Shown: piece after piece, positions 1-64,000 of the stretch | How positions within the stretch are numbered: position 1 is the first letter of the stretch | Layout: the number at the start of each line of letters is the position of its first letter | Assembly (NCBI RefSeq): GCF_008831285.2 | Contig: NC_045145.1 | Coordinates: 10,168,802 to 10,232,801, forward strand | Length of the DNA: 64,000 bases | Reading direction: 5' to 3' | DNA from: Nymphaea colorata | Lineage: Eukaryota; Streptophyta; Magnoliopsida; Nymphaeales; Nymphaeaceae | Program-made: the position numbers and the translations under genes | The notes under the pieces: model-generated | Databases searched by the model: none | What the model saw: the letters and a program-made list of their open reading frames with translations, nothing else | Told to the model about the DNA's origin: nothing

Positions 1-2990
1 TTCTTCGGCCATTGCCTATTCTGTGACATTTCTAAAGGTAGAATCCATGCATGGATTATGCAATTCCTTGATAACCTTTGAGAGGTGGACAATTATGCAC
101 AGGGCATGGGAGCACTGGTCCACCATTGCAACCCCAAATGTGTAGGATACAAAAGAACAAAAACACACTTCTCTTTTCTAAACCAATTGTGGAGGTAAAT
201 TGATATTCTTTTGATTTCTTATTTACACTACTTAAGTTGTCATATGTGTGTAGGTTTGGATGTGGGAATACATCCCCACTCTTTCTTTGAGGCAGTGAGA
301 AAGAAATAATACAAAATATCTAGCTGGGTGAAGTTTATTCTTCATAGACTGTGACAAAACATGATGCATCATCATACTTTGCTTTGATTTGGTAGTTCAA
401 TTGTTAATTTGCTGTCAAATATATTTGATTATTGTTGTATTATCTTCCTTCCCCTATCAAATATGTTGATATTCCTACCTTCTATGTTATTTCATCAATT
501 AGTCACTGTCAAGTTTGGTTAGTCTAACATAAATTTGTTCTGTTTATAGATGTCAAATTTTAGAACTTGCATTCATTTGTAATTCTTTTGCTGTCAATAT
601 TTTCAATCTTTTTTATTTTGTTAGTCCATCAATGTAAAACTAATTGATCTTGTTGTTATGTTATTTTATCACTATGATAGTGGTTGATATTGTTGTTATG
701 TCTTTCAAGGGTAGGCAGAATCGATGCGCAATCAGTAGGCATGACAATTGGATGTTGAGAACGCTTTGTAGGTGACAAATAATGGTGGAGGAATATTTGG
801 CTCCTTTCAAGAATGTCATGGAGTAGTAAAACGGTGGATATGTGCTTAGGCAAACTGCACTGGATAAGCCAACTTCTCAACAGGTGCAGCCACTGATCAA
901 GTCTAGAAACACATTGCACACCTAGTTGTTGTGCTGCAAGGAAGGTCTGCTAATCAAATTTACAAATAAGAACATGGTGGAGACTGTGTAGAGAGGTACC
1001 AAGGTAAAGGTATATAAGCATATATTGAAATGGATGCATGATTAGATGTTCTTTCTAACCAGTGTGAGAGGAACGACAATCAAGTGACATGATAGTCTCC
1101 TCATGTATCAGAAAAGGTTAAAGTTGAGTTCTCTTGTTCATCATCTGGCACTGACAAGAGAAAACCACCACCATTAGTAACGTATGGACATGGAAGATAA
1201 AATTGTGATGTTGCATCAATTACATGACCACCTCCTTGTTAAGGTCAATTTCCAGATAGATAAATTATGCTATGTGCACCCCTTATCACACAGCTGCTTT
1301 TGCTTTTGAGAAATTAAAATTTTAACAAATTTGCATGTTTATATGTACATTAAAAATTGGTTATATTCAAATTTCTATGTTTGTACATGCATTTAAAACT
1401 CATCATAATTTTCTTTTTAGTTTAGTGGATGATTGATTTTTTTTTATAACTTATTTGTTATAGTATTTGATACTCAATGTTGCAGTTTTAGTGTAAGTTT
1501 GGTCAAGGTTTTTTTTTTAATTGCTGACCATTACTTATTGCACTGCATGATGTGTTTACCAGTGAAAGCCATCTGTAGCTGGCAAAAATCCTCTCTGTGC
1601 AAGTGAAGGGGTAAGTGCATTTGAAAAAGTTGTGTTTTTGTTGGAGAACCACGCATTAGGTGACAACTGTTTCACTAGTGAAGGTCATTTTCTTTATCAT
1701 TTGTATTTGTTAGTGTACATTCTACCTCATACTTCAACATTGAACAAGTCCAAATAAAGGAAGTTTACTTGTTGATACCTAAACCTACAATTTAACAATA
1801 ATGGTTATCTTAAGTTGTTGATTTAAGTTTTCCCCCACAAATCCTAACAAGCACGCAACAATGGTAGTTAACACTGATTGCAAGTGGTCATTCAGGAGAC
1901 ACATCGAATGAGGTTTTTTAATTCATTTGGCATTCCAAAAAACTAGCAGTATTTTTTTATAATAATCTTTTAATATACAATTCATACGTGAATCTAATTC
2001 AATGTTATATAATGTAACTTTTGATCATTACAAGATTACATATGGGCTATGCAACTGAAGATGTTATGAGAGTCCTTTACCTGTTTCACTCATTTCCCTT
2101 GGGTATTTGAGGAGTGCCTTGCACAACCCCCTCATTCATGCGGTTGCATTTTGGTATAAGTTTTGGTCAAATTCATTTTTTATTATTGACAAATAATTGT
2201 GGTTGTTGGTAGTATTTGCACATATGGAACACCTTGTGTCATTATTCGCTAGTGAAAGTCTTCTATAGCTAGCAAAAGTCCTCTCCTCATTGGTAAAAAC
2301 CAGTATGCATCAAATGTTCATAAAAAATTGGATGAATTTTTCAAAAGAATCTATTTTTTTGTATGTCAAAATCATCCAAGATTTTCCTTTTCCATGTTAT
2401 TTGTAGGGTCTCTTTAGCCTGTCAAGGTCAAAATTGTCATTTGGTTGGAACCTCCTATTAGGTCGACCCTGACAAGCACAGTCTCATCACCTAGCTTGGT
2501 CATCCTTTATTTTGTGTATTTGTTTACATGTCCATCCGGATTCTCACTATGTCGTTTTGTTAGTCATATGATCAAGACATTTCTCTTGTACACATTGTAT
2601 ATCCTATTTTCAAAAGTGTCCTTTCCCCAATTGCGAGTAGAGTGTCAGAGTTTTAAATCAAGGTTGTTTTATTCCATTTTATTTTCCCTACCATGCAATG
2701 TCACTACAATTGGGGTCTCCTTCTCAAGTTTCTTTCTTCTATCAAAGTCACTTCTCCCCATCTCATGTTCAAGCATCTTGGTATTATTTCATGTGATACG
2801 TTTTTTGATAGCCAGATAGGTTCTTGTCTTCATTCATGCATTTCCTTCATTGCCCTTCATACTATGGCATCGATTTTACAAAAACATTATAAGATGCAAG
2901 GAAATGACAATAAAAGGTTTTCAATACAAAAATTTTGGTTTTTAAAATATGAGAGTAGTTGGTCCACAACTTTCCACATCTAAGTACATA
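1..2990. other. AT-rich intergenic DNA, no gene recognised
   Basis: Both strands are broken by frequent stops and the short open frames show no recognisable domain. A weak internal duplication is visible: a phrase near 1562 (GTGAAAGCCATCTGTAGCTG) recurs in altered form near 2252, and the preceding TTTGGTCAA-rich stretches near 1498 and 2160 also match. This suggests an old duplication with a spacing of about 690 bp. Confidence 0.5.
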
Positions 2991-2999
2991 CCAAATTTC

Positions 3000-5400
3000 T
3001 AAGCTTTGTCAAAAGCCCCGAGTTTCCAAGCATATTTGAGTTTTCCAATTTTGCACTTCAGTGCCATAAGTTGTCCAAAATTTGGTGCCTACAAGCTGGT
3101 CAACTTTTGCACTTCAATGCATGCAAGTTTTCATTCCACATTTCAATGCTTACAGGTTTCTCAATTTTGCATTTCATTGCATGTAAGTTTTTCAAATTTT
3201 GCCTCTTGGTACATGCATGTTTTTTACAATTTGCACCTAGGCCTGCACAAGTTTCCCCAAATTTAGCATCTTGGTACAAATAGGTTGCAAGTTTCACAAG
3301 CTTTCCAAATCATGCACCTTGGTGAGTGCATGCTTTCAAATTTCACAGGTTTTCCAAATCTTACACATTGGGGCACAAAGGTTTTTCACTTTCACAAGTT
3401 TTACAATTTTTCACGTTGGTGCATACAAGTTTCCTAATTCACAAGTTTTCAAAATTTTGCACCTTGATATGCACAGGTTTTTCAATTTCACAAGTTTTTG
3501 CAAATATCACACATGTGTCCTCACATATTTTTCAAAATTTTGCACTTTACTGCATGTAGGGTTTTCAAATTTCATGTCTTGGTGCATATGGGTCTTCCAA
3601 TTTCACACATAAGTGTGTACAAGCTTTCCAATGACACTCATGGTTTTCAAATTTTGCACTTCGGTGCACTCATGTTTTTCAGTTTTGTAAGTTTTCAAAA
3701 TCTTGCACCTCGATGTACACAGGTTTCTAGTTCTATAAGTATTGCAAAATTTTGCACCTTCGTGGATGAAGGTTTTTAAAATTTTGCATTCTGGTATGCT
3801 CATGTTTTTCACAAGTTATTCAATTTCATAAAATTTCCAAATTTTTCACCTTGGTGCACTTAGATTTTCAAATCTTACAAGTTTTTCCAATCTTGCACCC
3901 CAATGCGTCAAATTTTTTCAATTACACAAGTTCTTCAAATCTCACACCTCGGTGTGCACAAGTTTTTCAATATTCACACCTCGGTGTAATTGGGTTTTCA
4001 ATTTTGTACTTTGGTGTATATTTCAATGCCCATAAATTTTCCAGTCATCTACAAGTTTTCAATTTCAGACAAGTTCATCAAGTTTTGTGCTCTTGCACAT
4101 TATTTTGCACTTCAGTGCAAACAAATTTCACAAGTCATTTCATGCTTTGGCACACAATTTTCAGGCTTTAGCGTGTACAAGTTTTTTAAAATTTGCACTT
4201 CTATGCTTACAAGTTTTCAAATTCACACTTTAGTGCACAAGTTTTTCAAGCACATGCAAACTTTTAGGTTTGCACCAGTGAGTAAAAGTTTTCTATTCAC
4301 ACACAAGTGCAAACAAGTTTTCAGTCGTGCTTTGGTGCACTCAAATTTTCACAAGTTCTCAAAATTCCATGCATTTGCACATAGTTTTGCACTTTGGTGC
4401 ACCTAAAATTTCACAAGTTTCCAAAATGATTTTGTGCTTCAACACAACATTTTCATGCTTTGGCACACCATTTTCTGCACTTCGGCACACACAAGTTTTA
4501 ATAGAAACATGCATTGGTATAAGATTTTGTGTTTTGTCTTCCCCTATTGAATGTGCCCTGACATAAGATTTTTTGAGCTTCAACGCAAACAAGTGAATGT
4601 AACAGTTTACACAAGTTTTTCAAATTTCTATTGTTCTAGTGTAATATTTTGTGCTTTGGTGCACCCAAGTGAATGTGCCTTGGCATAAGATTGTCACATT
4701 TTGCTGCGCCCGAGTGAATGTATTAGTGCATAAATTTTCATGTTTCAGGGCACACAAGTCTCGTGCTTTTGGTGTAAAATTTTTGTGCTTCTGTGAACAC
4801 AAGTAAATGTGCTTTGGTATAAGATTTTACACTTTCGTTTCTCGAAGTGAATGTGCCTTGATAGAAGATTTTCGTGAAGAACACACGAGTAAATGTACTA
4901 GTCTACATAAGATTTCAAACTTTTGTATTTCTAGTATAAGATTTCTGCTCTTCAGCACACTCAAGTGAAAGTGTCTTCACATAAGATTTTCGCACTTCAG
5001 CACATACAAGTGAGTATATCATTGCGTAAGTTTTTTGTGCTTTGGCGAACACAAGTACATGCACCTCAACACACGGTTTAGCACTTTGGTGCATATTTTT
5101 TCATGTGGTGCCCATACAAGTTTAAATCTTAACAATCATACAAGCACTCGTATTTGTACGAGACCCACATGCACTCATATTTTTATGAAACCTACAAGCA
5201 CCCATATTCATACGGGTCCCACAAGCACTCATGCTTATACGAGACCCACAAGTTCCCATATTCATATGAGACCCCAAGCACGTAGGCACTTGCATTTTAA
5301 TGTGAGATTTTGTACTTCAGTGCATATTCATACACTTTAATGCTCATTTTCGTGCCTCAGCACATACAAGTATTTCAAGTCTAGTAAACATTTCTTACAA
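3000..5400. repeat. Degenerate tandem-repeat field with TGCACC-TT-GGTGCA cores
   Basis: About 2.4 kb is made of variants of one phrase, roughly 40-50 bases long: CAAGTTTTCAAATTTTGCAC followed by a CTTGGTGCA-like core and then CACAAGTTTT. The TGCAC...GGTGCA part is an imperfect palindrome and recurs dozens of times with substitutions and length changes, for example near 3230, 3310, 3410, 3660, 3960, 4210, 4390, 4660 and 5080. After about 4600 the copies diverge into GTGCTTTGGCATAAGATTTT variants, and at 5150-5280 into ACAAGCACTCATATTTATACGAGACCC copies. The repeat leaves several plus-strand frames open for 80-140 codons; these have repeat composition and no domain. It is probably an old satellite or the amplified interior of an unidentified element. 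Confidence 0.75.
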
Positions 5401-6389
5401 GTTATCATATTATATCTTGCTAGCACTTAATGGTTCTTGTTTCTCTACAAGGACATGAAATTTCAGCTTATGATCTGCTAATCTTCAAAAGATGAAAGTT
5501 TTGACATGACCAAATTATAAGCCAAGGAGCAAGATCAAGAAAATAGAGGGAATCAAATGTCTAGGAAATGTCACTAGCGTTAATTCCCTAGTAAAACAAA
5601 AGCTTATCAAAAATCAATTAGAGAACAAGGCACTGAGTTGACCCAAACAAAACCAGCAAAACATAAAAAAATAAGTATTGAGAGATGGGTTCACAATAAA
5701 TGTAGAAGTTCCACTAGATCAGTACTCAAGTGTACCAAATATGTGTAAAGTTGGTTTGTAGCTATCCTGTGAATCTATGTGATCTATGAACATTTGTCTA
5801 ATCATGTCGTCTCAAGCCTTTTGAGCTCGTACAAGTAAGTTCAATGGGTGTTCAACACATGGTACCTTATGGCCAATTAGTTTGGGTGTTGTCGACCAAA
5901 AATTCATTATAAGGGTTCTATAGAAGGCTCGATAGACATGACATTGCACATGATAAAGCTACATGGCCATCAAAAGCGATGGAGCATCATAGCAACCTGT
6001 GGGGTGGCAATGTATTTCCCCTACTTGTGTTGGTCGGCTGCAAAAAAAAAAAGTCAAAAAGACATGATCAAGAATAAAAAAAACCAAAAACAACCAAATT
6101 CAAAACAAGCAAAAATGTTTGCCTGTAAAACTAAGGCTGCTCTAGTCATGCATTCTCTAGTAAATAAAAGAAATAAGTTTCTTGTGATTACAAAGGGAGT
6201 TGGGGTACTGACAAATTCTGCACTAAGAAACCCTATGACATAGAGAGCAACTTTTTTTAGTTTATCATTTGGAAATGAAAGAACAATTATTTTAGATGAA
6301 CTTCACAACATTGGCTGAAAATTTTTTTTTATGCAAGAACAAAATCATGAAAATCTTTATAAGATACAAGAGAAACAAGCAAAGGAATT
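5401..6389. other. Intergenic DNA, no gene recognised
   Basis: AT-rich sequence between two parts of the degenerate repeat. A 101-codon plus-strand frame at 5938-6243 is lysine-rich in its centre and matches no family I recognise, so I do not call it a gene. Confidence 0.4.
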
Positions 6390-6660
6390 TTATCAAATTT
6401 TACAAGCATTTTTATAACTCCACAAGTATTTCACAAGCATTCATGTTTATGTGAGAGTTTCACACTTCAGCGTAAACAAACATACAAGCACATGCATTGC
6501 AAGAATTTGACAAGCATTTTCACGAGCACTTACATATTATGTGAGATTTTCGTGTTTCGGCGCACACATGCAAACAACTACTCAAATGCATAGATTTTAC
6601 AAGAATTTTCAAGCATTTTTGCAAGCATCACACTAGTATTCACACTGGGGCATTTTTTTA
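6390..6660. repeat. Outlying block of the 3.0-5.4 kb degenerate repeat
   Basis: Phrases such as CACAAGCATT, TTATGTGAGATTTTCGTGTT and TCGGCGCACACA repeat here with the same vocabulary as the larger field upstream. This suggests one array that was later interrupted by 5.4-6.4 kb of unrelated sequence or has decayed unevenly. Confidence 0.55.
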
Positions 6661-7320
6661 AGTATGTTTCAAAATGAGATTTCAAAAGTTTGATTTCAAA
6701 AATATCATCATTTTCATGATGGGTGTTTGGCCTTTTCCATAAGTGTGGTTCTCAGCTCAGTAGAAAAGAGGGGCATCTGTGAACACCTAAAATTTTTACA
6801 AGTCCTAATGAGCATTTTATATTTCATCATGAGATTTTCAAATTGATTTTTAAAGACTAATTTCAAGAACAAAGGGTCATTTGTGAGCCAAACAATCACT
6901 TGTTACACCAACATTTAACATCGAGACCTAGACCACCTTGGTTGTTTAAGTTAAAAATTATCATTTTACCCCTACATTTTGGTATCTCAACTTGAAAACT
7001 ATTGATTGTTTCACCAAAATTTCGTGAATTCCCTAATATTTGAGCAATTAAGCTATTTCTCAATTTTACATGGCCCCAAGAGTCTCCAAAGTCAGTTCAC
7101 CATAGTTATCTCAATCTAAAACCAGCTCCCCTATAGCTCAAAGAAGCTTCTTGTAACTTAAAACTATGATTTTTAGCTCAATCAAGTCCAAACATGTTTA
7201 CGGTAATGGAGACAGAGTTTTATTATTACACTTATTTTGAATCACCTGACCCAATTTTCAGGTTTACATTAACTTGCAGAATGCCACAAGGTCTTTTGCT
7301 CTCTTATTTTTTTGAATTTG
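6661..7320. other. Intergenic DNA, no gene recognised
   Basis: AT-rich sequence with no coding signal, RNA gene or transposon end that I can recognise. Confidence 0.4.
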
Positions 7321-7645
7321 AGCTCAACCAGGAAATGTAAGCTAAAACCAAGGTAGGGCCATGCTTATCATATATAAATCAAGCATCCTTTAGCTTCGTT
7401 TGAGTTCATTCATAAAGGTTTGAGTTCAGTTCAGCTTTAAGTGCTTATCTCTTTCCTAATTTCAAGGGTTTGAGCTAAATTTAAGCTCAATCCCATAGAG
7501 TGAGCTAAAACCACGCGAGGATCTTGTTTATTATCTATAAGCTAAGCTTCCTTTTGCTTGGTTTGAGTTTATTCCTTCTACTTTGAGTTTGATGCAGTTT
7601 GCAAGGCCGTGGAGCTTATTTTTAATACTTGCTACACTCTATAAG
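7321..7645. repeat. Two-copy tandem duplication, period about 163 bp
   Basis: The sequence after GCTAAAACC at 7341 (a polymorphic run through CATGCTTAT, CATCCTTTAGCTT and TTTGAGTTCATTC) is repeated after GCTAAAACC at 7504 with TTGTTTATT, CTTCCTTTTGCTT and TTTGAGTTTATTC. The copies are clearly related but diverged, so the duplication is old. Confidence 0.6.
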
Positions 7646-10039
7646 TTGTTTCCGAGCTTAATTTTGTAAAATTACAGCAATTTTCTTCAATCTTTCAACA
7701 TCTCCCTACAAGTACGTAGCTTTTTTAAGTGTTCTCAACTCCACTTGTGAAAATTCCAATAAAGTCGGATTTTGATGGCCTTCCTCAATTTCTCTTTATA
7801 AATGTGACATATACAGCTTGGTAGAAATTGGTTTTGACTTTTAAAGCAATCCGAGATCAATTTTTAAGCAAGATTTTAACCAAAGCATATTTAAGAACCT
7901 AGACATAAGCTGGTTTAGTCAGATTGAGAAAACTCATCTAGAATTTTAGAAATTCACATAGGGGCAAAATGATTATTTTCTTGTTGAGCTATATTCTTCT
8001 ACATCAACATAGGGTATTTGTCACATATACACTATGTTATGATTTCCTTTGCTTCTGGAACCTTAATTCAAGCCAATCTCCTTATTTGTACACGTTTCGA
8101 CCAACAATCACACAATAATATTTTGGTCATTTGCCACTATGCACGTATTTTTCATAAAATCTAACTTAGGAGCCACATGAACCTAACTTAGCTTTTCGTA
8201 TAAATTTCATGCGGCTGGTAAGCCTAAGCCAAGCCTGGCCCAATTTCACATTAAAACTGAATTTTCTAAAGACAGCAATTAACCTGAGCCTATGCCCAGC
8301 TAGGTTTGAACATAGTTTTTGCAAAAAACTGAACCTAACCCAGGTGTAGTCCATGTCATACAACTTGAACCTTCCTAGCCCAGCTCGAGCCAAGTTTGGG
8401 TTCACACAATTTTTAGATCTTCATTTCATATTTTTTATCTAGATCATATATCCTAGTGTTATTTCCAGCTTTGGAACTCACATCCAAGTTCGTATATGAT
8501 CTATCTTTATAGATCTAGATCCATTATTCCCATTTAAAATCTTGAAGATCAAATCATGATCTAAATTCTAATGTAGTATCTAGATTCATCTTCTAGAATT
8601 TCCTTGGATATTAGACTTGGATTTGGGTCTCAGCATCAAACCTAGATCTAGGATCCACATGTGAGCATAATGCATATTATATCTCAAAAAATACATCATG
8701 ATTTTCTCACTCCATACTTAATGTGAATCATGTTTAGTTTAGTTTTCTTTTTATTTTTTAGGAATGTTTAATTTCATTTATTTTTTTTAGTTGCTTTAAT
8801 AATGTCACAGTTTAGCATTTTTATTCCAGATTATATTTATTTTAATGTCTTTAGGGTAGATAGAGGGCTTAGGTATGCCCCTCCCTTCTTTGTTTCTTTC
8901 TTTTAATTTCATGTTTTTGTTTATGTATTTTTACTTAAGTTGTGTATATAGAATACAATGTTCTTTCATATTTTCTTTAATCATGCATTGCACCTTTATT
9001 TTGACATGCATTGAACCACCTTGCACCCACATGCACCTCTTATATGAAACCAGAGTAGATCAGGAAAGTAGCCTACCTTGTGTGCATAAGCCCAGGAATG
9101 TGAAAACCTAAAACTAGTCTGAACCTCATACAAGAATCCTTTTCAAACCATAGGCTTGTCTAAAATGTTTCAAAAAGCAATCTCTTTAAAAAAAATTGAA
9201 AACCATAGGATGGTTGTGATCAATAATAAAGGCCCCAACATAAAATCTGCTGTTTGGAAGCCTTTTAACCATTGTTTTTGTAGGCCATCCACATCTCAAA
9301 GTTCTCCTATGAATTTGTTTGGCTTTAAGAACTCTTCTTTTAAACATATATAACTCTTTCTTACAATAATCTCATTCTGATTTTTTTCTTTCCTTCCTTC
9401 TGACGCTAACCTACAGGTAAGCGCATAGTTATTATAATATATGAAGATATCTTTATTCTCACTTAATGACATTCCTACTCGTAGAGCATCAAACTCATAA
9501 ATTTTTGTTCCTACATGCACGTATCCATTGGAATAGTCTCTTCAGGTCTGTGCTCATTAGGAGTATGCTTGCATGCAGTAAAGTCATGACTACCATGTTT
9601 TTGCATGCATATTGAAGATCCTTGCATGCATCAAACTCATTAATGTCCTGCATATGGACATGACCATCAATATTTCCCTCTACTCTGTGTAGATCAACAC
9701 TATCTTCCATGCATAAAAACATCCACTACGACCCTATTCCTGCATGCGTGCAAATAATGAAACATTGTGATCTTCTACATATACATCCAACATATAACTC
9801 TCCTACTAGAAATCATCTTCAACCACAACTATGCATGTTTTTCAACCAGCATGTCATTTGTGTTATCATCATCATCCTCAACATTAACAATTGTGTTTAC
9901 AACCCACAAATTAGTTAAATGTATATGTTTTTACAAAAGTAACAACATCTACAAAAGATATAGTAACTTTACCAAAAACTCTAGCATTTCAGTTTGCACT
10001 TGTAGCAGCACCAATGACATTTGGTATAAAATGCCATAC
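7646..10039. other. Intergenic DNA; a CCTAAGCC-rich patch at 8.16-8.41 kb
   Basis: No gene is recognised. At 8160-8405 the sequence is rich in related short words (CCTAACTTAG, CCTAAGCCAAGCCTGGCCC, CCTGAGCC, CCTAACCCAGG, GCCCAGCTCGAGCC). Such words are typical of subterminal arrays in plant DNA transposons, but I cannot place ends or a TSD. Confidence 0.35.
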
Positions 10040-10490
10040 ATCAGTTTTAGCATTTATGTTAAAATTGGTAACAGATACTGGTCAAGCTGCATAAAGTAAT
10101 GCTTTACTGATAGCATATACTAAAATTATAGCACATACTGGCATAATTAATGGTGTTTACATTAAAATGATGAGAGATTAGTGAAACAACAGGCAATAAC
10201 ACTTTGTTGATAGCATTTACCTTAAAATGACAAGCGAGTAGCAAAACTACATGAAATAATCCTTTACTGGTAGTGTTTACATTAAAATGACAAGCGATTA
10301 GCAAAACTACATGAAATAATCCTTTATTAGTAGTGTTTATGTTAAAGTGGTAACAAATGTTGACGTAACTAGATTCACTAATGCTATGCTGATAGCTTTT
10401 ACGTTAAAGTGGTAATATAGGCTTGTGGAACTACATGCAGTCATGCTCTACTAAAAGTGTTTATATTAAAGATAAAAGAGGCTTGTGTTT
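10040..10490. repeat. Minisatellite, about 60-bp period, about 7 units
   Basis: Units carry GTGTTTACATTAAAATGAC followed by AAGCGATTAGCAAAACTACA. The conserved TTTAC/TTTAT phrase falls near 10050, 10156, 10216, 10276, 10336, 10399 and 10458. The two central units (about 10211-10330) differ at only a few bases and have an exact 60-bp period; outer units are diverged. There is no coding potential. Confidence 0.8.
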
Positions 10491-12763
10491 TCATTGTAAA
10501 GAACACAATAGATAGTGTTTATGTCCAATAGTGACCGCTATGTAGTGGACATGTTTTCCATAATATTTTACATGTAAAACATTATTAAAAAACCTAGAAT
10601 AACGACCGTTTTTGTATATCTTGCTTCAGTTTAACATTACATAGAGGATTACAACTGCATAGGCATGTTAGTTCTAACAACATTGTCTCTTTAATTGGAC
10701 AGTGGCAGTGACTAATCATGATCCTTTCTGATCACATTATGCTTCAATGGAACATCCTTCACTTTCCACGCTTTAATTGATTTTGATACAACGTGCAACA
10801 TGCAATGTAAGCGCTCTCTTTTTTTGGTTGACAAACTAATTTTTACTTAATGTCATTTGCATACCTTGTAATTTTGTTTTGAAGAAGTGTCGTCGGAGAG
10901 CTGTTCATTGGATGCTTGAATCAAACAGAAGTCACGCTCAATCTTTCTTTACCAAGTGGAAAAATTGAAGTTGTTGTTTCATAAATAAGAATTCAATGAA
11001 ATAGTAGTAGCAAGTGCAAAGAGCAAAAGAAGGCACATTTGGAATCCACTTTATATTATGGAAGTAGGTGAAGGGTGTTCCTAGAATTCCCTTTTTATAT
11101 TTAGCTCGTGTTATCATGCCAACTTGAGGGCATTTACAGAATGCGAGCCTTTTAACTATTTCCAACTTGCAGATTCGTCATACGATTTTCACGGACATTC
11201 TAGAAATGCTACCTTGTTATTTTCGGGTATCAAAGCCTTCAAAATCTAGCTGATCCAAAGGGCGGCACATTCACCACCCTCCCTTATCAACGTTACTAGA
11301 TTATTCAAATTAAGATGGATAGTGAACTCAATAAAGTGACATTATTGCATTTGATATGATCATAAGCCTCTTTGACATCTAGTTGTTCCTTAGAATAGTG
11401 AGAATCCAACGAAAGCTTATGGGGAAATTCTACAGCATTGCCCATCCAGATGTCAGAGCTACATATGAGAGCAGTTGCTGTACGGAGGTTTATTGTATAA
11501 ATGTAAATTATTTTATTCTGATATTTCACTAAGCAGCAATCAAGTCATCGATCTATATCTCTTTTTTATGTTTAAATTTAGTTAAAAAGAAAACCTAATT
11601 CTGAGAGACGAAAGTTGGCATTTACCAGATTCTCTGGCGAAGCTGGCGTTTGCCGGATTAAGAGTCTGTCAACTCCAACTATAATTTCCGCTCCCTCTCT
11701 TACCTCTGGTTTCGTACAAACTGGCTGCATGTGGAATGATGATATTTTTGACTGACAGTTCGAGTATGGGTCAACAATAGCAACGCAGAGTTGTGAGAGG
11801 CCCCCTCCACTCCGAGGCCATGATTAACCACCAAGAGCTATGTGCCAATCCGTGGCCATCTTTTGTCAGCGTCCGAGAAAGAGAGAGACTTGTGACTGAG
11901 AGCCTGAAATTATGTAATGATGACGTGACTGAATCGTTGGGTCGCCATTAATAATCTCTCTCTCCCTCTCACATCAAGTGATGATGTCATGCATTAATTG
12001 ATATCCTCGTCGCCAACGGTCAAAAAAAGCAGAAGCAAACCTTACCAGACCACACTTGCGAGGAAAAGAAACGGCAAGACATCTTAATCTGTTATCTTAT
12101 TATGCTCTCGCATTTTGATCTTTTCTTTATATTTTTTGTTTTAAGTAAAATCAATTGTTATCTTGAAAATGCAAGAAAAGAAGCATAACATATGACGTAG
12201 AATTCAGAATGGATTTCATGCTCCCGTCCTAATATACGTAAGTACAGTTGCATGTGCCCTAGCTATTGTGATTATCTTGTTAACGTTACAAATAAATAAA
12301 GTTGTAGGGATACCAATCATCTTACTTCGAAAGCTGGGTTTTAATTTCAAAATAAAAGAGAACCATTCCTTTTCCAGTTTAACAATACGATACGTGCATG
12401 TTTAACAACACAAAGGCCTGACGAACAATCAGAAAACGCAGGTGCACTTGGGAAATTAGAAAATGGCACCGCTAACGTACGCCCTTTGAAACCGTTCCTA
12501 AAGACTCTGATTAACCAACAAGTCTGTTCTAAACTCATCAGATGGAGAAATAGAAAGAGAATGCGAGCTATCGCATGTGTTCGTTTTTACTATGCTCACT
12601 CGTGGGCAGTTAAGTCTGAGAGTCGCATGCAAATAGGAACAAGGGCGACTTAAGGAAAATCAGTCTACCCTTTATGTGGGTCAGTCACAAGGAACCCAGC
12701 TATTTTCCAATGCCAGGCTTGCAGGAACATTGGAACAAACGGTATGCCACCAGTCAAAGTCGA
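10491..12763. other. Intergenic DNA, no gene recognised
   Basis: Mixed-composition sequence. Short frames at 10938-11165, 11305-11529 and 12347-12538 (all minus) have no recognisable domain or codon pattern. Nothing else was identified. Confidence 0.4.
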
Positions 12764-12777
12764 TCTCTCTCTCTCTC

Positions 12778-12824
<47 letters not shown>
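12764..12824. repeat. Compound (CT)n-(TA)n microsatellite
   Basis: A run of CT dinucleotides (12764-12780) passes through TTT into about 21 TA dinucleotides (12783-12824). Confidence 0.97.
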
Positions 12825-12827
<3 letters not shown>

Positions 12828-13554
12828 CTGATATTAAGTTAGAATATTCTAACGGTGATTTAACCAGCCCTGTTAGTTCAGCTTGTTTTCAGCACCGAAG
12901 TCGGCACCAACCTTCGCGCATGGTTTTGAGAGAGGGAGAGTCTCAAACGACAAAAAAGCCCTTTGCTCTTTTTGTTCCCATGTCTAGTCATTTTCTGTGA
13001 CTGCCGACCCCGTCAGCATGAATAAACCTCATAAGTGTCCCTTCATTCCCTGAACGCGCGACCACTACTGTGTCTTCCTCTTCGACGTCTTCGTCGTCCA
13101 TTTCAGACAACCAGCAGAAAGAGAGAGAGAGAATGAGTGAATGCGGTCTACACCACGTCAATACCTTTTCAGAAAATCATAAATTTACGTCCTAAATTTA
13201 CACCTAAAATTTACTCCTAAGGAGCATAGATCAAATAACAGCCGCTAAATGCACGACATAGGCATACTTTCTACCTCCCCAAATATATTATGTTACTGAA
13301 ACTTACATTTCTGTCCGGCCCTAATTGGCCGACCATATATTTTCATTGAGAATCGCAAGAATATCCTTAGTGCCTAAAACATTCTTGATACTGATCAAGT
13401 AACACTCTTGAACATCAGATACTGCTTGCATCTGCTATCTACTACTTTTCAAGTTGGTACATATAGAGACCCTTTACAACTTCACTCCAAGTTCGGCCAA
13501 GCGGGAAGAAAGGTCATGATAAATCATGCGCACGACTAAGTTACACTTGACATA
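12825..13554. other. Intergenic DNA, no gene recognised
   Basis: No coding sequence, RNA gene or transposon end was recognised. Confidence 0.4.
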
Positions 13555-13678
13555 GACATGAGAACCTCACACTACACTTAAAGAGAAGGTGAAAATTAAT
13601 TAAGGAGGTTGGCATGGACATGATAACCTCACAGTACACGTAAAGAGCAGGTGAAAATCACGGAGGTGTAATAAAAAA
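13555..13678. repeat. Two-copy tandem duplication, 62-bp period
   Basis: GACATGAGAACCTCACACTA at 13555 is repeated as GACATGATAACCTCACAGTA at 13617, and the matching continues through AAAGAG(A/C)AGGTGAAAAT to GGAGG. Confidence 0.8.
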
Positions 13679-13910
13679 TGCTGAGCTACAAACACCTTTG
13701 ATCAAATCTATGAGTTATTAGGCCATTAATCGCAACTAGCTAGTAGCTAGGGCCACTTTGCACGTGGAGATTCAGGCTTCATTTCATCGTTGTTCAACCC
13801 TGTTCCAACTAAGGGCAGTTTTGTAATTGTCATTGAAATATTGAACTGGAAACTCGCTCTCTCTCTCAATAACTTTGCCTCCCTCTCTCTTCGTCCATAC
13901 ATATATACAT

Positions 13911-13970
13911 CTTAGATGCTGGGTGAGGAGAAGTCGCGGTCTTAGATGCTGGGTGAGGAGACGGCGCAGT
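13911..13970. repeat. Perfect-period 30-bp tandem duplication
   Basis: CTTAGATGCTGGGTGAGGAG begins at 13911 and again at 13941. The remaining ten bases of each unit (AAGTCGCGGT, ACGGCGCAGT) differ at four positions. Confidence 0.9.
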
Positions 13971-14849
13971 CTTGCTAATTGGTGCAACGGCCATATAGCA
14001 GCTCCCGCCATGACATTGGCCCCTCTGTTTCCTTCTCCGTCGTCTTCACCAACACCATTCTTTTGTTTGAGTGGCCCTCGATGGACAAGATGGCAGCCCG
14101 CTGTTCATCCAGGCCTGTGCACGGGTAACAGAGGGCCAAATAGGATGCTGTGAGCAAGAAAACGGCGATATCCTTCCTGAGCTTTTTCTTGGAGGACCCA
14201 TAGTTTATATGGGTGTTTTCTTGACCTTGCAAGTCCAAGAATTTGAAGCGGGTCTCATGGTTGCCTTTTATGCTCGCTATTCATTTGGAAGTTGTGAGGT
14301 TCAAATCTCAAACATATGGAGGGCTGCAAATTTTTTTCTATCCCTCGTGAGCTGTGTTGCATATAACGATGCTTATGTTTTCATGTATCAAATCTTGTGC
14401 AAACTTCTTCCTTGAATGATCTTTGTCTTCCTCCCCTCTGTGGTGTGTTCGAGTGGTTAGCAATATTACGTATATAGATCGTTTGAGAGGAGATATTCTG
14501 AAAAGAGAGATGATATTTTCATATCCTTTGATAAGGTAAAAAGGGTTTCATTGAAAAGACAAAACAGGTTGACATTGGATGGGCGGGTGTATGTACATCG
14601 TATTTTGTTTGCCTCTTTCTAGAGGCTTTTACTGAAAATATGCTCTAAGTATTATTAAGAGTTAATTACATTAATCCTATGTACTCGGGGATCTTTCGGT
14701 TTTCCTTTTCCGTGTAATTCTTTTGGATAAACCCTCTCATAAACTCAAGACGGTGAGTACCGCGGCCATTCTGCTACTTTACATGTGGTGACCTCAATTA
14801 CATAGAATTAATGTAATCTAACTCGGTTTAATGTAGAATTTTGCCTCCA
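13971..14849. other. Intergenic DNA with short unsupported frames
   Basis: Overlapping open frames on both strands at about 13.78-14.42 kb (up to 114 codons) lack any recognisable domain. A transcribed gene here cannot be excluded, but nothing in the sequence supports one. Confidence 0.35.
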
Positions 14850-14922
<73 letters not shown>

Positions 14923-14927
14923 ATGTG
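14850..14927. repeat. Compound (CT)n-(AT)n-(GT)n microsatellite
   Basis: About 12 CT, 8 AT and 14 GT dinucleotides run into one another, followed by GCGCATGTGTGT. Confidence 0.97.
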
Positions 14928-15419
14928 TGTATGTCCGTCCTTTAGGCTAGTCGTTCTGCTCCAATCTTACCAAAGGATCACCCCCATCATTTATACATGG
15001 AAGAAAGTCAATGCACAAAAGAATGGAAGGATTCTTTAACATGCATGAAAAGAATCCCAGAACCTATTACAACAAGCCACAGGGCATGGCTTTCTTGGAA
15101 CTAAGGAATTCTGAATCTGGCAATCTGAAGGATTTTACCAGGGACTTTATGTGCTTACGCCATTTTTTGGGACTGATCCGAAGATGGAGTCCTTCGCTGA
15201 ACAATGGAACTAAGCACGATACATTGCCAATGAGCCGATTCACATAAGCGTGGCTGTCCACCTAATAGCATGAAGGTCCAACCAGCTGCTCTCCCAGTTG
15301 GAAAAACATACTTTTAACTACCTTTGACAAAGCAAAACATTCTGGATATGACCTCTATTTCTGAAACCTTCACAATCTAACCTCCTCTGAAGGCAGCAAC
15401 TTTTCAGACCAACGTATTA

Positions 15420-15690
15420 CACACCCAAATTTTTATCTCATTTTCAAGCCCATGTGGCAGTGAAGGATGCCCCAAGCCTTCCGCCTGCTTATTTTGCTTA
15501 AGAAGGTAGAAGCTTTTCTCTTTGGACTAGATGAGAAATACTCGGCGCTCAGAAAACCATCATCCAAAATCATCTTACAGCAACCACCAATGAGCAATAG
15601 TCGTAAGGCTATCTTCCAGTGCCTCCATCGCCTTCCGTATGAATTCTTAGTGGAAGACTTTCTTGGGAGGAACACCTTAGTTGAAACTAG
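15420..15690 (+). pseudogene. Possible copia gag fragment
   Basis: Starting near 15495 the plus-strand frame reads VEAFLFGLDEKYSALR and then ILQQPPMSNSRKAIF. This resembles the FL-GL---Y---RSQIL segment of plant copia gag (the UBN2/retrotran_gag type). No zinc knuckle, protease or LTR is adjacent, so it would be a small orphan piece. The match is short and the call is tentative. Confidence 0.35.
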
Positions 15691-16045
15691 TCGCTCAAAA
15701 TTCTTTATAAGGAAATTGACCATCACCTTACTTGACGCCTATCATTTCACTCCCCCACACCACCATGCACTACATAGCCTCTGCATCCATAGAGGGAATT
15801 AGCCGAACCCCACACACCCTTATGCAACCACATATGGAAGGAGACGAAACACATTCATATAAGAACTGTCTACCATGTACTAATCCATACCTGTTTTGCA
15901 AGGTTGTCAAATATTTCTTTGTCTACATTCTGCACGTCACACATCCCAAGTGCAATGTTTCTATTTCAGTTAGCATCTAATTGTAATCTTGGGTATTTTC
16001 CAATTGATTTCCAAATGAAGCTGGCTGAATTTCCCTTCTTGAATA
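15691..16045. other. Intergenic DNA, nothing recognised
   Basis: No coding or mobile-element feature recognised. Confidence 0.35.
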
Positions 16046-16186
16046 CCAGCCATTTGGTCAAGCACTGGTTGGACCACGATATTCCCTTGCTGCTAAAAAG
16101 GTAGGTGTACGTCCTTACCATCCATTGGGTCAAGCATTGTTGGACCACAGTATTCTCTTGCTGCTAAAAAGGTGGACGTCCTCGTT
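16046..16186. repeat. Two-copy tandem duplication, 72-bp period
   Basis: CATTTGGTCAAGCACTGGTT at 16051 recurs as CATTGGGTCAAGCATTGTT at 16123. Both continue through GGACCAC, TATTC and CTTGCTGCTAAAAAGGT. Confidence 0.88.
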
Positions 16187-17690
16187 GACCTATAATTATC
16201 TAAATGATAAAAATTTGCGACTACCCTTTTTTGATATCTGATGCTTACAATATTCTCCATCGAACCTCAAATCAATCATGGCCCTTCAGTATCTACCTGC
16301 TTCACTTCTAGCTATCTCTACATGAAGAGCTAACACAACGTTGGTAAGTTTTTTCATCATGCAACATCCATCCAATAACACATTCATCACATCTTTGGCT
16401 ACCTGGCATTTGGGTGAATGACATCGAGCCAATTTGTCCTTTCACTTTTTGTCACATTCATCTCTTTCTTAGGGAAGTCTAAAACACATCCAAAGACAAC
16501 AACGTAACAAATTACTAAGACGTGCTAACATGAAATCTCTATGTCTAATGTCATTGTGACCACCCATCTGCCAATAGCAAGAGTCCAAGTTTGTCCCAAT
16601 CAAGCTCTCTTACTCCAACTACCTACTGTGAAATATGCAACTCATGGAATCCTTGAATCCTAGTGATTGCAAGGATTGGTCGATGAGCTAGTGAAGCAAC
16701 TTGAAATGTTCCTGATCACCAAGAACAATGGATCCATCAAAGAGATCTGAAATTGTATTTCCTAGAGAAAATCTGATAGGCTTCTTCATTGCTAGACTGT
16801 CATAACATAATTTAGTTGAAGGAGTTTTGGGCTTCGTCATGGGACTTGAATCTGCAATATAGGTATGAATTACTTTGGAGCAAAATTTTGCTTTTGATTC
16901 TTAAGAAAGGGAATGTCTTCTTGTCTAGGAAACGCAAACGACAAAAAGAGATGCTAAACCATTAATGTGTATATTACTTCATTTAGAACCATCTCGTATG
17001 ACCTAGCAGCCATTGGAAACCCAATGTGACGAGCATAGATTTTCTTGCTGCTCGATGGATTAGGCAACAATGATGAACCATTTATTGCTGTAGTTACTAT
17101 CCTTACAGCCGTCTTCATCTTGTTACATGGCAATGAGACAAGAAAAAGTAATCTTATTGCCATTTGTCCAAACAACAATATGGCCAAAAAAGTAGGGATA
17201 TGGCTACAAAAATAAGCATGGAAATTACAACAACAATTCATTTAGAAGATGTAGGTTCTCGCAACCAACAACAATAATCAGCAACAATAACATGAGATGG
17301 ACAATGAAAAAAGGCAAGAGAACAAAAAAAAGGGCATTACTTGTCAAATTTGGGTGAAGTCAAATCTAATTTCTACAGCTAGTTTATTCAGATGTATCAA
17401 GTCAATAATGTGACCCAAACTCTTACTCAAACTCTCACTATTAAAGTCAATGACTCCAAGTTCCAAACACTAGCACTCGTGCTCATGTGACAAAGGATCC
17501 AAGTAATTCAATGATTACTCATATTATAGGCCAAAAAAGTCATGGTTGCAAATGATTGAAGGAAATAAGTAAAGGGAAGGAATTGTAGAGAGAGAAGAAG
17601 ATGAGATAGAAAAGCACAACTGTGAGCAGGGAGAAGGTGGGATAGAAGTAGGCAAATGTGAGATCGAAAAGAGGAATAAAAACAAAAGGA
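16187..17690. other. Intergenic DNA, no gene recognised
   Basis: Low-complexity A-rich and GA-rich patches at 17280-17660. The frame at 16954-17241 (minus) has no recognisable domain. Confidence 0.4.
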
Positions 17691-18000
17691 TCTATAATAA
17701 GTTGAACAGCTGATGTCTTTACTAAATCTCTTGCAATTAGTGAATTTTCAAAGTGTTGTAACAAGCTGAGCATGGCAGATATCTATGCTCCAACTTCAGG
17801 GGGATTGTTGACGTTGAGGTTGTTTTTAGAAATTTAAAGAATCTGACAGTTCTTTAATTATTTACGATAACTTTTTGGTTTACATTGTAGTTTTGTCTTG
17901 TACCCTAATTCTCCCTTAAGGGTTAGGGTAAGTGATCGATAAGATTTTGGGACGTGTTTTCTTCTCTCTCTTTCTCTCACGAAACAGTAGTAAGATGAAG
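17691..18000 (+). mobile_element. Copia 3' end: RNase H tail, PPT and LTR start
   Basis: The plus strand encodes a run like ADVFTKSLAISEFSKCCNKL (17691-17795), the conserved C-terminus of copia RNase H (compare DVFTKTLPIGDFSKCCDKL at 29.39 kb in this window). It is followed by a purine tract (17796-17805) and an LTR-like start TGTTGACGTTGAGG at 17806. The LTR seems to extend to around 18000, including the TAGGGTTAGGGTAAG stretch typical of this family. The rest of the element is missing to the left. The LTR end is approximate. Confidence 0.75.
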
Positions 18001-18229
18001 CATCAACTCCAAAGTAGCAAGATGAGGTTCACCAGCTGCAGCTCCAAATTGGATATGCTCTAGCTCCCTCTTGAGGCATGTGATGTGTGAGGCTACATCC
18101 CCGAGCTGCCACCGTGACCACCATGTAAGTTCCTTCCTAACAAGCTCGAGTTAGAGACAACCCTAATCAGAGGGCATCCTCGAGTCGGGACATTCCAAGC
18201 ATTGCCTACAATGTTGTGACTGTTTGAGA
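18001..18229. other. Intergenic DNA between copia LTR and LINE remnant
   Basis: No feature recognised. It may include the missing 3' part of the LINE, but no reverse transcriptase motif is visible. Confidence 0.3.
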
Positions 18230-18230
18230 C

Positions 18231-18900
18231 CTAAGACCAGCACCGAAAGTATCTAAACATCCTCGAACTCTCCTCCATAGAAGACACGAAGGGGAAAGAA
18301 AAAACAATGGATGAGTGATCAGACAGAGAACGTGGAAGCACCCTCAACTGATTCCTCTGTGCCCAATTTTGACGCCATGCAGTGTTGATAAGGCACCAAT
18401 GTAGACGGCAGAGGACTCCTTCCCAACCCTGGCAGTTATTGGACCAAGCAAAGCATTGTTTCTGATCCTCCATAAGCTGCAAACCGCAATTAGACAAAAA
18501 TCTAGTAAAGCATCTACATGAGGAGAGGCAAGGGCTTCTACCTATTTTATCCTGAGGCCCTGATCATGCAATTGAAATCGCCCATGAGGAGGACCGAGTC
18601 CTTCAAGGATAGCAAAAATTGTAGCAGCTGACCAAGCGCATCAGACCTTGTGGCAGGCTTTGTGGGCAGGTGAAGACCACCCACCAGAAACAAATCATGT
18701 GGATCACGTTTGGTGCCTATAGGAAAATCCAATATCAATCAAGAAGGATACCAAGTGCAAACTATATGGGCTATCCCTTGAGGAAACTCTTGATTAAATA
18801 CCATAGCATAAGACGGCCATCTCACCCTCCATTGTTGAAATTTGGTAGCAGACGGCAATGTATCAGCAAGGCAAAACCATCCTGGGGAGTAATCTCTGAG
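18231..18900 (-). pseudogene. LINE ORF2 endonuclease remnant
   Basis: Apurinic-like endonuclease domain of a non-LTR retrotransposon, which would nick target DNA to prime reverse transcription. GDFN (Asp-Asn pair) and the C-terminal SDH signature are present in two separated frames (18547-18738 and 18231-18497), with a stop codon and a frameshift between. The beginning (YDLNFMLRDYSPGWFCLAD) resembles the FL-ET/KLL-RDF part of the domain but lacks a clear catalytic glutamate. It is non-functional. Confidence 0.75.
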
Positions 18901-18999
18901 CATGAAATTGAGGTCGTAGTTAGCCTCCCTTCTAACCATCTCTTCCCTGTTGAGGCGCTAACCTCAGGTTCAGCCCCTCTAGTCTTCGCCCCACTTGTA

Positions 19000-20310
19000 G
19001 CAGAGGACACATCTCGTGGGACCTCACTCATGTTCACCTGACTGCCATCCTTCAAGCTACCAAAAGGGTGTTTAACACCTTTGCCCCCTTCCCTGCCTCT
19101 CCTTTGGACGTTGACGAAGCTCCTTTTTCTAGACCTTACTATGCCCTTAGGTTTTGAACATGTGTTGCCAAGGACACCTACTGCCTTCCGCCCCAACTGC
19201 CATTAGCTCCCTCGTTGTATCCCCAATCTTGGACAGAGCGGCAAACCTATTTCGCGTTGGAGGAGCTGCTTTAGTAATGCTGTCCGGTGCGGCACCTGAT
19301 TGTGTTGGAGCAGGCGCAGCTGACCTCTATAGGACTTCGATAGGTTCAATGCTGCCCTGGACCTCACTTCGCTTCAGACATCTCTTCGGTGGGTGTGTAT
19401 TGATGCCACATGCCCTGCAGAACCTAAGACATCCCTCAAACACCGCTGGTTGAAGCAGAACCCACACTCCACCTAGACCAATCTCAACCTCCGTTGGGAG
19501 ACTACTTTGAACGAGAATTTATATCAATATGCAAGCATAGTTCGTCTGTGCCATTGTCATCGTTGGGAAATCTGCTTTTAAGAAGTCCCCCTTCAACCGT
19601 AATGCTATTGCTTGAAAAATCCATTGATTACATAAATAGGGAGCTAAACCTGGAAGTCTGACCCACAACAGTGCTGAGAGCAGAGGGTGGATCTCCATTG
19701 GCGATCCTGGTAGCCATCTCTATGCCACCAACCCCCCATCCCTTCTCGATCACTAAGCTCCTCCACATTAGAGACACAGACAAGAAAATCCCCGTTGCTC
19801 AGAATAGAAATCTAAGGAGTGACCCTCAACATCCACATGGAACACAAACCAGAGAGGAGTTTGGAGATATTACCACTCACCTTAGAAGATGTACACATGA
19901 AGCAGCACACCACCAACCACTCAAAGGCTTCAGCATGCATGGGAGACCCTCATCAGGAACCAGGATTCTGGGGTGCCTGTTACCTTCCATGACCTGCAAA
20001 GGAGGAATATCCTCCTCGCCTGACCCCTGACAGCCAGCTACCTGATCCGCCCTCGAGACCGTCTAGGCACTGCTCCTTGCTGGTTCACTCTGGCCATCAT
20101 TGATGCTTGCATACCCAGATTGAGCACTCGCCTCACACCCAAAGGTCTCCACCATCGAGCCACTACCATCTGGAGGCAAAGCTGCCTCCATAGATGAAGG
20201 CCCAGCTCGAAAAGACGCCATCCATTGCCCCCTTCAAAGAGCACCCACCCATGCCCACCATCGGGGCAACACCCCGGCGCCTCCCTTGAGAAGCTTTCAC
20301 ACTCCACCTC
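19000..20310 (-). pseudogene. LINE ORF1 (gag-like, CCHC) remnant
   Basis: RNA-binding ORF1 of an L1-type LINE. The CCHC knuckle near 19.39-19.43 kb is intact in pattern. The upstream DUF4283-like part and downstream basic tail are broken by several stops; the basic tail frame is 18822-19196 (GIVRSRKRSFVNVQRRGREG). The exact start is not determinable. Confidence 0.6.
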
Positions 20311-20330
20311 AGAGCCCTAGGAGAGAGAAT

Positions 20331-21077
20331 GGAGGAGGTCTCGCTTTCCAGACTGATGGGAACCTATTCAAAGTTGATATTCTTCGATCATGTCTGTAAT
20401 GCACATTCTATAACGGAAAATGTTTTCTTTTCCTACAATTACCTCGTCAACAGGTTTTTTTTTTTTGTTTTGGCTCTCTTTTATCATTCTTCTTTTCCCC
20501 TCCTTTCGCAAGTTGGGGTTAGCGTGCCTAGCTGATTTTTACCTGAAATCGACAGAACCTCTTCGTACAAAGCATGTCGTATCAATTTAGAAACACGCTT
20601 CAAAGAGTTAAACGGATCAATGTCAACATGTTGCACTAGATCCTCAAGAACTTACGCCAATTGAAAATCTTTTTCTCCTTTTCCTTCTAGAACGTAGAAG
20701 GCAAAACACAGAACAAATAAAGATAAACAGACAAACCTCGCTCTTGAAATTAAGTCAACCACCCTACCTGCAAGCATGAGGATATTCATCCCTACACTTG
20801 CTTGCTTCCTGCATCCCTAAAAAGTCTCAGTGGTGAATCCACACAAGAGAAAGAGAGAGAGAGAGCCATCAACTCATTGTGGCCCAGACACCTCGCCATA
20901 TAGAACCAATCAAGTCGACACCTCCAAGAAAAAAGAGACTTACATAGAGAGACTACAAAAACCATAAGAAAAAGGAACCCAGATACTTGAACTCAATTAA
21001 CAGACATACAATAACTAATACACCATTTGTAATACATGTAAAGCCGCTTGAGTGAATATAGCCTATAAGATAAATGG
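20331..21077 (-). other. APC2 3' UTR and downstream flank
   Basis: Immediately downstream (minus strand) of the APC2 stop codon at 21078-21080. The 3' UTR must begin here. I see no strong AATAAA signal; the T-rich stretch and TTGTTATTG-like context just after the stop are compatible with a plant 3' end, but the poly(A) site cannot be placed. A GA-rich microsatellite-like tract (AGAGAGAGAG) lies at 20850-20865, and a T10-plus run at 20455-20466. Confidence 0.4.
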
Positions 21078-21200
21078 CTACTTTTTCAACAAGTATGTAC
21101 CATCTCGCAGCTCTAATTTTTCCACTGATACAAGGCCTGATAAGAAGTTCTGTAACTGATGAATTGATTTGTCGTAAGGATGATCACCCATGCAAAACAT
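21078..21200 (-). CDS. APC2: APC2 terminal exon
   Basis: 123 bases including the stop TAG (21078-21080), after acceptor TTGCAG|ATGTTT. It reads MFCMGDHPYDKSIHQLQNFL, then SGLVSVEKLELRDGTYLLKK. The C-terminal GTYLLKK end matches the family, so the true stop is reached. Confidence 0.95.
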   Translation of the reverse strand: MFCMGDHPYDKSIHQLQNFLSGLVSVEKLELRDGTYLLKK

Positions 21201-24200
21201 CTGCAATAATGGTGAAGATTTGCTGAGCTGCTTTTCAAATAGATAGCAAGATCGTTATGATAACAAAAACTAACCACTCTTACCTTCAAAGTGTTATGAA
21301 TTCGATCAAGGGTCATGCTACCAAAGTTTGTAAGCATTCCAAATACATATTTCTGTAGCATGAAAGAGATCATACGATTCAGACTAAACACATACGAATA
21401 CAGTTTGCAATACTGCACTTCTTATACATGGCAGTATTTGAGATAGAAGAGAACTATATTTTGGTTTGGACCAGTTGGGAAGACTTTTTCAAATGCATGG
21501 AAGCAAATGACAGGATGAGAACAACTTAAATGAAACAAATGTCAGGAATACGCAGAGATGAAAAACATAATTAAGCATGGTATGCAATCAATTTAATTCC
21601 TTTAAGGCAGCAGATACCAACATTTCACAAATTACTCAAACTCCTTAGCATTGACTTGAAACGAATATATATGGAAGAGGAATATTCCAACCAACCACTC
21701 GTCCCAATCTTGCAAGAAATCATACTCAAAGCCCTACCAACTACCATAAAGGCCCACTAACATGAATTTATTCTCCTATACAACAACAAACCTCTATCAC
21801 AAAGGAGGAGTACCCGCACGGTGCTGGTACGACACGGGTACGGGTACGGCCCTGGGTACGGTAGGGTACTGCGTTGACCGTACCGATTGCGGTCAACGCA
21901 CTCAAGGTCATTTTTGACCTTTTTCATACTAGGTCAATGTTGATTGAGTCCAAATATGTTCAATTTTAATGTTTAACGATTTTTACATTTTAACTTAAAC
22001 CATTTTAAGGTTAAAATTTTCGAAACCCTCATTTTAATGTCCCACTTCCCTCTTTTTTCTTCATTTTAACTTCTATATATGTATGTGCATGTGTGTGTAT
22101 GGCCGTACCCCCACACCCAAGTTTTTTAAAAATGGCCCGTACCCGTACCCGCACCGGCACCCGCACCCGTACCTATGTGACATAGCAACAAACCAATCAA
22201 TAATGCTAAAAAAGATGTAAAGTTAAAAATCACAAAACGTTAAGTCAAGAATGCATAACATTACATCGAGCCAAAAGCACAATCTAACTATTTAACATTT
22301 GGTTGGCCCCACCATTTGGCATCTTATAAACAGATGCACATAGTTAAAAATCTAAGAGAAGCCAAAGTTGTATAAATAGCATGTCAGAAGTTAGGGATAT
22401 AATCACCACTACCAGGGATCTAGCAGTGATTACATGCCCTAGGTTGTTTGTCACCCTATTTCAGTTGGTGGATCATGGTAGTCAGTCGGCTGCTTGTCAA
22501 TAATACCAGTAGCATTGAGCAAGCAGGATCAAGGAGGCACTTTGGACACAACTTTTATCAGACCCAATGCTGAGTGGAAGTGTCTTTGACCTGTCAGATG
22601 TCTTTCGAAGTCTGTTGTCGATTGTAGACCACGAAGATGAAGTTCAATTTGATGTTAGCAAATCTGATGTCATCCGATCTGATGAAGCCTGTTGAATGTC
22701 GTCTAAAATCGCCTGGTTCTGATACTAGGGGAATAGGAAGAGGAACAGACATGGGAAGCTCAAACACAGTGGTACTTGGAGCGAAAACATAAGGACGAGA
22801 CTCAAAGAATGTAATATCCGCAATGACAATCTCTTTTTTGTTATGGGGATCAAAGCAACGATAGCCTTATTGATTAGCAGAATATTCAATGAACACACAT
22901 TTGATAGCTTGGGCAGCAAGTTTGTTTTTGTTTGGGCCCAAGATATGTGCAAAGCAAAAGCATCCAAATACTTTGGGAGGTGTATGAAATAATGGTCGAT
23001 CTGGATATAGTATTGTAATGGGGATGCATTCTTGGATGGCAGACGAGGGCAATCTATTGGTGAGGTAACAAACGGTAAGAATGGCATCACCTCAAAAGTA
23101 GGCAGGCATATGAGTATGCAACATGAGGGTGCGGGCCACATTTAGAAGTTGTCGATGTTTGCGTTCAGCAATTGTTGGGATGTGTGGGGACATGTATATT
23201 GTGGTCGAATCCCATGATTGGCATAAAATTGAAGTAGAACTGAAGATTTAAATTCAAGAGCATTATCAATGCGAATATTTTTGACAGTAACACCAAACTG
23301 AGTTTATATTTCATTGACAAATTTCTGAAAGATCCAAATGACTTCAAACCTGTCCCATAACAAAAATATCAAACTGACTCTAGTCAAATCATCAACCAAA
23401 ACAAGGTAATACTAGAAACGTGAACGAAAGGAAACTTTACTTGGACCCCAAACATCAACATGAAGAAGATCAAACGGACTTTGACTCGATGGACTTTGAC
23501 TCGAAGGGAAACTACTACGTGTATGCTTGCCTAACTGGCATGCATCACATAAGAATAATGCAAAAATATCTAGAAAGATGTGACGAAGCTTGGACACAGA
23601 TGGATGACCCAGTCTGAGATGCCACTGCAAAGGAGAAGGCTTCGATGTGAAAGAGGATGCAACAACATCTACAGGGACAGAAAGAAAATAAAGCCCCTCG
23701 CGTTCATGGCTGCCACCAATCATCTTCCCAGTTTGTAAGTCCTGAAAAGAACATGAACCAAGATAAAAAATGACTCTACACTGTAAATCTCTAGCCAATT
23801 GCTTAACAGATAGCAGGTTAACAGGAAATCGAGGAGCCTATAGCACATGTGTAATGGTGCCAAAAGGTGTGAGGTAGATATCACCGTTGCCCAAGATACG
23901 GGACAACTTGCCATCAGCCAACCTGACGTGTTGTGGTGTAGTGAACCTGGTAAACGATAAAAACATCTGTGGCTGATTACAACAATGCCTGGATGCTCCT
24001 GAGTCAATCATCCATATCATACCTGGGTCATTGGTAGGAGCACCAACAGAGGAAGCCGAATCTATTGCAGTTGTGTTGGTCGAAGCAGGGGTAGACCTCT
24101 GAGCTAGAACCAGCTCATTCTTCTTTGCTTAAGTTGAGTGAATACGATGGAGAACAGGTAGGAGACTCAACCATAGAAGCTGTAGCCTGTGAGGAAGTTG

Positions 24201-27200
24201 CAGTAGAAGAAGAAGACCCTTTTCCTGTATTCGTTCTCCCTCCACCACGTCCTGGTGGACCAGCAGAATGGAGATGAGGATGCTTGTCCCAACATCGGTT
24301 CTCTAGATGCGCTAATTTACCACAATAAGAGCACAAAAATCTCCCATGTCCTGCACCACGTCCCTTAGTTCCAACAAAAGAACTATGGCTACGTCCTCCT
24401 GACATCACAAGTACAGAGACTGGGGTGTCATGGATAGGCTGAGTAAGAGTGACTGCAAGACGACTCAGCCTATTATAAGTATCTGCTAAGTCTGGGAGGT
24501 CCACTGCCTATGAGAATTTGAGACTTCGCCTACTCCGAAGATAACCCAAAAAGAAACTTTGCTACCATACCAGTTTCAAAATGTGATGCATAACAGTGCT
24601 TGCAAGATGGGCGAAGAGCTTTTAACCGTTCATATGCAGCCGTCAATGTAGCAAAATACTGTGGTAGATCTTGATCTCCTTGACGTATGTTACAAAGCTC
24701 CTCTTTCAATTGTAAAATTTTAATAACATTAGTAGCATGAGAATACGTCTTCTTCAGGAAAGACCACATATCTTTAGCTTTGGTGTAGGATGAAATTGTT
24801 GGAGCTATACGGGACTCTACACTGTTCATAATCCATGCCATTACAATGTTCTTATCTTCATCCCACGCAGCATATTTCCCTTTTTTCTCAAGGGGTTCAT
24901 CTTCTTCAATAATATATTTCTTTCTATGACCAGCCACAGACATCATAAATACCCTGGACCAGATTTCATAATTCGAACCATCAAGTTTGATTGTGGTTTC
25001 ATACGAAAAGGAGTTACCAGTCATCTTATATTCATTAGAACTTTCTGACCTACTACCGTCAGCCATAGTAGGAAACAGAAAAAAAAAAAACTGACACACG
25101 ATAGTAAGGATGCAACAGTCAAATACCGAATAGAAATATATTTCTACTATCCTCAAAGATCATACAGGTATCGTATGATAGATAGCAAAACAAATTTATA
25201 ATCACAGGAACTGCCCACATCTAAACAGCATAATAGAGACTAGCATGATGGATAGCAAAAACAAATCTGTAATCATAGGAACTGCCCACGTCTGAACAGC
25301 ATAACAGAAAGTAGAAGATAGATTACAGAATATTTTCTTTTTGTTATTTTTGGTCGACTGCTATTGATTTCCAGTTTCTGCTGCTATCTGTCAACTGTTT
25401 ACGCCGTCAGAAACTGAAATAGCTGTTGTTTTCAGTTTCCTCACACACTCTCAACACAAATTCTACTTTCTGTCGACTGTTTACACCTTCGGAAAACCGA
25501 AACTATTGTTGTTTTCAGTCTCCTCACACACCATCGACAGAACATCATCCACTCCAAAAAAAATCCACGTTCGTCACGCCTCAAACATCATAAAAAAAAT
25601 AGATCTGCTCCACACGATCTGTTTTTCCTCATATCAAACAGCAACAATGAGATCCACTTAAGGATCTGATCACGCCTTCCACATAGGTATGATCAGTCCT
25701 TCTCCACGCAACACACCTAAACTTTATCTTTTTACTGTCTCCCTGTTGGTGGGTAAGAAGAAATAAAGATGGGCGACGAGAAGAGGAAAGAGAAAGAAGC
25801 CGCCGGAGGAAGAAGTTGCCGGAGAAGGAGGAGTCGCTGGAAAACTTACTTGGCTGTCGCCGGCGGTGGAGGCTCTGATACCATGTCGCAATCAGAGAGA
25901 CAGAGTCGTTTCTGTTATTGATCACGTAACCCTAATCTCAGGTTAAAAGAGATTAGGGTAAAGGCTACATATTTACAATTTCAATCCACTAAAATATAAG
26001 AAAACAATAAGTAGTCCCTAGTCCACTTTCTAATATTAAAGAAAGCCTCAAATTGACTCTAAAAAGAACTTTAATAGGGAAAATAGGGCATTCGGAAGAC
26101 ATATGTTGGGATAAGCATGGTCGCCCTTCTGCTATACCCCTAAGAAGAGGTGTTGCATCTAAGCAGGGCAAGAATTCATTACAGTTTCCTATTGGATCTA
26201 TCCAGACAGCTTCATCAGTAGTAGAGGGGTCTTTATCTTCTTCCAATCCTGAGATTGTGACTGTGAATATCAACAAGTTAGAGTATGAGGAGTGCTTAGC
26301 ACATAGATGACAGATCTACTCAACCGTTGGCCTCTATAGTTATGATAGACAGTGCTATGTCCGTTGATACTGCTCCACATGATACAGGTACTACTTGGAT
26401 TATTGATTCAGGAGCATCGACGCACTTTTGTAGTAGACCTTCTATGTTTATCGTGCTATACTCATTACCTCAGACACGTCATGTGAGACTTGCAGATGGT
26501 AAATGGTCTCCTATTATGGGTTATGGAGATATTAAGATTTCTCAGTCTATGACAATTCCTAATGTGTTATATGCTTCTAAGTTTCCCACTAATCTTTTAT
26601 CAGTTGGACAATTGATTAATGATTTACATTGTCGTGTTACATTTGACTCTAGTGTATGTTCATTTCAGGACTTGCAAACTGAGAAGATGATTGGTGGAGG
26701 CTATGAGAAAGGGGGCATCTACTTCCTGTCTGATTCTGTGGGTATTGCAGCCGTCTCGACTTCTTCATTGTCCTCCTCCTTCCAGTGGCATCTCAGACTT
26801 GGTCATCCATTTGTCTCCAAGCTCCGTCACCTACTTCCTCATCTATCAGTACTAGAGTCGTTCCAGTGTGACGCATGCCAACTTGGCAAGCACACCCGTA
26901 GCAGTTATTCATTGAGCCTTAGTCCGTCCAGTTGTGGACTATTTGTTCTTCTTCATGTTGATGTGTGGGGTCCTAGCAGAGTTGCTAGTAGGTCTAGATT
27001 TCATTATTTCTTTGCCATTGTTGATGATTATTCTCGAGTCACTTGGGTTTTTCTTTTGAAAGAAAGGTCTGAAGTCATATGTACTCTCAAGAACCTTATT
27101 ATTAAAATAAAGACTCAGTTTGGTATTCTTGTTAAAAGCATTCACACTGATAACGCTCTTAAATTCAAGGCATCTACCTTAATGAAATTTTACTCTGATA

Positions 27201-30200
27201 ATGGCATTTCTCCTCAGTTTACTTGTCCCCATACCTCCCAGCAAAATGGAGTAGCTGAGCGAAAACATCGCCAACTTTTAAATGTGGCACGCTCCCTAAT
27301 GTTTCACACTAATCTACCTGCATATTTTTGGGGAGATGTCATCCTCACTGCCTGTTACTTGACCAACCGTTTACCCTCATCCTTCATTGACAACAAGGTT
27401 TCCATTAAACTTGCGCACCCACAACGACCCTTGTTTCCAGTAGCTCCCAAAGTATTTGGTTGCACATGCTTCGTTCACATACTTGAACCTACACGTAATA
27501 AATTGGGTGCCCAAGCCATTAAATGTATCTTTATTGGCTACTCCATGAATCATAAAGATTACAAATGCTTTGACCCCTTGACTCAAAAGGAGTATACTAG
27601 TGTGGATGTGACATTCTTTGAGTCTTAACCTTATTATAGTTCCTCACCTACCTCTACTGAGATGCCACTATCATCTGATCCACTACCTATTCCTCCTATT
27701 CCTTTGGAGTCATTCCCTTACGAGTCTCCTTCTGGGATTCTCTCGTTGTAGTGTCCAAGTTTCGTGATCCTCCACTGGTCTACACACGTCGACAGGACCC
27801 TTCTTATGATCCTTCCCAAACCGCTTCTCAGGAGGTAAGCACATCTGAAGTGCGTATACCTAGTCCATCTGATCCCTGTCTATTGCTCTTCGCAAAGGCA
27901 AGCGACAATGTACTCTGCATCCTATATCTCATTTTGTTTCTACTCACGATGTTGGTAAAAGTATGCAACAGTTTATTCAAGCTCTGGCGACCCATGCAGT
28001 TCCTACTTGTCACCAACAGGCCTTATTAGATACCCAATGGAGATAGGCTATGCAAGATGAGATGGATGCATTAGCTCAGCGAGGCACTTGGGAACTTGTT
28101 GATCCTCCTCCTGATTGTGACATTGTTGGCTCCAAGTGGGTATTCACAGTGAAATATAATTCTGATGGTTCTATGGAAAATTACAAAGCTCGGTTGGTTG
28201 CTAAGGGCTATACACAGACTTACGGGGTTGATTTCTTCGAAACTTTCTCTCATATTGCTCGGTTGGGGACCATTTGTCTTATCATTGCTGTGGCTGAGAC
28301 TGTCTATATGCAACAACCATCATGGTTTGAACGACAGGGGGAGTGTGGAAAAGTGTGCAAACTCAAGAAAGCTATTTATGGACTCAAGCTGAGTCCTCAT
28401 GCATGGTTTCACAAGTTCTCTGAGGTAGTCTCAAAGTGTGACTTTCCGAGATCCCCTCTTGATCATTCTCTGTTTATCAAGAATAATTCCAAAGGTATGA
28501 CCGTTCTAGTGGTTTATGTTGATGATATTATCGTGACAAGTGACTCTAATCAAGAAATTTTTGATACAAAGTTGTTTCTTCAAAAACACTTTGTGATGAA
28601 AGATCTTGGTCAACTACGATATTTCTTGGAAATAGAGGTGGCTCGCAAAAGGGAAGTTCTCTCTCAACGAAAATATATTCTTGATTTGTTGCAGAACATC
28701 CGGGATGCTAGGAACTAAACACGCCAATCTACTTATGAATCCAAGCATACACCTTCATGATGACCAATCAGAATTAGTGGATTCTCGATCATACAGATCT
28801 CTTATTGGACAGGTCCTCTATGTTACTGTGACCAGACCAGACATTAGCTTTGCAGTGGAGAAGCTAAATCAATTTATGGAAAGACCCAGAAAAGTTCATT
28901 GGAATGTTGCTTTAATGGTGGTCAAATATCTGAAATCATCTCTTGGCAAAGGACTTTTGTTCACAAAAAGCAAGACCCTAGAAGTGGAAGCTTATAGTGA
29001 TGCTAACTATGCTGTGGCTCAATCGAAGAGAGGAAATCTACCACAGGATTCTGTGTATTTGTGGGAGGCAACCTTATATCCTGGAGAAGCAAAAAGCAAG
29101 GTGTGGTGTCAAGATCTAGTGTAGAATCTGAAAACAGAGTTATGGCTCAAACTGCCATTGAAATGACTTGGCCTAAATCCATGTTATCAAGACTAAGTGT
29201 GTCGATTCTGCTTCCCATGAAGATGTATTGTGACAATCAAGCAGCCACATACATTGCAAACAATTCAGTTTTCCATGAGAGAACTAAACATATTGAAGTG
29301 GACTCTCATTACATTCGGGATCTCTTTCAAGGAGGAACTATAACCATCATTCATGTATCATCAGAAGATGAAGCTACAGATGTCTTCACTAAAACTCTTC
29401 CTATTGGTGATTTCTCTAAATGTTGTGACAAGCTGAGCATGATTAATATGTATGCTCCAGCTTGAGGGGGAGTGTTGAATTAGAAGAGTTTATGTTTTTA
29501 AGTGGTTCTTTGCAATATTTAATAGCTAGGAGGTCTGTTTAAACATTCCTCTATTTTCTGTTGATGTACTTTGTAAATCTCTCTTCAACCCTAATCTCTT
29601 TATTATAGAGATTAGGGTTAGTGAATGGATTAACGATTCTCTCTAAGGCTGCCGGCTGTAACACAAGACTTGTTAGAAAACTCATCAAGAGCAAACTACG
29701 GTGACCAGATTCTTATCAGGGTTATCTCCATATTATGTAATAGCTAAGATGCTATGCTTATGGGTGCTAAGGTTCCTACTCTAGCTGATGCATACAATAG
29801 TCTTAGCCGACTTGCAACCACTCTACCTCAAACACCTAGTGATTCTTCTTCAACAGCTTTAGTGGCCATGGGAGGTTGTAGACATGGCTCTACCTTAGTC
29901 AACTATGGTACAAGGCAGAGGCACACGAGGACGTGGGAGAGACTTCAATGCACATACTGTGGCAAATAGGGTCACCTAGAGGACATGTGTTGGGACAAGC
30001 ATGGGCGTCCACCCTCTTCAGCTCCTCCAAATAAAGCAGTAGCTCAGGCAATATCTCCCACAGTGGAGTTTGCTCTCACTTCTTCCACAGACACAGTGAC
30101 ACAATGTTAGTCGAACTGAGTATGAGCACTTTCTAGCTCAATGGTCTACGTTTGAGCATCGACAGCAGTTACTAATACAGCTTGCTCTGCGGCGAACCGG

Positions 30201-33200
30201 TGGCAGCCCAAGCTCCTAAGTGGTCGAGTGTGGCATGCAAGGTTTGACCGGCCTGCTTGGGCTTGGTCCCAGCACTTGTAGGTGCCCAGCTAAGCTCGCC
30301 TCATTGTGTTGATCCGTCCCCAGTGGCTGGGCATTGACCGGGCTAGTTCTGGGTTCAGTCCTGGTTGAGCGTGTGAGGTCAGAAGTGAGCTGGTAGCATC
30401 TTGGACCTTGTTGGGCATGGTGTTGACTAGATCAGGCTGGTCTAAGCGGATGAGCTTGGGTACTATCCTGGTCCGATTTCAGCTAGGGTTGAGAACGAGC
30501 GCAAGCCAGCCAGCATCCTAGTGCGGGGTTCGGGGTTCGGGGTTCTAGCCACACCAGTGATGGGCCCGGGCGGGGCTTGGACCTAGGCTAGGCTGGGTGC
30601 ACCACATAGAGACTTCTTGGGTCCGGTGAGGTCACCCATGCCCAACCTTGGCCAAAGAAGCCGCAGCCCGGTTAGGGTCTGTGGCCATTGTCCAGCCAGA
30701 AAGGACGTGCAATGAGTGGCCCCCATAGCAAGGGCAGGTGCATCATAGGCTGCACGGACAAGGTCAGCCAACAAAGCCAAACCGGTCTCAGATAGGATGG
30801 CCGGGCCAAGTTCGGCCAGCAAGACCAAGCCTTGTGGGGCAAGGCGGGGCCTGTTTCAGCCATGATTATCAGCCACAGCCCGGCCACGATGGCCAACCAT
30901 CGCTCAGCTTCGATTGCCAACTATGGCTTAGCCACGCTGGTCGGCCATATCACGGCCGAAATGGTCGGGCTAGACTCAGCCACTATATCCAGCTAGGGTA
31001 GGGCCATAGTGGTTAGGCCTGATCCAGCCAAATGCAGCCAGCAAGAGCACGGATCCAGCCAAATGCAGCCAGCAAGAGCACGGCTAGAGTTTCGTGGCCT
31101 AGCTTGGTACCAGTTGTTTGGCTCCGACCAGACTTGATCTTCGAGAGTACGAGAAGGGCTTGGCCCTTGCTTGCGGCACTAGAGTGAATAGCAGTTGTCC
31201 AACTGGAAGATGACTCATGGTGAGGGTGATGAGGGAAAAAGACGGCCCAACGTGGCCAAGCATCAAGGAGTGATTCCGGATGCGGTTTTTATTGGGACCA
31301 CATCACCAACCAGCTTGGTCAAAAAATATATATATATTTTATCCATGTTGAGCTCAACTTCAACGGGAAGATGCTAAATACAGACAAATAATAAATGAAA
31401 CAAAGTTGAAAAGTTAAAATATATATAGATTATACATATCTTATTATAGACAAATATATAAATGTGTGTTTGTGTGTGTGTGTATATATACATATATAAT
31501 TATATATATATATATACAAAAATGTAGCATATAGACAAGTATTTTTTACATGTAATCTAATACAAAGGAGAAGATTCTTACCTCATATACTGTCATTTCC
31601 TTCTTAACTTGCTCTTCCACTAAGGACATGGAGCTCTCTCCTTCCTCCTCAACAGCCAGAAGTCCACCAAATCTGCCCGTAGTAAGACTATTCTTGTTTG
31701 CATCACCCAAATCTTCAATGAGCGTCAAAATATTGTCATTGTTCCCACTTCCTAATGATTCGGCAATTAATCCCTGTGCAACAAAGCAAACATGCAATAG
31801 TGATAAGGGTTGAAAAATGATAAATTGAAATTTACCAGAAACAATGATATTGACAGAAAATACAAGCACTGGCAGCAAAAAAGTGAAATTTCTAAAAGCA
31901 TCAACATTGAAAGTGAATTTAAGTTAAAAAACAAAATGAAAAATATATGGCAGTAATTAAGGTCCTAAAAAGTGAGGCATCATCTCGTGCCATGATCTTC
32001 ATGAAAGGAGTTGAAAAGAGCTGGCATATATGACCATGGACGCAATCCTCAAACATGTCATAAATTAACAATGTCAGGTAGTATTTGATATAATATATTA
32101 TTGACAAAGCAGCCACTGTCCAAAACCAAAAAGCTCAAAAAGAAGTCCGAAGATCCTATATAGATAATTCTATTGCACTCCATGCACACTTTAAGTGTCA
32201 TTATCAAACTTGTGGAATAAACAAATGTAGGTCTATCCCAAGTAGTCCAGAAACTATTACAAAGTCAAGATGAGCCCAAAAAAGGTTTCCTATCTACGCA
32301 GAAATAACTCAAAAAGAATTTAGACCTTTGTGCAAACGATCGAAGGATTGGAGAATAAGGATTGTCCTCTAGAAACATGTTTATTAGTTAGATTAGAAGC
32401 ACAAACGAAGAGAAATTATTACAGACAAGGATAATAACTAGCAAAAGAGGATAATTTGGCATACCTTACTTATCCAAAAACTTATTGCTCTATTAAGAAC
32501 ATCTACAGGCACTCCAATTGAATCAGAAAGTTTTCCTGAGGTCCAGCTGAAATTTGGTAATATAAGTATTATAAGAAACATCAACTTAAATGAATGAGAA
32601 ATTCACGAATATAACAAAGCTATAATTCAATTAATTTAGAAGATATGGAACACACAACACATCACGATCTTCACTTTTTACCTTGTTTGTTCTTGAAATT
32701 TCAAGATAACAACCGCACATAGTGGAGATACTTTAAACTCAAGGGATCGATCTTCAAATTCCAACTCTAACTAAATAAGCAAAATAAAGAATTACAAAAA
32801 AATGAGATAACTTTGACAACCAAATTAGACTTTCAGTTTTGCCAATCAAATACCAGAAATCTTGAATATTCATAAATGACTATTCAAACCTTCACAACAC
32901 CAAGATTTTTCTTCCAATTTAGCTTGCGAGGGGTTTTGAGTTCATGAAATCTCTGTGCATAATCTTTAACCAACTGATCTATTGAACCAGGCAGACAGAG
33001 AGATTCTAACTCCACCTGCACCATTTGTATTCAGGCTTAAACCATGCAACTGAAGCTAAGAAAAAACAACACAAGTAAATTGCCAAAAAACTTTAAGAAA
33101 CACAAGTGCTGTAATCATGATTTCCATGGTTCTACAAAAAGAGTGACAAGCACAAGCAAGCAAAATGATCCCCTCTCCTTCTAGGAATCCAAAAAATTGC

Positions 33201-36200
33201 AAGTACCTCATTCATGTGATCTAGGTCAATGTCTTAAAACAGAAAAAGGAACCTTCCAACATTTTATACAGGAAATCAATTTGATGAGGCACATAGCTAT
33301 CATTCTAATGCAGGTACCAAAGGCACTCTCCACACCCAATCCCATATGTAGAAATAAGCAACGGAAGAGAGGAAAAGAGAAGAAACACACGATATACGTG
33401 GAAAACCTCAAGAAGAGGTGAAAAACCACGGAGAAGCTCTAACTTAGGGGCAAAACCGCAACCCTAGGAGAGAGAAAATTATATTCCACTAAATCAACAA
33501 CACAACACTAAGTGGGATTATAAGGGGGAAACCCGCCTAGGGTACCGAGCCACTCTCGGTTCCCATGCCCATGGGACCGGGTCCATATCCAGACCCGGTT
33601 CCTTTACACAAGATATTCTAACACTCCCCCTCAAGCTTGGCATAAATGTCAAACATGCCAAGCTTGCTCACATTTTTTTCAAATTGAGATGTACATAAGG
33701 CTTTGGTTAAAACATCTGCAATTTGATCTTCAGACTTCATATAAGGCAGGATCAACTCCTTTGAATCAATGCGTTCTCGTATGAAATGGCGATTAATCTC
33801 CACGTGTTTGGTTCTGTCATGCAGGACGGGATTATTTGCAAGGTTAATCGCAGATTTGTTGTCGCAGTACATCTTCATCTTCTCTTCCATTTCAATTCCA
33901 ATATCTGCTAGAAGGATCTTCAACCATAGCATTTCTGTAACTCCCATAGCAACCGCCCTGTATTCAGCCTCAGCACTGGATCTAGAACAAACTTCCTGCC
34001 TTTTACTCCTCCATACAACCAGGTTACCCCCTAGAAAGATGCAGTACCCTGTAGTAGACCTCCTAGTATCAGTGCACCCTGCCCAATCTGCGTCAGAGTA
34101 TCCTTCAATATTAAGTTGGTCTTGCTGAGTATACAGTAATCCTTTCCCCGGGTCATTTTTCAGATACCCCAACACTCTTTCTGCACTCTTTCAGTGACAA
34201 TCAGTAGGAACACGCATAAACTGACTCAACACATTCACAGCATAGGTGATATCAGGGCGAGTGAGGGTAAGATAGATGAGCTAACAACCAATCTCTGATA
34301 CCGACCTTTTCCTTCCTCATCCAAGATGTTGCCAGTCTTGATGTTTATCTTCGTACCATACTCCATTGGAGTTAGAGAGGGCCTACATCCAAGTTTACAT
34401 GTCTCCTTTAAGAGATCCAGAGTGTACTTCCTTTGGCTCATAACAAGCCTTGTCTCTGATCGAGCAATCTCTATCCCCAGAAAGTACCTTAGTTTACCCA
34501 AATCTTTCAGATCAAATTCAGCAGCTAACCTCTCCTTCATCTTCTTTTTCTCTTCTTCATCGTCACCTGTGACAATCATATCATCAACGTATACAAGAAG
34601 GAGACTCACCAAACCATTTCTCTGCTTAATGAATAGGGTGTGATCACCATTTCCCTGTTTGTATCCATTAGTCTTCATCACTATCCTTAGTCTTTCAAAC
34701 CAAGCTCTAGGAGACTGCTTTAGTCCATACAAGGCTTTCTTGAGATGACAACATTTTCCGCTTTGGGCATATCCAGGGGGCATGCTCATATAGACCTCTT
34801 CTTCTAGACAGCCGTTCAAGAATGCATTCTTGACATCAAGCTGGTCCATGCCCCACTTCTTTTGCACAGCAAGTGCTAAGATGACTCTCACGGTTTTCAG
34901 TTTGGCAACAGGGGCAAAAGTTTCAAGATAGTCAATACCATATTTCTGACTGAACCCCTTTGCAACAAGGCGAGCCTTATACCTTTCCACAGTACCATCA
35001 GGTTTGTACTTCACACTAAACACCCACTTGGAACCAACTAAATGAGTGTGCTTGGGGATATTAACAACTTCCTACGTGCTGTTCTTTGCCAAGGCATTCA
35101 TCTCCTCTGTCATGGCCTGTAGCCATTTAGGATCCTCTCTGGCATCTTCCACACACCTGGGGATCACAGACTTAGACAAGGATGTAATAAAGCATTTGTA
35201 ATTCTTACTAAGTTTCGCATAAGAGACAAATCTCTGAATAGGGTGAGAAGTACATGACCTGGTTCCCTTGCGCAGGGCTATGGGAAGCTCTTCATCTATT
35301 GGACTTGGGTCATCCGGGGAACTCACAGGATTGGGATTGGTTATATCAACATCTTCAACCACATCTGTCTTCTTTCTGATGTACACCTGGCCGAACATAT
35401 GATCACGGGTTGTGGGCTGATCATCCACAGAGTTCCCTTGCACAGGGCTGTCGCTATCACTTCTGACTGTCTCTGTCACACTGTGGCTATCACTTCTGAC
35501 TGTCTCTGTCACACTGTGGCTGACCTTGTACTCTAAAAAATCCATAAACTGAACCAGCTGGTCTGAGGAATACTCTTCCACATTTTTCCCTATACACTCC
35601 CCCTGAAGAGGATTCACAGAAAAATACGCCTCATGCTCATGAAAGGTAACATCCCGAGAGACATAAATTTTGGAGGTAGTAGGGTCAAGACACTTATATC
35701 CCTTCTGAGTTGGAGAATACCCCAAGAAGACAGCTTTGACGGACCGAGGATCAAGTTTCTTAAGGGTTGGACTATGGTCATGAACAAAGCAAGTACACCC
35801 AAACACTCGAGGAGTAAGAGGCCAAGGGTTATGAATGGGCCTAAGAACAGAGTAGGGAGAGCGACCATTCAACACACGAGTAGGCATACGGTTAATCAGA
35901 TGGGCACTAGTGAGAAGAGCATCACCCCAGTAGCGCTTAGGAACATGCCTATGGAACATAATGGCACAGGTGACTTCTAATAAATGGCGATTTTTACGTT
36001 CGGCCACGCCATTTTGAAGAGGTGTGTAACTACAGGATGTCTCATGAATAATACCCTTGCTCCTCAAGAAATCATCTATAGACTGGGAGACATACTCACG
36101 AGCATTATCGGTGCGGAAAGCTTGAACAGAGGTCTGAAATTGAGTCTCAACAAATGCAACAAAATTTTTGACAATGATGGGAACTTCACTACGTTCTCTC

Positions 36201-39200
36201 AACAGGTACACGAACGTACAACGGGAGTAGTCATCAATAAGAGTCATGAAATAATGAAAACCACGACAAGTGGGTACTCCCGAAGGACCCCAAACATCAG
36301 AGTGAACCAAAGCAAACGGATGAGTGGTTTTATTGAGAGAAATAGGGTACGAAGCCCTGACATGTTTAGCCAACTGGCAAACTTCACATGAGAAAGAATC
36401 AATAGAAACAGAAGTAAAAAGCCTTGGAAACAACTTCTTGATCAACTGAAAAGGGAGATGCCCAAGACGCTCGTGCCATCGCATAATGGTAGATCTGTCT
36501 TCCATGCCTGACAACCGTCCACTAGTGGCTGAGATCAAGGCAGACACAACTTGCACGGGCAGTCTGTAGAGTCCATCAATAACCGAACCAATCCCAATCT
36601 TCTTCCCCGTCAATAAGTCCTGCAGGGAACAATGATCAGCAGAAAAGATTAGATTACAATTGAGTTCTCTGGTAATACTGCTGACAGATAACAAGTTCAC
36701 AGGAATATTGGGAACATAGAGAGCATTATGAAGATGATATTTATTCAACAAGGACAAACTCCCTTTTCCAACCACAGAAATAGAAGACCCGTCAGCCATA
36801 GACACGCGTTGCTGCCCTGAGGACAATTGGTATTCTTGAAACAGCTTAGGATTCCCTGTCATATGATGCGTAGCCCCACTGTCAACAATCCAATCACCAA
36901 GTGAGGGATTTCCTTGATCGCTTGTGGCTACAAGAGCTTGAGCTAATTTAGCCCCTTCGGACGTGGAAGTCTCCTCTTGCGTAGTAGACAGCCGACTGAT
37001 ATAAGCTTGTAATTCCTTGATTTGATCGGAGGAAAGTTTTGATTTTTCAACAGTTGAGGAACTACCCTGACTAGAGTCAGGAACAGAAGAACCCTGCCGA
37101 CTAGAAGGAGGGCGACCACGAACAAGTCTCTTCTTAGGATGAATATCCCAACAAAAATCCACAGAATGCCCCAACTTGTTACAATGACTACAACGTCGAA
37201 CAGAACGCTGTCCACTCCCAGAGGCACGGCTAGCAAACGCTGAGGGGGAACTCCCATGGATGGAGTCAATATGCATAACTTGACGACGTTGTTCCTCAGA
37301 TTCCACCCGGGCATACACCTCCTCAATCCCGGGAATCTCGTCACAATTGAGAATTTGGCTCCTAATGGATTCAAATTCATCGCGTAAGCCTCCAAGGAAA
37401 ATAAAAGTCCAGTCCATCCATTCTTTGTCCCAGTACAGGGCATGATCAGAACCACAATGTCAATCATCATTCACATGGTAGTCTAGTTCCTCCCATTTAG
37501 TCTTCAGGGCTGCAAAGAAAGAAGCTACAGACAAGTCACCCTGTTTAAGAGAGTAGATGCTACGTTTGATTTGGTACGCACGCAATACTCTCTTCTTACG
37601 GCCATACATCCGCGCAAGCACAGTCCACATGTCGTATGCAGTCGATTTACGCAAGATCAGAGGTTGAATATCTGCGGAAACAGAACTGATGATCCATACT
37701 TTCACCTGACTATCTTCCAACGCCCAAGTCGCCCATCGCGGATCCGTTTTTGAAGGTGCAGGTTTCTCCCAAGTAATATAGGGCAGGCGACCACGACTGG
37801 TTATTCCGATTTCTAGGGCAGCAGACCAAGAGAGATAGTTGTCCTTGTTCAGCCGGATGGAGGTGACTTGAACAGGCAAGTTCTCCCTCTTGGTATTGCT
37901 GCCCGTATCTAGGGCATCATCAATCTTGGGAGTCATCGCTTCGGCCATCACAATCACCAAAGAGAGGCAATACCCAGCACCAGAGACGACAGACAAGAGG
38001 TAGCGGAGGCGGAAGAGTTACTGGCGGTGATAGCAGTGACGGCGGCGACGGCGACGACGCAGGAAAGGCGACGGCAGCAGCAATGACGGCAGCGACGGCG
38101 ACGATGACGCCAGCGACGACGACGATGACGCCAGCGACGCAGGAAAGGCGACGGCGCTGAAAAGAACGCCGGCGACGGTGCTGGAACTGGCGGCCACGCT
38201 GGAACTAGCGGCGGCGGCGGGAGACGAGCAGCGGCAGAAACGATGGAAACGCACGATCACAGAGCAAAACCCACACACGGTAGCTCTGATACCATGTAGA
38301 AATATGCAACGGAAGAGAGGAAAAGAGAAGAAACACACGATATACGTGGAAAACCTCAACAAGAGGTGAAAAACCACGGAGAAACTCTAACTTAGGGGCA
38401 AAACTACAACCCTAGGAGAGAAAATTATATTCCACTAAATCAACAACACAACACTAAGTGGGATTATAAGGGGGAAACCCGCCTAGGGTACCGAGCCACT
38501 CTCGGTTCCCGTGCCCATGGGACCGGGTCCATATCCAGACCCGCTTCCCTTACACAAGATATTCTAACACCATACAACCTCAAAGCAATGACACATATGT
38601 TTCACAAACAGCCTGATGCTTCAAGCATGACAGGCAAATACAAGACACCATTGTCACAACATCTCAGCATTTTACCCAATGTTGTAAAAAGCGTATCGTA
38701 AGTCGTATCGGTCTGGCTTTAAGATACGCTGTATTGTAAAATATCGTAACGTATCGTAACCGTATCGTAATTTTTTTTTAAATAATCAGAAAAATATAAT
38801 AAATTCTCAAAAAATAATAAAAAAATCAATCGTAACCGTATCGTACGTATTGTAACCATATTGTACGTGTCGTAACTGTATCGTAGTCGTATCGTAGTTG
38901 TATCGTACAATACAAGTGCTGTATCGTATCACATTTTTAAAACGCGACGATACGTATCGTACGATACATACAACATTGGGATTAGGTATGTTTTTGCACA
39001 ACAATGTCCAACACTAATAAATTTTACCAGTGAGGTTTTTCCCAATTTCCTTTTGTTTCTCATACGAAAATCCCATAAATTCAAAAATTTAAAAAAATAT
39101 ATACACTTAAGAAACCAGAAAAGAATAATGAAATTATGAGTTTTTACTAATTTTCTTACAAAAAGAATTTGAAAACACCCATAACTGCGTTATAGTGAAA

Positions 39201-42200
39201 AGCCCTAGGTGTGCATAGGCAGTGGACCTTTGAAACATGATCAGGTGTGGCCTTTGAAACATGACTAGGTGTGGCCTGGCAGCGCATAGACAGAACCAAG
39301 GGCAAGGAAAAACAGTAAAAGAAAGAAATGAAGAAGAAAAAAACAGAGAAAGAGGAAAATAGAGAAGAAGAATAAGAAGAAGAAGAAAGAAAAGAGAAAG
39401 TAGAAAGAGAAAAATTTGTCTTAAAAAAAATCTTCATTTCTTATATTTTTTCTCCTTTTTATATGCATGTACAGTCATGTTATAACAAGGCATCCAATAT
39501 GAAGGAACTCCAACGTTTACATAATTCAACAAGATTTCCTTGTCTAAAAAAGCTATCATACAAGGCGCACTCAAGGGCCCTTCACACAAAAAAAAATTCA
39601 AACAGAGAATGAGAAGAAAACAAATCTTTCACTAAAATGGCTTCACAAGCCATACAATTACGAGAGAGCTATGTCACATAGGTACGGGTACGGGTGCCGG
39701 TGCGGGTACGGACCATTTTTAAAAAACTTGGGTGCGGAGGTACAGCCGTACACACACATGCACATACATATATAGAAGTTAAAATGAAGAAAAAAGAGGG
39801 AAGTGGGACATTAAAATGAGGGTTTCGAAAATTTTAACGTTAAAATGGTTTAAGTTAAAATGTAAAAATCATTAACATTAAAATTGGACAAATTTGAACT
39901 CAGTCAACATTGACCAAATCTGAAAAAGGTCAAAAATGACCTTGCGTGCGTTGACCGCACCCGGTACGGTCAACACAGTACCCTGTCGTACCCAGGCCCA
40001 TACCCGTACCCGTGTCGTACATGTACCGTACGGTGACAGAGCGAGAGAGTAACTAAGTAAAACAAATGGGAAGGAGAATTGTTCCAAAATCTTTGGGCCA
40101 AGGTTGCTTTAACACTGGTCTATCTTTCTATAGAATGGCCTCAAAACTATCAAATAAAATTCCTTTTGCTGAACTCTTCAATTATGTACTGAGTTGACCA
40201 AAGCTAGAAGCCTAGACGTTTTAGGTGTAAATACTATGTTTAAAATGAAAAATGAGATAAGTTGCCCTCGAATGTTTCAGGAACTTTTGTTGAACAGTTA
40301 GAAACCCAAAAGGGACACAAGTATGATGATGTTAAAAATTACAAGTCATGTATGTTGCAAAAATATTTTTTTTCTGGACAAAGCAAGTGGATTTGGAAGA
40401 TGCAAAGCTTAAAATGAATTCAGTAACTATATTTTCCTATTTTAATTACTTCCTAGCTATGACAATAGTAATTGTAATGATGTTGAAGTTGATAATCCTG
40501 ATGAAGTTAACAAAAATGTAGAAATGAATATTGAGGGCAGAACACCGTTGAACCAATTGTTTGTAGTCTAATGTCAAAGGCTCACAGGCTTGTGCCTAAT
40601 GCTAGCTGGTTTTAAACAACCTAACGTTTGAAAATGCCTAGAACATGCCCTAAGACACCTAGACGCACAACAGCCTAGGCTTCTTTCATTGACAAATTTG
40701 TACTTCACTTCTTTCTTATTATTTTTCTTTTTCTTCTTTTGAAACAATATTTTTTCATTAATTTTTGTACATTTTTGTTGTTGCATGTAGTTTTGCATTA
40801 TAAGTACATGCGGGTATGTGCATTTGCACTTGTAGGTACCATTACAATTCATATACTACTTTACTTTGATCATTTATGTTATTTTAAGTTTCTAGCTCTC
40901 ACACATATATGTATGTATCGTCAACTTAGTACTTTTTCTTGTTTACTAGAATTATATGAGAAAACAAGTTCACAGCAAGAAACGTTAATATGAACTATGA
41001 TTATATTGAAGATTTATGTTCCCCTTTTTAAGTAGGTTAGAAATTCTAGTTTTCTTTTAGCATTACAATTTTAGAAACTAGAATTAGAGATTTAGTAGTT
41101 AGCATTTAGGAAATGGTAAAGCTTTTGCAAATCCATAACTTTGAAAAGCATTTATATTTGTTTGTAAGCTTTTTTTGAGCTATATAACATGTATATTTAG
41201 TTGTTCAACTTCATTAAATTTCATCTTTTAAGCTTTTTATTATGTTTATTATCATGTTATGTGTGTTGTACTTGTTTTATTATTATAAGTTGATAGTTAT
41301 AAGTTTCCCATTGAGAAACACTTCAGTTCCATCATTAATTTTAACAATTAATATTTGCATTTCATTGGCTTTCACTTGAGTATGGCTCAATTAATGTGCA
41401 AGTCCTGCCGAAACTCTACGTTCATCTAAGTGCGTAGGCTATCTCCTATGAAACACGGATGTGGCTGGCAGACTAGCGTGTCCATGTCGACTCGGCCCGA
41501 CACGGCATGGACACACTAGCTCACCGCGTCTGTTCGTTCGCTGGACACGGTCAACGCTGACCGCGTAGGTTACTCGCCCTTGACTTTGTTGCTTTCCCCT
41601 CCGCCTTGCCCCCTTCTCCTCCTTCCTCCAGTTTCCCACCTTGTCCCCTTTGCTCCTGTTCAGCCCCAGCTACCTTCCCTCCCTTTCGCCGCAGCTTCCT
41701 TCACTGGACACAGAGCATCGTCCTCACCTGCAGCATCACCAGACATAGATCCTTGTCAGCATCATGTAACGCTCCTGTTCCAAATGTCATTCCTACCTTC
41801 TGCCCCTGCTTTACTCCTTACACTGTTCCATTCAACCGACTGCGTTGTGCTCCATCCCAACGACAGGTGTTGCAGCTTCTTCCTGTTAGCGTATGGGGAT
41901 CGGGTCTGAACAGACCCGATCCATTCTCCTTATATCCACACGCCTAAAGCTACTAGGCGGTGGCTCTCTTGTAATTTTTTATCCTTTTATGTACAAATCT
42001 GTTGTACCCTATTAGGGTTATTCTTTAATTAAAGATTAAGGAACGCAGGGCTAAGTTAAGCCGGCTGCTCCCTTTCCTCCATCGTCTTCTTTCATCCTCT
42101 CTTCTCAACATATCTGTTTTGCATACGGAGAGACGAGTACTTTGTGAAGATTCTTACATGGTATCAGAGCCAGGTTGCATCGTCCTCCGGTGAGTGATTT

Positions 42201-45200
42201 CAGTTTGATGTGATTAGCCCTAATCTGCCCTAAATTCTTTCTTTTCTGGCGTGATCATCCCTCTTTTCAGTTTCTGCCCTAAATCTTGCGTGATTTGCCC
42301 TAATTGATTTGCCCTAATCGTTGTGCCCTAATCTTCTCATCGTTTTGCCCTAATTTCTGTCGTTGCCCTAAATCAATTATGGATCAGCCGACCCCCTCTC
42401 TTCTATCTTCCAGCTTTCTCTCCCAACTTATTTCACAAAAGCTGAATCATAGTAACTATTTGACTTGGAAACGTCAAATAGTCCCTTTTATTAAAAGTCA
42501 TAGACTCTACGGGCATATCGATGGGACCACTCCAGCACCTCCTATGTATATTGACCGTGAAGTGAAGAAAACCGTAGTGGGAGATCAAGCTGCTGGGGCT
42601 GCGGCTATGAGTGAAATCAGATTTGAATATGAAACCATTACTGAAAATAATCCTGAGTATGAAGCTTGGCTGGCTCACGACCAGTCTCTTGTTGCCTATA
42701 TTACTTCTACTTTGTCAGAGGAAGTATTAGGAGGTATTGATGATGATTTAACAGCCCTAGAGTTGTGGTCTACCCTTGCCACCACGTATTCTCAAGTATC
42801 CGAAGCACGTTTTCTGCAGTTAAGAAGGCAATTTCAGGACATCAAGCGTGGGATGCGTACTGTTTTGGAATATTTGAATGAAATTAAAAGTGTAAGTGAT
42901 CAACTTGCTGCCATTGGACATCCCGTCAGCGACAAGGACAAAGTGCAACAAGCCTTGAGTGGACTGGGAACAGATTTTGATATTTTTTGCACAGCCTTGG
43001 AAGTCCTACCTATTCTTCCATCTTTCGAAGATCTCAAGGCTAAGTTATTCCAACACGAAGCTAGTCGTGTTCAGCGACAGAATTTGATTCCTTCCAACAG
43101 TCACAATGTATTGATCACAGGGACACATGCATTGCAAGGGAATCGCACTCGTACTTGGATTCCTCAGGCAGGAATGGGAAGAGGGATTCTCCCAACACCA
43201 CAGGGCATGAATACTACATCTGCCACATCTAGAAGGGTTCCGACTTGTTTCTATTGCAACAAGAGGGGGCATGTAAAGTCAGAATGTTGGCACAACCCAC
43301 AGAACAAAAATAATCAGATTAGACGTGAGAACAAGGCAGCAGCAGGGTCAGCTTCATCATCATCTGGATCTAATGTTTCAGCAGACGTACAACAACTCCT
43401 CATGACAGCCCTGTCTAAGCTTCATTTGAAACAAAACGAGCAAGGAGAATGGTATGTGGACTCTGGAGCAGCAGCCCATGTTACTGGTGACGCAGGTAAT
43501 CTCTCTAGTGCTCTCCCTTATTTAGATAAAGGCTCAGTTGTCACGGGAGATGGTTCCCATCACACAATATCACACATTGGAAATGTACAAATTTCTATGG
43601 GCTCTTCTTCGATTCCATTAAAGAATGTTCTTGTTGTTCCAAGTGTCCAGAAAAATATTATTTCAGTGTCCAAGCTTATTGATGATACTCAATCCTCTGT
43701 TGAATTCACACCCTCTTCTGTTTATGTCAAGGATGCTCGAACCAAGAAGACATTCGCTGAGGGCACTCGCAAAGGAGATATGTATGTCCTTGAAGGAGCT
43801 CCACAGATGTCAAAATCTCACCCTTCCGATTCATGTTCTCCAAGTCATAGTGAAGTCAATGTCACAGAGTATAATAAACCATCCATTTGGCATGGTCGGT
43901 TAGCTCATTGTAGTCAATCTTTTGTTCGAAGTCTTGTTGCAGACGGGCTCTTAGCTAAGTCCAGTCTGAGTTCTGTCAGTGAGTCCAGCATGTGCTCGAG
44001 TTGTCATATCTGTAAGAGCCATGCCCTTCCTTTTCAATTAATAAATAAAAGAGCTCCAAAGGTTTTTGACACCATATATTCTGATGTTTGGGGGCCTGCT
44101 CCAGTTCCTTCTTCTTCTGGGAGTAGATACTATGTCATTTTTGTTGACTCATATTCCCGATATACTTGGATCCATTTCATGAAACACAAATCAGAAGTTT
44201 TTCGCCTATTCACTCAATTTCATGCCTTAGTTCAAAATAAATATTCCAGTAATATTGTGCATTTTCAATGTGATGGTGGTGGTGAATTTATTTCTAATGA
44301 ATTTACTGAGTACTTACTAGATAATGGGATCACTAGACAAATTTCATGTCCGCATACACCTCAGCAAAACGGAATTGCTGAAAGGAAACATAGGCATATT
44401 GTTGAAAGTGCACTTAGCATGATGCATGAAACAGACTTACCTATGACATTGTGGACCGAGGCTTTCCATACGGCTGTACATGTTATAAATCGATTGCCAT
44501 TGGCTTTGCTTGATGGAAAATCACCATTTTTTCTTTTACACCAAGAGCAGCCACGTTATGAGGAGTTGCGCGTTTTTGGATGTGTGTGCTATGTGCATGT
44601 TGATGTTTCCTTGCGAAACAAATTTCAAGATCGTGCTGTTTTATGTAGATTTATAGGGTATGCAGAAAATTACAAGGGTTATAGGTGTTACAATCCTAAA
44701 ACTGGACGTGTACATATTTCACGGCATGTTGTATTTGATGAGAACAGGTTACAGGATCCCAAGGCTACTTCTGTGACACTCAAGGACAAAAATGAAGTTT
44801 ATGATACTTGGCTTCATGCTGAAATCTTAAGACAAGGGGCAGCAATGTTGACTGAGCACAATGAGCAAGTTGTTAATGAGCCCGAGACATCTGTAAGTAG
44901 TTCCTTGAGCAGCACTACTTCCTTGGACAGCATGCCTTCATCTTCTCAGCCCAGTGAGCCACCTATGCATAATCGGTTCTCAGGCCTGGTGTATTCTAGG
45001 CGATCAGTTCCTACTGCAGTTCCACGCCAATCACAACGCGTGCGACATCCTATTGATAGATGGGTGAGCTATAACAGTTTTTCTTTGGATTTTCAGCTGT
45101 TTATGACAGAAGTCAGCAAAAAGGTGGAACCAACATCTTATCACAATGCGAGTAAGGAAAAATGTTGGGTTGAAGCTATGAATGAGGAAATGGCAGCCTT

Positions 45201-48200
45201 GCATGAATGTCAGACTTGGCAGATTGTCCCTCGTCCAGCTGATAAGAATGTTGTGGGATCCAAATGGGTTTATAAACTGAAATATAAACCAGATGGTAGC
45301 ATTGATCGGTATAAAGCACGACTTGTGGCGCGCGGTTTCACTCAGCAATATGGGGAAGATTATGATGAGACATTCAGTCCAGTCATCAAGATGGGAACAA
45401 TCCGTGTCATTATTTCTCTTGCAGTCTCGTATGGATGGCCTCTCTATCAGTTAGATGTCAAAAATGCTTTTCTTCATGGAATTCTTAAGGAAGAGGTATA
45501 CATGGAGCAACCTCCCGGCTACACTACTCATGATTCTCAAAAATGGGTTTGCAAATTACACAAGTCTCTATATGGGTTGAAGCAAGCTTCTAGGTCATGG
45601 TTTGATCGTTTTTCTCATCACATACAACAAATTGGTTTTCTCCGAAGCTCTCTCGATCACTCTTTGTTTATCTATCGCACTGGAGAAGCTACCACCTGGT
45701 TACTTATCTATGTTGATGATATTGTTATAACTGGGAATTCTTCTTCACATATATCTTATGTTAAAGGTATGTTGAAGCAAGAGTTCAAGATGAAGGATCT
45801 GGGAGAATTACGATATTTTTTGGGTGTCGAACTTGACAGGACAAATGATAGTTTGACTCTTACACAGCACAAGTATACCCTTGATGTTTTGGATAGGGCA
45901 GGTATGACTAATTGCAAACCCATCACTACCCCCAGTGTTCTGAATACTAAATTGACTGCATCTGATGGAACTGCTGCATATTCCAATCCCACATTCTATC
46001 GCAGCATTGTTGGTATGTTACAATACCTTACCTTTACTCGCCCAGACATAGTATATGCTGTAAATCAGATTTCTCAGTTCATGCATGCACCCACTGAAGG
46101 ACATATGGATGCTGCTAAGCGGATCCTACGGTATCTCAAAGCTACTCTTGGAGATGGACTAGTCTACACCAAATGTTCCAATGTTTCTCTTGGACATAGC
46201 ATATATACATATACTGATGCCGACTGGGCAGGCGATCCCGATGACCGACGATCAGTTTCAGGTTTCTGTCTCTTTCTTGATTCTAATCTCATTTGTTGGA
46301 GCAGTAAGAAGCAGCGTGCTGTTGCACGATCTAGCACTGAGGCAGAATATAGAGCAATGGCTGCAGGGACGGCTGAAGCGTCATGGTTACGTCATTTACT
46401 TGGAGAGCTCAATCTTCCTATTGTTCGGTCATCATTACTATGTGACAATCAAAGTGCGATAAAAATTGCTTTCAATCCCATTTTGCATAATCGCACCAAA
46501 CATATAGAGATTGATCAACATTTCATTCGACAGAAGGTTGAAGAAGCCGAGATCTTGCCTACTTATATATCTACCAATGAACAGATAGCTGATCTTTTTA
46601 CCAAAGGTCTCACAGGGCAGCATTTTTGGGATTTGAAGAACAAGTTGTGCATGATCAAATCTCATGCACAACTTGAGGGGAGCTGTTAGCGTATGGGGAT
46701 CGGGTCTGAACAGACCCGATCCATTCTCCTTATATCCACACGCCTAAAGCTACTAGGCGGTGGCTCTCTTGTAATTTTTTATCCTTTTATGTACAAATCT
46801 GTTGTACCCTATTAGGGTTATTCTTTAATTAAAGATTAAGGAACGCAGGGCTAAGTTAAGCCGGCTGCTCCCTTTCCTCCATCGTCTTCTTTCATCCTCT
46901 CTTCTCAACATATCTGTTTTGCATACGGAGAGACGAGTACTTTGTGAAGATTCTTACACTTCCAGCGTCCAGTAAAACCCCAAACTCCTTACTGCCTTCG
47001 CGCCGATCCTACTCCTTACGCTCCACTGTTCCATTCAGCCCAGCTGTTACATCCTCCGGCAATAGGTGTTGCAGCTTCTTCGAAAGGCAGGTAACCCACG
47101 GCTCCTACTCTTCACTACTGTCCACCCACCAGACTTGTTCATATTCATGTTTCCTATTCATTTCTCACCTTTTAGATATAATGGCTGACAAGGGAAAGGC
47201 AATTTCAAGTGCTTCTATGTTAATAAGTTCTACCAGTAGTGTCAATCTTGATTCAAGTGAAACAATAGATCAGGCTCAACCACTTTGGAAACTTATATCA
47301 AAAGGAGAAAAAACTCCCGATGGTGGAAGCAACACAGGATTCAAACGTAAGCTCTGCAATGGCTGATTCACTGGTTCATATACACGTGTTAAAGCACACT
47401 TCTTACACATTTGTGCCCAAGGAGTCAGATCAAGCCCAAAAGGTGATGAAGCTACATTGAGAGAATTGAAAAAAGAACAGGAGGCAGCTGAATTGAAGAA
47501 AAATTTAGGTAAATCAAATGAACTTTTTGTTCCTTTGACTATTGAACAAAGTGTTGATATGTGGAAGAAAAGAAAATTGGGTTTGGAAGGCAACAAAACA
47601 ACAGAAGAATCACTCAGAAATATGAGTAGAGCAGAAATGGATAAAAAAAATAGCTAGATTCTTTTATGCAAGTTCACTTCCATTTACTTTAGCCAGAAGT
47701 CCTTGTTAGAAAGATATAGTTACATCGTTGGCTAATTGCAATCTAGCTGGTTATGTGCCTCCAAGATCAAACAAATTGAGAACATTACTTCTAGCAGAAG
47801 AGAAAGCAACGGTTGAGAACTTATTAGAAATGAGAAAATTTGCATGGAATGAACATGGCAATGTTATCACTGCCGTATCGTATCGTGTATCGGTCGGGCC
47901 GACCTATACACCGTATGTAAATGTATCGTAACATATCATAAAATTAATTTTTTAATTTGTAAAAAATATTAAAAAATAAAAAAAAATCTAAAATATAAAA
48001 AAAAAATCCGAAAAAACTATTAAAAATCAGAAAAATTCAAGAAAAATGTATTTGAAGGAACATTCATCATTCATGTATATGAATTATGAAGTATGAACTA
48101 TGAAGTATGAAGTATGCATATGAACAACACATTCCAAAATAAGAAATCAAACATTCAAAAATCAAAATAACATACTAAGCAGCCTAAGAGTATTCAATTA

Positions 48201-51200
48201 CATCACAATTCATAAGTTCAGAAGTCAAAACTCAAAACATATTGACATAGTTTTCAAAACTCAAAACAAAAAGCCTCATCAATCGTCATCTGCATCATCA
48301 TCTTCATTCTTCATCATCATCTTCATTTTCTTCATTAAGTGCTTCTTTTATCCCCTCTGTTGCAAATGGAATGTCACCAACATTCCATTGCTCCCCCCCA
48401 GCCTCTCCTTCTTCAATAATCTCAGTTGTTCCTTCAACGTTCAAAAAATCAAGATCGTCCTCATCAAGTATTGCAGATGGTTCTTCTTCAACCCAAGAAT
48501 CTAATATATCAAAATGGTCAATGAAGATAGGATCATATTGAGTGTGATGCTTCCTCGTAGATGTTGTTTCTTGTTGCCTAAGAAGAGAAAAATTTAACAA
48601 ATTGTTAGAAATTAAAATATATATTAGAATTTGCTATTTTGTAGAACAAAATACAAATGTTTACCTTTGTCTCAACTTCATATTATAACGAACATAAACA
48701 AGGTCATTCAACCTGTTATGTTCTAGCCTATTCCTCTTCTTACTATGGATGTGTTGAAATACACTCCAATTTCTTTCACATCCAGTTGCACTACATGTTT
48801 GGCTGAGGATTCTAATTGCAAGCTTCCTTAATTCTGGGCAATCAGGCCCAAACCTTTCCCACCACAAATCTAATAACAGATGGAAAGTAAAAATGAGATA
48901 GAATACAAATATGAGAAGGTAGAATAGAAGCTAAACAACAAAAAGTATAAAGTCTCTTTTTCTAATACCTGGATGCATAGTTGTCCTGCATCGAACTGCT
49001 GTGTCTCTCGCCATGGTACCAGAAGCCGTATCATATTTGTTGATCGACATATGGATAGCGTCTTGTTCTTGGCGATCACTTACTAATACGTCAATACAAT
49101 CCAACATGCCATACTCAACCTCTCTGTCCTTCTTAAAAGTGGGAAGATATCTAATAGTAGGATTTAGGTAGTAGGTTGCTGCATGAAGTGAGCGATGAAG
49201 TTGTCCAGACCACCTTTCATCTATAATCTTCCATATAGGCATGTACAACTTCTTTTTTCCCTTCATATTATCTCTAATGGCCTCCTTGGTTGTGTCCATA
49301 GACTCATATAAATATCCAATAGAAGGTCTATCTTCACTATCAACTAATCTGAGGACTTTCACTAGAGGTACACAAATCTTCAATAGCTGCACACATGATT
49401 CCAAAAGTCAGCATCGAAGATGGTATCCACAACTGTCGTAGCCTTTCTTTTATAGGCATGTGGATATGCAGCCCAATCATCACTTGAAAACAACTGTCAG
49501 AGAGGAGTTCTCTACTTGACTATACCCTGCATAGCCAAAACATTTGTAGCAAACCGTGTTTGTGCAGGTCGAATCAATTCAGCCCCATTTGTGAATTTCC
49601 TCATCAAATTCAAGACATAAGCGTGATTATAAATAAACTTTGTGATTTCTTGGCATCTATGAACTGTCAACTTCATATCATCTCTTTCACCTAGATCCTG
49701 AAGCATAAGATTTACACAATGAACAGCACATGGACTCCAATAAAATGTCTCATATCGTGCTGCTAACATTTCACCTGCAGCTTTATAATTTGCTGCATTA
49801 TCAGTGATAAATTGCACAACATTTTCAGGCCCAACTTCTTGTATAACTTTATCAAAAACCCCAAACAAAACATCAGCAGTCTTAGGAGTATCAGACAAAT
49901 TTTAAGAACATAGTACCAAGGGGGCAATATACAAGAAAGTTTACCAATGTTCTGTTCTTGATGTCTGTCCACCCATCTGTCATTACACTGCATGTTGTAG
50001 CTTTCCAGCTCAATTTTAGTTCATCACAATATGTCTTGACATCTCTAACTACATTGTTGAGAATTTTACCTCGCAATTTATGAAAAGAGGGCATTTTATA
50101 CCCTCGGCCTACACTAGCAATCGCATCTACTATAGGCTGAAAATGATAAGAGTTTGCTACATTGAAGGGAATGGATGCATCATAGAACCACCTTCCTATG
50201 GTTTCATCTGCTGCTTCAACAATATCTTTTGATTGCATGGCTATACGAATCTCAGGCTGAGCACCAACAGCAATATAATTGGGAAAAAAATTCTTGATCG
50301 AACCAGACATATTATTCGACCTCATAGTAGGTACTCTACCACCACCAGTACGACCATGACTCCTACCACGTCCTCGTGAAACTGAACTTGTACTTGCACC
50401 TCTTCTTTTTCTGGTTGCAGTTGCAGAAGAACCACCACCATGCATGATGCCTTTCCCTTTATATGTTCCCAAACTGACACCAACATCTCCTTCTTCAAGG
50501 TGAACATCTTCACCTTCACTTTCATCCTCTTCATGTGGGTCCCCATATCCTTCCTCTGCATCTTGCATTTCCTTTTCAATCCTATTTGCTTTCACTACAT
50601 TAAGAAGCCCCATACACTGGTGCTTTACATACGCTGGCAATGGGTTCTCTTTGGAGCCAGTGCAAGCAGCCACATCGCTGTGTGTACCAGCTATATGGTT
50701 TTTAAAGCGAGAGATCCCTCCTGATATGATTTGCTTACAATAATTGCACTTAACTCTTAACCTATCTTTGGGATTTACCCTTGTACACCACTGCCATGCA
50801 AAAACATACAAATAAATGTAGGAAATAAGAGAAATGAACGATTCAATGGAAAAAATGAGTTATTTCTTACCTTCTTGGTGTTAGAAAACAAAAAACCCTC
50901 TTCCTCCAAACTTCCCGCCGTCCCAAGGCTTCCCACAACGAGAAATAAAGCTTCTTCACTGGCAAATCTTGATGCAACTCTCCCTCCCACGTCTCTTGCA
51001 ATGTTTAGAAAGAAGAGAAGAGAGAGAGCGTCGGTTTTTAAAAAAGAATACACAAAGAAGGGGCCGTCGGGCCCCTTTTTAGTTTTTATACCGTATCGTG
51101 CGATACGGGGGTATCGCCCGTATCGTACTATACGGACCCTGTATCGTACGATACGGGCAATACGTGTACGATACGCACGCGTATCGCCAATTAATAGTGT

Positions 51201-54200
51201 GACGTATCGTTACGCTTGATACAGACGATACGTATCGTACGATACGCGTCCGTATCGTACGATACGGATAACATTGGAACATGGAGTATCTATCGTTTCT
51301 GATGGATGGACGAACGTACAAAGGCAACCATTAATAAACTTTATAGCTTATTCACTTAATGGTCCAATTTTCCTAAAGTGTGTTGATGCATTTGAGCAAT
51401 ATAAAGATGTCGAATATTGAAGTCATTGTTCACAAAAGTGATCAAAGAAGTTGGTGAACATGTAGTGCAGATTGTTGTTTAGAGAGGTAGAGAAGAAGGA
51501 GAAGAAGAAAACGTGAGGAGGAAAGAGAGTAAGGAGCAATCTACTTGTTACGTCTGCTCCCTTTCCATAATTCTTGCTTGAACCAAGTCTCTAATGTAAT
51601 GACAATCAACTTCGATATGTTTGGTCCGTTCGTGGAAAACCGGATTATTTGCTATGTAAGTGGCCGCTTTATTATCACATTGCATTTTTATAGGCAATTC
51701 TATCTGTATTCCAAGACCTTCTAGCATGGCTCTCACCCAAGTGATTTCAGTGGCAGTTTGGGCCATGGCTCGGTATTCTGACTCTGCACTTGACCGAGCA
51801 ACAACAGCTTGCTTTTTACTTCTCCAAGAAACTAAGTTACCACCAACAAAGATACAAAATCCCGTAGTGGACTTTCTATCATCAATAGAGCCTGCATAAT
51901 CTGCATCAGAATAAGCTTCTATCTGAAGTGAAAACTTCTTCTAAATAATAGACCCTTTCCTGGAGAACCTTTTAGAAATTTCAATAATAGCATAGCTGCA
52001 TCCCAATGAGCTTTTCTTGGCTTATCCATAAACTGGCTTAGTTTTCCCACAGCACAGGATATATCGAGTCTAGTAATGGTTACATATAGTAGCTTTCCAA
52101 TCGGAGACCGATATGATTTGCTATTAACAGGTTCAGATTTATCATCATATAAGTGAATACGAGAATTCATAGGAATAGATGTCGGTTTTAGTTCCAGTCA
52201 TACCTGTCTCTTGTAGCAAATCAAGAAGATATTTTATTTGGGAAAGGACTAGACCTTCTTTACTTCTTGCTACTTCTATCCCCAAGAAGTAACGTAGAGA
52301 GCCAAAATCTTTAGTAACAAAGTGTTGTTGGAGATACTTCTTTGTGTCTTGTATTTCTTGTTCACAGTCACCAGTTAAAATAATGTCATCCACATATATC
52401 ACCATAACAACCATACCTCTTGAGGTTCTTTTTATGAACAATGAATGATCTAAAGGAGATCTACGAAACTCAAACTTGGACACAATATCACACAACTTCT
52501 GAAACCATGCTCTGGGACTCTGTTTCAAACCATATATAGCCTTATTTAACAAACATACCTTGGTACATGTTAGATTTAGGGTGTCGAAGTATAACCCACG
52601 TCCAGATTGAGCAAAGGAAAGATAAGAGAGAGAGTAGGAAAAGAGAAATGAGGAAGGGAGGTAAGTATTCACATTCTCACACAACCCATTTATATAGTGA
52701 TCCTTCTACACAACTTACATGAATCTAGAATGAAACAATCACAATAATCTAGAGCCTAGAGTGAAGCAACACAATAATCTAGAGCCTAGAGTGAAGCAAC
52801 ACATTAATCTAGAGCCTAAAGTGAAGCAACACAATAACCTAGAGTCTAGAATAAAACAATTACAAAAATTACAATCATAACCCTGCCTAGATAAATGCGC
52901 TCAGACATGGTTAGACATGTTGGATCTGGATCAGATCAACATCTTATCATCCTCCCTCAAGTTGTACAATGGTTTTGCACCATGTACAACTTGCCTTTTA
53001 GAAACCAGAATCGTTGCTTCGTTAGCCCTTTTGTAAATAAGTCTGCAACTTGTTCATCTGTGCGAACATAAATAGGCTGAATCTCCTTGTCTTCCACCTT
53101 TTTGTCTAATAAAGTGTTGATCAATCTCAATGTGCTTTGTTCGACCATGTTGTATGGGATTAAAAGCAATGTTAATAGTGCTTTGATTATCGCACATTAA
53201 CATTGACGTTTTAATCTTTTCTCCAATGTCTTATAGCAAATGTCTAACCCATGTAACTTCAGCAGCGCCTGCAGCCATGCATCTGTATTCAGCTTCAGTG
53301 TTGGATCTTGCCACCGCCTTTTGCTTTCGACAACTCCAAGACACAAGATTATGTCCAATGAAAACACAAAAACCAGCAATGGACTTTCTTTGATCGGGAT
53401 CTCCATCCCAATCTGCATCTGTGAATGTCATAAGTTGATGTCCAGCAGTTATATTTTCACTCTTACCATCAACTAAGCCATCTCCTGTTGTCTCTTTTAG
53501 ATATCTTAATATTCTTTTGATAGCATCCATGTGAGTATCTCTAGGTGCATGCATAAATTGAGATACTTGATTCACAGCATATATAATATCTGGTCTAGTG
53601 AATGTAAGATATTGAAGTGCCCCAACAACACTTCGATATTGTGTAGGATCTTCATATAACTCTCCATCCTGAGCACTTAGTCTTTGATTTAGAATACTAG
53701 GAGTTCCAACAGGCTTACAATCAGACATACCTGTTTTTTTCAACAGATCCAATGTGTATTTCTGTTGTGTCAATGTGAGGCGATCATTGTGCCTATCAAT
53801 CTCCACTCCAAGAAAAAATCGTAAATCACCAAACTCTTTCATTTTGAAGTTTTGCATCATCAAAACTTTAACTTTTTCTATGTGTTTTTCTGAATTGCCT
53901 GTGATAACAATATCATCAACATATATAAGAAGTAAAGTAAATATTTTTCCTTTCGATAGATGAAAAGAGAGTGATCTAGAGGACTTCTCCGAAAATCACT
54001 TCCTTGAATCTTGCAGGAGAAACTGTCAAACCACGAGCGTGAGGCCTGTTTGAGTCCATAAATAGATTTTCTTAGTTTACAAACCCATGCATGAGAATCT
54101 CCTTCCGTATATCCTGGAGGTTGTTCCATATATACTTCCTCCCTCAAATCACCATGAAGAAAAGCATTCTTCACGTCCATTTGATGTAGTCTCCATCCAT

Positions 54201-57200
54201 ATTCAACTGCCAATGATATAATCACACGAATTGTTCCCATTTTGATCACAGGGCTGAATGTTTCATCATAATCTTCTCCATATTGTTGTGTGAAGCCTCG
54301 TGCCACCAATCTTGCCTTGTATATTTCTATACTGCCATCAGGTTTATATTTAATTTTATAAATCCATTTCGAACCTACTACATTCTTTTCTTTGGGTCTA
54401 GGAACAACTTTCTATGTCTCACATTCATGTAATGCATCTATTTCTTCATTCGTAGCCTTGATCCAATGCGACGACTTGGATGCTTCCTCAAAAGAAGTAG
54501 GTTCATCTCGTTTTATAACTTGAGACATAAAGAGTTGAAAATCTAAGGAGAAATTATCATAACTTACCCATCTATGAATCGGGTGTCGCACTCGCACAGA
54601 TCTTCTAACAGGCTGATCATAGACTTCAACGTGGGAAGAGGTCGGATTGTCATCTCTCCTTTTTTGACGAGTATAAACCTGTCCTGAAAATCGACATGAA
54701 GCATTGTTTTCTCCTTCTTTCATAAGCTGGAACAAGTTCTTTGTTTCCTTCTGTTTGTATGATATCTGAAGATCCTGTCTCATCATGTGGATGTGATTCT
54801 AGACTGCCTCCTGCAAATAACTCAGCACTTACCCAAGGATCATATGATTCCACGGGTTGAGAATTCTTAGTAGAAATGTTAAAGTTGTGTTCATCAAACA
54901 CAACATTTCTCGATACTTTGATGCGTCTGGTTGTAGGGTCATAACATCTGAAACCTTTGTATTCATCTGCATAGCCAACGAACCTACACTGCATTGCTTT
55001 GCTATGAAATTTATTTCTCAATGACGAGTCAATGTGAGCATAGCACACACATCCAAAAACCCTTAAATCGTTGTAGTTTGGATTTCGACCAAAAAGAGTG
55101 AAGGAGATTTTGAATCCAAAACTGCCATAGGCAGACGATTTATTATATGCACAACAGTGTGAAAAGCCTCCGTCCATAAAGTAATAGGAGTATTGTTATC
55201 ATGGATCATACTCATACCACTTTCCACGATGTGATGATGTTTTCGTTCAGCTACACCATTTTGTTGTGGGGTGTATGGGCATGAAATCTGTCGAGTTATC
55301 CCATTTTCTCGTAAAAAGCTAATAAAGTCATGTGAAGAATATTCTCCCCCACCATCACAATGGAAATGCACAACTTTAGACGAGAGGGGACCCATCGGGC
55401 GACGCTGGGCTTGGGCGTTGATATCGGACAGAGCGTCGTGTGCGTCGGGCGTTGAACAGAGTCAAGCAGTAACAGAAAACTCCGTGACAAATGAGTACCT
55501 CCAGACGAAGGCGAACAGCCAGGGAGCCTCGGGCGACAGCAATGGAGCACGGAGTGGCGGGCGATGATGGTCGTTGGTCAACGAGCGAAGGAACTGGCAG
55601 AGGCGACGTCGGGCGAAGGAGACACCACCATAGACTCCACCGAGAGAAGACGACAGCAGAGAAAGCGAGCAGCAGTCTCGGGCAAAGCTCGCGAAAGATG
55701 CACCGTTGGGCTGGGCACAGCAAGTTCCGTCGGGGTCCACCAGAACTTCACAGGGACCGAAAAAACACTCACCAAATAGAGTCGATGGTTCTTCGCCAAA
55801 TCTGAACAGTGATCTCAAAAACTATTTGGCTCTGATACCATGTTGAAATAGTAAAAGCGTAAAGAACAACTGATGTAACGTGGAAAACCCTCAACAAGAG
55901 GGAGAAAAAACCACGGGTGAGGAGGTCGGTGCCCACTAGCCGCCAGACACTCTCTCTCTTAATTCTTCATTAACACACAAGATTAGGGTTTACAATGGTA
56001 TAAGTATGCCCAAACCAAGACACACTGGATCGGGTCCGGACCCGGACCCAAACACCAAGATCCGTCAACATCTACTCTCGGCATCCCTCTTTTGATTATG
56101 GGCCTTCGGCTTCTTCTCCTCTGGAGGTCAGTATTACAGATTCACTTGAAGTTACCACATCTATGTAGGTAGGATGATGATATAAATATTCTAAGCACAG
56201 AAGATGACCACCTTATTGCTCTACTAAAAGGTAATGCCAGTGCACTTTTGCATATTATATCTAAGTTCGTAACAACAGAAAGACTTGGCAAGAATATGCA
56301 AATAGATCTAAAGTGGAAACTTGCCATGCAAGAAAGGATGGACGCATTGATATTCAGAGCTATGTCCTGGCCGCCAGGCAAAGCCTAGCGCCTAGGTGGG
56401 CTTAGGCGAGCCTAGGGAAAAAAAGCAACCAATTTTTTTTTATTTTTTGAGTCATGTTAATATGTCAAATTATTTTGATTAACTATTACTAGTATTTGAA
56501 ATGTAGAGAGTAGTAATATAACAAGCATAACAAACTTACACAATAAAAAATTAATTGTTGAGTTCATTGAATATGCAAAATGAATAGAAGAAGATTGACA
56601 TTACTCATTAAATGTAATCTTATACAAGAAAAAAAAAACAAATCTAATATTTAGAAAAAGGAATGCAAATCCAAAAGAAGGCTTTAAGTTTAATCCATCT
56701 GTACTTAAAGAAATACATAATATAATAAAAAATACTAACAGTACGTAATAATGTACATATGAGTACACAACAGTAACAATACATATAATTACATAATCAT
56801 ACTAACGTATACATACAACAGGTATCACAATTCTACATATTAACAGCCTAACAGTATATACATAATAATAGGTTGATGAAATACTATATAACAGGTATAA
56901 CAGACTGTACATAACAGTGTATATATATATATATATATAACATGCATTACAAAACATATAACAAGAATAATAAATTATATTGCGACACAATTTAACATAA
57001 TAGAATACACATACAAGTTTATAACAGGTATAACAAATTAACAATACAATAGCTATATGATATAAGTACATAACATAACCAGACTAATGTATACATATAA
57101 CAGTTATGAGGTATCACAATATTATATAACAGACTAAGTGGCTAACAGTATATACATATAACAGTATGCATAGAATACATAAAAATACATAACCAATACA

Positions 57201-60200
57201 AAATAAAGTACATAACAATATATTACTCAATTTTAATTGAAAGGGAACGTGACTTTTTACTTCCCATGGACTAGGCAAGTTGGCGCCTAGGCCAGCCTAG
57301 CACCAACACATTTCCCATCGTCTAAGTGGTGGAATTAGGCGATAGATATGGACTCACGCTTAGTCCATGCCTAGGCAAGGCCATAACAACTTAGATCCAG
57401 AGGCACATGGGAGCTAGTTTCTCCTACACGATGCAAAATATTGTTGGATGCAAATGGGCTTTATCATCAAATATCATATGGCATGGTAGAGAGATAATAA
57501 AGCCTGCCTAGTAGCTAAAGGATATACTTAGACTTATGGTATTGACTTCTTTGAAACATTCTCCCCTACTGCCAAGTTAAGTACCATTCAAATTATAACT
57601 ATGACCATGCATTACGATTGGTATATGTCTCAACTTTATCTGAAAAATGCATTTTTTTTCTGGTGATTTCACCAAGACTGCCTATATCTAGCAATCACCT
57701 GGGTTTGAAAGATAGGGGGAGTGTGAGAATGTACGTAGATTGCGAAAAGCAATATAATGACTCAAACAAAGTCCTAAAGCATGGTTTCAAAACTGTATGA
57801 AGTGATGTCTATGTTTAGGTTTCAAGAATCTCCATCGGATCATTCATTGTATACCAAAAGGAATTCAAATGGTATAGTGATAATGGTGGTGTATGTTGAT
57901 GATATTATCTTGGTCGGCAGCTATGAGGAAGAAATTGCTCAAATCACAGAATGCCTACAGAAGCACTTCACTACCACTGATCTTGGCCATCTTAGCACTT
58001 CTTAGTTATAAAAATTGCAAGTAGTGAAGGTATAGTTCATTGCCAGAGGAAAAAATTTCTTGATCTGCTGCAAGAGATAGAGATGCTTCAAAAAACTTAT
58101 TCATTTGATGTTATGGCCTATATGCATGCTGACTATGTTGGATCAGTTGAAGGTAGGAAATCCACTTCTAGATTTTGCATCTTTGTTAGGATTTTTACTC
58201 GGAGAAACAACAAGTTGTCAGTGATGGCAAGATCGAGTATAGAGTTATAACCCAAACTGCAGAAGAGATGATTTGGATAAAGACAATGTTTGCTATGTTA
58301 AGAGCTCAAGCTTCTCTTCCAATGAAGCTGCTATGTGGCAACAAAGCAAGTACATATACTGCCAAATAAATGATCAAACATACAGAGATCAATTGTCACC
58401 GCATTAGAGACTGGGTCCAGGCTGGAAACAACTCTACCATTCATGTGTTTTTTGAAGATCAAGTTGTTGGCGTGTTCGCTAAACCTCCACCTATCTCCGG
58501 GTTTCTCTAAAATGTTGTAACAAGCTGAACATGTTAGATATATACAGTCCAGCTTGAGGGGGAGTGCTAAGAGAAAATAAAGGACCGTAGGTTCCTACTT
58601 TAAATCCCCATGAAAGAAAGCACTTTTTTACATCAAGTTGGTTGAGTGACCATCCATATTCAATAACAAGGGCAAGAATAATACAGATGGTACACATTTT
58701 ACGATTGGGCTGAAAGTCTTATCATGATCTTGTCTGCTTGCTAGATGAACCATTTAGTAGCAAGCTGAACCTTGTACCTCTGGACACTTCCATCTGGCTT
58801 ATGATTTATCTTTACACCCATTTATAGCCACCACAACATTGTTGTGCAGTTGTGTGGTGGTTTAATTCTTGTGTGATGGTTTAAGTACTCTATTTCCTAA
58901 GGGCCACATTCATGGAAGGCCTCTATTTCTTCATCCATAGCTTCCACCCATTTCCTGGAGTTGGCAGCTTGACAGTACATGACATGTTCGTCGTTCTTTT
59001 CTATTACAGCCAAAGACAGCTGAAAATCAAGAAAAAAAAAACAATACTATAACTCACCCATCAATCAATAGGATGATGTGAAGATCTGGATCATTGTACA
59101 GGAGAAGTGCGAGAAGAGAAAGAAGTTGAAGGATCTCATGAGTGGGTCCAATCATCGAAGATGAGTCCTCTTGCTCCTCATGGGTGTAAGTGATACTTTT
59201 AAATACTCCTCTCGCCCCTCATGGGTGTAAGTGATACTTTTAAATACTCCTCTCGCCCCTCATGGGTGTATGTGACACTTTTAAATACTCCTCTCGGCCC
59301 TCATGGGTGTAAGTGATACTTTTAAATAGAAAAAGCAGAAAAGTCAGCATAAACCTAGCTTTGATACCATGAAATAATTCTGAATATCAAATCTTAGTTG
59401 CCCCAACACACTCTAGATCAGCAGAAAAGCAACAAAAGAAAGAAATGCAGTCAAGCGGCCACAGTAGCATAAACAGCCTCAACCATAACTTTCCTTTTAT
59501 ATTTTAATTGTTACATATTACATGGACAAAAGGTCCCTAAGACAAAGTAATTCACAATACATGGATGAGCTAATTCTGCATGTCCAATATCAGATATATT
59601 TGGACCTGAACAAATTTTGTCCAGACCCAATCACATCAAAATGATTTATAATCTTATCAAGGTCACCTCAAAACGCCAAAGAATCTGAAGCATCCATTCC
59701 ATCTCAAACAAATGCACCCCTCTATGGGCCATGTTCATTAACCTTCTTCATGGACTACTTCCTGAAATCCCGCAGAACCATAAACAAATGCCCCCTAAGG
59801 AGCTTTCATACAGGCATTTGGTATAGTTGTGAATCTAACCTGGAAAGGAGGCCAAAATTTTGTTGATATAATTGTTGCATCAAACAAATCCATTGACACT
59901 TCATTTTCCGGTTCACATGTCCCTATCAAACCAATAAGAACAGTTTAGATGCAAGATTCAGTAGGAAAAAACGAAATACTGCTAATCTATACCAAAGAAT
60001 AACACGTTTAACAGCTACCTTTTTTAGATGACTTTGCTAAATCTTCCTTTATACTGGAATTCGTTCTCTTAGAATCTCTTAGATCATTTAGCATAATCTC
60101 GCATTTTTGCATGCTACTCTCTCCAAAATGTATCTGGAAAAAAAATGCCCTTAAAATTTCCACAATCACCATATCTTGGAACGAAGCCAACTAAAATGTA

Positions 60201-61083
60201 TGCAAGAAAAAAGGAAAAAGACAATAAAATGAAATGCATGGTTCTGAATATAAAATTTGCAAGTTTCATGTGTTACTGACAAAAAAAAATCTTCAAGGCA
60301 CAAAATACAAATGTCACAACCTTAAGGAGTTCCAATGTGCGAATCTCTGAATCTATATCATAGTCCAATTTATTTAGAAGCTTCTCAGCCAACATGATGT
60401 GATACTGGTTCACAAGTTGATCTTTTGAGCCAATGATGCTCACCAACATTCCTAGAATATCAACCTTCCTCCCATTTCGGACACCCTTCAATGGATCAGC
60501 CTCTATAGGATCAGGCTCCCAGCTAAGTGAGAGAACAAAAGAATTATCAGTGCAAGTGTGTTGCCAATAGAGAATAAAAATTAAAGAAAGTTAAACTCCA
60601 AAGAAGACCTCAGGCTAGCTGTTTGTGCCAACATTTGACAAGACAAATAATAATGTAAACTCATACCTTTGAGCATCAGCCCACGCTTGTTTATCATCTG
60701 AATTAAAATCATTGTCATGGTCAGATATCTCTAGATTATCCACATTTCTGTTTAATTCTTCAAGAAGGCTGTCCCCAGCACCCCCTGAACCATTGGTACC
60801 TCCTCCAGTTCCATCAGTGAGCATATTTACAATACATTTTATGGTATCCTTTCTGCCTCGCAAATAGTCCCTTATCGGTTCACTCACTGCTTCAAGGAAC
60901 ACACCAGTTGGATCTATCCTACAAAGTGCCTTTATTGTAGAAATATACTGATGCAATATGTCATTTGTCGATGCACCAGCAGTAAGCAAACGGTATCGTA
61001 GTGCAGATATGAAAGAATCAATGAGTTTTGAATGCTGGCCAGTATTCTCTAGGCATTGTTTCAGATCTTCAATTGCAGGAGAA
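21078..61083 (-). CDS. APC2: APC2, anaphase-promoting complex subunit 2 (3' part, ten exons)
   Basis: Cullin-family scaffold of the anaphase-promoting complex (APC/C), the nuclear E3 ubiquitin ligase that degrades cyclins and securin. APC2 pairs with the RING subunit APC11 and recruits E2. The ten exons below join in frame (1498 bases: one split-codon base plus 499 codons with the stop) with GT-AG at every internal junction. Hallmarks in order: SPAIEDLKQCLENTGQHSKL, RDYLRGRKDTIKCIV, KVDILGMLVSIIGSK, IHFGESSMQKCEIMLNDLRD, the cullin core, and a C-terminal APC2 winged-helix (MLTNFGSMTLDRIHNTLK to GTYLLKK). These closely match plant APC2 as I recall it. The N-terminal part lies beyond 64 kb. Introns of about 26.8 and 10.2 kb are filled with transposons; no exon is interrupted, so the gene is probably functional. 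Confidence 0.95.
21284..21352 (-). CDS. APC2: APC2 exon
   Basis: 69 bases (23 codons, phase 0 at both ends) between GCTACAG|AAATAT and TTGAAG|GTAAGA. It reads KYVFGMLTNFGSMTLDRIHN then TLK, the start of the APC2 C-terminal winged-helix domain that contacts E2 and APC11. Confidence 0.95.
21353..21791. other. APC2 intron A, plain sequence
   Basis: Intron sequence between the acceptor of the 21284-21352 exon and the first transposon. No other feature. The 8-bp TSD of the MITE (CAACAAAC) lies at 21784-21791. Confidence 0.6.
21792..22185 (+). mobile_element. hAT-like MITE, GGTACGGGTAC family, copy 1
   Basis: A 394-bp non-autonomous element flanked by a perfect 8-bp TSD, CAACAAAC (21784-21791 and 22186-22193). 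Ends are CTCTATCACAAAGG and, inverted, CTATGTCACATAGG. The subterminal zones are arrays of GGGTAC / GGTACG on the left and CCGTACCC / CCCGCACC on the right, making long imperfect inverted repeats around an AT-rich core (TTAATGTTTAACG, TTTTAACTTAAACC). It is homologous along its length to the copy at 39669-40041, which lies in the opposite orientation. The 8-bp TSD indicates the hAT superfamily. It codes for nothing. Confidence 0.9.
22186..22559. other. APC2 intron A, plain sequence
   Basis: Intron sequence beginning with the second TSD copy. It may include further decayed copia sequence toward its right end. Confidence 0.4.
22700..24114 (-). pseudogene. Copia protease-integrase remnant
   Basis: Protease: WMIDSGASRHCCN at about 23975-24015, the catalytic DSG. 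Integrase zinc region: WHLRLGHPSVSKLRH and CDACQLGKHTRSSFP at about 23525-23620, followed by HVDVWGPSKVSFRSRF (first catalytic Asp). The central core is mutated. The C-terminal part VFGCFCFAHILGPNKNKLAA then CVFIEYSANQ lies at about 22865-22960. Frames shift at least three times. Confidence 0.82.
24115..25066 (-). pseudogene. Copia gag with CCHC knuckle
   Basis: Start set at MADGSRSESS (ATG at 25066), matching MADGNVSEGS of the sister copy at 63.25 kb; an in-frame upstream ATG exists at 25156. It reads NSFSYETTIKLDGSNYEIWS, then WDEDKNIVMAWIMNSVE and the MWSFLKKTYSHA stretch of copia gag (UBN2). A frame change near 24.52 kb leads to the C-terminal part with the knuckle CSYCGKLAHLENRC (CX2CX4HX4C) near 24310-24350. 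It is broken by at least one frameshift. Confidence 0.85.
25884..26065 (-). repeat. 5' LTR of the minus-strand copia (outer end approximate)
   Basis: The inner boundary is precise: ...TGATTGCGACA abuts the PBS TGGTATCAGAGCC on the minus strand. It contains inverted CCCTAATCTC / GAGATTAGGG, as in the LTR at 29.47 kb. The outer end is set where plus-strand copia gag begins, and is uncertain. Confidence 0.55.
26327..27628 (+). pseudogene. Copia protease-integrase open frame (433 codons)
   Basis: Long intact stretch of copia polyprotein. Protease WIIDSGASTHFCS at about 26395. Integrase HHCC region WHLRLGHPFVSKLRH / CDACQLGKHTRSSY at about 26780-26910. Catalytic triad: D in LLHVDVWGP (about 26955), D in SIHTDNALKF (about 27145) and E in QQNGVAERKHR (about 27255). 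The C-terminal VFGCTCFVHILEP and CIFIGYSMNHKDYKCFDP follow. It ends at a premature TAA before the linker and RT. Cleavage partners are missing, so it is inactive. Confidence 0.9.
28050..29465 (+). pseudogene. Copia reverse transcriptase-RNase H remnant
   Basis: RT reads AMQDEMDALAQRGTWELV, SKWVFTVKYNSDGS and ARLVAKGYTQTYGVDFFETF. After IIAVAE it jumps directly to TVYMQQPSWFERQGE, so motif A (the QLDVKNAFL run with its catalytic Asp) has been deleted. YVDDIIVTSD is intact at about 28520. A frameshift near 28.71 kb leads to RNase H (EAYSDANYAVAQSKRG, CDNQAATYIANN, ERTKHIEVDSHYIRD), ending NMYAPA. It is non-functional because of the motif A loss. Confidence 0.9.
29473..29722 (+). repeat. 3' LTR of the plus-strand copia
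   Basis: Starts TGTTGAATTAG right after the polypurine tract. It contains CCCTAATCTC followed by GAGATTAGGG (an inverted repeat around TTTATTATA), as in the related LTRs at 17.8 and 25.9 kb. The end at about 29722 (ATTCTTATCA) is my estimate, set where new gag sequence appears. Confidence 0.6.
29723..30190 (+). pseudogene. Orphan copia gag fragment
   Basis: The plus strand reads VPTLADAYNSLSRLATTLPQ, then a knuckle CTYCGK, a stop (TAG where a Gln or similar codon stood) and GHLEDMCWDKHGRPP. This matches the gag region of the minus-strand copia at 24.1-24.5 kb (DLADTYNRLSRLAVTLTQP). No pol or LTR is attached. It is likely the stump of an element into whose 3' side the GC-rich tract was joined. 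Confidence 0.82.
30191..31190. other. One-kb GC-rich tract of unknown nature
   Basis: Composition changes abruptly to GC-rich, with repeated words GGCCA, CAGCCA, GGCTTGG and CGGCC. It contains three GGGGTTC copies near 30523-30546 and a 32-bp exact tandem duplication at about 31030-31090. Frames on both strands stay open for 80-90 codons because of composition, and no domain is recognisable. It could be the interior of a captured or retro-derived element; I cannot assign it. Confidence 0.5.
31028..31091. repeat. Exact 32-bp tandem duplication
   Basis: ATCCAGCCAAATGCAGCCAG followed by CAAGAGCACGG occurs twice in direct succession inside the GC-rich tract. The copies appear identical, so this is a recent slippage event. 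Confidence 0.9.
31191..31581. other. APC2 intron A end, with GT/AT microsatellite
   Basis: AT-rich intron sequence immediately downstream (minus strand) of the donor at 31581. A mixed GTGTGT / TATATA microsatellite lies at about 31457-31516. Confidence 0.6.
31582..31773 (-). CDS. APC2: APC2 exon
   Basis: 192 bases between GCACAG|GGATTA and TATGAG|GTAAGA. It begins GLIAES, continues through an acidic variable linker, and ends EEEGESSMSLVEEQVKKEMT then VYE. This acidic hinge precedes the C-terminal APC2 domain. The 10.2-kb intron A follows. Confidence 0.94.
32465..32546 (-). CDS. APC2: APC2 exon
   Basis: 82 bases between TTTCAG|CTGGAC and AGTAAG|GTATGC. It reads SWTSGKLSDSIGVPVDVLNR then AISFWISK, the winged-helix segment of the cullin homology domain (LN-R--FWISKG). 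Confidence 0.95.
32682..32770 (-). CDS. APC2: APC2 exon
   Basis: 89 bases between TATTTAG|TTAGAG and AACAAG|GTAAAA. It reads LELEFEDRSLEFKVSPLCAV then VILKFQEQT, part of the cullin alpha/beta domain. Confidence 0.95.
32890..33015 (-). CDS. APC2: APC2 exon
   Basis: 126 bases between GGTGCAG|GTGGAG and GTGAAG|GTTTGA. It reads VELESLCLPGSIDQLVKDYA, then RFHELKTPRKLNWKKNLGVV. The RKL-WKKNLG-V run is highly conserved in APC2 and joins in phase with the exon 26.8 kb away. Confidence 0.95.
33016..33346. other. APC2 intron B, plain sequence
   Basis: Intron sequence upstream (gene sense) of the acceptor at 33016, ending in CCATA, the copia TSD. Confidence 0.6.
33347..33623 (-). repeat. 3' LTR of the CCATA copia
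   Basis: 277 bp, TG...CA bounded. Near its 5' end on the minus strand it has an inverted repeat AACCGGGTC / GACCCGGTCC and a second stem ACCGAG / CTCGGT. The polyprotein stop codon TAG lies in its first six bases (TGTTAG). Confidence 0.95.
33618..34234 (-). pseudogene. Copia RNase H, CCATA element
   Basis: Reads VLGYLKNDPGKGLLYTQQ, IEGYSDADWAGCTDTRRSTT, SRSSAEAEYRAVAMGVTEML, MYCDNKSAINLANNPVLHDR and TKHVEINRHFIRERID. The catalytic Asp, Glu and Asp positions are kept. It is separated from RT by a frameshift near 34.29 kb and a TGG-to-TGA stop at 34191-34193. It ends LEGEC with its stop inside the LTR. Confidence 0.92.
34235..35071 (-). pseudogene. Copia reverse transcriptase, CCATA element
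   Basis: Reads VKYKPDGTVERYKARLVAKG, MDQLDVKNAFLNGCLEEEVY (motif A) and LLLVYVDDMIVTGD (motif C), followed by FDLKDLGKLRYFLGIEIARS. It is open for 262 codons but cut off from the upstream pol frame by TGG-to-TAG at 35072-35074 and from RNase H by a frameshift. Confidence 0.93.
35072..37459 (-). pseudogene. Copia gag C-terminus, protease, integrase, CCATA element
   Basis: 781 codons from the first Met after the gag stop. CCHC knuckle CSHCNKLGHSVDFCWD, protease WIVDSGATHHMTG near 36.88 kb, integrase HHCC (WHERLGHLPFQLIKK, CEVCQLAKHVRASYP), triad residues in HSDVWGP, FRTDNAREYV and PLQNGVAERKNRH, and the chromodomain-less copia C-terminus (VFGCTCFVHDHSPTLKK). A direct repeat SVTETVRSDSHSVTETVRSD occurs in the linker near 35.46-35.53 kb. 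Confidence 0.93.
37460..37948 (-). pseudogene. Copia gag N-terminus, CCATA element
   Basis: Start set at MAEAMTPKIDDAL (ATG at 37948). It reads VQVTSIRLNKDNYLSWSAAL then IRLNKDNYLSWS-type gag signature and YDMWTVLARMYGRKKRVLRA. It stops at TGA (37460-37462), exactly where a conserved Trp codon is expected (HVNDD-W-HCGSD). In-frame continuation of gag follows the stop. Confidence 0.92.
37949..38294 (-). other. 5' leader and PBS of the CCATA copia
   Basis: The leader has a GAC/GGC-rich, trinucleotide-like low-complexity stretch (GGCGACGGCGACGACG and similar, 38040-38220). The PBS is at 38283-38294, TGGTATCAGAGC on the minus strand. Confidence 0.85.
38295..38569 (-). repeat. 5' LTR of the CCATA copia
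   Basis: 275 bp, TG...CA, about 97% identical to the LTR at 33347-33623; followed by TSD CCATA. Confidence 0.95.
38677..38978. mobile_element. Small hAT MITE with GTATCG subterminal repeats
   Basis: About 302 bp. It is bounded by CAATGTTGTA and, inverted, CAATGTTGTA. Both flanks are dense in CGTATCGTAA / GTATCGTACG units, around an AT-rich centre. The ends match those of the larger hAT at 47859-51276 (CAATGTTATC) and the same motif array is used, so this is a deleted derivative of that family. I could not see a convincing 8-bp TSD. Confidence 0.8.
38979..39668. other. APC2 intron B, plain sequence
   Basis: AT-rich, with a GA-rich low-complexity tract at 39300-39420 and a 24-bp duplication at about 39228-39276 (CCTTTGAAACATGA). 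It ends with TSD CGAGAGAG (39661-39668). Confidence 0.5.
39669..40041 (-). mobile_element. hAT-like MITE, GGTACGGGTAC family, copy 2
   Basis: 373 bp with a perfect 8-bp TSD CGAGAGAG (39661-39668, 40042-40049). Ends are CTATGTCACATAGGTACGGG and, inverted, CTCTGTCACCGTACGG. It aligns along its whole length with the copy at 21792-22185 in inverse orientation: the same AAAATGAGGGTTTCGAAAAT core, the same ATGTGCATACATATATAGAAG type segment and the same GTTGACCG/CGGTCAAC stretch. Confidence 0.92.
40042..41439. other. APC2 intron B, plain sequence
   Basis: AT-rich with no gene. A patch at 40570-40690 contains CCTAGAAC, CACCTAGACGC and GCCTAGGC words like those in the element at 56360-57394, possibly a decayed relative. 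Confidence 0.45.
41811..41883 (+). repeat. Left copy of a duplicated segment split by the copia
   Basis: The segment from ACTCCTTAC, CTGTTCCATTCA to AGGTGTTGCAGCTTCTTC occurs here and again at about 47008-47082, to the right of the copia. The copia landed at the junction of two tandemly duplicated units of the fossil hAT. Confidence 0.75.
41884..42158 (+). repeat. 5' LTR of the intact copia
   Basis: TGTTAG...TTACA. Inverted repeat GGATCGGGTCTG / CAGACCCGATCC (41897-41922) just after the start; second stem CGCCTA / TAGGCG (41941-41959). TTATATCC upstream of the second stem is a possible TATA element. CTATTAGGGTTATTCTTTAA follows. Confidence 0.97.
42159..42171 (+). promoter_or_regulatory. Primer-binding site, initiator Met tRNA
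   Basis: TGGTATCAGAGCC begins directly after the 5' LTR. This is the standard plant copia PBS complementary to the 3' end of initiator tRNA-Met. Confidence 0.95.
42172..42378 (+). other. Copia leader with eight GCCCTAA repeats
   Basis: Untranslated leader between PBS and gag. GCCCTAA occurs about eight times between 42216 and 42372, mostly as TGCCCTAA with irregular spacing. The motif resembles plant telomere-box words, but its role here is unknown. Confidence 0.85.
42379..46689 (+). CDS. Copia gag-pol polyprotein, intact
   Basis: 1436 codons from MDQPTPSLLS, chosen over an in-frame ATG at 42304 because the upstream residues are leader repeat translation. Domains: gag; CCHC knuckle CFYCNKRGHVKSEC (residues about 290-303); protease WYVDSGAAAHVT (Asp about 361); integrase HHCC (WHGRLAH, CSSCHIC) and DD35E triad (Asp 569 in SDVWGP, Asp 632 in CDGGGEF, Glu 668 in NGIAERKHRH); RT motif A YQLDVKNAFLHG (Asp about 1026) and YVDD (about 1111-1114); RNase H (Asp about 1280 in YTDADWAG, Glu about 1321 in STEAEYRAM, Asp in LCDNQSA). 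The stop TAG lies inside the 3' LTR. No frameshift or stop is seen, so it is probably active or very recently active. Produced in virus-like particles in the cytoplasm. Confidence 0.97.
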   Translation: MDQPTPSLLSSSFLSQLISQKLNHSNYLTWKRQIVPFIKSHRLYGHIDGTTPAPPMYIDREVKKTVVGDQAAGAAAMSEIRFEYETITENNPEYEAWLAHDQSLVAYITSTLSEEVLGGIDDDLTALELWSTLATTYSQVSEARFLQLRRQFQDIKRGMRTVLEYLNEIKSVSDQLAAIGHPVSDKDKVQQALSGLGTDFDIFCTALEVLPILPSFEDLKAKLFQHEASRVQRQNLIPSNSHNVLITGTHALQGNRTRTWIPQAGMGRGILPTPQGMNTTSATSRRVPTCFYCNKRGHVKSECWHNPQNKNNQIRRENKAAAGSASSSSGSNVSADVQQLLMTALSKLHLKQNEQGEWYVDSGAAAHVTGDAGNLSSALPYLDKGSVVTGDGSHHTISHIGNVQISMGSSSIPLKNVLVVPSVQKNIISVSKLIDDTQSSVEFTPSSVYVKDARTKKTFAEGTRKGDMYVLEGAPQMSKSHPSDSCSPSHSEVNVTEYNKPSIWHGRLAHCSQSFVRSLVADGLLAKSSLSSVSESSMCSSCHICKSHALPFQLINKRAPKVFDTIYSDVWGPAPVPSSSGSRYYVIFVDSYSRYTWIHFMKHKSEVFRLFTQFHALVQNKYSSNIVHFQCDGGGEFISNEFTEYLLDNGITRQISCPHTPQQNGIAERKHRHIVESALSMMHETDLPMTLWTEAFHTAVHVINRLPLALLDGKSPFFLLHQEQPRYEELRVFGCVCYVHVDVSLRNKFQDRAVLCRFIGYAENYKGYRCYNPKTGRVHISRHVVFDENRLQDPKATSVTLKDKNEVYDTWLHAEILRQGAAMLTEHNEQVVNEPETSVSSSLSSTTSLDSMPSSSQPSEPPMHNRFSGLVYSRRSVPTAVPRQSQRVRHPIDRWVSYNSFSLDFQLFMTEVSKKVEPTSYHNASKEKCWVEAMNEEMAALHECQTWQIVPRPADKNVVGSKWVYKLKYKPDGSIDRYKARLVARGFTQQYGEDYDETFSPVIKMGTIRVIISLAVSYGWPLYQLDVKNAFLHGILKEEVYMEQPPGYTTHDSQKWVCKLHKSLYGLKQASRSWFDRFSHHIQQIGFLRSSLDHSLFIYRTGEATTWLLIYVDDIVITGNSSSHISYVKGMLKQEFKMKDLGELRYFLGVELDRTNDSLTLTQHKYTLDVLDRAGMTNCKPITTPSVLNTKLTASDGTAAYSNPTFYRSIVGMLQYLTFTRPDIVYAVNQISQFMHAPTEGHMDAAKRILRYLKATLGDGLVYTKCSNVSLGHSIYTYTDADWAGDPDDRRSVSGFCLFLDSNLICWSSKKQRAVARSSTEAEYRAMAAGTAEASWLRHLLGELNLPIVRSSLLCDNQSAIKIAFNPILHNRTKHIEIDQHFIRQKVEEAEILPTYISTNEQIADLFTKGLTGQHFWDLKNKLCMIKSHAQLEGSC
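46675..46683 (+). promoter_or_regulatory. Polypurine tract of the intact copia
   Basis: GAGGGGAGC immediately before the 3' LTR; primes plus-strand DNA synthesis. Confidence 0.85.
46684..46958 (+). repeat. 3' LTR of the intact copia
   Basis: Identical to 41884-42158 base for base as far as I can compare; followed by TSD CTTCC. Confidence 0.97.
47181..47850 (+). pseudogene. Fossil hAT transposase, N-terminal part
   Basis: Starts MADKGKAISSASML. It has a BED-type zinc-finger region (PLWKLISKGEKTPDGGSNTG, then SYTRVKAHFLHICAQGV) with the Cys positions partly lost: a stop follows CNG. It continues with an alpha-helical, charged stretch to LLEMRKFAWNEHG, where the younger hAT interrupts it. At least three stops or frameshifts. 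Reading resumes at 51285. Confidence 0.8.
47859..51276 (-). mobile_element. hAT transposon nested in the fossil hAT
   Basis: 3418 bp, perfect 8-bp TSD GAACATGG (47851-47858, 51277-51284), 10-bp terminal inverted repeat CAATGTTATC. Subterminal zones carry GTATCGTACGATAC-type palindromic words: a few at the left end (47874-47935) and a dense array at the right (51088-51267). It encodes a split transposase on the minus strand with introns. It is inactive now (stops and frameshifts), but its ends are complete. Confidence 0.95.
48290..51053 (-). pseudogene. hAT transposase (BED finger, DUF659, dimerisation), with introns
   Basis: Exon 1 (to about 50877, donor AAG|GTAAGA), exon 2 from 50791 (WCTRVNPKDRLRVKCNYCKQ). 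BED finger: CNYC then HIAGTH near 50.69-50.75 kb. Gly/Arg-rich linker. DUF659 with MTDGWTD (first Asp, about 49.98 kb) and ITDNAANYK (second Asp, about 49.80 kb). C-terminal hAT dimerisation region WWERFGPDCPELRKLAIRIL, CERNWSVFQHIHSKKRNRL at 48661-48867. Acidic tail exon ends NEENEDDDEE. Introns fit at 48870-48970 and 48590-48661. Breaks: small deletion/frameshift near 49.90 kb, two stops near 49.51 kb, frameshift near 49.40 kb. Exon 1 start is uncertain. Confidence 0.88.
51285..51479 (+). pseudogene. Fossil hAT transposase, continuation (DUF659)
   Basis: After the second TSD copy the frame reads VSIVSDGWTNVQRQPLINFI, then AYSLNGPIFLKCVDAFEQYK, with a frameshift to LFTKVIKEVGEHVVQIVV. SDGWTD is the first-Asp motif of the hAT RNase H-like core (DUF659). 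It is truncated at 51479. Confidence 0.85.
51480..52567 (-). mobile_element. Copia RT-RNase H fragment
   Basis: Minus strand: TKVCLLNKAIYGLKQSPRAW, MVIYVDDIILTGD, RYFLGIEVARSKEGLVLSQI, a gap, RSPIGKLLYVTITRLDISCA, and MAQTATEITWVRAMLEGLGI with CDNKAATYIANN and ERTKHIEVDCHYIRDLVQ, ending near 51545. No 3' LTR is seen on the left, where it abuts the fossil hAT at about 51480-51520. Its upstream part was displaced by the LTR inserted at 52568. Confidence 0.88.
52568..52949 (-). repeat. Copia 3' LTR with internal 30-bp tandem repeats
   Basis: 382 bp bounded by TGTTAG... and ...TTATCA, next to a polypurine tract (minus-strand CTTGAGGGAGGA). It belongs to the element at 52950-55383. Five units with an exact 30-bp period occupy 52711-52860 (see separate entry). 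Confidence 0.85.
52711..52860. repeat. 30-bp minisatellite, five units, inside an LTR
   Basis: Units ACAATAATCTAGAGCCTAGA + GTGAAGCAAC begin at 52741, 52771, 52801 and 52831, with a diverged unit at 52711. Units 2 and 3 are identical. Confidence 0.95.
52957..54411 (-). pseudogene. Copia reverse transcriptase-RNase H
   Basis: RT: ARGFTQQYGEDYDETFSPVI, MDVKNAFLHGDLREEVYMEQ (motif A), then a frameshift, so YVDD is read in the next frame near 53.91 kb. RNase H: FTDADWDGDPDQRKSIAGF, NTEAEYRCMAAGAAEVTWVR, stop, MCDNQSTINIAFNPIQHGR, KHIEIDQHFI. Non-functional. Confidence 0.9.
54412..55383 (-). pseudogene. Copia integrase core and C-terminus
   Basis: Contains the second catalytic Asp (HCDGGGEYSS), the catalytic Glu (NGVAERKHHHIVESG) and VFGCVCYAHIDSSLRNK, CRFVGYADEYKGFRCYDP. 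A frameshift lies near 55.08 kb. The linker follows (RHPIHRWVSYDNFSLDF), then the stop. Confidence 0.87.
55384..55840 (-). other. Leader of a second copia joined to the truncated one
   Basis: GC-rich minus-strand leader with repeated GGGCGACG words, ending at a PBS (TGGTATCAGAGCC on the minus strand, 55828-55840) next to the LTR at 55841. No gag follows; integrase of a different element begins at 55383. Confidence 0.75.
55841..56070 (-). repeat. Copia 5' LTR (230 bp)
   Basis: TGTTGAAATAG...CCGTCAACA. Inverted repeat core GGGTCCGGACCC near the minus-strand 5' end (56026-56045). Same LTR family as 61456-61707 (shared GTAACGTGGAAAACCC, ACCACGGGTGAGGAGG, GTGCCCACTAGC). Confidence 0.9.
56071..56359 (+). 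pseudogene. Copia linker/RT start, upstream of the inserted element
   Basis: The plus strand reads from a SSPLEVSITDSLEVTT-like linker to KLAMQERMDALIFR, the WK-AM-EEMDAL start of copia RT. It is interrupted at 56360 by the GCCTAGGC element and continues at 57395. Confidence 0.6.
56360..57394. mobile_element. GCCTAGGC-rich hAT-like element
   Basis: 1035 bp with 8-bp flanks ATTCAGAG (56352-56359) and ATCCAGAG (57395-57402), one mismatch. Ends CTATGTCCTGGCC and, inverted, CTAAGTTGTTATGGCC. Subterminal words GCGCCTAGG, GGCTTAGGCG, GCCTAGG on the left and GGCGCCTAGGCC, CCATGCCTAGGC on the right. The interior (56.7-57.2 kb) is a degenerate array of ATATAACAGTATAC / ACAGGTATAACA words including a TA microsatellite at 56921-56939. 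It codes for nothing. Confidence 0.8.
57395..58590 (+). pseudogene. Copia RT-RNase H remnant, downstream of the inserted element
   Basis: Continues RT: RGTWELVSPT, TYGIDFFETFSPTAKLSTIQ, WYMSQLYLKNAFFSGDF (motif A with Asp changed to Tyr), VVYVDDIILVGS near 57.89 kb, then eroded RNase H (MLCGNKASTY, KHTEINCHRI) to a polypurine tract CTTGAGGGGGAG (58553-58564) and an LTR start TGCTAAGAG at 58565 that is cut off within about 25 bases. Confidence 0.82.
58591..59365 (-). mobile_element. Copia remnant: RT start fused to leader
   Basis: Minus strand: at 58600-59060, NSRKWVEAMDEEIEAFHECG, a decayed KWV---HKPDGSVQRYK stretch, and IILALVIEYGWSLNQLDVKK. At 59350-59366 a PBS-like TGGTATCAAAGC precedes an LTR. 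gag, protease and integrase are absent, replaced by about 300 bases including the 41-bp repeat array. Confidence 0.7.
59175..59327. repeat. 41-bp tandem array, nearly four units
   Basis: CTCATGGGTGTAAGTGATAC + TTTTAAATACTCCTCTCGCC units; TGGGTG falls at 59181, 59222, 59263 and 59304. Units differ at 0-3 positions, so expansion was recent. Confidence 0.96.
59366..59636 (-). repeat. Probable copia 5' LTR, outer end approximate
   Basis: Begins TGAAATAATTCTG beside the PBS-like sequence. Contains GGTCCCTAAGACAAAG and ends around AATCACA. No partner LTR is visible, so the boundary is a guess. Confidence 0.5.
59637..59839. other. APC2 intron B, 5' end
   Basis: Plain intron sequence following (minus strand) the donor CCAG|GTTAGA at 59839. 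Confidence 0.6.
59840..59922 (-). CDS. APC2: APC2 exon
   Basis: 83 bases between TTGATAG|GGACAT and TTCCAG|GTTAGA. It reads CEPENEVSMDLFDATIISTK then FWPPFQ, the diagnostic SxxFWP motif of APC2/cullin proteins. It is followed by the 26.8-kb intron B; the phase is 0, and the frame continues correctly at 33015. Confidence 0.93.
60019..60133 (-). CDS. APC2: APC2 exon
   Basis: 115 bases between TTTCCAG|ATACAT and AAAAAG|GTAGCT. It reads IHFGESSMQKCEIMLNDLRD then SKRTNSSIKEDLAKSSKK, the conserved cullin-homology stretch with a lysine-rich end. Confidence 0.95.
60321..60522 (-). CDS. APC2: APC2 exon
   Basis: 202 bases between CACTTAG|C and CTTAAG|GTTGTG. It completes a serine codon split across the junction, then reads WEPDPIEADPLKG, KVDILGMLVSIIGSKDQLVN and AEKLLNKLDYDIDSEIRTLE. 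This is the cullin-repeat/core transition typical of APC2. Confidence 0.95.
60667..61083 (-). CDS. APC2: APC2 exon (first visible)
   Basis: 417 bases. It carries SPAIEDLKQCLENTGQHSKL, SALRYRLLTAGASTND and SEPIRDYLRGRKDTIKC, then an acidic linker ending DDKQAWADAQ. The donor is CAAAG|GTATGA at 60666. The acceptor is placed at TTATGTAG|TTCTCC (61084/61083), because conservation with other plant APC2 proteins starts at SSPAIED. An acceptor about 40 bases upstream is possible and would keep the frame open. Confidence 0.93.
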
Positions 61084-61455
61084 CTACATAACACATCAGC
61101 AGGAGAATGTTCAACATTAACCTCTTAGGAAGGGAAACAAAGAAGCATCAAGCAAAGGTTTGTCAGAAAAACTCAGTATAGGAAATAACGATGTACCACC
61201 AAATGAATCTGTCATTGGTACATATGCCTGAAAGAATAAAGACACCAAAACACGATATTGACTTGCATCGCAAGTATATCTCTCACAATGAAAAAATGCA
61301 ATTAGGAAAGCTAATTAGAGGCACAAGAAAAACCATGAAAAATGCATTACAGAAAGAATGACACTACTTTTGGCATGCAATAAACCACACATAAAGTCTG
61401 AACTGCAAGCCTAGCAACAATGCAAGTAGCTCTAAATTGAAGAAAGATTGATTGT
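61084..61455. other. APC2 intron upstream of the first visible exon
   Basis: Intron sequence. A 37-codon open stretch at 61128-61238 (minus) follows a CTTTCAG acceptor-like site but runs into a stop out of frame with the exon, so I treat it as intron. The next upstream APC2 exon is beyond the window. Confidence 0.55.
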
Positions 61456-61707
61456 TGTAGAAACAGTAAAAGCGAGGGAACGAGAAACGAACACAGATGT
61501 AACGTGGAAAACCCCTCAACTAAAGGGAAAAAACCACGGGTGAGGAGGACTGGTGCCCACTAGCAACCAGACACTCTCTCTCATAAACTTTCTTTCATAC
61601 CCAAAAATTAGGGTTACCAAGATATAAGTAGAGCCTCAACAGGCCTAAACAGGAGCACACACTGAACCGGATCCAGACCTAGACTCGTACATTAAAACAC
61701 GTCAATA
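61456..61707 (-). repeat. 3' LTR of the deleted copia
   Basis: 252 bp, TGTAGAAACAG...GTCAATA; the minus-strand polypurine tract CTTGAGGGGGAG is adjacent. Stop codon TGA of the RNase H frame lies at 61702-61704, inside the LTR start. Confidence 0.85.
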
Positions 61708-63304
61708 CTCCCCCTCAAGTTGGGCATACAGATCAAACATGCCCAACGTGGATACATTTCTCTCAAATGAAGTTGAAGACAAGGCTTTGGTCAGGACATC
61801 AGCTGTTTGGTCTTTAGATCTCATGTAAGGAAATACAAGTTCTTTAGCATCAATTCTCTCTCGAATGAAATGCCGGTCAATCTCAACATGTTTTGATTGG
61901 CAGAGTAACATCCGCACTGATAATCTCTTTTTTGGTCTGGGGATCAAAGCACTTATATCCTTTTTGATTGGCAGAGTATCCAATAAATACACATTTGATG
62001 GTTTGGGCAGCAAGTTTGTTTTTGTCTGAGCCTAGGATGTGTGCAAAGCAAGTGCATCCAAATACTTTGGGAGGTATATGAAATAGTGGTCGATTTGGAT
62101 ATAAAAGTTGAATGGGAATACGTTCTTGGATGGCTGACGAGAGTAATCTGTTAATGAGATAACATGCAGCAAGAATAGCATCCCCTCAAAAGTAGGCAGG
62201 CATGTGAGAATGCAGCATGAGGGTACGGGCCACATTTAGGAGTTGCTGATGTTTGCGTTCGGCAACACCATTTTGTTGGGATGTGTGTGGACAAGTATAT
62301 TGAGGCTGAATTCCATGATTGGCAAAAAACTGAAGTAGAATGGAAGATTTGAATTCAAGAGCATTATCAGTGCAAATATTTTTGACAATGAAACCAAACT
62401 GAGTTTTTATTTCCTTGACAAATTTAGGAAGAATACATATGACTTCAGATCTTTACCGTAACAAGAATACCCAACTGACTAGAGTAAAATCATCAACCAA
62501 AACAAGATAATACCGAAAACGCGAGTGAAAAGGATCCCGACTAGGACCCCACACATCCACATTAAGGAGATCAAATGGACTTTGACTAGATGGTTCTTGA
62601 CTCGAATGAAAGCTACTCTGTGTATGTTTGCCTAACTGGCAAGCATCACATAAGAAGGACTCTGATACAGTATTACCTTGAAGCATGCGACGAAGTTTGG
62701 ACACTGAAGGATGACCCAGTCTGAGATGACACTAAAAAGGAGAAGGCTTCGAAGAGAATGAAGATGCAGCAACATTTATTGGGACAGACAAGAAATAGAG
62801 ACTCTCACGTTCATAGCCGCCACCAATCATCTTCCCAGTTCGTAAGTCCTAAAAAGAACATGTACCAGGGTCAAAAATGACTTTACACTTTAAATCAATA
62901 GCCAGTTGCTTAATAAATAACAAATTAACAGGAAACTGTGGAGCATAGAGCACGTGAGTAAGAGTGTCTAAATGTGGGAGATAAATATCACCGCTTCCCA
63001 ATACAAGAGATAACTTGTCATCAGCCAATCAGACATGTTGTGGTGTAGAGAATCTGACTAATGATGAAAAAATATGTGGTTGATTACAACAGTGCCTGGA
63101 GGCGCCAGAATCTATCATCCACATCATATCTAGGTCATCGGTAGGAGCACCAACAGAGAAAGAAGAGTCTATTACAGTCGTGTTGGCATATGAGAAGGAA
63201 TTTCTAGCCATCTTGTAGTCATTGGAACCCTCGGACACATTACCATCAGCCATAGTAAAATTCCAACCAGAATTGTACTCACAATATGTATGTATAAGGT
63301 GCAA
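61708..63304 (-). pseudogene. Deleted copia gag-protease-integrase-RNase H
   Basis: Protease WMIDSGASRHCCNQPHIF near 63.09 kb; integrase zinc region with CDACQLGKHTQSSFH near 62.63 kb and VDVWGPSRDPFHSRF (first Asp) near 62.55 kb; second half VFGCTCFAHI-like and KPSNVYLLDTLPIK-frame shifted from CVFIGYSANQKGYKCFDP near 61.95 kb. RNase H tail ends SFERNVSTLGMFDLYAQLEG. Multiple frameshifts. Same family as the 22.6-26.1 kb copia by gag and protease, but with a different LTR. Confidence 0.85.
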
Positions 63305-63788
63305 TAGTCAACTTCAACCAAGGCATGGCAGCACAGAAGAATCTAGAACACAATTATGGCTCCAATCATCAACTTAGAAATTCACTAAAACAGGCTGGAA
63401 ACTCAAGCAGCAACTCAACAAAATAATTTCAGCCGATGACTACAACACAAGCAGGAACTTTACGATTAGCAGCAGTCCACAACTAATGAGACCTCAACTT
63501 ATAGATTTCATGTCCACGATCTGTCGGTCATTCTGCTCCTCACATCAAATTACATCCACAAGCAGCAAATTGACTCTGCCCCTCACAGTCAACATAAAAA
63601 TCTGATTACTGCAGCAGTAACCTCAATGAGATCGACTTAAGTATCAGGTTGAAAAAAAAAATAAAACAAATTGGGAGACAGTTTTAAGACGTGGATAGCA
63701 GGTAGCACTTTTAGATGTCGATAATAGGTAGCAAACAAGCACAGGTTTGACAGCAGAGAAAACCTGTCTCACTTCAACGATGCAGATG

Positions 63789-64000
63789 TTAAGTTTGTAC
63801 ATATGGATCGGGTCACCCAGACCCGACCCATTTGATCCACACGCCCAACACATCATGGGCGGTGGCATACTTGTAAATCTTATTGTTATCTTGTGTATTT
63901 TATGATGTACCCTAAATCGTGATTAGTATATAATGATAACAAGAGGCAGACGTCATTTGTTGCTGCTCTCATTCATCTCTCTCTTGCTTGGACGTGCAGC
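63789..64000 (+). mobile_element. Start of a plus-strand copia LTR, runs off the window
   Basis: TGTTAAGTTTGTACATATGG, then GGATCGGGTC...GACCCGACCC and CGCCCA / TGGGCG (63842-63861) followed by GGTGGCATACTTGTAAAT. It aligns with the intact copia LTR (TGTTAGCGTATGGGG, GGATCGGGTC, CGCCTA / TAGGCG, GGTGGCTCTCTTGTAATT). It is either a solo LTR or the 5' LTR of another element. Confidence 0.85.

What the first reader, a model, noticed from the sequence alone, without database searches (positions are those of the whole stretch)
41884..46958. Very young, apparently complete copia element
Both 275-bp LTRs look identical, the TSD CTTCC is perfect, PBS and polypurine tract are present and the 1436-codon polyprotein has every catalytic residue. 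All other copia copies in the window are broken, so this is a candidate active element, antisense to APC2 inside its intron.
Basis: seen in the sequence. Interest (0 to 1): 0.75.

Follow-up and report, generated by a model that had tools for sequence, protein, structure and literature searches.

The report
Young copia retrotransposon in APC2 intron
A complete, recently inserted jumping element of an ordinary plant type sits in a large intron of a cell-division gene, and it is one of many nearly identical copies scattered through the same genome, so it records a recent burst rather than a unique active element.

Summary
Window 41884-46958 is a complete Ty1/copia element of 5,075 bp. Its two 275-bp LTRs are identical and a CTTCC target duplication flanks it. 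It has an 18-nt primer site matching a tRNA-Met, a polypurine tract and one open 1,436-aa gag-pol frame with every catalytic motif I looked for. It lies antisense in a ~26.8-kb intron of APC2, inside an older dispersed repeat; 10 of 12 other matches to that repeat run uninterrupted across the insertion point.

It is not special within its genome. With 17 fetched sister copies, 18 of 18 have perfect target duplications, 15 of 18 identical LTR pairs and 15 of 18 the full frame. The three nearest sisters differ by 3, 4 and 5 substitutions. The family amplified recently, in a genome that fits the water lily Nymphaea colorata (inferred). Nothing here shows that this copy, or the family, moves today.

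One side feature is mildly unusual: a 26-bp palindrome near the LTR start, the most conserved stretch in seven subfamily LTRs compared, though its arms are broken in most of the more distant relatives. Its role is unknown. Verdict: real, ordinary, a new member of a known kind.

The parts
41879..41883 (.). 5' target-site duplication CTTCC
41884..42158 (+). 5' LTR, 275 bp
   Evidence: identical to 3' LTR
41897..41922 (+). 26-bp near-perfect palindrome in the 5' LTR (11-bp arms, 4-nt centre)
42159..42176 (+). primer binding site, 18 nt complementary to a tRNA-Met 3' end including CCA
42379..46689 (+). gag-pol frame, 1,436 aa plus stop
42631..43077 (+). gag domain (PF14223)
44074..44361 (+). integrase core (PF00665)
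45211..45936 (+). reverse transcriptase (PF07727)
46675..46682 (+). polypurine tract GAGGGGAG
46684..46958 (+). 3' LTR, 275 bp
46697..46722 (+). same palindrome in the 3' LTR; as RNA predicted to form an 11-bp hairpin
   Evidence: 46-nt piece, -21.1 kcal/mol
46959..46963 (.). 3' target-site duplication CTTCC
33016..59839 (-). APC2 intron (26,824 bp) holding the element on the opposite strand; ends read by eye from GT/AG next to recognisable APC2 codons
60276..60590 (-). APC2 exon-bearing frame
   Evidence: best E 4.3e-15 to solved APC2
60618..61124 (-). APC2 exon-bearing frame
   Evidence: best E 4.7e-23 to solved APC2
21090..21349 (-). APC2 C-terminal domain (PF08672), the only 2 matches found in the genome

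Best explanation
A recently inserted, structurally complete Ty1/copia LTR retrotransposon. Shown: anatomy, open reading frame, clean insertion with target duplication, independent sister insertions almost identical to it. Inferred from the known copia cycle: an LTR-driven RNA was translated to Gag-Pol, reverse-transcribed from a tRNA-Met primer, and integrase placed the copy in an old dispersed repeat inside the APC2 intron within roughly the last few tens of thousands to at most several hundred thousand years. It is one product of a recent family-wide amplification; whether any copy moves today is unknown.
For: LTR identity, TSD, PBS, PPT, frame; domains. 18 of 18 copies with perfect and mutually different TSDs, 15 of 18 with zero LTR differences, 5 LTR substitutions in 18 x 275 bp. 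Nearest sisters 3, 4 and 5 substitutions over 5,075 bp. The window has 2 private substitutions. 15 of 18 frames open; pN/pS 0.43, 64 non-synonymous (4 of them stops) against 42 synonymous (binomial p 5e-5). Empty site: 10 of 12 non-self matches run across the junction at 74-83%.
Against: No expression, methylation or polymorphism data. LTR identity can be inflated by assembly polishing: private changes predict 12.4 LTR differences over the 18 copies against 5 seen (Poisson P 0.016), which could also mean that many private changes arose before insertion. One of the window copy's two private changes alters an amino acid in the integrase zinc-binding stretch, so full protein function is not assured. 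The 18 copies were picked by LTR likeness to the window copy, which favours young ones.
Confidence: 0.94

Rival explanations
1. The window copy itself is a currently active source (master) element.
For: Complete, open frame, identical LTRs; three sister copies within 3-5 substitutions.
Against: 12 of the 17 other copies also have both identical LTRs and an open frame; the window copy has two private changes shared by none of the other 17, so none of those descends from it in its present form.
Confidence: 0.08
2. Silent young relic: integrated during a past burst and now methylated and untranscribed. This refines, rather than excludes, the best explanation.
For: C>T and G>A make up 66 of 114 private substitutions across the 18 copies, as expected if copies are cytosine-methylated; intronic TEs are usually silenced (general knowledge).
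Against: The window copy has only 2 private changes, too few to tell; no methylation data.
Confidence: 0.55
3. Assembly artefact: repeat collapse or polishing made the LTRs look identical.
For: Fewer LTR differences than private changes predict; how G000 was assembled is not stated here.
Against: No other place matches the window's flanks above 83% over the junction, and each of 18 copies has its own TSD; copies remain distinguishable by 3-54 substitutions.
Confidence: 0.04

Closest known systems
TARE1 / Ale-lineage copia of tomato (PMC3701649; abstract and outline seen)
   Same: Short-LTR copia family with recent massive amplification; the abstract reports 354 copies, 194-bp LTRs and a very low solo-LTR ratio.
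   Different: TARE1 LTRs start TA; here canonical TG...CA. Ale membership of this element is not tested.
Recent Copia burst in Nymphaea minuta (PMC13254204; passages seen)
   Same: A figure legend reports a recent burst dominated by Copia in a water lily.
   Different: Another species; no family-level match tested.

Membership tests
Ty1/copia LTR retrotransposon | Two direct LTRs with TG...CA ends and a target duplication | tested here: met
Ty1/copia LTR retrotransposon | PBS and polypurine tract next to the LTRs | tested here: met
Ty1/copia LTR retrotransposon | Polyprotein order GAG-PR-INT-RT-RH with integrase before RT | tested here: met
   (protease and RNase H by motif only)
Autonomous and currently mobile element | Transcripts, new insertions or extrachromosomal DNA | not testable with these tools
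   no RNA or population data
Ale (Retrofit) lineage | RT/INT/RH phylogenetic position among reference lineages | not tested
   no reference copia proteins held; size and short LTRs suggest it from memory only

The most novel reading that the evidence does not exclude
The 26-bp palindrome near the LTR start (GGATCGGGTCT-N4-AGACCCGATCC) is a functional cis-element, either a dimeric transcription-factor site or an RNA hairpin near the 3' end of the genomic RNA. Its retention in otherwise diverged LTRs, and duplication of a half-site in one subfamily, would help explain why several subfamilies amplified in this genome.
Probability: 0.3. Interest if true: 0.35.

Novelty: new member of a known kind. 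Interest (0 to 1): 0.2.

Why it matters
It documents recent copia amplification in a plant genome, probably a water lily, with an insertion in an intron of what appears to be the only APC2 gene. It gives clean insertion-polymorphism markers. The conserved LTR palindrome is a small, testable lead on how such families are regulated. Otherwise it is routine.

Tried and rejected
Alternative empty haplotype: the joined-flank query found no near-identical uninterrupted match, so no polymorphism is shown in this assembly.

RNA structure by covariation: on 15 sequences (the window and 14 of the 23 sister stretches located; near-duplicates and the deleted L052 left out), 1 of 21 pairs had a change on both sides, and 430 of 500 shuffles reached that. 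Two other measures did exceed most shuffles (cells changed on both sides 6 against 3.2, reached by 8 of 500; covariation score reached by 14 of 500), but the two-sided changes all come from one pair of a second hairpin that splits the subfamilies. The palindrome helix itself had no two-sided change, and 7 of its 11 pairs depart only by unpaired cells. Conserved RNA pairing is not demonstrated. The LTR start could not be located in L029, L048 and L049.

Palindrome centre AA versus TT as an inversion: it splits the 18 copies 12 to 6; one event or two adjacent changes cannot be told apart.

Lineage assignment (Ale, Tork and so on): not attempted, no reference proteins. The first regex search for middle APC2 exons gave nothing convincing; a looser one found them. 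(dating rates) was seen as a listing only; the rates 1.3e-8 and 7e-9 are recalled.

Full report
Observation. The two 275-bp LTRs at 41884-42158 and 46684-46958 are identical, and CTTCC flanks the element on both sides. The PBS begins at the base after the 5' LTR. Its first 18 nt complement a tRNA-Met 3' end with CCA; that 22-base tRNA sequence (recalled) occurs at 9 places in the genome, and ARAGORN calls a tRNA-Met at 1 of the 2 places tested. The frame from ATG 42379 to 46689 encodes 1,436 aa, and its stop lies in the 3' LTR. Pfam recognises gag, pre-integrase, integrase core, SH3 and RVT_2, and the catalytic motifs looked for are present, with integrase D-D-35-E.

Host and setting. The window is C8:10168802-10232801 of a 407.8-Mb genome in 783 contigs. 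Its size and the contig lengths seen fit Nymphaea colorata, reported as 409 Mb, 804 scaffolds and 14 pseudo-chromosomes (PMC7015852, passages seen). This identification is inference; I did not count the chromosome-sized contigs. APC2 lies on the minus strand: frames at 60618-61124 and 60276-60590 match solved APC2 chains, and PF08672 gave only 2 matches in the genome, both at window 21090-21349. The codons before 59840 and after 33015 mark an intron of 26,824 bp that holds the element in antisense (splice ends read by eye). The immediate target is an older dispersed repeat. Of 14 matches to the joined flanks, 2 are the window itself; 10 of the other 12 run across the insertion point, at 74-83% identity.

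Family. The LTR search scored 40 of 379 candidates, and 36 of these form 18 pairs about 4.8 kb apart, the window included. I fetched the other 17. All 18 carry perfect 5-bp TSDs, all different. LTR pairs are identical in 15 and differ by 1, 2 and 2 in the rest. The sample was chosen by LTR likeness to the window copy, so it is biased towards young copies. The window differs from L001, L002 and L003 by 3, 4 and 5 substitutions and from all 17 by 3 to 47. L002 and L003 start about 12 kb apart with different TSDs, so they are separate insertions. Frames are full length in 15 of 18; L005, L013 and L016 are interrupted. Thirteen of 18, the window included, have both identical LTRs and a full frame. 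An RT-piece search scored 150 of 11,661 candidates; 13 rows including the window share the top score, and several relatives at 93-95% identity also keep frames of 1,439 or 1,454 aa.

Age. Zero of 275 LTR differences gives a 95% upper bound of about 0.42 million years at 1.3e-8 or 0.78 million at 7e-9 per site per year. The 3-substitution distance to L001 corresponds to 23,000 or 42,000 years (rates recalled). Copy-to-copy distance is not a clean clock. The 114 private changes would predict 12.4 LTR differences but 5 were seen (P 0.016), so many private changes may have arisen before insertion, or polishing removed LTR differences. Among ORF changes 64 are non-synonymous, 4 of them stops, and 42 synonymous, pN/pS 0.43, consistent with selection on proteins during recent cycles; the test (p 5e-5) ignores transition bias and shared ancestry.

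A side feature. LTR positions 14-39 form GGATCGGGTCT-GAAC-AGACCCGATCC. The pattern with any four central bases occurs at 254 places in the genome, its reversed control at 0. Of 14 relatives whose 5' and 3' pieces were fetched, the automatic LTR pairing failed for three (L043/L029, L044/L030, L045/L031). The other 11 keep the core TCGGGTCT-N4-AGACCCGA in the 5' LTR although their LTRs are only about 66-76% identical to the window's; in the 3' LTR, L021 has one change in it. Of the failed three, L030 shows the full palindrome, L031 one with a changed right arm, and L029 could not be read. The five relatives with 1,439-aa frames (L023-L027) duplicate a half-site. Against the reading: in 12 still more distant relatives the LTR start was located in 10; only 1 of 10 (L057) keeps full 11-bp arms and 4 of 10 (L050, L053, L055, L057) keep intact inner GGGTC/GACCC arms, the rest being changed or deleted. 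Across 7 LTRs that I picked (window, L019, L025, L028, L050, L054, L057) the palindrome averages 0.85 identity to the window against 0.62 for the whole LTR, and it holds the top 20-nt windows (LTR ends were set at fixed lengths, 300 nt for three rows). In RNA it would form a stable hairpin (z -4.4 for a 46-nt piece). Covariation gives the palindrome no support as RNA, so a DNA-binding site is at least as likely. Relatedness of the subfamilies is not controlled for.

Literature. Searches covered the held open library only. Recent copia amplification is well known, for example TARE1 (PMC3701649, abstract and outline) and a recent Copia burst in Nymphaea minuta (PMC13254204, passages). A study of LTR structure discusses inverted repeats at the start of U3 (PMC3601003, passages). 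Lineage names come from PMC6317226 (passages); PMC10794571 was seen in passages. Only bore on palindromes or hairpins in copia LTRs; their listings and the passages opened did not mention this one, which is weak evidence that it is undescribed.

Noticed in passing
33346-38570: A second copia element on the minus strand with LTRs differing by 8 substitutions and 2 gap columns over 279 columns; its coding region is split into 781- and 262-aa frames.
   Followed up: partly
52954-55373: A broken relative of the same copia group on the minus strand, 68-69% identical in DNA.
   Followed up: no
48664-50859: hAT-like transposase remains on the minus strand: BED zinc finger, DUF659 and the hAT dimerisation domain.
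   Followed up: partly
41812-41882 and 47010-47081: The flanks on either side of the insertion are 73% alike over 78 columns, probably an old internal duplication of the target repeat.
   Followed up: no
42170: The PBS is polymorphic at its 12th base: L003, L005, L006 and L015 differ from the other 14 of 18 copies, although these four are not each other's nearest copies as a group by distance.
   Followed up: no
59166-59328: Tandem array of 41-bp units.
   Followed up: no
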